DNA of 64,000 nt from Polytrichum commune (taxonomy: Eukaryota > Streptophyta > Polytrichopsida > Polytrichales > Polytrichaceae), in assembly GCA_950295325.1 (NCBI GenBank), contig OX485804.1, positions 51,820,429-51,884,428 of the forward strand, in the 5' to 3' direction. Position 1 is the first letter of the stretch; each line of letters starts with the position of its first letter. Of this stretch, positions 1 through 64,000 are shown piece by piece. A program made the translations under genes and the position numbers. Below the pieces are notes generated by a model that saw only the letters and a list, made by a program, of their open reading frames with translations, did not search any database and was not told where the DNA came from.

Positions 1-29
1 GGGCATGTTCATATGGGTGAATGGCAATT

Positions 30-470
30 CTGTGGTCTAGTTCTAGGCCTTCTTTTGCCAATTTGTCTGCTTGTTCGTTGCCGTCAATGTTGACGTGTGC
101 TCTTACTTTGTATAGTGTGATTGGTTGTGTCCGATTTTGAAGTAGTTGTACCATGGTGGCGAGGGTGATTTGATCTGGGTGGCTATTATGCAGTGTGGGG
201 TGTTTAATTTGTGTGTTAAGTAAATATAATACATTTAGACTGTCGGTAAATATGTATGCGGGTTCGTTTGGGTATATTATATTAATGATTCTTAATGTTT
301 TATGAATGGCTATTATTTATGCTCTTAATATGTTTTGGTGTCCATGAAGTCTTTTGGAGATGTTAAGGCCTTTAGGGCTATAGATACCGTACCCGGCTCT
401 TTCTCTTCACCATACTCCAGGGTTAATTTCTTTGGGTTTCATAAAGGAACCATCTGTATAGTAGCTGAAT
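30..470 (-). other. RNase H domain of LINE ORF2 (broken)
   Basis: YTDGSF (Asp codon 452-454), IFTDSLN (Asp codon 242-244) and NEQADKLAKEG (Asp codon 65-67) give three of the four catalytic acids. Between the first two, the sequence reads ILRA-stop-IIAIHKTL: a TAA at 317-319 stands where RNase H has its conserved Glu. Another stop (TGA, 407-409) lies just before AGYGIY. The domain would remove the RNA strand of the RNA/DNA hybrid. It is at the C-terminal end, as in RNase H-bearing LINE clades. Confidence 0.85.
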
Positions 471-2199
471 TGAGGGTGAAATTTTAGTGGTAAGTTTGTT
501 TGGTAATTTGGGAGTTGTGGGATAGGTATGTTATTGTTTGCGGGTGCGTTTGGATAGTTTGATTTAGCCCACTTTTTGCTAGGATTAACGGCAGTATTTA
601 AGGGGGTGGGTGGTGCAGTTTGTGTATGAATTTGTAATATTTGAAGGTTATTCGCTATGTCTATGAGTTGATTCATTTGCTCGTAGGTGCCGATGTGGTT
701 GTTTTGGTGGTGGATGCAGAATATTCGTAGTGTTGATACTTCTTTCCTCGTGCTATTGAGTTCGGGAGGAATTGTAGGTTCTTCGTATATGATGGTATCT
801 GCGGCAAAGTGGGCAATGATGTGTGTATCCGGGAATGGGCCAGTATATGGGTTAAAGTTGTGGTACCAGTCAATATCCTTTGAGATAAGTAAAGTGATTG
901 TATTGGGGTCATTTTTGGCCGCAATACGGGCCCAGTGGATGGCTTGTTGTAAGTCTGTTGCGCTATGGGGGTGGGCATATCCAATTCCCTTCCATTTTTG
1001 GTCAAACGCGTTTCTTAAAGATCCAAATATTCTATCCCTAGAGAATGGTGAGTAGAATTGGGTGAATTGTGTAGGGCATGTAACCGGGGATGAGAAGTAT
1101 GAGTGGTTGATGTTAAATGATGTTATTAGGAAATCCAGTATTGGGGTTGGTATTGTATATTGGGCACGTTTAAGTGGGTCATTTTTAGGAATACGGTATT
1201 TATATCTCTGATACAACCAAACGATTTCGGTTTCGAATGATTGGGTAGGTGGTTCTAGGCTATGTGGGGTATTTTTAGCTTGATGATACTGTTTCCATAA
1301 CCACAGTAATCTAGTTTTTGGGATGGTGATGAGGTGCCGGCCATTGTCTTCGTATATATGAGCGACGTCAAATTGTGTTTGTATAGTGTTAGTATTTGTT
1401 TCGATGTCACTCTCTGGGTTGCATTCATTAATGGAAATATGTACCAATGGAATTATTGTGGCAGGGATAACGTATCTAGTATCTCTATGTTGTTCTGTGG
1501 AGAAGTAGGCCTTGATAATGTTTGAGAAGTGTTTGTGTTGTCTTTTCGTATAATATTGGGTAAGTAGTGCGGTGTTGTGGCGACTAGTATTGGCGTCACA
1601 ATAGGGGAATAAATCTCTTTGGATACGCCATTTGTTGTATGTGTTGTTATTTGGTGTAGTCCATTGGCATAGGTATGATGTGTCTTTTCTTTCTATCCCA
1701 TTAGAATCTATGAGTTGTCTTTATTTGTGATCGAGTATTGTATGTATAGGGAATTGACGGGGGTTGTTAAGCATGTTATTGGGATGGGGGGTAGGTGGGG
1801 GATAGGGGGGTTCGGGGGGTGTACAGGAGGGGTTGGGTGTTGAGGGAGACTGTTATGGTTTATTATAATGTAATCATTCTTTAGGGTTCGTTGGGGGTAG
1901 TGGTGTAGGCAAGGTAGGTTGCATTCTTGGTGGCAGGTAGGGTGACAGAATAGTTGATTCGCGATGTTTAATGCGCTCTTGACAAGTTTAGTAGGATTGG
2001 AGTGATATATTTTAAAGTCGTCTGGGTTCATTAGTGTGGTGCCATTAGGCATAATTATTTGTTTTACTTTTATTATATTGTGCAGTAGAAGTTTTTGTAA
2101 TAGTTTAAATGAAGTGTTGGGGTTTAGGCCTTGTAGATTTTGTGCTTCTTTCAGCCATGCGGTTTCGAGTGGGGATGGGTTTAATAGGAAGTTATCTAT

Positions 2200-3600
2200 T
2201 GTGTTTTTTAGGTGGACTCATGCTTCATGTTTGAATAGGAATAACGTTCTGGTGATAGGTGATCTAACGCAGTGATGATATTTAATACGGGTTATTTCTT
2301 TGGAGCCTCCGAATTTTGCAAGTATAAATTGTGTCAAGCCGTAATAGATTTTGCCGAGTCTACCTTTATCGTTGAGGGCGTTTTGTAGTTGTTCTCCGAT
2401 ACAACGTAAATAGGCATTTTGTAGTGAGAATGCTTCAATTCCAAATAAATCGTGTGGGAGTTGTGTGGTAATATTAGGTGTACTTTTTGGTAATCCGCAT
2501 ATTGTTTTATGTAGTGCTATAATATTTTTATCAAGTTTTTTGATAGCCGGAATAGAGTATGGTACTGCGTAAAAGCTGTAGGCTATTCCAGCACGTATCA
2601 CTGTATCTGCCATGTTGATTTTTTGTTTCATGGTGGCTGGGCATGCTACAAGGGTTTGGCATTGTTTGATAACTTTAGCTGTAGTGGTATTTATTTGTGT
2701 TTTCTATTTGAGTGATGACGCAAGATTTATTCCAAGATAAGTGTATGTTTCGTGTTGGTTTAAAACTGGTAGAGGTTGGTTTCTATAATTTATATTGGTA
2801 GATTGGATCAGGGCTTTGAATGTTATGGGATTCATTTTAGATTTATTAGGGCAACCTGTCACTGTACATTTGGGTATTCCTAGATCCATTCCTGCCCATT
2901 CGTAGAATTTGTCTAATTTATTTAGTTGTATTTGTAGTGATTTTAATTTGTTAGCAATCGCTGCTAAGTCATCGGCATATGCTGCGGATGAGATTTTGAC
3001 TTTAGATGTTCCAAAGGTGTATCCATTATTACCATGTTGTAGTCATCTTAGGAGAGGTTCTAAAAATATTAAAAATAGGTATGGACTTAAAGTGTCTCCT
3101 TGTATTGTACCTCTTTGAATGGGAATAGGTAGGATTTTACCAAAGTATTCTCCAAGATATATAGTAGAGGATTGTGAGTATATATTTCCGATTAGGTTTA
3201 TAGCGTCGGTTGGGTATCCAAGGTCTTTTATTATGGCTAAGAGTCTTGCGTGGTCAATGGAGACGAAGGCGTTTTTAAAGTCAATGTAGAGGATATATAT
3301 ATCTTGGTTTATAAGTCTAGCGTCTTCTAGTGCTGCAATGAGGAGTTGAAGTTGTCTGGATGTTCCTCTTTCTGCCCTAAATCCTTCTTGGCTATCATGC
3401 ATTATTTGGTATCTTTCACCGTACGCGGAAAGAATAGAGGTTAGTGTGCTTGTGTATAGTTTGTATATGGTATTGGCTAGTGCAATGGGTCTATGATTAG
3501 TAAGTTGTGATGGATCACCTTTCTTATATAGTAAAACTGTTATGCTAGTTTTCCACAATGCGGGGATTTATTTTTGTTTGTAACAGTGTTTAAAGAATAA
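2200..3600 (-). other. Reverse transcriptase domain of LINE ORF2
   Basis: RT blocks are visible in order: NNKAPGPDKIPNS near 3640-3690, ITVLLYKKGDP, HRPIALANTIYK, QEGFRAERGTSRQL, YILYIDFKNAFVSIDHARLL (first catalytic Asp), QRGTIQGDTLSPYLF and the active-site box YADD (2968-2979), followed by thumb sequence up to about 2220. All catalytic Asp residues are intact, but stop codons interrupt the frame near 3570, at 3043-3045, and downstream near 2704 and 2218. It polymerises cDNA on nicked target DNA in active relatives. Confidence 0.93.
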
Positions 3601-4619
3601 AAATAGTAGTTTGTGAAAACGTGGAGGCATATTTTTTAGGATTGAATTAGGGATTTTGTCTGGTCCAGGAGCTTTATTATTTTCTAGGGTTTTAAGGCAG
3701 AAGTCGTATGTTTCTTGGTCAAAGTATGTGTATAAGGGGATTTGGGGTTCTCCACGTTGGTCAATCGTGAATCCTTCTAAGTCATGCCATGGGTATTGTC
3801 TAACTCCACATGTGCAGTATGGTGGGTGAATGTTTTGATAGTGACATATGGGTACTGTTGGACGGTTGCTGATGGATTGTTGAATGTATATTTCTTGTGC
3901 AATTTCTTCCGGGTTAGTTAGGATATTATTTTGTCTATCCGTGATGGAGTCGAGGGGTGAGGTGTCGGAATGTTTGAAGACTTTCCTATTTATCTTTTTA
4001 GGGTTTTTTCATACATTTGGCGGTATTTTGATACAGCTTTTAGAATACAATTTTTGGTATATTTTGTGGTGATTTTTCTGGCTTCTTTGTTGGCAGTTTT
4101 AGCGATAGCAGCTATGGCTCCAATCCATTCATTTGGGGGTGTGGTTGTTGTAGGTGGATGTGGGATTTGCACATGTTGGTGGTTTCGGATTTCATTTAAG
4201 ATGGGGTGAGTTTGCCATTGTGGGTTGTTCTTTGCAATGTATATAGTTTTTCTAATTAGATGGTATGTGTCGAGGTGTTTTTTCCATTCTTTGGATAATT
4301 TCCGTGGCAAAAAGCCGCCTTGCTGTCCTGTTCTGTTCGTAAGGGTTGGTATTGGGTCTGCTTTGCAGGTTTTGTCAATGGATACTGAGATTTTCCCTAC
4401 AATGTTATCTAATGCTATACATGCCTCTTGCCATTGATCAGTGGTGAGGTGGTTGTGGTTCTCTAGTAAGTTGGTCAGTTCGTTAAGTTGTGTGGAATTT
4501 GCTTCGAAAAATTCTATATTAAATTTTTCTAAGTTTTCCGATAGGATTGGGTTTAGTATTCTAGTTGGTGTGATGTTTGCGGGGGGTGGTGGTCTTGCTA
4601 TAAGCGTGTTCTGGGGTAT

Positions 4620-5366
4620 GTGTAAGGTTATTGGATAGTGGTCTGAGTTAAGATTCATGTTAGTGATTGTAGTAGAGGTAAAACTATTATTGTTCGGTGA
4701 GTTAATATAAAAACCATCTATAAGGCTAGTTGATGTGTAATTATAATCTCCTTGTTTAGAAATGTTAGTGTTTGTTGGAATATATTCTAGGTTGAGGGTT
4801 GTGGTGAAGTTTTTCCATTGGATGTCTTCTTCTTGTGGTGGTGTATTATTGTTGTTGTTTTGTCTACCCGTAAGTGCAATATCTCTGTTAAAATCACCAC
4901 ATAGGATGTGTGTATGGTTTGGATGTGTAGTTATTTGGTTAGTGATTGCTGTTTTCAGGTAGGGAATGAGGTGGGTGTCATCTAAGTGTGTAGGCATATA
5001 CATGTGTATGATTATCCATGGTAGAAGAGGGTGGTTGTTTATTTTTATTATTTGTAAATAAGGGGAGATGTTTGCAGGCGTTGGGATCTTGGTGACGTTT
5101 CCAGGAAATGCGTATTTGTTGTGAATGAGTGTAAGTAGGCCACCTCTTCCGGGCGTATAAGGCATTATCTGTTGTATGCATCTTGTGAGGGCGTGTGTGT
5201 TGTTGAAAATGAGTTTGTATTCGGGGAATAGGTTCTGTATATATTTTGTGGATTTTGTTGCTGTTATTTTGGTTCCTTGGATATTTATTATTGCTGTGTT
5301 TCCAAGGGAGTGGTTTATTAGGCTTTGTAAATTTGGTAAGGCTGTGTTAAGCGATGAGGCATTCTA
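4620..5366 (-). other. AP-endonuclease domain of LINE ORF2
   Basis: Motifs in order: NASSLN at the start (the preceding codon at 5364-5366 is a TAG stop where family members normally have Trp), IQGTKI, PYTPGRGGLLTL, YMPTH, GDFNRDIALTGR and NSDHYP near 4631-4650. These match the EEP/APE endonuclease that nicks target DNA for target-primed reverse transcription. In the usual QET motif the metal-binding Glu is replaced by Gly (QGT), so even without the stop this copy should be catalytically impaired. The catalytic Asp/Asn (GDFN) and the His (SDH) are kept. Confidence 0.88.
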
Positions 5367-6026
5367 AGTTATTATGTTTGTCTCGTGGTTAGTGTTTGGG
5401 ATGGTTCTTGATGGTGGTGTGGGGATGTTTGGTAGTGGAGGTGGGTATGAGTATTCATTTATGTTTTCTAAGCACCGGAGTGATTCGGTAATTAATTTAT
5501 CCGGGAGAAAGGGAAATTTCCTTTGAAGTGTGTTTTGTGTGGGTGGAGTTTCTTGATTGTGAATAAATTTATATAGATCATTGTGTATAGAGTTTTTAGG
5601 GTGTATTATATCTTGGTTATTTTCAACGAATGTTGTGTATGGGTGTTGTGTTAGAATGTGTCGTTCGGGGGGGTTGTTAAGGTTGGCTAGTCTAATGATA
5701 AGTGTGTTGGTCCATATGTTGTTAAAGTGGTAAATATGGGGTTGGGCTAGTATGTTATTGCAAGTGTCTATTGAAGGGTTTATAGTGATGATTAAGGCAT
5801 ATAGTATGTGAGGTGATGGGGAGTAGCTTTGTGTTTGGATGTATTGATATAAGTATGGGTACGAGACGGTTGTTTGGTGATGTAGTGGGTGGTTATGTTT
5901 TAGTATGGGAGTGAATGTGTTTGCTATGTGTTGATACTCCGGTTGTAGTTTTATCGTGTTTGGAATAAAATATGTTTTAGCTCTCCTTTTATGTGTAGCA
6001 GGGTGTGTGTGTAAAATATTAGGCAT

Positions 6027-6095
6027 TGGTCCGGGATTGGATTCTATATCTCCACCTTGTAATAATGTTAGTTTATTGATGAAGTAGTATCCGTG
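6027..6095 (-). other. 2A-like ribosome-skipping motif in LINE ORF2
   Basis: The translated minus strand reads LTLLQGG followed by DIESNPGP. This fits the 2A consensus D(V/I)ExNPGP exactly; the final Pro codon is 6027-6029 and Asp is 6048-6050. 2A peptides make the ribosome skip the Gly-Pro bond, so that two proteins come from one ORF. They are known from picornaviruses and from some trypanosome and animal APE-type LINEs, where they sit N-terminal to the endonuclease, as here. The reading frame stays open on both sides (5367-6761). Activity is inferred from the motif only. Confidence 0.85.
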
Positions 6096-6874
6096 AAGTT
6101 GGAGTATTTTCGGTTTTCGTTTATTTATTTTTTGGTATTTAGTGTGTATGAATTTAGTTGTAGTGAAAAGGTTGGGTAAGGCGGGTGTTATTTTTTCTAA
6201 TTGTTGTGTTGGAAAGTATGGGTTTGTGTTATTTTTAGGTATGTGATTTGTAATTGTGTTAGTTATCCGGTAGTTTGTGAATTGGTATTTGTTTATAATA
6301 TTGTGGCGAGGCCGGGAGGCCGAGGCCGTTTTAATGTTGGTAAGTGTGAGCAATCCGTTCTCCCCGGGTGTGTAAAGCCTTCGTTGGTGGTATTTTGTAT
6401 GTTTATTAATGTTTGTGATATTTGTTAGGTTATTACTTTTGACTTGTTTGGTAGGTGGTTTTGTTTTGGTTCTTATTTGTATGTTGGTTATTTGTATTTT
6501 TATTGGGGTACTATTGGGTATTAAGTTTATTTTGTTTACGTGTATTTGTATGGTATTTACCATCCCCTTGTAGTATTTGTGTTGTAGGTCATTGGTTTTT
6601 GTATTTGAGTATTTTTGGGTTATATTGTATTTTTTGTTTATTTTTTGTATTTTAAGTTCTTTGTGGTTGGTAGTTTTTGATAGGTAAGTCTTTTTCGGGT
6701 GTTTAGTTTCGAGTTTATTGTGGTTAGTTTTGTCTTGAATTTTTTGTTTTTTGGAGTTCAATTTTTCTATTGTGTTGGTGGTATTTATAAATACCTTATT
6801 AATTATTGTTATTTTAGTATTTAGATATACTATTGTGGTTTTGTAGTGTGTTGCCGGGTCGTTTTTTACCTTAC

Positions 6875-8479
6875 CTAGTTTCCCGTGTCCATATTTCCTT
6901 CATCCGGTCCACCTTCCGAGTCCTTTGCCACGCTCTCGATGTAGTTGATTGTTGTGAGTAGTTGCTGCTTGAATATTGTGAGTTGAGCTGCTATGGATTT
7001 CATTGATTTGTCGGTGTACGTGGTTGCTCTTCGGTACACAATCTCTTCTCTCTCTGCCAATTCCTTGCGTAATTTGGAAGTTTCTCCTTCCATCATTGTT
7101 TTCACCTCTTGTCTTGTTAAGCCTTTACTAGGTGCATTCTCCAAAGCTTCCACAGTGTTTGCGAGTGCTATGTTTACATCAGAGAATCATAATCTTGTTA
7201 ATTCCTCTTGAGAATGTGCGTTTATGCCATCCAGGCTCTTTGGGTGTGGGGTAAATTCTATGTATTTACCAAGGAGTTTGGCATTTTTCTTTACAAACTT
7301 TTTGTAAACGGCAGCATTAAGACATTGTACGTTACAGCTTCCCACATACTTCCCGTTCTCAATTTTGAAGAAGACATTTAACACATTTCTTTCACCCATG
7401 TATTTCTTTAATTCGTGTTCGATTATTTATGTGTTTTTTATTTTATTTAATTTTTTTACTATTAGGATAAGGGCATTCTTTCTTGCTTTGTCGTCTTCGG
7501 TTAATTTATCCCTTGAGGTGAATTTGGCTTCAAAGATTTCGTTGTCAAGTGAGATTTTGTAAGTATTTATTTTTTTCGCTTGTTCGGGTGAGGTTGCCAC
7601 CACCCAAGCAAAGCCCATTTCTTTCTTTTTCTGGATATTTGTGATTTCATAATCATATGTTCGATCAAATCCCTCATGTACTACTTCTTCTAAAATATTA
7701 TACCATTCTTTGCCTATTAGTGTATCGCTTGTAATTTTCACGGAGAGTAGGTTATTGAGAGCTAGTACGTCATAAGATTTATATATTTTCCTTCTCCATG
7801 GTTTTCCCTCTTCCAGTGTGATGATAAAAGCCTTTGTCCCTTGAAGAAAGCTTTTAGCATCAAGGAGTGGGTTTTTAAGGTGAAGTTTTATAATCCCACT
7901 CCACGTAGTAGATTTGTGAAAGCACATTATTGCTATAGGTTCTCCAATAAGCTCTCCGAGTTCTATGTTCATTTTGATTAGTCTTTCTTTTACCTTGTGC
8001 ATGATTATATCCCGTTCCCATTTTTGTTCACCAAGTTCAAAATGTATTAATACTTGGTAATCAAAAGAATACCCGTTCTCATCAATTTCCACATCGAATG
8101 GAATTTGAGTTAGGTTGTAGTGTTGTCCTTCTTTCCCATCTTCCCTCTTAGATGGCCATTCTCTTTGAGGGACAAATGGGAAAGAAGGCCTAGCATTCTG
8201 CATTTCTTTGGCTTCATCGAAATCAATTTTTCTTTTCATTAATTCCCTTGTACTTTTCCCACTTTCCATTGGTTTTTCTTTCTGTTTGTTTAAGAGATTC
8301 AAACCCTGAAAACCTAACCATAGAGAGGAGTATTTTGATCCTAAGTCTTTTTTGCTTTTAGCTTTCTTCTGAGTGGTGGTAACAAGAGTAGAAGTGGTTC
8401 TTTTTTTAGAAGTGTTAATTGTTTCATTTTCATCAACCACGCAAACATCCATGTTTCTTGTAGAGCTAGCTTTGGCCAT
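6875..8479 (-). pseudogene. LINE ORF1 protein, two in-frame stops
   Basis: One frame of 535 codons from the ATG at 8479 to the stop at 6875, interrupted by TAA at 7427-7429 and a stop at 7187-7189. The N-terminal third is Lys/Ser/Thr-rich with basic clusters (KKAKSKKD), fitting a nucleic-acid-binding tail. The middle has two alpha/beta-looking segments, with NVFFKIENGKYVGSCNVQ (about 7320-7380) resembling an RRM-like fold. The last about 90 residues are Lys/Glu-rich and probably form a coiled coil. LINE ORF1 products bind their RNA and multimerise. The strand asymmetry of ORF2 is absent here. I recognise it by position and features; the specific ORF1 family is not identified. Confidence 0.72.
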
Positions 8480-9123
8480 TGATGTAGTCCTGTGTATAAA
8501 AGTATAAGGAGTATGTTTTTTAGAAAGAGATTGTACTAAAACATTTCCACAAATTTTCGTAGAATTTATTGAGATGTTACTTTCTTGTAAACCATAGAGA
8601 AGTTTGTTAAAGTGGTTTAAAGAATTTTGAATAAAGGTTTGTGTAGTTTTGAGTAAGCATTACTCCTATAATCCTCATGACCACTATCTTCCCACCACTT
8701 AATTGGTGGGCCTAAGTGATAGTTGGTGGTAGAGAAGGAGTAGAGTTCATACATTCCAAGTGCATAAAAACATACATTCGGTGTGTGAGTATGTTTGTTA
8801 TTGCTATGGTTTAAGTAATGTTTACTTTTGTTGTGAAAACAAAGGTAAACATTATACTTATCATATCTTACGAATTGGTTTGGTGTTGTATTTTTATATG
8901 TGTTTTGGCAAGAAGTTTGTACAAAACATTCCCATGGGTTGTGTGAGTTGACAATGTGAGAGTTTTTCCAATATGGGGTGGCTAGTGATAGCCAAAGAAT
9001 GAGAACAAGGTTGTTTATACATACAACCTTCATTCCTTTATCTATCCTAGAAAAGTCTAACAATTCTATGTGCCTAATGCTACTGTTGTGTGTGCCTATA
9101 TGCAAAATGAAATCTATGTGCAA
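8480..9123 (-). other. Probable LINE 5' leader
   Basis: AT-rich DNA upstream of ORF1, ending at about 9124 where a CAG/GC-rich sequence begins. An open frame of 168 codons on the minus strand (8617-9123) has no recognised domain and could be chance. The sharp change of composition at 9124 is my only evidence for the element end; no target-site duplication can be tested because the other end is outside the window. Confidence 0.4.
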
Positions 9124-11160
9124 GTCTTACATGGTTTGATATCGCAACGCCAGCAGCTTGCAGCTCCAGCAGCTCAGCTCTCCTAGTGCAGCACTCCCTT
9201 GCCGCCTCGCTCCTCACAGAACGCAGCTACAGCAGCTTGCAGCACGCTATTCCAACAACTTTCGGCACGCAACTGCAACAGTCTTGGATTTCTTGGGCTT
9301 GTGATGTATCAGCTCCGAGTTCGCACATCAGCAGCTCTGTCCTTTCCACGTATCGACCCCTTGTATCACCTCCTCCTTACTCCTTGGTAGCAGGCAACAG
9401 GTTACTCAACAGTTTAGGTAACAACACGTTTATGGATCGGCCGCCTCCCTTCTCGACAGCAGGCGGCAGCTCTTCTCAGTTTTGTAGACAACAATCAACA
9501 TTCTTCCTGGTAGATGGCTCCTTCCTCGACAGCAGGCAGTGATTCTCCTGGGTGGCGGCAACACTGTTTTCCTGGGCAGCAGTTTCCTTCCACGGTAGTA
9601 GGTAGTGATTTCCCAGGTGGCAGGCAGTAGTACTCTTGGGGGTGACAGTAGCGTATATCAGCAACGATGTATCACAGCTGTGGTAGTTGAGTCACAACTA
9701 ACGCATCTACTCCTTTGATGAATCAGCCTATATGTACAACTAAGATTACTTTACACAGGGTCTCGATGATCACAGATAGTTTCTGTATCTGGTGGCAGTT
9801 GGCAGTCTTTCAGCATTCTTTCGGCTGGCGGGATCGGTGTTCGGCGTTTTGGTGCGGACAGGGCGTTTGTCGAAGCTGCCAGGGCAGTCGCGAAGGATGC
9901 GGGGATTCTACCTAAAACCTAGTGCCCAGATCTTCAAAAGGTCTTCGTTTTCGCGGATCGTTCAACTCCCATAAATCTTTGGTGTTCACAGGGCACTTCA
10001 ATATCGCCCGGACCGCAGAGTGCTACGAGCTTCGGTGTTCGGCTTCGTTGGAGCAGTCGGAGCAGGTGTTCGATTTTGGTGTAGCAGCATAAACAAGTTT
10101 GGATGGTGTGGCTTCTCCGGAGTAGATCGTCAAGATCGCCCGGGTCGCAGAGTGCTCCGAGCTTCGGTGTTCGGCTTTGGTGGAGTAGTGGGAGCAGGTG
10201 TTCGAGGCAGCATAAACAAGTGTTGGATGATGTAGCTTCTCAAGAGTAGATCGTGGATGGCGAGGAGTGCACTGGTGTTGTGTGTCCGACAAAGAGATGG
10301 CTGTTACTTTGGTGCAGATCATTTATAGGAGGCTTGCGGGAGTGCGGGGCCGTGGCTCCTCCAGTGCCGAAGGGGCAGGTTCGTACCGGATCCAGAGAAT
10401 TCGGTGACTCAACGGTCAAAGGAGCAACATGCACTCATCACGCCGCTTCTACTTCGTCCGAGTGTCTCCAGGAGCTTCTCTGACCCGATCGCTGCTCACC
10501 TCCGGCTTCTTGGCTCCGCAATCCTCCTCCTCTGGTTGAAATCACAAACCCCTACTTGAAGTATGTAAGTAATTACTGGTACGTAAGTTAGGTCACCACT
10601 GCCATCCTGGATGATCGGAGCAGAACCTTGTTTCTTGTTCAGTCTCCACCGGAAGAATGGAATTTAAGAGAGAATCTCAATCAACTGAAGTGATGAGAAA
10701 TCGCTTCTGATCAGTTGATTAGAGGAAAGAGTAAGGTTTGTAAGAGGGATTGAACGCAAGCAAAATAAGGTTAACTTTGGGATTTAAAGGAGATTTAGGC
10801 ATAAGTTAATCTAATCTTAATTAAAGCTTTAATTGTTAATTAGTCAAGAGGAGAGATCTTTGAGTATGGAATGTGATTTAACCCATTCAACTATTATCTT
10901 GTGTGTTACCCTGGTTGTTGTTGTTGTTGCAGGTTGTGCAGGGCGATCAAGATTATAGCTTGACTGATAATGGTTAATTGCATAAGTTGTGAGTAATGAT
11001 TAAATCCGGAGATAAGGAACGAACAATTGTTTTGTATTGGAATTAACATGGACCAAATAATGGAGGAGTTGTTTTGAATTGAAGATGCATTGGCCAATGG
11101 TTACCAAAGACAATTGTGATACTCAAATACTATTGTTCTCGAAAGACTATTGTTATACAA
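9124..11160. other. Non-coding stretch with CAG-rich and GC-richer DNA
   Basis: Begins with CAG/CTCCAG-rich low-complexity sequence (9150-9660), then a short tandem duplication near 10000-10265, then AT-richer DNA with a GTT repeat at about 10915-10930. Open frames here are Ser/Gln-rich products of the CAG repeats and show no domain. It could be the remains of an LTR, but no paired ends were found. Confidence 0.5.
10002..10265. repeat. Tandem duplication, about 131-bp period, two copies
   Basis: The segment starting ATCGCCCGGACCGCAGAGTG at 10002 recurs, slightly diverged, at about 10135, with shared blocks GAGCTTCGGTGTTCGGCTT, GGAGCAGGTGTTCG and GCAGCATAAACAAG. Function unknown; probably local duplication inside an older repeat. 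Confidence 0.8.
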
Positions 11161-14100
11161 TCTCATGGCGAGATGGAAACTACAGCTTACTGACACACAT
11201 ACCCCACTGAATGAGACACAGTGAGAGGAAACCAAGAGAGAAAAGGAGAATAAAAGACATACCAGTCATATTTTAGAGTGAAGATAGCAACCCTTTGGTC
11301 TAATTAAGGAACTATGAAGTGACAAATGCCTGTAATAGACACCAGTTAAGTCTTCCTTGAGAGTCTGTACCCTAGGTTTTGGGTTATTTAGGTGAAAGAA
11401 AAAACTAACTACGTAATGTGGCCCATATTATATATCCATATGAATATGGTGTGGTTTGACCTAAAAACTAAATGGAAAGTGGGGCGGGGGGTAAATAAAA
11501 CTAAATTGAAAGCTTATGTTGTTATATCAATACTAATAGGGACACAAAACGGGCGTGAAACAATAATGATTATGGTTGAGGGGGTGTTCTCTACCTTTCA
11601 ATAGGTGGACTAGATGTGTAGAATGAAATGATGCAACTTGGAAATGACAATCTTCTAGCTCTAAAGTGTAGAAGTTCATCCACTCATTAGACTCTCATCC
11701 ACTCATAAGGAACATTAAAGGCCAAACTCATGAGCATGAGGCCTCTTTTACACTAGAGTCGGAGTTGACAACTTGAACTAGGAGTTTGAAGCTTGGAGTT
11801 CACAAGCTTTCATCCAGAGCTCAAACTATGTATGTATGCAAGCTTGACCAATCAAGTATGCAAGCTCTAAATGGAACTTTGAGCAAGTCTTAATTCTTAC
11901 CATTTTCATAGTGAGATATCAAGGGGGAACAATGCCTACTAACGGCCACTTTATTCTAGAGAGGTTGAGAGTTTGGAGTTTGTTGAGAGCTTGAAGGAAG
12001 GCTTCTCATTGGCGGGGAACTGCTTTTGCACGCATATTTATTGCAGTCCACTTTACATTTGAGCTTTCAACTTAAGAGTTTGAACATCAAACGGACTTAC
12101 GATGGTTAAACAATGCCTTGATGAAATGACTATGACAAATTCTTAATCAATCTAACCTACCTCATTAAATTGCTTAGGAATGTCGAGAGATTCAGGATCT
12201 TGTTTTGTCTCCATGAAAACCTTCTCATGTGTTGAATTGGGCATGCTTCTCCCTAAGGTGGAAAACGTGATAGATAACTTGGCCTACGTGCAACACCCAG
12301 GGATGACCTTTCTTCGCATGAAGCCCATAACGTAGGAATCATTGCATAGGAACGTACATCTCATCCATCCAACATCAAAATTTGACCCCCCCCCCTACAG
12401 GTTGAATGTGATCAATTCATCTCAAATGACTTGAGTTAGACTAATTATGGTTTTTAAGCTATTTCCAATGTCAAATAAACTAAAGGTAACAACATTCAAC
12501 AAACATGCTATTTGAAGCCCTTTATGTTGGATGAATGAGAGGCATGTAACACCTACGTTTGTATGGGATAATTCCCATGCTCTCTCCAAAAAGCCCTAGG
12601 GGCAATGAACGTATTAGGTGTAAAACGCCAAAAGCGGTGTTATAAGTTGAAAAATGGCCCACCAAAAAACCTAGTGAGCATTTACACGTTATAACGCGGC
12701 CCACAAACAATGAACGAATTTGTGTTGAGGGGCTTTACACAACGGTAATATAGCTGCCAATAAGCTGTGGATTGGCTCTGTCGCAATGTGCTGTGGCAAC
12801 TCGTCCCCGTTTGTGCCCGAATGAGTTCATCTTCTTCATCTTCCTCTTGGCCTTATGATGACACTACTAGGGAACACGATCTTAGAACACGTCACTTCGC
12901 ATCTTGTCACTGACACATGACCCATTGACAAGTATCGATTTCGATTAACAATTGTCGTAGATTGCATTCGACTTTTGTCAGCCGGATCATGTGGTGATGA
13001 CTGCCCGTGTCAAATGGAAAGTATGTTCTAAGGTCACGTTACTTAGGGCAAGGTTTCATGTACGGGTCCCGGTCCGTGTTTTTTTTTAAATAAATAAATG
13101 GGTGGGCCGGTGAAAAGAGGGTGGTGCCATGTGCCCATCTCTCTCACCCAAGGACTGGTACCCCCCATGAATGGGTGTCCCTCATTGTATGTTCTGCAAA
13201 GACCAGTGCCAAAGGACGGGCGGTCCTAATGGTCACAAGAAGGACATGTGCCGGTAAGAAAGCTCCGGTGACCGGATTGGCTGGTCACCTAGGGTACACC
13301 CTTGGGTACTAAAGGCCACTTTGTTCTTCAAGTCTTTTCTTTTGAGGAGTACTCCTAGGGCTCATGCCCGGTTGTCTTAAGTTTTATCAAAGTAAAAGCA
13401 TGTTATTTTTGCAAATTTATTAACGCAAAAATAACGAACTACGTGCTTTAACTTTAAATTCATTCTAGACTATTGTTATCTTAATTCTAGTCAATATGTA
13501 CTAACGATGGCCCATGTTACATGTCGGGTTTAATAAATAAAAATGTATAAAAAATCACTTATAAACAATGTGTAATGACGATTTCAACTAAAAAAAACAA
13601 TATTTATAAATATTTACATATTTCCATAGATGACATTAGTACCAACCTACGCATATCAACAACACATAATTTATAAATCATTCAATAAATGTATGGAAAT
13701 TGATGTGCAAATCTACTATGAAAAGCTAAATGATGATGACCTTCATTGCCGGTGACCTTCATAAAGTGTCATGTCTTATCACTCACCAAATTTAGTGAGA
13801 AAGTAGGAAATCGAAATAAACCGGCACCCCACATAGAAATACCCCTTCATAAAACGGTTGATATCAGTCATTTTTTGGATGGTGTCACCCGTTTCTCACC
13901 TATTTAAAAAATGGACTGGGACCGGTACATGGAACTTGGCCCTTAGTAGTGTGAGACTAGTATCTGAAGAGTATCTGAAAAATGAGTGTTCTAAGTTACT
14001 CCCTGCACTTCTCTGCGCGTGCCAGGATTTCTCTGTCATTGGTAAAGTGCAGACTGCCTTCAGAGGCCACCTGAAAAGCCAAAGGGCCATGAATCACCCT

Positions 14101-14640
14101 ACTGGAGTAGTGTCCAAGGAGATATTTGGGCCAAATCAATCATACTCCTAGTGTTTCCAAGTTCAACTGGTTACGCGTTGTGATCTTTCAGTTTTTCTTC
14201 ATTCATTCGACGTTTATTGGCTCTGTCTGTAGGACAGAGACTATGCATCAACTTCTTTGTTTCAAGAGCAAATTTCTTAACCACTTTGTGTTCACACTTG
14301 GACGTTACTTGTTCTTGTTATTTTTGGTCTACTTTATGTAATGTGGATGTTAACTGTAGTTATCTATATATATACAAGTGCTCCCTAAAATGCATTGAAA
14401 GAAATCTAGTTAACTATAGTTATTTCGGCAATTCTTGATTATTTATTTAAAAAAATTCAGGTGATAAATGAGTAGCTTCAATCCTTGACCCGTATTTGAG
14501 AAGAAGGTGCACAAAATCCAAGAAAGATTTGGTATAGTGAATAGCCATGGATTGGCGTGAGCAAAGTAATCAGCTACAATTGTAGTCTTTCATAGCAAAG
14601 GAGAGAGCCTCACGGTTCTACCGTTTTCTTGTTCATAGAT
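11161..14640. other. Gene-poor AT-rich DNA, nothing recognised
   Basis: No open frame with a recognisable domain on either strand; the longest (13858-14151, plus) has no motif. Contains a C9 run near 12387 and scattered short repeats. No RNA gene was seen. Confidence 0.6.
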
Positions 14641-14740
14641 CCTTCCAAAATGATGGGTGATCTTCCTGAAGTCTTGAACTTGAACCGGCTATTCCTCAAA
14701 CTCAACCAGTTCATCTATAACTAGCGGTCGGTTCTCCCTA
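14641..14740 (+). repeat. Dispersed repeat, copy 1 of 3
   Basis: About 100 bp containing CTTGAACTTGAACCGGCTAT, CTCAAACTCAACC and GGTCGGTTCTCCC. A second direct copy is at 35649-35745 and an inverted partial copy at 19527-19590. Terminal structures were not found, so the type is unknown; a fragment of a non-autonomous transposon is likely. Confidence 0.8.
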
Positions 14741-16197
14741 TTCATTGCACTGGAGAAGTTGCATCCTGAAGGAAAGGGTTAAGTATGTGGACCTTCTCTG
14801 GTCACAATGTTGTTGTATTTGGACACAAATCATGAATATGAGTGGTAAGTTAAGCAGGGCTTAAACATACACTTGTAGCTCTGCATCCAATTCCTGTAGA
14901 ATATGCAAAACATGCAATTAGTGCAAAAATGATCGGGAAATCCAACTTGCATGTAGTCATTTATGTGTAATTTTTGAAGCTCATGTGGTATATTATTCAT
15001 TTTTAATAGTGAAGAACGTCTTTCTCATCGAATGATCATGTGGGTCCCCTTGATTATTTTGATTGTTGAGTCTAGATTAGTTAACAAATTTTGAGCATGC
15101 GATGTGATCTCCTTTAAACATGTGTTTAAAAAACACTAATAATGTTGAGTTTGACCTCTTATGAATTCCACATCTTCACAACTCCAATATTGAATCTTGA
15201 AATGACAATTTAAGAGTTGATAACAAACATACAGGACCATCGGGAGTTGAAATTGTCCACAATAGGTTTACACGTCCACGCCTGGTCCACAAAGATGTTT
15301 GGGTATTATGTAGTCACTTTCATTAAATGGACTCTTATAGTCGAGTGGTATATGACAAGGCATGTAGTTATGAATAGGCACCAAAAAAGACAAAATTTAC
15401 AATGATATTGCACTATGATGTGATCAAAATATAGACACCATTCTAAGTTCACTAATTAACATCGTTGGGAGGGTCCATGTGATTTCTTAAACATAAGGAC
15501 AATTTTCACCCTAACCTCTTATAACTTTCACATCTTGAGTCTAATGACTTCGAAACTTGACATGGCAATATGTGTGATTTGCAATTGATATTGGATGTGT
15601 CAATGCTCGATCCAATCCAAGGGCCATAATTGTTTGTGCTATAGGACACACACCTCAACAATCTCCTTAAGGTTGAGGCGGACATTTTTCGATGGGCAAT
15701 CACTGTTGCCCGACACTAGTGTATGCTTTGATGTCATAGTATGTTGATTTTGCACATGTGGATGGATGACAATTTAGGTGAACAATCATACCTTACAAAA
15801 CCTTCCATCTAGACATTCACATCTACCATAGGAGGTGCCAATATTTGTTGTTAAGAATATGAATTGGATTGAATTATTTTAGACAATTTTGCCTTTAGGG
15901 GTGAAACCCGCCTTAAGCTATACTACGACATTGAGTTCAAAAAGTGTTGATGAACATGGGCACATGGTGGCACCGGCCACTACCAGTGGGGAGCATACGT
16001 GACAAAAACAAAGTTTACACTTATCCTAGTAGCTAAGGTACTCGCATGCCTTATGTGATATGCGATCACTCTTCCTAGATGGATACCTAATATATTTGAG
16101 TGGTATATGGCAAAACTTGTGATTATAAATGAACACCAAAAAAACATGTGTTATGATAAGCGTTCAAGTTCAAAGATTATCACAAATTGGGAGGATC
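14741..16197. other. AT-rich DNA, nothing recognised
   Basis: No coding sequence with detectable motif. Some phrases (for example those around 15300-15370 and 16090-16150) recur loosely, with shared 'gagtggtatatg' and 'accaaaaaa' blocks, suggesting an old duplicated repeat. Confidence 0.5.
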
Positions 16198-16622
16198 TAA
16201 GGTAGAAATACCATAACCCGTGAAAATAAGGTGATTTGCATTGAAGATATGGTCTGACAATCATGAGATAATTTTCCAAGATAGACGAGAAGGATTCATG
16301 AAGAATGCAAGTTGTTTTATATTTTTCTGTCTTGTACAAAAAATGCTACAAATTTTCAAAGTGAAAAGTTGTCAAACCCCCTACTCGTTCACTAGATTCT
16401 TCCTACACCGAACACGGTAGTCCGCATTTCCATACAGAACATCGCCTAAATCGGTTACCTCATGAGTACATTAACACTTGACTCCCATTGGCTACACTAA
16501 GTGTGCACGCATTGAAGTTGCCGCCGAGCCATGATCCGTTTTAGAAATGACACTTCACCATTATGACGGCGATCTAGTGCACGGCTAGAGGGTAGTTAAC
16601 CGCTTATGGTATTTCTACCTTA
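16198..16622. mobile_element. MITE with perfect 19-bp terminal inverted repeats
   Basis: TAAGGTAGAAATACCATAA at 16198-16216 is matched by its exact reverse complement at 16604-16622. The 425-bp unit has no coding capacity. Outermost TA on each side may be a TA target duplication, as for Tc1/mariner (Stowaway) MITEs, which would leave 17-bp inverted repeats. Confidence 0.82.
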
Positions 16623-19526
16623 TGCGTCACTTAAAGAGAGAGAAAAAAAATCCTTCACTTTAACCTCTTCTAACTTCCCGCATCTCAACTTTGATTGTAA
16701 CGACAATCTTTATAATTCGCAATTGCTAACCACGTGACACTGATCGATCCAACAGCTAAACTTCCAAGTTGTGGAGTTGGAAGTGGCCACGAATACATAG
16801 GATCGCATGCCTTAGCTGACTCCACGCCATGAAAAGCCCGATGGGCAATGGCGGTGGCAAGTCATGGCCCGATCATGGTCGCTTGCTTCATGCGCATATG
16901 ACCGCCACTTCTGAAAAAACAAAACAACTTCAAAGCAGATGATCAGACTAATAAGTTAACTTACATGCGGTCGCCACTTTCCAGTTCAATCGATCTACTA
17001 CTCTACTGTAGGCCACTTTTCGCCAGTGAAAACATTCACTCATCGGCAACCTCTGACCTCAAGTTACTGCATACTTATTAATGTGAGATCACCACTACTT
17101 TAATCACCTGGCCCATCAGAAACCGTCATAACTTAATAGCCTGCGCGTGTTATTAACGTAGGCCACCCTCCCTGCGACAGGAAAGGGCGGACGGCGGAAG
17201 CAAGCTCCAAAGGGCCAGGGTTTCGTAGGCAATCGTCATTATGCTGTTTTTGCGAACCAAATAATTTCTCTGCGCAATCGCTTGTGCTGCCGTTCCTTAA
17301 CTTATTAGTTCCACCTCCACCAAACAGTGCACTTCATCTCGTGACTCTGGAGGCACAACTATTGTTCCTGCCATTGCCATAAGCCGACAAATGTTTGCAC
17401 ATCAGATCCTCCTCCACCAGGCGTGTAACATGTTTGGGTCGAGTTTCCCATGCTCCACTTCGTTGGAACCCTAAGCTATGTTCGGGGAAAACCGACGGCT
17501 AGTTCATTATCAGCCGATGGATTTCCCCTCATGGCCGGTCCAAATTTCCAACCATCGGATGGCAATCCGACTGTAATTTCAATCCTCCGGCAATTAGCCG
17601 ATGGACCAGAAAATGTCCTGGAAATGTAGCCGATTCTTCTTGTGAGTTACTGGATTTCAGCCGGAAGCATCCAGAGCGCTATTTGTCTGGGGCATCTGAT
17701 GATGCACTTGAGGAAGTACCCTAAACCTTAAACTTTTTAAATTATGCAATCTTTCCATGACCAAATCCAATTGCTTCTATGAAGAATTGGGGGACCCTTG
17801 GCCTTCAAGCGGTGAAGGCATTGCTAGGTTCAATTCCTGCCAAGGATATTAACTCTTCAAATTTACGGTTTTGAACATGCCTTTCTTTTCACTTATTCAA
17901 GATTTTGTACTAAGAAATGATTTCTAATAACTTTTCATACATTTTTTAAACAATTAGTGCCGATATGAATTCCATTTAATCGGATATTGGCCAATGAAAA
18001 TATGAAAATATAGGCAATTGGCCAATTGATTTTACAAAAGACCGGCTCTTGCCGATGTAAATTGGAAAAAATCCGACCCTTCGTAGCAACTACCGGCAAT
18101 TAGCCACTAAGGCTTCAAAAACTTCCCAAACTCTGACCCTAAGTGTCCAATTCCAACACTCCAATTGCGATTGAATGCCATAACCACTGCTGCATCAACT
18201 TTTTGACGTCTCTTCAGCTGTTGGATGTTCAGAGTAACAAGAGGTTTCTATCCAATTCTTGGATCGATTCTTCCATTCTCTTTTCCTCAATTTTGACAGC
18301 TGATGAAGTAGTTTGTTGTTGTGGTTCAGTCTCCGCTAAATGGACTGGATCGGCCTGTGTAGCACACCAGAACCCTTTATCTCCATCTCCTCTCCATAGA
18401 ACATCATGTTCGACAATTAGGGCCTCTTTTGTAAACAGGACATGGCATGCTTTGAGATTACATGTCAACACATCCGTTGCAAAGGTGAAAACGTAGTGAA
18501 TCATGTTATAACTTGAAAACGACTATTCTTATGCCTCCTTCCCACTTGGCTTTACCACATAACCAAAGTTTTTCCCTAAAATTCAAGTTAAGCTCCCTCA
18601 TTATAGCGGAGGCATCCGGCTATCCCAATGCACCTACAAGAACTTGTTCTGGAGATTGTTGAGTAGATTTTAGTTAAGTAGTTTCCACACATGTTCATTT
18701 TTTTGTCTACCATGCAATGACATGTTGGATAGTTTATGTCCCATCCCCAAATGCCTTACCACTCATCTACCTTACCATCGGTTTTCATTAATGGAGTTTC
18801 TCGTGCCCTCATAGCATAGACCAAAAGCAACCAATCACAAAGGCGGGAGGCAACACTTTTAAAGGTCCAACATTCTTGCCTCATGTCTAGGTACCGATGG
18901 GAGGGTCAGTGCTTGAGGCTTAAACCCTCTACTTTTAAACCATGCCACATCATTTGCCAACTAGGCTCGGGACTAGATAGTGTTGATGGTGTGAAGGTCA
19001 TGTTTTCAAAACCAACTTTTAGGCTCAACTAAAATCAAGTGGGAGGGAAGGGGGCATTAGATGAGTTGCTCCACAAATAGAGTCAGAATCCTTAATCTCG
19101 TGGGGGACTTTCTTTTACCAGAGCCCTTTCATCCATGATGAATAAGTTTACATAGACGCCATGAATTTCTTAACCTTTAAGCATCTAAGAGATCCAGAGT
19201 GGGCCTCTCCAAGCACAAAAATGTGTATTTGAGAATTTATAGTCAAATAATATTTCTTTTATCTATTTAAAGATTTGACAATCCCGGGTTTAAATGAATA
19301 ATCAAATTTTCTCATTTTTTTGAGATTTTAAAATACAACTTAATAAAATCGGCTTTCCTTAAAATTGTTTAATTAGTGCTAAAGTGGTAAAGGTACTTCG
19401 GTATATAGATAAATAAAAACACTCATAAGTGTTTGTGACCTATGTTTGACCCAAAGTGATTGCATGGATCAAAAGGTAACACGCATTATCAGGCAAGTCG
19501 TTTTATGACCGTTGGTTGCAATGAAC

Positions 19527-19590
19527 AGGGAGAACCGACCGCTTGTTACAGATGGACTAGTAGAGTTTGAGAAACGAGTTGAAGTTCAAT
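19527..19590 (-). repeat. Dispersed repeat, inverted partial copy
   Basis: Contains GGGAGAACCGACCGCTTGTT and TTTGAGAAACGAGTTGAAGT, the reverse complement of the repeats at 14641 and 35649. Shows that the repeat inserts in both orientations. Confidence 0.75.
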
Positions 19591-20115
19591 AATTAATAAT
19601 GAAATTTACCGATTGTTATGAGGAGTTTAGAGATATATCTCCGAAATCAAATATAGACAAAACTAAAAGATGTCAACATGTAGTAAATGGCTGGACTTGG
19701 AAACCATGATATGTTTCCAAGTGCTAATTCTTGGCCACAATAGTTGTCAATACTCTTATGAGGGTTCTCACTCATAACCTATCAACATATAAACCTTATC
19801 TCCGTTTGCCTAAAAAATGTAGATGTCATCCATGTCGGCACTACATGTACCTAAAAAGCCGTTAGATGTAGTCAATTATGGATGCCTGGACCTTGGGGTG
19901 CTAGCCATATCAAAATGCTTGTTACTAATATTACCATTGTAATCACCACCAAAAATGAATTCTACATGTCACCAAATGAACCATGAATGCTTATGGTCTT
20001 CAAGGTTGTCAACAATTGCAAAGCACTCATTATTTATTGAGTGATTGATTGATGGATATCATAACATTCTTCAACATGACACTTTATGCTATATCCCCCT
20101 CTCTTTAGTCTAGAT

Positions 20116-20143
20116 TATATATATATATATATATATATATATA
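20116..20143. repeat. (TA)n microsatellite
   Basis: Uninterrupted TA dinucleotides, about 14 units. Confidence 0.95.
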
Positions 20144-21191
20144 ACCTTCCTTCCCCCAAAACATAGTGATCTAACAAGTGTATGTGGCTAAATAATGCTA
20201 TGTTGTTTCCATATCCTCTCCAATTTTTTGAATTAATGGTTCTCCATGTGGTGACAACATGTGACAAATATATGAGACATTGTTTGAACAATACAAATTT
20301 TAATATACACTCATTTTAAAATGTACAATTGTAGTATACATTTTTATACATTTTTTAAAATATTTTCCATTTGTATAATTATTTTGTTGGGACACAAAAC
20401 ACAGTGAAGGAATAAGACTTTGATTCCAATACTATGACCTCCAAGTCAAGCCCCCAAAAAGAAAAGGACATGTAAACTTTCACTAGTTCACAAGTGGGTT
20501 TGATCTTGAGACATTCTGACACCGGAATCTCATGCCATACTCCCCGACCATCACCCTTAAAATTTTCTGCTATGTGTATCATGCTTAGAATGATATTTAA
20601 TAAGAAGAAAGTAAAATAAAAATACTCATTCGCATGTTATTATGAATGACACATGGAGCCTATGTAGTTCAGCAATTTCATATGACAATGCGCAATACAT
20701 CCAATGTCCAATACAATGTGCAATGTCCACCCTTATATATTCACTCCATTAATATATGATAGTTAGTGTTTGATACACTAAATGTCCATAACCCTATGAA
20801 AGTCAAACACTACATACCAACTATGGTGATATGTGGAAGTTATATGTTCGAATTTAGTGTTAGTAAGGATATGAAAAAAAAATAACAAGGATAAAAGAAG
20901 AATTCCGGCACATCTTCAAGCATGCTTTCTAACACTAATTGTCAAGGATTTAAAAATTAGCGTTGAGCAGGGTAGGGTGGTAACAACATCAAATATAATC
21001 AAACATTGAATACCATATTTAGTGTAGTTTACAAGTCTAACTCAACCTCTTCGAAAATGTTCTAGGTAAGAAGATTGTAGAAGATGACACATCAGCTTCT
21101 ATGATACAAGGAATATCACAACTCACAAGAAAGTGTCACCAATCTTCTGGGAATACAAAAACAAATCGCTAATTATGTCCACTTCATTTGT

Positions 21192-21192
21192 C

Positions 21193-21227
<35 letters not shown>

Positions 21228-21228
21228 A
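21192..21228. repeat. (CAA)n microsatellite
   Basis: About 12 CAA units at the centre of the foldback element, between its two arms. Confidence 0.95.
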
Positions 21229-21509
21229 TAAGATATTTAGTGTTTGATTATATTTAATGTTGTTATTACGCTACCATGCTCAACACTAATTTTCAAATTT
21301 TTGATAATCAGTGTTAAAACATATGTTGGAATTCTCCTTTTATCATTGTTATTTATTTCATATCCTTACTAACACTAAATTCAAACACATTGTTATTCAA
21401 ACATGTAACTTCCACATATTACCATAGTTGATATTTAGTGTTTGGGTTTACATTTAATGTTACTTACATTCATAGGGTTATTGATATTTAGTATATGCGT
21501 TCATACTTA

Positions 21510-21868
21510 GGGCCACTTCACACACGAGACTGAGAGCCCGTGACCATTACACTTCAAGCACTCTCATTGGTGGAAAAGTGGAACCGGTCCAAGTTCACTT
21601 CACACTACACAAAACCGGGAGACCATGACACTCCCAATGCTTACAACCACTGATTAATTTTATTTCATTTGTAAAGACCTGCATGAATAGACAATCATTG
21701 AAAGAGGATTTGGTTGAGGACCCGGTCATGTATAACTTCACACTGCACTTGAGGGTCCGTGACCACACTACATGATTTTGGAGGTGTCTTGGGATGGCCT
21801 TTGGACACTTTCTTTTGGGCTCTCACAATTACATGGTCAGAGCTCTTGGCTCATGTGTGAAGTGACCC
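21510..21868. mobile_element. MITE A (GGGCCACTTCACACA ends)
   Basis: Begins GGGCCACTTCACACACGAG and ends CTCATGTGTGAAGTGACCC, imperfect inverted repeats of 19 bp. Preceded by TTA (21507-21509). Five bases separate it from a second unit of the same family. 3-bp TTA duplication and short inverted repeats fit PIF/Harbinger (Tourist-like) MITEs, an inference from structure only. Confidence 0.8.
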
Positions 21869-21873
21869 TAAGT

Positions 21874-22462
21874 GGGCCACTTCACACACAAGGTTGAAGG
21901 CCCTTGACCATGGCAATGTAAGAGCTCTCATTGGTCGAAAAGGCGGAGATTGTCCAAGTTCACTTCACACTAGGAGGTGAAGGCCTAAAGGCCCAAAGAA
22001 AAGTTCGTGGATGAAAAGTCTACATGGAGTCCTACATGGCTCGTTGTGGATAAGGGTGCATGGTCTACCAGAATTTGCATCAGACCCACCTCCAAGAGGT
22101 GGGCTTGACGCAAATTCCGGGAGACCAAGACTTTTTTAATATTTTTTTGAGCAGAGCAGATTTTAGGACAGACTACATGGCAAATTCCAGAACATATTCC
22201 AGGACAGACAAACACCACCAAGTAATTATCTTAAATTGATAAACTTGGAGACATATTATATTAAACCAAATCCTCCCCTCTTTTCCGCCAACAAAATATG
22301 AAATGGTCCCGCAACATGGTTCATTCTCACTTCACAATATGCTTGAGGGCCCACGACTTCATAAAATGGCTTTCCCAACACCCATGGTACGGCCTTTGGA
22401 TGAGAGTCAAGGGCCCTCACCATTACAAGGTCACGGCTCTTGGCTCATGTGTGAAGTGGCCC
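21874..22462. mobile_element. MITE B, adjacent copy of the same family
   Basis: Begins GGGCCACTTCACACACAAG and ends CTCATGTGTGAAGTGGCCC, followed by TTA (22463-22465). With unit A it forms a head-to-tail pair; the outer flanks of the pair carry matching TTA, so the two may have moved as one dimer. An internal open frame (21985-22221, minus) has no recognisable product. Confidence 0.78.
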
Positions 22463-22481
22463 TTAGTGTATCAAACACTAA

Positions 22482-23381
22482 ATATCCTATTTAGTGTACT
22501 TCTACTCTAAAAGAAAGAAAGAGCGAAAGAAGTTGTGAAAGCACGTTCCAATTACTCAAGAATTACTTACCATCCAGTCCATCCCATTATTCTTGGAAGC
22601 AGCCCCCAACCCAGGCCGAACATACGACGAACTCTGTTAGACGGATGAATGAATACGCCCCGCCGCAAAGAAGGGATCCTATTGGTCGGTAGCTCCCGCA
22701 CCCGTGCCCCTGAAAGGACCCGGCCCTTCTGACACGTGATCCCTCTCTGGTAGCATCCAGACCGTTCATATCTGATCTAACGGCGTGGGATCCACTCCTA
22801 CTCTCTAATGCATAGGTAGGGAGATGTGGCTCGATCCCAACCTCCCGGACGGGTAGGCGTGGACCTATGAGTGCCGTCGATCAAATTCCTATCTAGTGGC
22901 TCAGAGAGTAGCTTAGATTTGGACAGTTGGATGGATTGGGGAATATTTGTGGGGTTGCTCACTGAATGTCTCATTGGAGCCAACTTGTGTTCATTAAAAC
23001 CATTGTACCATTCATGAACATTTAGAAATAATAGTTATCTATGGTGGCCGTCCTTGCCCCTTGGGATAATTTAGAACGACCTATTTGCAAGAGCCATTGT
23101 CTTTTAGAAATTTGTAAGGCAAAAGTATGTGAATCTGGGGTGGGTTTACATTACTGTAAGTTAAGGCCCACCATGGGGTTTAATCAACTCGCACATGGTT
23201 TTACTTTCATAACATAATACATCACATAGTTTACGGTCTCTTTCCGATTTTTGTCTACGGTGATAATGGAATTTTTAAAAAACTCAATAATATAGGGTGT
23301 ATATTTATAAAGGATCTAGCCATGGCTATGAATGTCGCAAGATCACCGTTGTGAAGGTAGCAAGTGCTAGTATGGGTCTTA
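22482..23381. other. Non-coding DNA with a GC-richer block
   Basis: 22590-22900 is GC-richer and contains CACGTG (in GACACGTGATCCC, about 22733) and the phrase GATCTAACGGC. Such blocks occur in plant promoters and in repeats; no open frame with a domain follows on either strand, so I assign no gene. Confidence 0.45.
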
Positions 23382-23880
23382 GGGCCACTTCACACACGAG
23401 CCAAGAGCCGTGGCCATGAACTTGTGAGAGCCCAAATGAAAGTGTCCAAAGGCCGTCCCAACACACCTCCAAAATCATGTAGTGTGGTCACGGACCCTTA
23501 GATGTAGTGTGAAGTCATATGTGATCGGGCCCTCAACCAAATGCTATTTCAATGAATGTCTATTCATGCGGGTCCTCACACATGATAAAATAGAATAAAT
23601 TAACGGTTGTGAGCGTTCGGAGTGCCATAGTCTCCCGGTTTTGTGTTAGGCCTACCTCCAAGAGATGGTTTTTAAAAAAAGTCCAAATGACCATGAAATA
23701 TGTTCCACTTGATGCCACGTAGAAATCCATGTAGACTTTACATCCATCTTGCATTCACTTACTCTGTTGGTCCCTCAAGCGTAGTGTGAAGCGAGCTTGG
23801 ACCGGCTCCGCCCTTTCCACCAATGAGAGTGCTTGAAGTGTAATGGTCACGGGCTCTCAGTCTCGTTTGTGAAGTGGCCC
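23382..23880. mobile_element. MITE C, 499 bp, TTA duplication
   Basis: Starts GGGCCACTTCACACACGAG, ends CTCGTTTGTGAAGTGGCCC; TTA stands on both sides (23379-23381 and 23881-23883). Internally it is related to MITE A in reverse orientation (shared 'agtctcccggttttgtgt' block). This is the cleanest member of the family in the window and defines its ends. Confidence 0.88.
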
Positions 23881-24639
23881 TTACATGCATTTCTCATCGA
23901 TTGTCCTATCACTAGAACAAAGACATGAGCTTGCAATGTGTATGGGATGCGTTGTTGCACTAAAACTTGGTCATGATTCATCTTGATTAAACTAATGCAA
24001 TTGGTTAACTAAGCTCCACAATGCCTCAATCTAAAGAGTTAACCGTAAAGTCACCATTTTTTTATTTTTTTAAAAGAATCTTGCATTACTATGTTCCATT
24101 TCTATAACCCTTGCGAGTGACTAGACAAAAATTTGGGTCAAAACTCCTTATTCCTTTATCCTAGGACAAAAAACCTTCAAAAACTTATTAGTTCCAGTTT
24201 TAAGTTTGCTTTTATGTGGAGAGCACATGAATGATGAGAGAGGAGGAAAGAGTGTCAACATAAGTTATGTGTATATCTGTGGCAAAAAGAATGAGAAGAT
24301 TTGTAGTGATATAAAGATGAAACACATCAGTGTCTTAAAACTCAAAAAATATCTCCAAACTTTATGGTTACACTCAAAGTGGGGTATTCCACCTTAAATT
24401 TCCCCAAAATTTCCTTGTTTTTTTGTTTTCATTATTATTTTAAAGTTATCTATGTATTTTATGTATGTATGCGGTTTTAAAGGAAACGGCCTTTGAAAAA
24501 GAATAGGAGTTGTTAAAAAAATTTCATCCTAGCGTCGAGCTATTTTTTCGTAGGGCTTCCACTACAATATTGTCACTGCAATAACCACTTGAATCTTCCA
24601 TGATACCAAGTCTCATGCATGTGACATCATTACGTAGAA

Positions 24640-24705
24640 CACTAAATATGATATTTAGCATCACCAATTCAATTTATCTTGCTCAACATTAGTTGTAAAC
24701 CACTT
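24640..24705. repeat. Fragment of the foldback MITE family
   Basis: ACACTAAATATGATATTTAG followed by 'catcaccaattcaatttatcttgctcaaca' matches, diverged, the inverted right end of the element at 28285-28604. Only one end is present. Confidence 0.7.
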
Positions 24706-27700
24706 TTGTAGGAAATGCTACTTTTCTTCAAACAATCCAACCTCCTCTATCTCCTCATGGGCATCAAGAAGGTCCACGGAGTGGTGGGCCACTCTGGAAA
24801 TATGACTTGTCATATCATTTTTAATAATTATCAAATCAAATTATGATCCATATTGTTCATATGGTCAATGTTGATTTGGTATATAGGTGAATGCACGAAA
24901 TCAATAATCAACATCAAAGAATGGTATCAAAGAATCTACACATGGTTATCAAAATTGCAATACTAATCGAATGTTGATATTTGGTGGGTATGTCAAGGTG
25001 AGATAACCTTTGTATACCCAAGTTATTATTTGGGTCAACACCACCCCAATACCACACCATTCTAAAATACATTCACACTAGAGCAAATTTGTATGGGTAC
25101 GAAGGTTCTTGCATGGTATATAGGCCCATATGGTATTGAATACAAAATACCCTCAACTATCCATAGCCATTGATAAAACAAAAAATGTGAAATCCTCATT
25201 AAGGATACCTGCATGGTATCAAAAAGAGACAATACCATAACAACAATTGTTTACACCACCTATTTGTCCTCTAGCAAAAGAAAAAAAACATTTCTTTAGT
25301 TATATATTCAGCTTGATTTGTTCCAAACAAATAAATGAAATGCTACTCAACTTGATTTGTAGGGAGGTTAGAGTGTAATGGATGTGACACTAAATACCAT
25401 AAATATGGTGGTGGGGGGGGGGGCTATGTTTTGCTATCCCCCCTTGGTAGGTGTTGGGTGAAGAAACCCCCAATTTGCCGTCCCCTTTGGTAGTTAACAT
25501 TTGACCAAGCATCCCACTTCACTTACCTACTGCAAATTGTGTGCTTCAGGAACTCGTAGAACCACATACATGTCAAAGATTGGGCAGGCCATGGCAGGCC
25601 GTGGCAGGCCGAACGGTGATGAGGTAGGCAAAGAGAAGAAGTTGGGAGGTAGGGATCAGAGGTGGCGGTGGTGGAAAGAAAACTTCATGGGAATGAACCC
25701 CTAATTTTCGATGCACGGTTTTCCTCAAATTTGTCTAAAAAATTTGACCCCAATTTCGGCGCCCATAGCTGAAGATCTAATGCTTTTTTGACCAATCCAA
25801 CCGATTTTAAACGTCGAAGTTCTATTATGTAAGAGACTATAATAGGAATGTCACCAGTGGTCTTGAGGGGCAACAATTTATAAATTAAATCAGGGTTGGG
25901 TTTTTTATTGAACCTCCACTCAAATCATCTCCAAATGACAAATTATTACCCTCATTCAAAAGAGGGCAAATATGCATACTCAAAGCAACTCACAAATCTT
26001 AAAACCATTCATTTGTGATTTTTTAAGAAGCTTTGCAATTTGAGGCAGTGGTGCCACAAATGCGCACCTTTCACATGGATTTACACCCATCAATGCATGT
26101 CCAACTAAAAATTGTAGCATCAGATGTTTAGGATATGCTTTGTTTGAGTGTCATGAAAAAATTCAAATCAATTGGGAATCATTTAAACATATGGATCAAC
26201 AAAAACATGTTTGGGTTAAGTTGCCCCTAAACCGTGGAGTGACTAATGTCAAGTTTTGGTTTGTGGATTGGTTCCAGCGTAAGCCAGTTGAGAGGACACT
26301 CCCATATTTGATAATCCAAAAATAGCTACCTTTAAACATGAAGAAGAACATGGACAAGTGGAGTAATTGAAACAAGTCAAGAAACTAGTGTCAAAAGTAG
26401 ACAAATCTAACTATTCACGACCATATTATGGTCAAATATGACATTAAGAGTAAAAGAAAGACTAGACTACCAAGGGCGAGTTTCCACGTAGGCCATTCGC
26501 CCACCAGATAGTGTGAATAAGTACAAACCATCCCAAATGTAGAAGAAATATGATGGGATAGAGTTTATATGTGCCAACTAGCTACTCCCATCTTCTCAAA
26601 TCCAAGCCCATCTACTAACCTCCTCCTCCCGGTTATCAAGGATGGATTACTAAACCAACATTGGTTCTCTTGAGTCTTCAATGGGCCTTGATCCTTCGGT
26701 GACTGACACTTGGCAAGTAAAAAATCTTCAGTGAGTGCATGGAAACCTAGCGGCCCGTGTCCACGGCCCTCCACATTCTAGCGGGCCCAACAGAATGTGG
26801 TCGGATGGTGGCTTGGCGAAAACCTCCGACACACTATTATCTAGAATCTAGTGGGTGGAGCTCAGCTATACTAGTCCTGACGAGTTCTGTTGAGCTCTCC
26901 GACGAGATGCAATGTTGGTGATGGTGGTGATGGGTGGCTGCACTGGCGATGGGGGAGGGGAGATCAAGGGATCTCGTGCTCCACGCGCCGCCTCAGCGGC
27001 ACCCACGTGGCCAATCTCTTCCGCCATGTCGGTTGCTTCTCGGCAACCACAATCCAATTGTGGCCCTGATTTCGGCCTCCTCATCACACCCACCTTTCTG
27101 CATTCCCCCCTGCTTTTACTGCATGCCTCAATAGCCGCATCACTCCCTCCATGATTCAGTTCCGACATTTTTACTCCCCACGGTTAAGCCCCGCCAAACT
27201 TACCATGTTCTCAACGCGGAAGAGCCTGTGGTAGGTTAGTAATCGGTGGGTGAGTAAAGATGATCAGAAGTTTAGGGATGGATGGATCGAGGGAAGGTGA
27301 GATCGATCCTTCCTGCCTGCCTGCCTAGCGGACTCGAAACCGTTTTTTTAAGCAAAGGATTTCCATCATCGCCAGTGCACTGGCAATTAGTGTTACAGGG
27401 ATTAGGTGAGTTGCATGTGGATTTGAGTTTGGTTTTGGGCTCTTCAATTACCACGAGGTTGATGATGAAGAAAGCAGTAGGCAGGCAGCCAGCCCAACAG
27501 CGACGGATGCCTGCCCCTTGCCAACCACGCCTCTTGAAGTCTGGTAGGCCAAGGTAAAAAGAATTTGAGTGTGGCTTCCAGCTTGCAGAGCGGCTAAACC
27601 ATATACCATAACTTACAATGATAAGCTTGATCACATAGTTGAACTTACATAAGCTTTTAAAATGTGCATGATTTTCTTCAAGTTTCAGTACTATTGTTGT

Positions 27701-28284
27701 ACTGCTGCTGCTGTCTGATCGAAGCTGCGGGGCAAATCACCGATAGTGAGACCACGGCAAACACAACAGGCCTTTTTCCCAATCTGACAAATTGATCATC
27801 GCAAGCAAACAGGAGCCAGATCACAAACTCCACGTACTTTTGGCAAACAACAGCAGGGTAGCCAATGAATTTCATTACCTGGCCCACAGCTGACCGATCC
27901 ATTTAATTGCTGGAAGCAGCTTTTTAAATCCATCCACTAGAGCAAACCTTCCGGCTTCCTTCGTGTCGGTGAATTTTTTTCCAAGGTCACGTTCAGCTGG
28001 ATTGCTGGAACTCCAATGCCTACAAAAAAAAAGAAAAAGAAAAAAAGAGCCTACAAGACAATTTTACTGGACATGATTGTACATAGTAGACTTAACCCAT
28101 GTCATCTGGATGGGTATGGACGAACACAGTTTATTCGGCGACAATGAATGATTGTAGGATTTAGTAATTCTGCCTTTTCAAGTTGGCAGCCTGCTCACAC
28201 TGCCTAATCTGAAATGGAGTGCGGTTGAAATTGGATTTTACCTTGCAATTTGATAACACCACCTCGGATCAGATTTCGGGAAGT
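24706..28284. other. Gene-poor DNA, nothing recognised
   Basis: Contains an G11 run near 25411-25421 and a GC-richer segment 26880-27560 with overlapping open frames on both strands (up to 120 codons) that carry no motif. 26140-26325 is open for 61 codons, with no recognised domain. No RNA gene seen. Confidence 0.5.
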
Positions 28285-28604
28285 ACAGTAAGTACACTGA
28301 ATATGATATTTATTAGTGTCATAAGGTATTTACGACACTATGGTAACTTTTTGGATGACACTGCTTATGAATAAGTGAACAAATATTGTCATGGATGATT
28401 AAAATTTGGATGAAAAACCACTTGCTAAGTGATAGTAATTGCAACACTGTAAATCTACAATCCCCCCAAAATTCTGCAAAGAATGACAAATAATGTTGGG
28501 TTGACGTTTAGTGTTAATGACGCTACACTGCGGTTTATAATTAGTATTGAGCAAGACATTTAGAAGTGGTGAAGCTAAATATCATATTTAGTGCAGTGCT
28601 ACTG
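28285..28604. mobile_element. Short foldback MITE
   Basis: ACAGTAAGTACACTGAATAT at the left and the inverted ATATCATATTTAGTGCAGTG at the right give imperfect inverted ends. Inner arms also pair ('agtgtcataaggtatttacgacact' and 'gttaatgacgctacact' regions). Non-coding, about 320 bp, same family as 20763-22481. Confidence 0.7.
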
Positions 28605-30418
28605 TCACCGTGCTCTGACTGAACCATCCATCCGTGCGTGCGTGTGTGTCTGTTGGCATTCATCAACATCGTCATACCGGCTCAGCAAAATCCAGAGATT
28701 GAGGTTTTAGTATAAGTGTTGAGGGAATGAAGAAGCGAATCTCCGATGAGTCGGCTTCGTGCAAGTTCCATACTTTCATTTTAGGATGTGTTTCGCTCTT
28801 CCTTCAACAAGTTGTTCTTAAGAACCGGAGAATCATAATCCCCTAACTTTTAACCTGCTTTGGGTTAAGTAGGCAGTGAGTGTTTCGGGTTAGGCGCCTG
28901 CTGGTACCGGTCTAACGTTTTTGTTTTTTCCCCAGTTCATCATCATCAACATCACGCAGCAGGCGGTCGGTCGATCGGTCCGTTCTCAGAAATTCGGCAA
29001 AGCTTAGTATATGTAGTTCCTCAAGAAGTGTTTCCAGCCTTTTCCGGGCCTTTCCTAAGTAAACAGCTTTTGCAACATTCTGGTTATTTTGCCTCAGATA
29101 TTTAGGCAACCAAGTTCAATGCTCACTTGTATGGTGGATGATCATCATCATGTCCAGAAACTAGATCCGAGCGTCGAATAATTAGTTTAAAGCTACGTTG
29201 CTTCGCAGTCCATTACTAGGTGAATGAATCTTAGCTACACTGAGAGAATGGGCTAAGTACAGATCAATTGACTCCATTCGGTCAATCGTAACCTGAGTCA
29301 GTGTTGTGCAACTTGCAGCATGGATAAGAGGAGGAGACGACGGTTGTAGCTTTAACTTCTTATGATGATGATGATGATGATGCTGTTCGCTACAACCAAA
29401 AGGTTTGTGTCAATGCATGCACCTGAAGCTCGACACAGGTCCCGACCTCTGGAGTAGGTGGTGCGACACTAGAGGATCAAGCTGGGCTCTGGGGTCAACC
29501 AGTGGGCTTCCAGCCCCCAAAATGTAGCTACTTGTGTGCACGTGTAGGCGTTCATCCCCTACCGAAATGTTGCCAACAACAACAAGAGCCTCCAGGTGAT
29601 CAGTCGAGTGGGGTGATCATGTTCCACCTACCTTGAAATCTGATAGAAAATCGACATTGTAGCGCCTCGAATCACCATCTGCAGGTGAATCGTATAACCA
29701 CCTGCCTAGCTACACTTTGCAACGAGGCAGTAGGACTTACTTGCAGGTCAAACTACAAAAGTGTTGTTGATGTAGTGAGTGGAAGAATGATTTCAGGAAG
29801 AACGTTTGAAGAAGTCTGATGAGAGAGACACCTTGGAGATGTGTTGTATCAGTGAGTGACTGTGTGAATGATGCTAGGACCTTTGTTCTGGTCGATAACT
29901 GCAACTGGAAAATTGCAAGGATGTTGATGATGGAGTGAGCAGAATCACTTCAACCAGAATGAGCAGCGGAATTAGCCCGCTGAGAAACCTTGAAAATGTC
30001 TTGTCTCATTCTCTGGTTAGATCCTAGGACTTTGTTCTGATCCAAAACTGCAACTTGAACTCAGCCTACTAGATATGTCTTTGAGCTCAGCATCCTTTGC
30101 GGGGAGCCATTTTTGAAGTCTAGTTGAATCCTCCTCGAAATGATTTGTAGACCGGTATGATTTCTTAGTAAACAGCTGGTTGAATATCAGCTTCCTAATA
30201 TCAGGTTGAGGCTATTCAACTCCCATCGTTGCTCGTGAACCCTAACATCAATTGGTGTAGGTTGGGCTTAGTTCATCTTGCTTGCACTAGTTATAGCTTT
30301 ATGAATCTAGAAGAATTGTGTGGACGAAATGAACAACACTCGGTTTCGGGAATGACGATGATGATGGTGGACAGGTTGTAATCAAGATTTGCAGCAGCCG
30401 ACGACGCTTCAACTTTAC
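28605..30418. other. Upstream region of the F-box gene
   Basis: No supported coding sequence. Contains a (GAT)n run at about 29361-29380 and C/T-rich stretches. A 65-codon minus-strand frame (28912-29109) owes its acidic tail to an ATC microsatellite and is not called. The promoter and 5' leader of the F-box gene presumably lie here, but I could not place a TATA box or start site with confidence. Confidence 0.5.
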
Positions 30419-32622
30419 ATGGAGATGGAGATGTGTACTGGTGCTGGTCCCTTAAGCCGCCCAGATGAGGTACTCATCACAAGTGTGAGCATGGAGGAAC
30501 TCTTCTGGAGGTACCCGAGAAGAAGAGAGCTTGTGAAACTGATGGAAGAGTACACAGTGAAGACCTTAATCGAGCTTACAGAAAGGCAACTTATTGGTCT
30601 TTTAGACTACCTCCAAATCACCAAGGGCTTGGACCTCACCGATTACTCCTGCATCCTGCAGGCTGTATGGTCCGAGAAGACTTTGTTGCATCACGGTAAG
30701 CAGTTCCAAGTACTAAAACACTCATCTTGATCAGTTAAACATCATCACAAATGTGACCTGTTCCGAGTGAGTTTTCTAGGTTTGTACGTGAAACCTGTCT
30801 ACTTGTGTCCTTCGTAATTCTCTCTGAACCTCGAAAACTCAGGCCTGTAAGTTAGTTGGTCATCTGGAAGCTTAGAGAGTACAGACAGGAAGAATGTCAT
30901 GGTTTTCAATGCTGTAATCTAGAGTTTCGTGTCAGATGTTGTAACAACTGCATTTTAATTTTTTTATGGAGCTGAGTTTAAGCACGAAGATGATTAGTTG
31001 AATGTTGAGTGTCGCCAGGGTGAAGACATTGGTTCTTAAGGAATGTGTTGAACTGGAGTCCAGTAGAGTTGGTGATATGATTTCTTTACTTAGTTCCATC
31101 ATTCTCACTCAGAGCTCCCAGAATCTTCTTCAGATTTCGACGTTTCTCGGTGTCATGCAGTGTTGAAGTAGTATGGTGTCATTGTAGTAGCTCCACTTTC
31201 ATCATCATCATTTTTGCAAGTGGTCGTGGTTGCTTCTCGGTGTCTGGTCGGAACATCCGAATTGAACTGATCATGCAATTCGATTGTAAATTGTAGTTGT
31301 ACTTCCTGATTACTCATACTCTTGAAGATTTCCAAAAATACCAAACTCAAATGCACTCATTTCTCTCCATGACTTCGCCAAGACTCCAGGATCTCACATG
31401 TATTTCGTATGTATTTTTGTTTCCAGGATCATCTTCCAAGAACAAAAGGAAGAAGAAATGTCAGAGTGACTGTAATAATTCCCATGAGCTCACCAACTTA
31501 GCCATCGAGGGTCACATGGACCAGAGGCTATGGAGTCTGCTTCCGGAGCATCTCCTGGACCGCATCCTGGCTTGTCTGCCCTTACCCAGCCTGCTGTCCA
31601 TGCGACCAGTTTGCAAGAGATGGAGCACCTTGTTGTCCACACCGAGCTTTATGAATGTGTGCACTGAGGTTCCCCAAAAGCCACCTTCTTCCATGTTAGG
31701 CCTCTTCGAGAAAGGGGAGCAAGGGTGCATTACACAGGGCTGTTTCACATTCTGTTCAGTAACCCAGAAGTGGTACACCATAGAGTTAAGCCCGTTGCCT
31801 GTGAATGAGGGCAGCCAGTTAGCCTCCGCAGAGGGTCTGTTTTGTTACATCCCTTTAGTGGATGGAGAGGATGGAGATTGTTTGGTAGTGTGTAACCCTC
31901 TCACCAGGGCATGGAAATCCCTGTTGCTGCCAGAGGGCATTCAGATGTTATCCCTCCTGGCCATCACGGTGGATGTGGTGAGCCATAGTTACAAGGTGAT
32001 AGTGGTGGCTCTGATGCAAGTTAATATGGAAGCTGGGCCAAGGCTGGATGGGTATAACCTTATCACCCAGGTTTACGATTCTGCTTCCGAAACCTGGAAT
32101 GTCACACGGCGGTTGCCTCCGGGCCTTCAGTTCCCGTTGCACTCCATCTTATGCAATGGCAAGCTGTATGGATGGTGCAGTAAAGCCGACCAGATTTGGA
32201 TATATGACATCGATCTTGGGTTTTGGAGAGGCGAGCAGCTTCGCAATATCCCCGACGAAGCACGAACCTCGAACGTACATTTTGTGGAGTGTCAAGGCAG
32301 GGTTTTGTTCGTCACCGAGACTGGGTACACGGGTCTCCGCCCCCAGATTTGGGAGCTCAACCTCTACACCATGGTGTGCACAGAGGTCGCGCAAGTCCCA
32401 CCCGACCTGTTCCAGAAGTTTTTTGAACGTGTTTGTGAGTTTCAGTGCATCGGATACAATGATGCCATCTGTTTCATCGCACATGAGAGCCCCGAAGTGT
32501 TGACCTTCCACGTCGTGAAGAAACGGTGGCTTTGGCTGCCCAGGTGTCCTGAGTTTCCTGACTGGCACCCATATGGCTATGTTGGGGTTCCCTTAAAACT
32601 TAGATTAGATATCCCCGTTTAA
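30419..32622 (+). CDS. F-box/beta-propeller protein with LEAFY-SAM-like N-terminus
   Basis: Two exons, 30419-30695 and 31427-32622, joined by a GT-AG intron (donor GTAAGC, acceptor TTTCCAG) with matching phase, giving 490 residues. The first ATG in frame (30419) is used; no ATG is upstream before a stop. Residues 24-92 (SMEELFWRY to the KTLLHH segment, with YTVKTLIELT) resemble the SAM-like oligomerisation domain of LEAFY; this is my reading and unverified. A basic stretch KNKRKKK (about 97-103) could be a nuclear signal. The F-box is at about 128-168 (LLPEHLLDRILACLPLPSLL, RPVCKRW). The rest is a Trp/Tyr-rich repeat region like F-box/kelch proteins of the UFO/At5g15710 type. F-box proteins are substrate receptors of SCF ubiquitin ligases. 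No frame damage is seen. The F-box and intron are firm; the N-terminal call is tentative. Confidence 0.85.
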
Positions 32623-35600
32623 GTTAAGCTTCATTAGTCAGCCTGCATTATTTCATCAGCAACCCACAAAACATTCAAGTCAACTTGTGATGATGACCTC
32701 ATTTACTTACTGCTAGAAATTCATACTTATCTCAACCATCGTCATTCAGCAACAGCTGCTTTAGAAATGCATAGGCAGCTGAAACATTGGTTCGGAATCA
32801 CAAAAAGAACGCAGGTGATTCTGCTTTAAAGAGGCTCTGACATGCGCAAGAGGCTAGGCTTTTCATTTGTAGCTTCCAACTATTAGTTATTGGTGCGCAC
32901 GTCACTTGTATTTAGTAGGATATGGGTCCTTTACATTGAATGCAAAGTAATCGAAACTAAATTCTTAGAATTGTCATGTGCGTATATCGCTGCTATTTAG
33001 ACTTAGTTTGTGCATTATCCTTGCATGTTCTTGTATTCATAAGTTAAATGCACACTCATTCGAAGTCAGATCCTTATAGGAAAACAAGTCATCATCAGCC
33101 TGTTTGCAAATGGAATATGATGAAAAGCTCATTCCCCCTTTGATTCAGCATAAGCAGATCATAGTAGCTTGATATGCTAATTCCAACACCTAAGAAATTT
33201 CCAATCCACCATTTCTGAGTATGTTTCCAAGGATATTTTCCAAGATGGGAAGTTTGAGCATTAGATGTCACTTGCAATATGGAAGTAAGCTAACTCCTAA
33301 ACTTTCTTGTGAAACACTCCAGTACAGTTGTTTAATATCATTTCTCTTCAAATACAAGATCTTTCGGGTCAAGTTGCCACTCGGAGCAGGGGAAATGATT
33401 GGCTGAGGGCAAATGAGTGTGCAGTCAAGGGATGGAGAGCAAATCTCTGGGGTTCCAGTGTCCTGGTTGTATTTGCATATTTTGATGCAATGGAATTCGG
33501 TTTGCCTTTAAAAAAATAACAAAAGAAACAGAGTAACACATGACCCAGAGTACGCAATCCAGTTGAGGTTGTCACCAGATGACCCACTTTCAAAGGCAGC
33601 GTCTAACAGTAATGCAGGAGAGTTCTGTATGTATAGTCGGGAAGTCAGTCATGTATATATGCGAGCAAATGATACATGTGGCAGCAACTAGGATACTCAC
33701 CTAAAGTTGGAAATTTTGTAGCGCTAAGCAAGCCCATTGGAAGATGCCAGCCTACATATCTTTCGGGGAGAAAGTATAAAGTATAAGAACTTCTGGGCTG
33801 TCTGCCAGTGGCACATCCCCAACTAGTTATACTTATATATGCACCTACCTCCCCTCCTTAAATAAGCTGGAGTACAGCCCAACAGCCTGTCTGGCATGTC
33901 TATAGTTTTTGTGGAAAAATTAAGACGAATCCATCTGTCAAACACACTTATTGTCCAATTGAACAACACAAGTCACGACAATCCTTGCTTGATGACAAAC
34001 CTACTTAAGCTGATGGACAAACTTCTCAACTTATTGAACTCGTGCAGCAGCTTGTTCCCTCTTGTTCCTTTTTAGAAACTGATCAAATTCGTATAATTTA
34101 GAAGGTGGATTGAGGCACACAGTGGTGGCGGAAGACGTAGGACGCACGCAACAGTTCTCTGATCAGATGATGATGGTTATAATGTGTTGATATTGTTCAT
34201 GTAATTGCACGCTTGCCTGGGTCCACATGCAGCTGGCATATCCCTCCCTATGCAAATTGGACAAGCTGCTCTCCAGCAACGACAGGCTAAAGTTGGGCCA
34301 CTCCCACCTATATTAGCAGCCTTGGGAATGCATAACCAGCTTGTTATAAGGTACTTAAGTATACCCCGGCCCAAACCAACACTGTGTACTATTCCCAAAG
34401 ATTTGAGGCATCAAATGTATTGGAGTGGTACATAGTTGGTGTTAGGTTATATGCTGGTTTTGGGTATGCCTTCCTTAGTACTTTAGAAGTGATCATGCTG
34501 CAGGCTCGATCAGCAGTCACCACTCAGGAATGTTACCTGCAACTGCAATTCTGTGATGTGTACTTGCTGGCGAGGGACTTAGGTAGCCATGTGGTAATGC
34601 ATACTCTCAGGACATCAGTTTATGGATTGGCATCATCTTTTTGCAAAACTCAACTTCGGAGACATTTGCAGCCTCATTACAACACAGCATTATTAGTCTA
34701 TTTAACTGCTCCCCGGCCTTGATGCTCCTCGTATCACAAAGCAGGTTCTCTATAATATATGTTCAGGATACCAACCTAACCTAAGCCTCAGTGATCAGCT
34801 GAGGAATGCACTGCACTACACTACACTACATCACAAACCCTTGAATGCATAAATCATCATCACAGATTTCACACTGATTCGATCATATGGAATCAACGCC
34901 TCCCAAATGTGGGGTAGCAATTATATACAGATTTTGTTCCTGTATTACTTTAAAGTTGCAAAACCTGAATTAAGATTGACATACGTGTGGGTTGAATTGA
35001 TATTGAATGAGCCATGAGTGTGCAGGACGTGGGACGTGGCATAGTGTGACATCATTGCCATCATTAACCACATTTTTACTCGTTTTTTGTTGAGACCACA
35101 GAAGACAAAATGAGGCAACACCAAGAATGAAGTTATTGATGATCAGTTATTGCATGCATGCACAGAAGAGCTTGGCAGGAGTGAGTCAGTACTGGAAGGG
35201 TAGGCAGTAAGTTATCAAGTACTACAGTACAACAGTAGGCCCCTGATCCCCTCCAAGGAGTCAATGTTTCCCATCAGGGACCTGGCAGCCTTTGCAGCTG
35301 GCATTGTTTCGGATCCATCGTATTTAGCAAACTCAGGGTTGTCACATGAGCTGTTCCTACTAATCCAGTCCTCCACTCCTTCCTAATCTCAGTGTTGCTC
35401 GCCTTTAATATATATAACTATCCAGATTCCTCCACTAATCAAATGTTCAGCATTCAATTCCTGGAACTTCAACACTGCTTCAATCACTTGGACATCTACA
35501 CAGCAGTGTATGTGTTTTTGGCAAAACTCAGTGATGAGGGAGATTTTTGGGCATAACCAGCTGCGATCTAAGCGTTTGCAAGTGCAACCGGTTACAGATT

Positions 35601-35648
35601 GACATCCTCCGGTTTTCCTTTATTAAATTGGGGTATATTCTATAGATT
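32623..35648. other. Downstream of the F-box gene, nothing recognised
   Basis: Probable 3' UTR in the first few hundred bases. Open frames up to 112 codons (34384-34722) have no recognisable domain and biased composition. No transposon ends were found. Confidence 0.5.
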
Positions 35649-35745
35649 CCTCCAGAATGATCGGTAATTTTCCTGCAGTCTTGAACTTCAACCGGTTATT
35701 TCTCAAACTCAACCGGTTCATTTGTAACTAACTGCCGGTTCTCCC
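35649..35745 (+). repeat. Dispersed repeat, copy 3
   Basis: Direct copy of 14641-14740: shared blocks GAACTTCAACCGGTTATT, CTCAAACTCAACCGGTTCAT and GCCGGTTCTCCC. No terminal structure visible. Confidence 0.8.
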
Positions 35746-37482
35746 CGATTTTGCCAAATACTTACATGGCCATACATGTTTTGAGACCCCTTTGTTAAAA
35801 CCGGGGTGAGAAACATGGACCCTTTGCAACGTACTCATTAGGCCCTCCTGCCAAGTAGCCAGCTGTCCAGTCCAAAATACCAGGTGTCGCCACCTAATGT
35901 GATTATTAGGGTTTGCGGATTCGCCACCTTGCCACCCCCCAATTTCGTCGAGCATCCAAATTTCGCATCCAGCGCCTTGAACTGCCAAGGCACTCAAGTG
36001 CTTGCACTCTCAAATTGCCTCCCACACCATGACTCCGAGCATTGCATGGCTAGATCTAGTCTCTCCAACCTTTTTTAAGTTGCCATTACCATCATCACTT
36101 TGCCTTTGTTTTCTTGCCATGTTGGCAATACCATTGTGCATGCTACTTGTTTTTGGGTTAGGGCTTCGTTTTTGGTCAAGCCAGCACTCGCATTTGGTAT
36201 TAACACATATGTGTGTTTTGCACATGCTAGTGTGGGTGAGCATCATGAATGTGGGCATGGGATGAGTGTCGTGGGCAAGGATAAGGATCAGCTATGGATG
36301 AGCGCAATGGTAATCTTTGAGGTAGGTTCATGTATAAGATTCAACCTCCTTATGGTATTTACTATCACATACACTCTTTTGGAAGGGGCTTAAATCATAT
36401 GCATATAGGTTTCAAAGTGTCACGTCCACCAATTGCCAATATGATAGCATTTGTCATTTTTTTAAAATGATAAATATTTACATTATGACTTTTAGCCTAA
36501 CACATTGAGATGCTTGAGATGATGGTTTTACGTTTTAGTATGCATGGAAAATATATTATTGAGCATAAGTCTAACGGCAAATAATTGACACTATTACGCA
36601 TGTCCAATTGAATAACATAACCATTCACCGATGGTTTTTAATGACTTGGTATTTTCTAGTTGGCTGAAAGGTCGATGGTTATAATGTAGAACCATCAACC
36701 TCATCCACCCACCCACCTACCTACCTACCTACCCTAAATTACGGACAACAATTTGACCTACCTACCTTACTAGGTATTCATTCAAGATTCTTGCATGCTT
36801 AAAAAACACACGGACGAAGCTATTTTGCGAGCGGTGAGCGGTGAGCGGTAACTTCCGAGATATTTTGATTAAAATGTTATTTTAAGCAGTAAATTTATGG
36901 TATTGTTGGACTAAATTTATTTTTAGTAATTTTTTTCTAAACTTAGTGAACAGTGTAACCTATGACCGTGGACAATTAAGGGCTCTGATACAGGAAAAAA
37001 TGTTATTGTATCAGTGAAAAATATGGTTTAGGGTGTTAAATTGAACATTTGGAACTAATATCAGTAATAAATATGGGTTTGTCTCAAGTCAAACACGTAT
37101 TGTTTCAGTATAATGAGAATTAGTGGTACTCTAAAAAGGTCACGCAACTTTGGAACAACGAAATACATGTGGTGCGTCAAATGTCTTGTAGTGGCCCTTT
37201 TAGTCTCACTACATCATGATTATAACAAATCTTACATATATATGTTACTTTAAAGAAACAGAAAACTCTAAGAGTCAAGGTACTTCAGCAAACCACCTTC
37301 CAAAACTCGCTTCACTTCGTTGAAGCTAAAACTAGCTGCATGAATGAACGTGTCTGATTCTGAGTCCAAACCACAGACTACAGTAAACAAATAGTACAAA
37401 TGCTTACAGTTGGTCCATTGACCCCTTTTCCAATTGCTTTAGTCGCCATGTCCTTGAAGTTAGGACAAGTGCATGCTGGCAG
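35746..37482. other. Non-coding flank of the MULE-like unit
   Basis: Contains microsatellites (CACC/TACC)n at about 36709-36733 and three GCGGTGA-like 7-mers at about 36829-36849. The left end of the MULE-like element should lie here. I compared 36780-37480 with the reverse complement of 51600-52270 by eye and found no convincing terminal inverted repeat. Confidence 0.5.
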
Positions 37483-40400
37483 CTACGAAATCGTCAAGTA
37501 GTATTGCTGAACCTTTGGGGGCGTGCCGGAATCCAACGAGACGATGCATCCTAAGGCAGGGGCTGGAAGCATGCACAATTTGTGCACTTTGGCTTTCAGT
37601 GATAGGGCTGAGGCACAATTATTGGCGTGTTTTGTTGACGGGGCCTTCTTGTTGCCCCTAATCAACTTCCCTGAACGCCGGGTGGGAAACTCATCCGGAT
37701 ATGCAAGAGTCGTGTAGCTTGCTAAGTCCAAAGGTAACGGGTGGTCCTGAAAAATTCTGGAAGGTGTCATCTCCTTCCGCTAGGGCAATCTAAATCCTGC
37801 GTTTTCTAAAGAGAGGATCTCTTTGCAGGTTAAGTTGGTCCCCAACTTAACCGGCCATACCTCCGGAACGTTCGGGGCTGAGACCACCCACCTCCTTTTT
37901 GTACCCTTAACGCATCTCTCAATGTCGTCATTGCAAAAAAAAAAGTCTTGAGGGTCCAATCTCTTCTTCCGATAGTTATCCATGAGGCCTGAGTAGGTAG
38001 GTGCAGCGGTGCTCTTCCCGTCTTGTACAATCCGAGCGACGCACTTCTTCTTGGTGATTGCTTGTAGAGCAAAGCAAGCCTTCGCAGATGTCTTAGGCAG
38101 CCGTGCGATGTGCCACTGGGCAGGGTTGCATAATGTCTCCTCAATCGCGGTGACGTGGTGCCGATCCACCCACTGCGGAGCGTCGTGTGTTGGAAATTGC
38201 GGTTGGTTTTCATCTGCAGTTGTGGGAGAATATGGAGTTGTGGGAGAATCTGGAGTTGTCACAGGAGGTGGAGAATCGTTCAGTCGGGCATATCTGGCTT
38301 GGACGCGTGGTCGGGATATACTGATCTTGTCTGGCCTTTGAGATTCACGTTCGTCACCGAAAGCAGTATCCGGTTTACGCTTCAGAGAAACAAATACCTC
38401 TTCCCCTTCGAGGTGGGGAGTCCTGGTGCACCACTCGTCACCACCAGGCATCTTCAAGATGGCCTCATGCAGCGGTTTCGAGATTCCTGTTTTTACGGCA
38501 GACCTCTGAGCACGCCTCAGCTTCAATTCCTCCTTCGACGGTCCAGTTCCAGGGTTCTCTCCCTTTAGGAATTGGGAATATGCTGAGCACTGCATGAAAG
38601 CACGCACGAAGTCATCGATTGTTGCCACATAAAGGTCGCTGCCCCGATCGCCAGATTGTTGCTTCCACTTGTTGTGGATAGATTCAGCAAGGTTACAGGA
38701 TGGCATTTCCGCTAGTTCAACTTCACTTAGATCCTGCAATGCCCATACAGTCCGAATTAGAATAATGGCGGAATCAATGTAGTTGAAGCATAAAGTGGGA
38801 ACTATACAAGAAATATAGAGGGAAACATAGACTTACCAACTCCATAAATCCACCCCATTGGCGGTAACGGAAATGCCAGAAGGCCAGCCAGAGCTCCAGT
38901 CGAGGTAGACCTTGTTCAGTTGCTGCCCCGGATGACATCCACCATGCCCGAATTGCCAAATACTTTGTCTCGGCCTCCGCCATCGATTTTGCATTCTTGT
39001 ATTGCTGGCATAGTATTCGATGCTGATGTTGCAGGTCTTGACGGATATCGGCCTTGGTATGTTTCTCCAAGGACTGCGTCCAATGGAAAAGACAAGTCCT
39101 CTCTCTATCCACCATCTTCTCTGACACATCTCCACTTCCGTAAATGATTCGAACAGCATTCCAGTTGGCTTGGGCACTGTCGGCCATGAAACCTTTAAAA
39201 TTGACTTTGTCCACTCCATGTTGAGCCATGAGAGCGTTCAGGTTCTTCCATACGACTGACTGGGCTGCAACATCTTCAGACTGCATGTCGCATACTGCGA
39301 TGGTCATGACACGGCAATATGTGGAATCGTACACATGGCAAGCCATTGTCGTCCACGACCTGACACGTTTGACATGGTCAAACATTATCCAGGAGTTCTC
39401 CAAGTCACCACCGGGTTGCATTCGTTTGACAAGGTCGACTCCGCTACCCGGTCCAACTTCAGACATCTTGAAGACAAAGACCTTATCCATGTCCGCTCCT
39501 TGCCCTGGAAACCTATTCTGTTGCACGAACCTCCAATTGCTAGCACCGCGTAACTTGGTAATACTGTCCATGACTCCAAAGCGACGCATAGTCCTGAACG
39601 TGGTGACTGCGTTACGAATGTTGGGCGAGGTGAGGTGCTTACACCGATCGAAAATAACTTGCAGCTCGTCCAACTCTAAGATCTTTTGTGGGTCACCTTC
39701 TTTAGCAAGGAGGAGTGGGCCCAGTACTTCCTTTGCAGTTTCAAACACAATAGCGGAGCGAGTGGCTGATGGGGTGCGTTCGACTTGATCCCCAATCAAG
39801 GTGTTTGTCAAATCGATGAAGTCCCGATGATCACCTGACTTGACGGGATGGTCGTGAGATCCCAAGTGCACACAAGCCCTCGTCATGTGAGGTGTCGCGG
39901 TAACATAGTAGATCTTGGCAGTGCAGACAACAACACAGGTGGGAGGGACATTACATGATTTGCAAACAACGGTCGAACCAGTTGGAGGCTTGGAACCCAC
40001 TTCAAACAATTTCTCAGATAATCCTTCCCACTCTGTTTCATTCACTTTGGAAATCCTATGGTCTCGCTGAAGATACTCACAGGCAGGATTGTCGCAACGG
40101 AGGTGGCCCAAACAAGAAGATGCACGAAACAAAAGCTTCAGATCATTTTGAATATTGGATGTAATTGTGCGAGTCCAAGCATGGCCATCATACCTTCTAT
40201 CCATTCCACGAAGCAGCTTGGCCTTTGTATTATGGCCATGGTCACCTAAAGGTAGAAACTCAAAGATAACGTCCCCATCGTAATGAGGAGGAAGGTAATC
40301 AACCTGCTGGAGTCTGATCGCATCAAAGTTAATTCGAGATAACACACTTTTGGACCGCTTACGAGCTCCAAGGCGCATCAATGAATGAATGATACTGACA

Positions 40401-40927
40401 AGAGGACTTGCCACAACCTTGGCCTGACCAGGATTAGGAGACGGACTAACAGGAGGAGTTGTTTCCTTGCGAACTACTTGTGGAGACAACGAAGCTTGGA
40501 CTCTGCTCGCTGATTTTAAGAATTCAACATCGCCGTCGGAATCATCACTCAACTCATAAATTGTATTTAGACCGGGCTCAATTTTGACCTTAGACAGCAC
40601 CGGTCTCTCAATGCTAATAGTGGAAGACTCCTTGGGTGTTAGAAGTTCAGTGGAACACTCAAACATAGACTCGGAGACTCCATATACACGATATTTTCCA
40701 GGCTTCAACAACCAGAACGTACCGACGTCATTATCTACTCTAGTCTGACGAACTGCATGTGAAACTAGACCGGTATGATCGTCAAAAACTTCTTCTTCGA
40801 CAAAGATAGTGACCTCACGATATTGAAACCTCAAACTCAATGTTGCACAAGTGACTATAGCATGACCGTCTTCACCTAATGGAAAGAGGACCGGAACAGA
40901 ATGAGGTTCAGCATGAAGCAGGGCCAT
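37483..40927 (-). pseudogene. MULE-like transposase, one in-frame stop
   Basis: Two exons on the minus strand: 40927-38837 and 38733 to about 37483, with a 103-bp GT-AG intron (38734-38836, donor GTAAGT, acceptor TTGCAG) and phase 0 on both sides. The N-terminal part is acidic and Ser/Pro-rich. Next comes a Cys/His cluster (RCDNPACEY, VVCKSCN, then ACVHLGSHDHP) like the WRKY/GCM-type zinc fingers of MULE proteins. The catalytic core follows: SWIMFDHVKR (Asp codon 39377-39379), GFMADSAQANWNAV (Asp 39179-39181), CLFHW, and after the intron MPSCNLAESIHNKWK with the presumed catalytic Glu. A TAG at 37780-37782 interrupts an otherwise open frame that continues to 37483 with plausible coding sequence. 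The start at 40927 is the first ATG downstream of a possible acceptor; an upstream exon is possible. Confidence 0.82.
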
Positions 40928-41386
40928 AGTATACCACAGAACTCTGAACAAAACAAGTACTGTGAACATTGAAATGGCATGAATATATAAGAGGGAACAA
41001 ATTACTGTGCAAACTGGTAATTTATGTACCAGCAAGCAGAATTTCAGAAGATAATAGAGAGACATGGAGAGTAAGCTGAAAGACGGCTGAAAAACCATTT
41101 TTGGATGCAAGTCCCAGATAGGTAAGAAACCGATATCTATTTCAAACATAATATTCCAATATAAATAGAGCAAAAGAGGTGGGCGTATCATATACACTCA
41201 CAAGGTGTTATGTTTACCTGTTTTCAAATAGTAGAAACCAAGAACAGACATACATTCTAAACATTGTTGGTTATAATATATATTGGCAAATAAGGCCATA
41301 AGAATGATGGCCGCCACGAATAATGTGGAGAGCATGATAGTAGCTCTGCAATAATAAATCCCAAACAATAGAATGCTACATTGTGA

Positions 41387-41815
41387 TTAACGACAAAGAC
41401 GCTTATGGGGCCCTTTGCCATTTTTGTCACCGTCATGTTTATGACAATGGTCAATCCCTAAACTATGAACTGCAGTGCATCCTGCGCAACCGAGTTTCTG
41501 TCGTTTGGGAAGTGGGAAACTCCTTAATACAGATCTAGAGTACGTGCCCGGTTTAATAACCCCTGCTCTAGAATATGCATGAGTCTGTAAAGTAGACAAG
41601 TCCTCTATCAGCGTTGCAACATCCGCTTGCAAGGATGGAGTCCGTGCATGTGGACTCTGAACCACGACCGCCGGAGTAACTGAGGAGTCAGGTGGGTTGT
41701 CAATCTTCATGTTGTTGACAACTGCGAAACCATCGATGGACAACGTGGTGTGAACTTGAGATGTACTAGGAGAACCTAAAGGAGTAGGGCTTGGGAGACT
41801 TGAGTCAGTACCCAT
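41387..41815 (-). CDS. Small protein with C-terminal Cys/His cluster
   Basis: 142 codons from the ATG at 41815 to TAA at 41387-41389. A longer frame starts at 41878, but a TATA-like box (41868-41875, minus strand) falls inside that extension, which favours 41815. The N-terminal part is Ser/Thr/Pro-rich. The end holds GCAGCTAVHSLGIDHCHKH followed by a basic tail, a probable zinc-binding cluster. No family is recognised. It lies between the divergent promoter and the transposase, so it may be an accessory protein of the element or a 5' exon of the transposase transcript; I found no clean splice donor to settle that. Confidence 0.5.
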   Translation of the reverse strand: MGTDSSLPSPTPLGSPSTSQVHTTLSIDGFAVVNNMKIDNPPDSSVTPAVVVQSPHARTPSLQADVATLIEDLSTLQTHAYSRAGVIKPGTYSRSVLRSFPLPKRQKLGCAGCTAVHSLGIDHCHKHDGDKNGKGPHKRLCR

Positions 41816-42255
41816 TGGAGAAGAATATGATGAGATGACATGAAGGAATGGGTACAAGCAATCGGGTATTATATACACCTAGGGTAGACAGCAATGCGCG
41901 AATATTTGATAACATGTTAGATCAATTAATAGTCAATGTTTATTTATGTAAATGTTGGACACCCTGTTTCATGTAGGAAAAGAATGTACTACAATAATAG
42001 TCAATACTTTATCAACCACCAAATATGTGACATGGCAGGATTCTATTATGTAGAATAGGTTTTAGCGCCGCCAATTGTAGTGTATTAATGCTGTGTGAAT
42101 TAACAAAGGAATAAATCAAGGAAATGCAGATTAATTATCTAAATCCAATGTGAACACAATTATCCAAAATGTGAACATAATGATGGAGAATAGATGTTAA
42201 TTATGACAGAGTTGACAATGATATATAAGATCTGTTTGCTTCAATATTATTAGAG
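41816..42255. promoter_or_regulatory. Divergent intergenic promoter region
   Basis: Between the two opposing start codons. TATATAAG at 42222-42229 lies 27 bp before the plus-strand ATG (42256), so the leader would be very short or a different box is used. TATATAAT on the minus strand (plus coordinates 41868-41875) lies about 53 bp before the minus-strand ATG (41815). The sequence between is AT-rich and without open frames. Predicted from motif and position only. Confidence 0.45.
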
Positions 42256-43011
42256 ATGAACACTAGGTCGAGAGCGAGAGCAGATCGAGAGATTAGGAGG
42301 ACTATTGAAAAACAAAGGCGTATTGAGAGAAGGCAAAGGTTAGAATCAAGAGGGAGCTTAGGAACGCCGTACAACTTGCGGACAACAATGGGTAGACGAG
42401 GGGTTAATTCTTCTAGGGGCACAGGTAGAGGTTCCAAAGGGGAAAAAACGTTTGATGTTTCAGAGGTAGCTCCAGTAGTATTATTTCCTGTATCGGAGGA
42501 AGACAACGAAGTTGACAAAGGGGGCAGTGAGGTGATGTTTATCTGCAATCATAATGAAATTTTTATATGTGCAATCATAATGTTAAGTTCTATCACGGAT
42601 AGTTGGAACAGATGAGACTCTCTAAATTCCCTTGTTGTGTGGGCAATGGTATCGGCTCCTTTATGTTGTGTTTTATGTTTGGTGGGGGATTGTGAATTGG
42701 GTTTGGTTTGGGTATCTGGAACAGGGAATGACGCAGACACAGGTTCAACCTGAGGCAACCTCCAGTGCCTCAACATCAGATCAAAGTGAGGAGCAGGTTT
42801 ATAAAGATTGTAATCAATTGGTGACTTGAATGGTTTTGGGTTTAGGGTAAGGGGTCTTTCAAATGCTAACACTGTATAAGGCCAAATTCATAGCTAATGA
42901 GCACCGGACATATACACTTAACAGATCCTTGGCGAATTCGATCAAGGCGCTGATAAAGGTGATCTTCGCGAAGCAAGAATGGACAATGAAGAACAGCAAT
43001 TCGGGGAAGAG

Positions 43012-45234
43012 GTACGTTGTCCCACACAAAAACACCTTGAATTTTATTTTTTTGCATAGTGTTCGGAGATCCAAGATTGTGAACTGAAATAAGGTAGACA
43101 CCTATACCTGCCGAGGGAGACATTTCTGGTGAGGGGGAGGGTTGACGGTTGAGGGTGAAGGTGAGGGTTTTGTGTCGTTCTTGGAGTTCTTGAAATCTGA
43201 TGTGAGGTCTAGATATGGACGTATTAAGGTCAAACTGATGTGAGGTTAGATATGTGGGTTACAAGTGTTAGGTTTTCTAAGGTTAGTTAGCTATGTTGGA
43301 TATTAGGGTAATCTGATGTAAGCGTAGAAATTTTGAAATTCCAGGCCCGAGTTTCAGTGTCTCGGTGCCGAGACACAATTTCTGGTTTTCAAACTGTAAA
43401 CCCTACAATCATATTTGATATGGAAATCTAGATTTACTTTGTATAAGGGTACTCTGATATGATACTACACATGTGTGTTTGAAGTGAAATCTGATGTGAG
43501 GTCTAGATATGCTAGTATTAAGGTCAAACTGATGTGAGGTTAGATATGTGGGTTACAAGTGCAATCTGATGTGAGGTCTAGATATGCTAGTATTAAGGTC
43601 AAACTGATGTGAGGTTAGATATGTGGGTTACAAGTGCAATCTGATGTGAGGTCTAGATATGCTAGTATTAAGGTCAAACTGATCTGAGGTTAGATATGTG
43701 GGTTACAAGTGCAATCTGATATGAGGTTAGTTTGGACTTGTGGGTATACGAGTAATGTGATTTAATTTTTGAAATTTTTGAAATTCCAGGGCCAAGTTTG
43801 AGTGTCTCGGTGCCGAGACACAATTTATGGTATTCAAACTGTAAACCCTACAATGATATTTGATATGGAAATCTAGATTTATTTGGTATAAGGGTACTCT
43901 GATTTGACACCAAACATGTGTGTTTGAAGTGCAATCTAATGTGAGGTCTAGATATGCTAGTATTAAGGTCAAACTCATGTGAGGTTAGATATGTGGGTTA
44001 CAAGTGCAATATGATATGAGGTAAGTTTGGACTTGTGGGTATAAGGGTGATTTGATGTAAGCTTAGAAAATTTTGAAATTCCAGGGCCTAGTTTGAGTGT
44101 CTCGGTCCCGAGACACATTTTCTGGTATTCAAACTGTAAACCCTACAATGATATTTGATATGGAAATCTAGATTTATTTGGTATAAGGGTACTCTGATTT
44201 GACACCAAACATGTGTGTTTGAAGTGCAATCTAATGTTAGGTCTAGATATGCTAGTATTAAGGTCAAACTGATGTGAGGTTAGATATGTGGGTTAAAAGT
44301 GCAATATGATATGAGGTTAGTTTGGACTTGTGGGTATACGAGTAATGTGATTTAATTTTTGAAATTTTTGAAATTCCAGGGCCGAGTTTGAGTGTCTCGG
44401 TGCCGAGACACAATTTATGGTATTCAAACTGTAAACCCTACAATGATATTTGATATGGAAATCTAGATTTATTTGGTATAAGGGTACTTTGATTTGACAC
44501 CAAACATGTGTGTTTGAAGTGCAATCTAATGTGAGGTCTAGATATGCTAGTATTAAGGTCAAACTGATGTGAGGTTAGATATGTGGGTTAAAAGTGCAAT
44601 CTGATATGAGGTTCGTTTGGACTTGTGGGTATACGAGTAATGTGATTTAATTTTTGAAATTTCTAAAATTCCAGGGCCGAATTTGAGTGTCTCGGTCCCG
44701 AGACACATTTTCTGGTTTTCAAACTCTACTACCTACAATCATAGTAGATATTGATATCTAGATATGCTTGTTATAAGTGTACTCTGATATGATGTTAGAA
44801 ATGTTTGTTAGAAGTGTAATTTGATCTAAGGTTTGATATCTGTAAGGATAGGTAGGTTTGAAATTGAATTTTAGAGTTGATTTCTAGTTTCTCGGTCCCG
44901 AGAGACTATTTGAGACTATTAAACTCTTCCACCTCACTATGACTTTAGGGGCTATAAGTGTAATCTGATATAAGTGTAACCTGATATGAGTGTAATCTTA
45001 TATAAGTGTAACCTGATATAAGTGTAATTTGATATATTGTAAATTTGCAATGTGAGCTAAGAGGGTGATCCGATGGAAGGATCACTATTTCATGAGTTGA
45101 ATATTTGTGCCTAGTACTAGTGTCTCGGTCCTGAGACATGTCTTTTGATGGTCAAACAATACCACATACACTTATAACTGATGGCAGCTGAGGTCATGTT
45201 CTCTCCTTGATTAACTAGTACATATATTTTGCAG
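43012..45234 (+). repeat. Intron 3: tandem repeat array
   Basis: The intron is almost entirely repetitive. 43488-43712 holds three 75-bp units (starts 43488, 43563, 43638, with a partial fourth at 43713), each made of two diverged 37/38-bp monomers around 'tgatgtgaggttagatatg'. A higher-order unit of 295 bp recurs exactly spaced: its palindrome is at 43802, 44097, 44392 and 44687. Short open frames inside (43727-43978, 44317-44562, minus) are products of the repeat and not genes. Confidence 0.92.
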
Positions 45235-48200
45235 GTAGAGAACAACGCAATGGAGGATGTTTCTGCTCTTTCTCTGTTTTCTCTAGACTATTCTGAAGAG
45301 GGTCAGGATGAGGATGAAGAGGGGCTTGGAGATAGAGATCCATATGAAGGGGATGAAGATGATATCAGGACCCGATAGAAACTTAATTCTGTTGCCACGA
45401 TTTCTCGACTGAGAGTCCAACCCCTGAGTTCCTCAAGGTTCCCTATTCCCTTGTGCAGAATGTTGGCCATGCCTATGGTGAGGCCAACTCTCCCAAGTGA
45501 TCTTGCTAAATTGGAGCAGGAGTTTGTGCATGGGTATAGAGAGGGTGCCTCGGTATTTTATGTGACAATAACAAATGAATAAGGGAAAATACATGAGGTT
45601 ACTGAGGCTGATAAGGCATCGTGGGGTCCTATTTGGAGTGCCAAAAATGAACAATTCAACTCCTTTCTTCTGTCCGTTCCAGAGTTAGCCGGTTTTACGA
45701 ATTTGATGTTCTTTGTTTGTGACGGGAACCATAGGCGGCAGGCTTGGTTGAACCATATTGAACGACTTCACAAAACAGAAGAGTCCTGGCATTTTTTGGT
45801 GGATAGCATCCTCCTTGACACCAAGGGAAAAATTGGTATTGTTATGCAAGTTATGCATAATATCAACAAGTAAGTTTTCTAAATCCATTTTTTGAGGTTT
45901 TCATCTATGTACATATATTATGTTGTTCTTGTCTTTAATATATGATTGTTACTTGTAGACATACGGAAGACTCTCACGTGAAGACAAACACAGTTCACAC
46001 TCTATGTAGGGTGCAGAAGTATGGACTTATGCCGCTCGAACAGTACCAAGACATTTTTGACTCCCTCTGACATTAAAAGGTGCAAGAAATCTCAAACTTC
46101 AAAGAAGACATGGTATTCATTAAATCTACATGTATTCATGAGCTTCATCTTCCAGGTATGATGTGATGTTGATGCTTGATGATGTGATTACTCTTATATC
46201 TAATCCCTTTCAACATTTGGTACTTATAATTGATGTTTGAATGTTTTTGTTTTTTTATGTGCTTTCATAACATCTTTTTGTCGCAGTTGTTTGATTACAA
46301 ACTAACTATGGTAATCCCTTTCCAGCACGAACTGGCACTTGCTGCAGATGAAGGCGTTCGTCAACTTCTTGAGCAAACGGATGGAGAGGTGTCTGCTGCT
46401 GAAAAAGCAGCCGCCATGAAGGTCGCTGCTTCAAAGAGAGCCGAGGCACTTCATAAGAAAATGTCAAAACTAGTTTGTGTGGCAAACCCAGACTTGACAG
46501 ATGGATGGCTTCGGGAGGTATGTCCACTACTTTAAAACCCATTCTACATTTTTCAAGTAATTCATTAATCTCCATGATCTTAATATATTGCTCTATAGGT
46601 CACAGATTGCGCGTCACTATACTCTTAATTCAATTGCACCCGAGCTCAACTTAGAGAAATTGCAGTTGATCGCTACTGCAAAAGCATCACCCGCTTGTAA
46701 AATCAAATGGTTGGAATATTTCAATTCCTCTTCATCAACACGTGAGGCTCGCAAACTGCCAACCAAGCCCACCAATGAGGACAAATTGCAGGCATTCCTA
46801 GCCAAGGCATGTTTTTGGGAAGGAGTGAGTACATAATCCCCTATGTACCCTTTAGTTCGGTGTTACTTGATTTGATCCCTTACATTAATTGGTCTTTCTC
46901 TTGGTTTCACGGTTATTTCAATATATGAATCGATGTTGCTCAAATTCTTGTTCATATTCACTCTCTGTATATACAGATATCCGATCAGGCTTCCATTATA
47001 TTTGAAGACACTTTGCGCCAAGACAGACTTGCTATCAACTTTGCACTACCCAGCGAGCCCTTGACCTTGGTTGCATACATCGAGGACTGTAGAATGAAAT
47101 TATGGGACAACGCGTTTCCCACATTCTTCCGAGGGCAGGAGGCCTTTAACAAAACTCACGAATTTGAGGGATTTAACGGGACAGACTTGATTGTCCGAAG
47201 AGTTATCTTTCGGTGAGTTCTCTCCTTTCATACTACAGTTCTATAGTGTGTTATAAGTGTACTCTCATATGATGTTAGTATGCACTTTGAGGTATTAGGG
47301 TAATCTGATATGAGGTTAGAAATTTGTGTTATATGTGAAATCTGGTGTGTGCTCTACATTTGGTTGTATTAAGGGTTATATGTGAAATCTGATATGAGGT
47401 TATATATGGTTGATATAAGTTTAATCTCATATAAGGTTAGTTAGCAATGTTTGATATCTACAGGTACTTCTTATAAGTGTACTCTGATATGAGGCTAGAT
47501 ATGTGTGTTATAAGTGCATTCTGATGTGATTTCTAGATATGCTTGTATTAAGGTCAATCCGATATGAGGTTAGATTTGTGTGTTATAAGTTTAATATGAT
47601 GTGAGGGTAATCTGATATAAGCTTAGTTAGTGATATCTGATATAAGCTTAGTTAGTGACATTAGTTAGGGCCTAGTTTCATATAAGCCTAGAAATCTCTG
47701 AAATTCCAGGGCCTGGTTTGAGTGTCTCGGTCCCGAGACACATTTTCTGGTCTTCAAACTCTAAACCCTACAATGATATTTGATATTGAAATCTAGATTT
47801 ACTTGGTATAAGGGTACTCTGATATGAGGGTAGAGATGTGTGTTTGCTGTGAAATATGATGTGATGTCTAGATATTCAAGTAGTAAGGTCAAACTGATGT
47901 GAGGTTAGATATGTGGGTTACAAGTGCAATCTGATATGATGTTAGTTTGCAATTGTGGGTATAAGGGTAATCTGATTTAAGCTTAGACATTTCTGATTTT
48001 CCAGGGCCGAGTTTGAGTCTCTTGGTCCCGAGACACATTTTCTGGTATTCAAACTCTACTACCTATAATCATAGTAGATATGTGTGTTATAAGTGCATTC
48101 TGATGTGATTTCTAGATATGTTTGTATTAAGGTCAATCCGATATGAGGTTAGATTTGTGTGTTATAAGTGTAATATGATGTGAGGGTAATCTGATATAAG

Positions 48201-50403
48201 CTTAGTTAGTGTTATATGATATAAGCTTAGTTAGTGACATCTGATATAAGCTTAGTTAGGGTAGTCTGGTTTAAGCTTGGTTAGTGCAATCTGAGATTAG
48301 CTTAGGTAATGAAATTTGATACAATCTTAGTTAGGGGAGTCTGATATAACCTTAGTTAGGGTAACCTGATATAAGCTTAGTTAGGGCCTAGTTTCATATA
48401 AGCCTAGAAATCTCTGAAATTCCAGGGCCTAGTTTGAGTGTCTCGGTCCCGAGACACATTTTCTGGTATTCAAACTCTACTACCTACAAACATGGTTGCT
48501 ATTGATATCTACCTATACTTGGTATAAGTGTACTCTGATATGAGGCTAGATATGTGTGTTATAAGTGCATTCTGATGTGATTTCTAGATATGCTTGTATT
48601 AAGGTCAATCCGATATGAGGTTAGATTTGTGTGTTATAAGTGGAATATGATGCGAGGGTAATCTGATATAAGCTTAGTTAGTGTTATATGATATAAGCTT
48701 AGTTAGTGACATCTGATTTGGCATAGTGTTTTGGTTTTTAATATGGCAGCTATGTCAATTGCAAGGTATTTAATGATGAGCTGTGTCTTTCCCGCAGGTA
48801 TTTCAAGTACGAGCTCCTTGCAAAAGGAACAATAACAAAAGAAGATCTCCCTATATTCCTCTCAGCATGGCTTGACAGGTCTAACTCCACGTGCATGTTC
48901 TCAGCAAATCAACAGCGTACATGGTCAACCTCACATCTCACTGGAGGTGGTTGGTACCTTGACTGTGCTCCTAGTTTCACTCCTTCCTTTGAAACTGAAC
49001 TTAGGAAGTCAAGGGATGCAGTTGGAGAATCTGGTGTTGAGATGATTGACTTACAGGGCATAGAAGACGAGCATGAGAGGGCAAAGGCCCTATCCCGACG
49101 TCTAGAAGAGGATAGGAAGAAGGCGCTTAGAGTAAAGGAAGCAGAGGAGAAAGCCGCACAGAAAGAGATGGAAAAACTTCAAAAATCATTGGAGAAGACT
49201 ACCATGAAGGGGAAAAAGAAGATGAACCCCCATTCTGAGCTAGAAGGTAAGAGTCCCGTTGCTCCAAGTCCAATCTATGAATCTGGTTCTCATGCTCCAA
49301 CATTTTCTAGAGGAACAAAACGCGATTCCTCCTATGAGCAGTTGAGTCAAATTCTTATTTTGACATCGGGGGAGGAGCTCGATATCCATATTCAAGAACT
49401 CATTCTCAACGCCTCAATGGAGGACGTTCTTGGCGGTGACACGGAAGAATTCACCCCTTCCTACAACGAGTTGAAAAGATTCATGCTCAAGGTACTGCTC
49501 TTCCTTAATTTTGTCATAACATGTTTGCATTTAAATTTATGCATTTCAATGTGGTCCACATTGAACATTCAGTAGGTACTACTTTTCATATTTCAGTAAT
49601 CGGCCATAATTTTTTTCGGGACCGAATCATGGATCTGACGAGTAAGGCTGGTAGGGTATAGTTTATGCAGGACCCAAACACCATGTGGAGTGCGAGTTGA
49701 GCCCTCAATGGACTCGGCAATTTGTTTTGTGCTTGCAATCGGCCATTTGTTTTGTTCTCCCATTTTGTTTGTGGAAATTAGGAGTTGAAATATGAATGGT
49801 GAGGTGTCATGTTAATTTTTGAACTTTTTTAGTCGGAACACTGTTTAAGTGAAATCCCCGCCCTCTTTGAATTCTACCTTCTCTGAAATATGATGTGAGG
49901 TCTAGATATGCAAGTATTAAGGTCAAACTGATGTGAGGTTAGATATGTGGGTTACAAGTGCAATCTTATATGAGGTTAGTTTGCAATTTTGGGTATTGGG
50001 GTAATATGAGGCAAGTTTAGAAATTTCTGATTTTCCAGGGCCGAGTTTGAGTGTCTCGGTCCCGAGACACATTTTATGGTATTCAAACTGTAAACCCTAC
50101 AATGATATTTGATATTCAAATCTAGATTTACTTGGTATAAGGGTACTCTGATATGAGACTACACATGTGTGTTTGAAGTGAAATTTGATGTGAGGTCTAG
50201 ATATGCTAGTATTAAGGTCAAACTGATGTGAGGTTAGATATGTGGGTTACAAGTGCAATCTGATGTGAGGTCTAGATATGCTAGTATTAAGGTCAAACTG
50301 ATGTGAGGTTAGTTTGCAATTGTGGGTATAAGGGTAATCTGATTTAAGCTTAGACATTTCTGATTTTCCAGGGCCGAGTTTGAGTGTCTCGGTCCCGAGA
50401 CAC
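43357..50403. repeat. Twelve copies of a 20-bp near-palindrome in the introns of locus 1
   Basis: GTGTCTCGGTCCCGAGACAC (9-bp arms, 2-base centre). TC-centre copies start at 44097, 44687, 47722, 48438, 50051, 50384. TG-centre copies start at 43357, 43802, 44392. Degenerate copies are near 44887, 45120 and 48017. All lie in introns 3, 8 and 9. Arms stay intact while surrounding monomers diverge. They could form hairpins in DNA or pre-mRNA, or be protein-binding sites. A link to the ParB-like domain of the same gene is a hypothesis. Confidence 0.9.
47213..48797 (+). repeat. Intron 8: tandem repeat array
   Basis: Built from the same monomers as intron 3, including palindromes at 47722, 48017 (degenerate) and 48438. 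48180-48400 is a run of about 30-bp units 'ctgatataagcttagttagggt'. A block around 47500-47700 recurs at 48080-48410 and again at 48560-48710. Confidence 0.88.
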
Positions 50404-50939
50404 ATTTTCTGGTATTCAAACTCTACTACCTACAATCATAGTAGATATTGATATCTAGATATGCTTGTTATAAGTGTACTCTGATATGATGTTAGAAATG
50501 TTTGTTAGAAGTGTAATCTGATCTAAGGTTAGATATATGTGTTGTAAGGTCTATCTGAACTGGGGTTGAATATGGGTGATATTACTGTAATCTGATGGGA
50601 GATTAGATATATGGGCTACATCTGTTATCTGATATCGGGTTAGATATGTGTGTGATATGAGGTTAGATATGTGTGTTATAAGTACAATCTGATGTGAGGT
50701 TATATTCGCACGTTATAAGGTCAATCTGATATGAGGTTGAATATGGGTGTCATAAAGGTACTTTGATCTGTGGTTAGATATGTGGGTAACAAGTGTAACC
50801 TGATAAGAGGTTAGATTTGTGTATTATATAAGGTTAGTAATGAGTATAGATATGTTTGATATAAGGGCTAGTACTAGGCAATGTACAAAGCAAGGAGGAT
50901 TATTTTAACACCAAACCTGGTTGTCCTTTGATTGTGCAG
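49492..50939 (+). repeat. Intron 9: repeat array
   Basis: 49600-49870 is unique sequence; 49880-50860 contains the same gaggtctagatatg monomers and palindromes at 50051 and 50384. The unit 49890-50070 is nearly identical to parts of introns 3 and 8, so the arrays spread between introns of this gene. Confidence 0.88.
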
Positions 50940-51830
50940 CACTCAAAAGACAAAACCCGGCACTACAAGGGTTCTCCGGATGACCATCCCTGTTTGGACT
51001 TGATTCTTGCACATATACCGGAAGGTCTTCCTGTTCCTGGCATATCAAACCCACCGTCGTCCATTCCCGCTTGGAATCAAGAATCGAAAGAGTGGTTACA
51101 ACCACTCTTTGACTTTGCCGACGAACATCTGCACGACGATGGGGCAATTATTTTGTTTCACCCTTTTCGCATAAGTACGAAGTCCAATATTCTTGGATAT
51201 TGCAAATCGTATGGTTTTGCAATTCGGAAAGAGTGGTGGGGAATGAACCGCCTTCATCTTACATCTCCAATAAATCCAGCATCAACTGTAAGATAAAGTT
51301 TAAGTCTTCTTTCTGATCACCGCATTCAGTTTCAATTTCATCCTTGAGGTAGTTCTGAGTGTAGACCCACCTGACTATTATACTCACGCAGTTCTGTTGT
51401 TCACTTTGTAAAGTAATATTGATCTTTATGTCTGGTACATTATAGACCATGAGGTTCGGTATTTCATTGGCGATCAGGAGCGTGCCGGGGTCACCTGCAT
51501 CGAAGTTTTCATTTCGCCATGTCCCTGAATTGGATTCTTATGGGGTGGATGTTGCACGGGATGATATTCTCCAGAACTTGGTCTCTCGTGAGGACTAGCT
51601 AACTAATGGATCCACACCATGGCGAGGGCCTCGTGAAAAGTACGCACCATTTATGTCACCAAAAAGCCTCCACCCTTCAATTTCGTCATAGCCCGAATGG
51701 AGAAGTTTATAATGACATGTAGAGATTTCTCTCTTTGTAACACAATGTATGATTCCAATCTATCGTTGGAATATACGCAACTTAGCCAAGTCTATACTAT
51801 GTCTTCTTACACTCGTTAATCTCGAAGTTT

Positions 51831-52269
51831 GGAAGTTTGGACATAGTCTCGGTTTTTTGGCTCTCAAAAATTCATATGAAGTCCAAAAAATGAGTTCTTG
51901 GTATCCATGGATAGGTAATGAAGTCCTCTACATGAATATGCAATAATATTTCTACTGCCACAAAGTATATGGTCGCAATTCTACGCTGTTCCCTTTGAAC
52001 CTACACTTTTTCACTAGTTTTTGGAAGTTTGGACATAGTCTCGGTTTTTTGGCTCTCAAAATTTCATATGAAGTCCAAAAAATGAGTTCTTGGTATCCAT
52101 GGATAGGTAATGAAGTCCTTCACATGAATATGCAATAATATTTCTACTGCCACAAAGTATATGGTCGCAATTCTACGCTGTTCCCTTTGAACCTACATTT
52201 TTTCACTAGTTTTTGGAAGTTTGGACATAGTCTCGGTTTTTTGGCTCTCAAAAATTCATATGAAGTCCA
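51831..52269 (+). repeat. 192-bp tandem repeat, about 2.3 copies
   Basis: Units start with GGAAGTTTGGACATAGTCTC at 51831, 52023 and 52215 (last partial). Copies differ at only a few bases, so the duplication is recent. It begins about 140 bp after the last frame of locus 1, near where the right end of the element is expected. Confidence 0.95.
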
Positions 52270-55230
52270 ACAAAACTAAATGCTCCAATAAGAGACTTTG
52301 CACATCCGCATAAGTATAAGGCTAATCAATGTAAATCCAAGTATTCAAACAAAGCCATAAATTGAACTTTAAATCATTCACGCCCAACTATTACTAACAA
52401 GAGGTCAAGCCCTCTTCAAGGCCAACTAACTTTGGCTCCTAACCTTACATCCATGCACACACACGTGCTCCTATCTTGCTTCCCACGCACCCACACTTAT
52501 AACACGTGGAGTGCCAATGAGCACGAAGGAAAGAGAGGATGAGTGAAAGAAGAATGAGGGATTATATAGTGAGTTTGAGGGGGTGAGCACCTTCAAGGCT
52601 CACGATAAGCCCTCGAGATTTCCTCCTACTTTGTAGGCTCTTATCCTATCTCCTAAGCCTTCCTCCCTCAAATGATCAACAAGGATCCTAATTCGAACAT
52701 TTAACTAACCTTGGTTTTCTACCTACCACACTTTACCAAGGTTTGTCCTTCTCCTACTTAAATCCACTCCACAAAAGCCTAATGATCCAAACTAAGTTTT
52801 CTTCAAGCTTAACTCTTTTTATATTTTTGTGAATAATCATATATCACCAAAACACCACTTGTAACGTTTTACAAATGTTAACAACCAATGTGGGCATCAA
52901 TTTTAGGCTCACAAGTGTTGTCTTAATTGTTCACCTTAGGATCAAGGAATGAAAAGGACAACAAGAATTAGTCGAAACGATCCCAAATTTTTTCCTCACA
53001 ATCATCGTTCAAGTGTGTACCAATGGAACCAAAAATGTATTCAATACGAATTGCCCAACTTTACATGTGGCACCAAACATGGCCAAAAATACATATATAC
53101 ACGGCCACACGTAAAAGGAACGTCGAGTATAAGAATTGGACAAAAAAAATTATATGAATGGACACATGACAATTATGCCAAGGTACCAAAATGCAAAACA
53201 TGAAATAATTGACCACCAATGCACACCTAAATAACAAAAAATGCCATTGATGTCGCCAAATTGTCAATTTTTATTTTGGACTCATGCTACTCTGGAAATC
53301 CCGTCACCTTCCTGCTGACGCTTATCCGAGAAGATCCCGACCGTTGGTTCTCCTTGATTTTTTGGTAATTAATAAAAATACCCTAAACGTACCCAAATAT
53401 TGCGAAGTCCTTAAGTCTTTTGTCCCAAAAGTAGTACCTCAATCGTGAATGGACCCAATTGCCTAATTACACATTAATTCCATCTCAATGTAAACACTAT
53501 CAAACACAAATTATGGCCTACTTGGTTATCTCAAGGATTACCAATAATGTCCACAAACAATTCCACTCCTTGGAACTAGGGTGCTCAATTACAATCAAAT
53601 CCCTGCAATCTCTCCAGGAATCACTCCGGCAATAAAGTTATAATTTCTACACTAAACAACACAAGCTCTTTGCTTAGTTAATGCCAATTATGCCAGACTA
53701 TAGTCCTTGAATGCAATCGGTAATCTCGTCCTCCAATCAATATTTACTTCTCCTTCAGACAATTGCTTCTATTCTCAAATTATTACACATTCTTACTCAT
53801 TACGCATTCATAAATTGGTCATAAAAGGAATCATATCCACAAGAAGAATCACTCAACAACCTTCCTTCTTAATTCCACAATTCAGCAAATCATCCACACG
53901 CATGCGAACACATTAATATATACAGACTTAAGATACAATCCCTTCCACTCACCACTGTTACTCAAAGTTCCATCAGATTATGGCCCGTAATTCAATCATT
54001 CAACCACGACAGATTTAGCATTCAGTAAAATTCAAAAATATTATATTTAGATATTGGCCAACAACTAAAATCCTTCTGCACAGACGATGGCCTAATCAAT
54101 TACATACCACAATCTAGTTACACACCCTGAATTGGGAAATACAGTCCAACAAACAATCAGATTATAACCTGATAACATCCGAGGAATCATTCCTCGGGAA
54201 TTTGTAACTCTCTCTTACATATTTTCAACAATATATATCAAAATTGCCTCTATCCTCTCTTAGCCACACTCTCTCCTTCTATCCAAAGTTGTACTTAATA
54301 ATGGCCCTCCTCTCTACTAGACAATGGCATGTATCTGCCTCTAGAACCTCCTAGAATCAGGCCCATAGCCTTTTGCAGTTGCTTTTTGAAATCTCAATCC
54401 ATAGCCCCTTTCATACATATTCATTTACAATTTTGAAGTTAAACAAGGGCACTATTTACACTGAAACCTTGTTCTGGCTAAGAAAGTTAAAAAATTGACA
54501 CCACATATGGCAAATATGAAATTTACATAGACATAGGTGGTTGGGGATTGGCAACAATATCTTTGGATAAACGAAACTCAAATCATTTTTGGCACTCTAC
54601 ATCTTTGAAAAATCTAGGCTCCAAGAATTTTTGTGGATAAATATTAAGTTGTTCTTCACCAACGACTACAATGTGCGTCATTTTCATACCAAGAAGGGAT
54701 AATCATATTCTTTGTTGAAGATTGCAGAGGCTATCTGGGGTTTCATATCTCAATCCAATAATCTCAAAATCATTTACTGTCATTCTTAAAAAAAAATGGC
54801 TTCATTGTATTTGTTGAATGTTATCCACTTTAAGCACAAAACCTCGTATGACCCCTGTTAATATTGTCAATTGATTGTCTCGTGAGCCAAATTTTCAAAA
54901 AAAATCCTTCAACAAACACATTCGTCAACGTTGTCTAACTATACCAGAACGGAAAAAAAAGTTCATTGTTGTGACATAAGTTGTGACGAGAAGATCATTT
55001 TCAAACGTCGAAAATAAATTTAAAATTTTTATATCAATAAATTTTTATATTTATAAAATTCATTAGTTATTTATTATATTATTTATTATATGCATTTTGA
55101 ATTGTAATTGTTGTTTGTTAAAAAATATCCTAAAAGATACCAAAAAGACAACTCCTCGACTGTCTTACCATTTGTTTCACCAAAAATATAAAATATCAAT
55201 GATCAATGCGTACAATCAACAATAAATAGA
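52270..55230. other. AT-rich DNA, nothing recognised
   Basis: No open frame with a domain. 52960-53210 is open for 84 codons without motif. Could hold unseen promoter sequence or degraded 5' parts of locus 2, but nothing supports a feature. Confidence 0.5.
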
Positions 55231-55249
55231 AGGAGACAAGATGAACACT

Positions 55250-55987
55250 CTACTCCTACGTGAAGATCCATCAAAACAAGGAACTTCATCCTCATGTTAT
55301 TTTTGAAGCAATGGAAGACAATTCTACATCTTCGATGGGTTCACACAATTATCGAATCTTTGTATAATATCAAGACATCATTGAAAATATTATTACAAAA
55401 AATATAAATAATATTATGGACTCAATTGCATAATAGTCATCAAAGAATCCACTAAAGAAAAATTGCATCAAGAAAATCAAAACCATCAATCTTATCAAAA
55501 TAAACAACACTCTCAAAAGAATCAATATTTTTAAGAAACACAAGATTCTCAAGAAGATCAACACTTTCAAGATACACCACCTTCTCAAAAAAACCAACAA
55601 TCGCAAGAATAATGACATTTTTGTTTAAATCAATAATCGCAAGAGATCAATTTTTTTTTTACATTGTCTCATTGGACAATATCTACATTGGTCTTTACTG
55701 GTGGACCTCCTAGAGGTGTGACTATACGACGCAATTTTTTTTTTTTATGTATATTATTCTGTATTTTCTAATACATTTATGAATATTATACATAGTAAAA
55801 AATATGATATTCATGAAGGACTATGGACATCACCACCTATATTGGAAATTCAACTGAACATAAAGAAAAATCCATCAAGTATACGAGAATGAAACTCTTG
55901 GAGAAAAAATAAAAAAATCAATTCGACATTAAATAATATATGTTTTGTAAAATATCTTCTGCCTATCTTTTGTGTTGAATGATTGGC
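55250..55987 (+). other. Possible decayed N-terminal part of locus 2
   Basis: 55430-55620 reads in one frame as a Gln/Ser/Lys-rich, low-complexity peptide broken by stops, comparable in character only to the disordered N-terminus of locus 1. No alignable motif, so the assignment rests on position just upstream of the ParB-like segment. Confidence 0.25.
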
Positions 55988-56342
55988 ATGGAGATGGTGA
56001 GGCCAGCTTTGGACGATAATGTAGCAATGTTATCGCAATCTGTTTTCAATGGTTATATTCCATAATTAGCCTCATTTTATGTCTAAGTAAAGCATAAAGA
56101 GTGATGCATGATTCATGTCAATAAGAACATAGTGAATGATTGGAATGAAATATGAAAGCAAAGAAATGAGGAATTTGAATTGTATTTGACAAACCATGGT
56201 GTGGATGCATTCAAAAATAAAATATTTTATATCTAAGATGAAAATCATCGCTTTAAAGCGTGGTATAATACCAACTAGATAAAAATAGATTGTGTTGAAT
56301 ATCATATAAGCCCTGCATCAATAATTCTTGATGGAGGGGGGG

Positions 56343-56346
56343 AAAA

Positions 56347-56377
<31 letters not shown>

Positions 56378-56379
56378 CT
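56343..56379. repeat. Poly-A plus (CA)n tract
   Basis: About 21 A residues then about 8 CA units, inside the decayed exon 4 equivalent of locus 2, where it disrupts the frame. Confidence 0.95.
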
Positions 56380-56789
56380 CTACTATGTCGTGTCCCTGCC
56401 ATAATATCAACATGTAAGTATTTTTTAATTGAATATTATTATTTTGCATATTTTATATTTGTATAATTATATTTTGAAATGATTCATATCGACAAATTTT
56501 TTTTGTTAAACCCCGATTTGTTCATACACTCTTCAAACTGACAAGTTATGGAAGTCAATCACTATAATGGTGGGAAGGAATGATTAGTCCAGAGCAAATG
56601 ATTTTATGCAAAAAGAGCAAAACAACAACCAAAAAAATATATAATATCACACAAGAGGTCTTGGTCGTACATATTTACAAGGTATTTTTTTGTGATTATT
56701 TGTTTCTTTGACTATGTTATTTCATATTTTTAGATGAATTCAATTTCTTTATACTCATCAATAATTTGTATTGTACATAGTAAAATTGT

Positions 56790-58610
56790 AAAACCAATTT
56801 TTTGGCTATCGCCTAGCCGAAGTTGGCCATTTTCAAATTTTGATGAGATTCATGTGGCTATTAGCCACTGGAGGTCATCCAGTGTGAAAGGGAAGGGCTA
56901 TCGCCGTTGTAGAGACGGTTGCAAGGCTAACCGACTGTCTCTCTCTCCCGGCACTATGAGGAGAGGACAGCCAAGGCAGAATGCAGGCTATTCTCACTTT
57001 AGAAATCAGGCATAGTCTCGTAGTTGATAGCAATAGGCTGGTAGTAGCACCAATCCTCAGTGATTGAGGTTGGGTGGCAATTAGGCACTCTCCAAGGGAG
57101 ATACTTGAGGGAGATAAAGATAGACGGGGAGAACCGAGTGATTCGGGATCCCATGACTTTGATTCTATCATGAAGAATACATCAATTTGATGAGCAATAG
57201 TCTTAATACATGTGCACCAAAGTGTGATGGTTGTCGTGAATGTTTGCTTTGGAATGTAATGTCTGGAGTGTAATTGATTCGTGGGTGATGACTGATGAGT
57301 TAACTGGAGCAAGTTTGTGTCATAAATTTTGAGTATGATTATTGAGAGGCTAAGTTGAGAGCAAGAACTTATATTATGGCGATAGGCTGACAAAGAAGGA
57401 GAAGAGTCTGAGAGAGTAAGGTCTGAAAGGTCGGCATTGTCAGAGAATAATCGTAGTAACCTGTGGAGGGCAATGGCCGAGAGCATACGGAATAGTCAGA
57501 AGGGCAAGTAGATTTAATAAGACTATGAGAGTCTCGTGTCTATACCAGTGAGTGTACCTTGGGTGATCGCCTGAGAGATTACAAAGTCATGTAAATCCAG
57601 AACAGGAGGTAAAAGTCTTGGCGATAAGCAAGAGCCTATTCACCGTGATTTGAGAGTCTGTGAGAAGAAGACGAGTTGCTTGAGAGGGGCGATCGCCTGT
57701 TCATCAACAAATGACCATATCAACAGCAGCAGGCTGAAGTTTGAGAGAGATTGTGAAAGGAGAGGAAAGAGGCCAATAGTCTAAGAAGGAACGGCTATAT
57801 GAGAGAAGATTGTGAAGAACGAGGCCATTAACCAGAGAGAGATTAGGAGGCCATAGCCATGAGCAAAGGCGGAAGCCCAAGAGTCAAAGATAGACGTTAC
57901 CCGGCAGTTACCTAGGTAAGGGTATAGCCTGGGTAGGGCCATTGAGCAGAGAGAGGAGATGAGAAGTCAGTAACAGGTAGGCTATAGGCTGCTAGGACGT
58001 TACCAAGAAGGAGGAGACATTACCATCAAAGAGTAAGATTATACCTTGTGCAAGTTCTTAGTAAACAACAACGGACTTAAAGCTTTAACATAGGATAGCG
58101 CCTAGTTTGTCGTGCGTTGTTTTATGTATTGACAATGTGGATGTTTTTGAGATGAGTTGCCAGGTTTACCGGATAAGTGGAGGTGATGGCTATTAGCTCA
58201 GCGACACTTGCATGATGGTTGTAAGTTGATTAAAGAAGGAATTAAATTGTTGAATTACGGCAATTGTGATTTATGATGAGCAAAGACTATGCGGTTACAA
58301 AAAGACATTACCCCGGACTTTGTCCTGACTATGAGCCATTGACCACTTGCCAAGCTTTTGAGCTTCACAACTGAATTAGGTCCGAGCTTTAGAGTGATAG
58401 CACCTACCTTGAAGATAGGACAGACAACACTCACCACGGAACCATCACGAATGAATTAATAAGAGAAAGGAAAAAGAATGGGATAAGTTAATATCGAATG
58501 GGATAAAGAATGAGAATAACCCTAAGATGTTATTAAGAACCTTAATCCAATGTGACATTAACCCTTATAGACACTATCTCAATCTTCCTGGAGACTTAGT
58601 TCCCTGGGTT
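56790..58610. other. Probable insertion inside locus 2, type unresolved
   Basis: No similarity to locus 1. The plus strand is purine-rich with repeated GGCTAT/GCGATAG/GCCTAG words (56807, 56896, 57619, 57687, 57976, 58094). The 203-codon minus frame at 56875-57486 is Ser/Leu-rich without a domain. Size and position suggest another solo LTR or a non-autonomous element. I could not find paired ends with a target duplication. Confidence 0.4.
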
Positions 58611-59171
58611 TTGTTATTTTGAGCCATAGCAAAAGCTTACTACAAAAATCAAGGATGAGGTTGCAAAAGCAACTAAAAGCTATATCAAATTGGAGGTTGC
58701 ACATTACATCGGATTGCAACAACGTCATAATCAATCAAAACCAAAAAATGGTCAACATTGGTTAAAATTTTAGCCATCGTTGACCCCGAAAATGGTGTAG
58801 AAAATTTTAATGAAATTTAAAAAATACTATGAAAAAAATGGAGACAATGTGCAAATGACCCTTCATCGGATATTCCATGTTGTTTTGTATATTATAACAT
58901 GGGTGAAAAAATTTGGAGACATGGCATTTTTAGTGGAAATATCCACTAAGGTGAATGCAAAGATTGTGTGGAGAAACAACGTATGGAAAGATCAACCATG
59001 TACTACTGCAACCATGTGTCGTATAATTTATCGCTACATTAAATTCATCTTGATTGCAACTAGAAAACTTCGAGGTCGTCCATCATGGTGGTCTTCTTCG
59101 AAGCTTGTAGAATGAATGTTTTGGAACGTTGAACAAAGAAAATGGCCATCAACACATTGTAAAGGGTGGAG

Positions 59172-60108
59172 TGTTGCAACCCTTGCTAGTTTCCCTTAAC
59201 TTAGCTTGACCGCCTTCAAACCTAGCAAGGGCCACGAGCGCTAACCTGCACATCTCACGCACATGCATGGTTAGCTCCCAATACCGCGGACCTTCAAGCT
59301 CATAGCTTGGTCACCAAACCCTCCTACACATGCGTTCGGGACTCTCCCCTTAGTAGGTAGCCAATGGCTAAGGTAGACTTCCATCCATGGAAGTCCACTC
59401 TTGAGTTGATCATTGTGTTGCCAAAACAACACTACAACTACCCGGAGCACATTGCCAAGTATGCTCCAGGGGGTTCGGTCGGCTAAGCCGCCTCACCCCA
59501 TATAAGCCTCTAGGACTTTGGGCGGGGTCCCTACCCCACCGTCAAGTATCCTTTTGTCTCTCTACAAGGGTTGGGGCCAAGTAGATATTTTCCTTTAGCT
59601 GTTGGGGCTAGAACCCCCCAGCAACTTCAGACCACCACAACTTCTACATATGATGTCTGATGCATCAAGCAACCACTATATCGTCATCTACTCTTTGTGT
59701 TGATGCCGATGGACCCCCTCACTTGTCCCATTCCGGCAAGTATTGAGGAAGTTATGGCTCTTCAAACCTTGGCAGTCCCGGGTGCCACTCCCAGGTCACT
59801 GCTGTCCCAGGGTCCTGTCCCGGGACAGTGCCCCACTCAAATTGCCATATCTCCTAGCTCGCACCTCCGATTGAGGTGTTCCTTAGCATTCTAGAATTCC
59901 GCCGCCATAAGCTACTCATAACTCATGGCCTTACCCTCGTGACTCTTAGTCTCCGTGGGTGAGAGGCGTTCTCAACGCCCAGGGCCCTCACCCACACTAA
60001 GAGTACTTGGGCCCTCTCACCAATGCCGCCACAAGTCCCGGGTGTCACTCCGGGGTCCCCCTTGTGCCCATGGTGTTGCGGGCACTCCTCATGGAGAGGT
60101 GCGTGACA
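59172..60108 (+). mobile_element. Solo LTR 1 (937 bp) with TGGAG target duplication
   Basis: Starts TGTTGC and ends GTGACA (TG...CA rule), flanked by TGGAG at 59167-59171 and 60109-60113. Bridging it restores similarity with locus 1 (GGGWYLD), which independently supports both ends. Contains the perfect palindrome CTGTCCCGGGACAG (59815-59828). No internal retrotransposon genes, so it arose by LTR-LTR recombination. Orientation is arbitrary. Confidence 0.88.
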
Positions 60109-60290
60109 TGGAGGCTGGTATTTGGACCTTCCTAACGGTTCTTTACCAAAAGAACAAAAACAATTGTTTCAAAATTGCAATGCAGGAGTTGAGGAACATA
60201 ACAATGTTGGTATTAATGTGGATGAAATGCCAACACTTCAAATTGAACAGCCATCAGAGTCCTCCAATCCACACATTCAATTGAAGAAAC

Positions 60291-60315
60291 ATATATATAT
60301 ATATATATATATATA
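60291..60315. repeat. (AT)n microsatellite
   Basis: About 12 AT units within locus 2. Confidence 0.95.
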
Positions 60316-60915
60316 AAATCCGTAAAGATGATGAACAAGATATTGCTGCATATCCAAAGCCACACCTGGCCAAATGTCATCAAGATCTCAAATTACAATG
60401 CTGCCAAAACCGGGAAAAAATCTTAAATTTATTCCTAAGGTAGGCCTTGTCAAAGCTTATCAATACGATTGTCATGTTTTTTATGATAAACACAAGAAAA
60501 CATCTTTTGATTTCAAAAAGTTAATGTCATGGATGAAAGATGTTTCTTTGGGAAAAGTAAACAACGCAACGGAATTGTTGCTAAAGCATGTGTGGAACTT
60601 ATTATCATTGAGATTCCAAATGGAATGCCAGTCCACGGTATTAACAAAGGCCGATGTATTCTTTCTTGGATGCAATTGAAGGCATATGAATGGTGGAAAA
60701 TGTTGTTTGGATTTTTTGGAATCAATGCTCACATACAATGGTTGCACGCTTATCATGTGCAATGCAAAGATGGCAAGACTCCAAGAAAAATTATATGTGA
60801 GTTATGCACTAGGGACCAGAGATCGTCCAACAAAATTTTGTTTATAGGAGCATGTCAAAACATTCACGATTGTGAACTCTTTACCACATAATGCTCCTAA
60901 TGGTGCGCAAACTGC

Positions 60916-62584
60916 TGTGGGAACACGCGAACATCAACATATCCGGATTGGCGTTTTTAAATGCCTAATCCGGTTTTGTCCGGATGACCCTAGTATCGTC
61001 CAGGGATTCTGTGAAGTGTAGGAGGTATAGAACTTTCCGTACCTGCTTATTTCCTTTTTCTTAGCCAAATTTCCGGAAACCCTAGTTCCCGGACTTTTGG
61101 TCTTTGGGGACACTCTTAACCTTTTTCCGGAGTGTGCCTTTCCGGATTGTACCTCTAGGTCCTAATTATAATGCTTACTCACCCCTCTACGTCTACCCTT
61201 TAGAATAGGTGGTTTCTTCCGGTGAAGACGTCCCTGATAAGGTTGGAATCCGGAGCTCCCTCACAATCAATCCGGATTGATCATATCCGTCTTGGCAGGT
61301 CACACAGAGAGATCCGGATTGTTTCTTGGGACCGTAGTGACCGGAGGAGTTCGGATTCCAGCCGGAGATCTGACTCGACGGGATGAGTGGGTGACCCGTA
61401 CCACTTTCCGGATTGTCCCGTCCACCGGTGATGAGGCCTCTTCGGAAGATCAGATCAGTCCGGATCTCCTCCGGACCTTTGCCTAATCTTCCCCACGGCT
61501 GTCTCACTGGGACGTTACCCAGACATCCGGAACCATGAGGATCCCTTCCTACTACACTCTGGAGGTGGCCGCTAACCCGGAACCCTTACTGATCCGGTCC
61601 TTCCCTTCTCCTTCCGACAGATATGTCCGGCTACCTCTACCTTGGATTCTACTCAATCTGAGTTAACTGGGCGATCCGTACCACCATCCGGATGGGTCCG
61701 TCTAAGGGCGGTGGGACCTCTTCAGAAGATCAGATTGGCGTAAGTCCGGATCCCTTCCGGGTCTCACCCAATCTTCCCAGCGGCTATCCCACCTAGACGT
61801 TACTCAACCCACCGGATTAGTGAGGTTTCCCTCCCACTACACCCAGAGAGGATCCACAAGGTAATAACCGGATCTGATCCGGGTCTCCTCTCTCATGTTG
61901 TATCCGGAACTCCTACCCCTCATGCTCTCTCTCCTCTCCGCTAACAATCTCCGAATCAATCAAGGAAAGTCGAGGAGTGAGAAGTCAAGGCATTTATTAG
62001 AGTAGGAGTAATCAAAATACAACAATGGAAAAGGAACCCTTCCCCAACTCCTTATTCGGCCTTAAGTAGAGGCCCAAAATCCCTAAACTAAGGGCGGCGG
62101 CCCAGGCAGCTGCCGCTAAGGAAAACCCTAACTACACTCGTTCTCTCAACAAATTTGTCTTTTGTGAATCAGAAAAAAATGGGGAGGAGAAGGGAGAGAC
62201 CCTTTAATACCTTTCCCCCTCTTCCTTCCCCTGTTACCGTTGGGGTTAACGGAAGACGGTTACAACCGTTTTCCGACGGTTTGCCCTTAACCGTCATAAA
62301 CCCGTTGTAACCGCTACTTCCGGTCCGTTGGGTAATCTTGGCGCGTCCGTTACTTGGTCCGGACCAGCGGTTCGGACCATGATTAAACGGTCCGCCAATC
62401 CATTTTGACGGACCGGTCATAATACTCATTTTATTTCGTTTTATCGCACTAGGCGGATTAAGAATGCCTTATTTCCTAGTACAATTAATTTATCCTAAGG
62501 GACCCTATTATCCTCATACAAGCAGGGTAAAATACGGAAATTGAATCCGTATTTCCGTCTTTCCATCGAATTTGGACTCCCACA
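60916..62584 (+). mobile_element. Solo LTR 2 (1669 bp) with ACTGC target duplication
   Basis: Starts TGTGGGAACA and ends GGACTCCCACA, with ACTGC at 60911-60915 and 62585-62589. Rich in TCCGGA words. An internal duplication is visible: the 'gaagatcagat' to 'ccggatc' segments near 61445 and 61725 repeat at about 280 bp. Removing it brings the two halves of the locus 2 methyltransferase part into one frame. Short minus frames inside (61193-61507, 62169-62429) have no motif. Confidence 0.9.
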
Positions 62585-63355
62585 ACTGCTATTTCCAACA
62601 TTCTTCTCTTGAAGAAACCATCTAGTTCATTTGCCCTTTCATGTGTTACTAGCTACATTGATCCATTTGTGGATATCAAACAATTGGATGTTTTGTTTAA
62701 TCAAATAACGAACACAAACATGTGTTTGAAACAATGCAGACAACCTTAGAGGGGAGCTAAAGAAAAGAAAAAAAAAAACCCTTTGGTCATGCAACAGCTC
62801 ATTGAAGCATGCTCTCCATCACATGATCGTGCATTGGATTTGTCAATGGGTATAGGTGCAAGTTTTCATGCTGCAATAGAAAGTGAAAGACGCATTTTTG
62901 GTTTTGAAGCAGATGAAGAAATACACATGGGTTATTGGATGTTTTAATTCAAAGTTTGAATGTTGAAGCAACCAATGTATTTAAAGCACCCTCATAACCT
63001 TCTTCAAGTATTGGTCCAAATTTTGAGGATGTATCTCCAAAGCAAGGGTGCAAATTTGTGGTCATCGATTTATCCAAATCTAAATAATGAGTAAGTCTTC
63101 AAGCTAATTACAAATTTCATACAATAATTTTGTATATGTTAATTTATTTTTAAATATATTACTTTATCTCATATTAACCTTGTATTTTTGTGCATGATTA
63201 GCATTGGATTGAAAGATTGGTTTGCAAAAGAGCCAACAACTCTTAATGTTGGTGCTAAACTACCAACATATGCAAAGTCAATGGCACAACATATGGCCCA
63301 ACAACAAGAAGTTTCACTAGAGACATCAAGCCAATCATCAGATTTTTCATTTTAG

Positions 63356-63406
63356 ACGGTTAGTATAAATATTCATGGACATAGAGGCCCATGAAGAATA
63401 AAACTC

Positions 63407-63444
<38 letters not shown>

Positions 63445-64000
63445 GGATCTTTTAGTATATCGTGAAAACGGATTATATTAATTTGTTGAAGATGTATGTT
63501 GAGAATTCTCCAATGTCAAGTTTTCAATTGAATTGTAATTATTAAAATCAATATACATCTAATGTTTTGACTCTTCAATGTTTGTTGTACATGCATTATT
63601 CAATTTTCCACAAAAATGTATAAATGTATATTGTATAAAATGTTCATGAACATGTACTTATAATATGGTTTGGTTGTGATGAAATTGTTTTGGTATTTTC
63701 TACTGGTTGCATATTATGCACCCACTACATTTGAGTGCACACGTGAATGCACCCAAATATATGAATCCATTGCACTCCAAATAGTTGACATGTTTTGGCT
63801 CCTAAATGTGGTTGTGCTCGTGCTGGCGTTTAGCCTCAAGGTCATGCTCGTACTATTTCTTGTTCATGTTTTGCCCGCTATTCTTACTTGTGTTCTTTCT
63901 TGTGTCCTTGCTTGTGTTCTTCTAATGGTAACCCTTCTCTCTCAACTGGTTTCAACCTTAAACCTATGTTATTTCTCAAAGTACCCAAACTATCATTTTT
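63356..64000. other. Right edge: AT-rich DNA with (CA)n(TA)n
   Basis: (CA)n then (TA)n at about 63407-63444; otherwise no feature. The right end of the locus 2 element, if any, is not recognisable before the window ends. Confidence 0.55.

Follow-up and report, generated by a model that had tools for sequence, protein, structure and literature searches.

The stretch of Polytrichum commune DNA analysed here (the window; 64,000 nt, GCA_950295325.1, OX485804.1, positions 51,820,429-51,884,428 of the forward strand) contains a decayed copy, truncated on the right, of an autonomous Mutator-like element (MULE), in which an accessory gene lies head to head with the transposase gene. The accessory protein combines a ParB-like segment with a methylase-like domain, and a palindrome missed by the initial annotation, GTGTCTCGGNNCCGAGACAC, is repeated in introns 3, 8 and 9 of its gene. 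Our best explanation, in which we place slightly less than even confidence, is that the protein would be a palindrome-binding regulator that coats its own element and has a probably inactive methylase fold. The features of the locus are as follows.

36812..36851, plus strand: left terminal inverted repeat GGACGAAGCTATTTTGCGAGCGGTGAGCGGTGAGCGGTAA; start shared by five copies and the window
37268..38733, minus strand: last exon of the transposase, with a C-x-C...C-x-H end; two in-frame stops in the window copy
38837..40927, minus strand: main exon of the transposase, with predicted ubiquitin-like N-terminus, WRKY/GCM-type zinc region and RNase H-like DDE domain (homologues, model, PDB matches)
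41387..41815, minus strand: putative first exon or an independent small ORF that begins MGTDSS; open in five copies, junction to the main exon putative
42256..42531, plus strand: exon 1 of the ParB-methylase-like gene
42725..42796, plus strand: exon 2
42925..43011, plus strand: exon 3
43357..45139, plus strand: intron 3 array of seven palindromes, GTGTCTCGG-NN-CCGAGACAC, five of them perfect in both arms; part of the array consists of 295-bp units
45235..45869, plus strand: exon 4, ParB-like segment with DGNHR (homologues, weak ParB profile match)
45959..46155, plus strand: exon 5, with a 1-bp insertion in the window copy
46326..46517, plus strand: exon 6
46606..46824, plus strand: exon 7
46977..47212, plus strand: exon 8
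47722..48457, plus strand: three palindromes in intron 8, two with perfect arms
48798..49491, plus strand: exon 9 (40 scored genome places)
50051..50403, plus strand: two palindromes in intron 9
50940..51287, plus strand: exon 10, first half of the methylase-like domain (motif IV region)
51446..51641, plus strand: exon 11, truncated; extends into motif I in other copies

The initial annotation described a MULE-like transposase and a divergent multi-exon gene within one element, and this arrangement stands. The putative starts of the two genes, at 41815 (transposase side) and 42256, are 440 bp apart. The element was taken to begin at 37483, which is too small an extent: the left end is at 36812. 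Its ends, left by the annotation to be defined from several copies, are now delimited. Copies of 17-20 kb have terminal inverted repeats, the reverse complement of the left repeat being found at the right end in six copies. The first 23 bases of this repeat have 105 genome matches at ≤2 mismatches, and a reversed control has none. A 10-bp target duplication flanks three of the four copies with both ends seen (10/10 in K011 and K019, 9/10 in K027); the fourth, K015, has no target duplication. The ten copies fetched were found through exon 9 of the ParB-methylase-like gene; hence, the presence of the gene in all ten is no evidence against chance capture. The gene does lie inside the terminal repeats in all four copies with both ends seen and, by this arrangement of repeats and target duplications around the two genes, both belong to a single mobile element. 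The window copy diverges from the ten others after 51641, the truncation point, and is therefore missing exons 12-13 and the last part of exon 11.

The transposase is of Mutator-like type by its predicted structure, with a DDE domain of the IS256/Mutator kind. The model of the main exon (pLDDT 74.3) matches ISCth4, GCM and WRKY18 in the PDB, and alignment A1 takes in 41 of the 47 homologues of this exon. Pfam profiles gave no MULE match to the transposase; the Transposase_mut profile matches 2 of the 41 A1 members (best E 0.034). The last exon, whose C-x-C...C-x-H end is presumably SWIM-like, had no match in a Pfam search and is open over 521 aa in K011, K015 and K019. MULE target-site duplications are 8-11 bp long, and the moss element combines a duplication of this length with terminal inverted repeats, a predicted IS256/Mutator-type RNase H-like DDE transposase and a WRKY/GCM-type zinc domain.

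The 11 exons initially counted for the plus-strand gene are those of the truncated window copy; copies elsewhere have 13. Introns in the model have GT-AG borders, and reading phases agree between exons. Two in-frame stops in exon 4, a third in exon 11 and the 1-bp shift in exon 5 disrupt the window copy. All 40 scored genome matches of exon 9 (of 117 candidates; 83-100% identity) have E ≤ 4.1e-205, which places the gene beyond chance. Between families, dN/dS is ~0.1 over exons 4-9 and, as judged from such substitution ratios, the gene is under purifying selection. Less strict values were obtained for exon 9 in D038 (0.38), for exons 10-13 in the little-diverged D036/D037 (0.34-0.36) and for exon 8 in D038 (0.51, from only 50 poorly matched codons). 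The diverged copies used for these estimates also contain stops.

Both parts of the protein named by the initial annotation were found, the methylase-like one only by half in the window. Exon 4, with 299 homologues among 386 candidates, carries the DGxxR signature of the ParB superfamily; D, G, N and H are invariant, and R nearly so, in alignment A2 (52 of 120 homologues listed). The ParB profile match is weak (phrog_1033, E 0.023), 14 of the 52 family members match a ParB profile at E ≤ 1 (best 0.082), and Pfam ParB profiles did not match the plus-strand protein. The structure model of exon 4 is poor (pLDDT 62.8), and ParB is absent among the PDB matches listed for it. This segment may have a ParB fold. 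The methylase-like domain is recognised by a profile only once exons from other copies are added. With this composite as query, PF01555 matches at E 1.5e-5, just under the profile cut-off, and phage methylases align over ~90% of the query. By these alignments, the domain is N4/N6-methylase-like and related to phage methylases.

Does the protein still modify DNA? The initial annotation inferred that the element may encode its own DNA-modification protein; an active methyltransferase, acting on N4-cytosine or N6-adenine and marking its own element, has also been suggested for a gene in Ectocarpus. Motif order and sequence do fit beta-class phage methylases, the segments A-(C/S)-x-x-x-x-R and E-x-D downstream of motif I are retained, and the gene is under apparent purifying selection. 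However, the catalytic motif (D/N/S)PP(Y/F/W) is replaced by NPPS/NPPT in the MAFFT alignment and in three of the four BLAST alignments made with the composite, and by DIPE in the remaining BLAST alignment, such that the aromatic residue is missing in either case. The FxGxG SAM motif (motif I) reads TAATG or TAAMG. Both changes are seen in two diverged families. A working methylase is doubtful because the DPPY motif is not conserved; to judge from these residues, the domain has probably lost amino-methyltransferase activity, and we consider an active enzyme unlikely.

The identical 20-bp palindrome recurs in arrays with otherwise unrelated units and flanks. Seven of eight clusters checked are ≤30 kb from the left end of such an element; for the eighth, a left end was not found nearby. 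Among the exon 9 matches listed, only two of the eight clusters have one nearby. On C1 before 44.33 Mb there are three listed exon 9 places; for one of them (77082), the exact palindrome clusters listed include none. Among the left-end matches listed, there is none near many of the GTTTCGG clusters. Palindrome arms in the main family are TGTCTC...GAGACA, and families D036/D037 (GTTTCGG..CCGAAAC and GGCCTCGG..CCGAGGCC) retain the core TCGGNNCCGA without TGTC, which points to the core. The two positions just outside the core pair in 34/36 and 32/36 distinct sites, with letters that differ between families; all four flanking positions pair in 17/36.

What might these palindromes do? Their co-occurrence with the gene is no proof of binding, since the two are physically linked. 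We propose that the accessory protein regulates the element that encodes it through sequence-specific DNA binding: it would recognise the palindromes in its gene's introns, coat the element, and antagonise host silencing or tune expression of the transposase, as VANC does for VANDAL elements of Arabidopsis. That the protein binds the palindromes is a real possibility, one we hold somewhat short of even. An anti-silencing role is doubtful taken by itself; regulation or counter-silencing, as initially suggested, is still the best inference, and candidate binding sites can now be named for it. Tentatively, the whole might be a complete ParB/parS-like self-recognition system in a eukaryotic transposon: a ParB-like protein with a non-catalytic methylase fold would bind its own intronic arrays, coat the element and escape or control silencing, with binding specificity and arms changing together between families and the core constant.

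Palindrome binding could instead serve assembly or control of the transposition complex, or copy number. The same linkage and recurrence of sites are consistent with this, and MULEs can have accessory genes, such as mudrB; however, the sites in the window are intronic and not close to the ends, and we regard such a role as improbable. We take TGTCTC in the main-family arms to be an AuxRE, and the palindromes might be sites for host factors, such as auxin response factors, exploited by the element. This is rather less probable, since D036/D037 keep the core without TGTC. An alternative is that the palindromes are hairpins or by-products of minisatellites, with the gene acting elsewhere. They do lie within expanding tandem arrays and pair incompletely beyond the core, but the same 20 bp is found again in arrays whose units are unrelated, and the first two flanking positions pair despite different letters, which makes this explanation very improbable. 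MULEs are described as tending to take up host gene fragments (PMC6446971), but it is scarcely credible that chance capture of a passenger or neighbour accounts for the second gene, given its position inside the terminal repeats and the selection on exons 4-9.

The element-coating regulator that we favour has parallels in several known systems. ParB-parS combines a DGxxR signature with palindromic sites in clusters, and ParB-methylase fusions occur in phages. The moss protein appears similar to ParB-parS in its signature and clustered palindromes, with weak profile and fold support (phrog_1033, as above). A close likeness is to Sola1-1_Ec32 of Ectocarpus, described as a large DNA transposon encoding a 1104-aa ParB-like and N4/N6 methylase protein on the strand opposite the transposase; similar genes are reported from transposons of brown, red and green algae, and their authors suggest binding and modification of the transposon itself, with no site named in the relevant passages (PMC12477816). 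By description, both elements join the two domains in one protein opposite the transposase, the moss ParB match being weak. However, Sola1-1_Ec32 belongs to the Sola1 superfamily in a brown alga, whereas the moss element is a MULE in a plant genome with 10-bp duplications, and its gene, divided into 13 exons and altered in the catalytic motifs, contains palindrome arrays. The initial annotation knew of no plant transposon with such a gene; relative to the algal descriptions the plant MULE carrier is new, and the kind of gene is not. Since the element offers candidate target sites, which recur in unrelated arrays and vary between families, this proposed class of self-marking or anti-silencing proteins becomes directly testable by a binding assay.

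Fungal DNA transposons with a TET/JBP dioxygenase likewise carry a protein of a DNA-modification family, one thought to come from phage-bacteria conflict (PMC12730594); as described, that enzyme oxidises methylcytosine and has no methylase fold, unlike the moss protein. VANDAL elements are themselves a class of MULE (PMC12730594), and their accessory protein VANC acts sequence-specifically against the silencing of the element that carries it (PMC10398659, PMC5735166). Both are thus MULEs with an accessory protein, that of the moss having a proposed anti-silencing function; VANC is not called ParB- or methylase-like in the relevant passages of its descriptions (PMC10398659, PMC5735166). If our proposal is correct, the sequence-specific counter-silencing known from VANC would extend to a protein of bacterial partition and phage type.

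Comparison of several copies supports the initial proposal that two head-to-head genes share one Mutator-like element: terminal inverted repeats (TIRs; left end GGACGAAGCTATTTTGCGAGCGG..., right end ...CCGCTCGCAAAATAGCTTTTCCC) surround both genes in all four copies for which both ends are in hand. The window holds one truncated copy.

36812–51641; one copy of the mobile element, with minus-strand transposase exons and a plus-strand gene of many exons.

Here the putative starts of the transposase and the second gene are 440 bp apart. We searched the genome (408 Mb, 64 contigs) and found 105 matches to the start of the left TIR (≤2 mismatches), versus none for a reversed control. Exon 9 of the second gene has 40 scored places among 117 candidates: the window and 16 others are full-length at 99–100% identity, a single partial match reaches 99%, and the remaining 22 are 83–89% identical. 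We fetched ten of those 16 other copies. Their homology reaches 51641, after which the window copy diverges, and the right end lies ~2.4 kb beyond this point in the six copies where it was seen. A 192-bp tandem repeat (51828–52275) sits just past the truncation. The four two-ended copies are 17.0 to 19.7 kb long, and element size varies with the expansion of a 295-bp repeat in an intron. Target duplications of 10 bp are perfect in K011 and K019 (TCCTTGAAAT and AAACTTATGA) and match at 9 of 10 positions in K027; K015 has none. The K019 flank looks copia-like by eye. Transposase sequence was found in 6 of the 10 fetched copies; the stretch fetched excludes that part in K009, K013 and K023, and the 9 kb before exon 4 in K025 had no window match in stretches >800 bp. 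For K013 (contig C7), the closest correctly oriented left TIR among those listed is ~52 kb away from exon 9, and the intervening sequence, as far as fetched, holds a long, expanded array of the 295-bp repeat.

The window has other features. LINE-like ORFs on the minus strand (407–6899; Exo_endo_phos_2, RVT_1 and a 2A-like GGDIESNPGP) are followed by an ORF matching PF12237 PCIF1_WW (E 1.1e-8), so a PCIF1-like domain may be part of this LINE. At 31297–32622 on the plus strand lies a plant-type host gene that combines an F-box with a KIB1-4 beta-propeller, a plant-specific combination; this gene and the copia-like K019 flank both fit a plant source.

The second gene is indeed multi-exonic, but with thirteen exons in consistent phase rather than the 11 first annotated. 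Three of ten copies (K013, K017 and K023) lack in-frame stops in the sequence covered; a single splice site is altered in K013 and likewise in K017, and none is altered in the ten exons fetched for K023. With stop codons omitted, dN/dS against the diverged families D036 and D037 is 0.08–0.10 for exons 4–8 together, where synonymous sites are near saturation, and 0.08 for exon 9; it is 0.18 for exons 10–13 of a third family, D038. Less strict values are 0.38 (exon 9 of D038), 0.34–0.36 (exons 10–13 of D036/D037, which are little diverged) and 0.51 (50 codons of the poorly matched exon 8 of D038). Stop codons before or at the end region number 1, 5 and 6 in D036, D037 and D038, leaving exon 13's usual end codon uncounted in D036/D037. 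Both D036 and D037 are mosaic, with 94–99% identity to the main family in exons 10–13 and only ~70–76% in exons 4–8, which suggests recombination between element families.

The initial annotation saw ParB-like and methylase-like domains and proposed that the element may encode a DNA-modification protein. Methylase ancestry holds. A query that included exons missing from the window copy matched PF01555 (E 1.5e-5; 25.5 bits, against a cut-off of 26.7) and phrog_3008 (E 3e-7). A tblastn search of phage sequences gave 449 records at E ≤ 10, with a best E of 2e-5; 34 of them span 80% or more of the query, and each of the 15 records listed carries a DNA methylase or methyltransferase annotation. In BLAST alignments of a composite query with four phage proteins, DPPY faces NPPS in three and DIPE in one; D038 carries NPPT there. 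FxGxG is replaced by TAATG or TAAMG; the motifs A-(C/S)-x-x-x-x-R and E-x-D are retained. Hence, as judged from its sequence, the domain is a methylase descendant whose activity is doubtful. Assignment of the exon 4 segment to ParB is weak: it matched phrog_1033 at E 0.023, a Pfam search gave no ParB match, and a poor structure model of the exon had no ParB among its matches. Of 386 candidates, 299 proved to be relatives of this exon (120 listed); D-G-N-H is unchanged in all 52 aligned sequences, and 14 of these 52 have ParB profile matches at E ≤ 1.

The introns contain palindromes. GTGTCTCGGTNCCGAGACAC occurs at 12 sites in the window element (≤3 mismatches; 9 with perfect arms) and nowhere else in the window at that threshold.

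Intron 3: 7 sites.
Intron 8: 3 sites.
Intron 9: 2 sites.

The element contains 11 copies of the core TCGGNNCCGA, versus 0 in the remaining 49,168 window bases and a mean of 0.028 (maximum 1) in shuffled elements. In ~8 kb from each of the diverged families there are 17 cores (D036), 11 (D037) and 4 (D038), and D036/D037 arms differ (GTTTCGG..CCGAAAC; GGCCTCGG..CCGAGGCC). Across three array types (window; L043; L044–L046), flanks are 25–29% alike, at chance level, and palindromes 91–95% alike, the latter partly by choice, since L043–L046 were selected for their exact matches and the core served to pick out the units; the point is that exact palindromes exist at all in unrelated flanks. At the first, second, third and fourth step outside the core, the bases pair in 34, 32, 25 and 24 of 36 distinct sites from all sources, and further out in 13–19; all four steps pair in 17, although these sites are not independent because those of the same family are related.

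Genome-wide, the exact palindrome pattern has 657 forward and 580 reverse matches (TA-centred sites counted twice; control, 0), and GTTTCGGNNCCGAAAC has 405 sites (control, 3). The first 100 listed exact matches, all on contig C1, form eight clusters. Seven have a left TIR within 30 kb on the correct side, versus 0.05 expected, and one does not. Among matches listed, just two of the eight have an exon 9 match, the exon 9 copy at C1:77082 has no exact palindrome cluster, and many GTTTCGG clusters from the GTTTCGGNNCCGAAAC search have no nearby left TIR. Large GTTTCGGNNCCGAAAC clusters on C1 near 32.676–32.685, 37.21–37.27 and 53.28–53.31 Mb have no nearby left TIR among matches listed; they may belong to additional element families whose ends differ.

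Across the window and nine of the copies (K011 was omitted, its match being too short), we counted 112 private substitutions. Of these, 83 are C>T or G>A and 8 go the opposite way; the other 21 are transversions. C>T-class changes hit CG (16/95 sites) and CHG (18/113) more often than CHH (49/600). The pattern may reflect silencing pressure: it is compatible with prolonged cytosine methylation of the elements.

How do this element and its second gene compare with known systems? For the second-gene protein we infer a function modelled on VANC, the Arabidopsis VANDAL anti-silencing protein. Genes of this kind are already reported from transposons of brown, red and green algae (PMC12477816); this analysis adds the occurrence of one in a plant MULE, the altered catalytic residues and the palindrome arrays.
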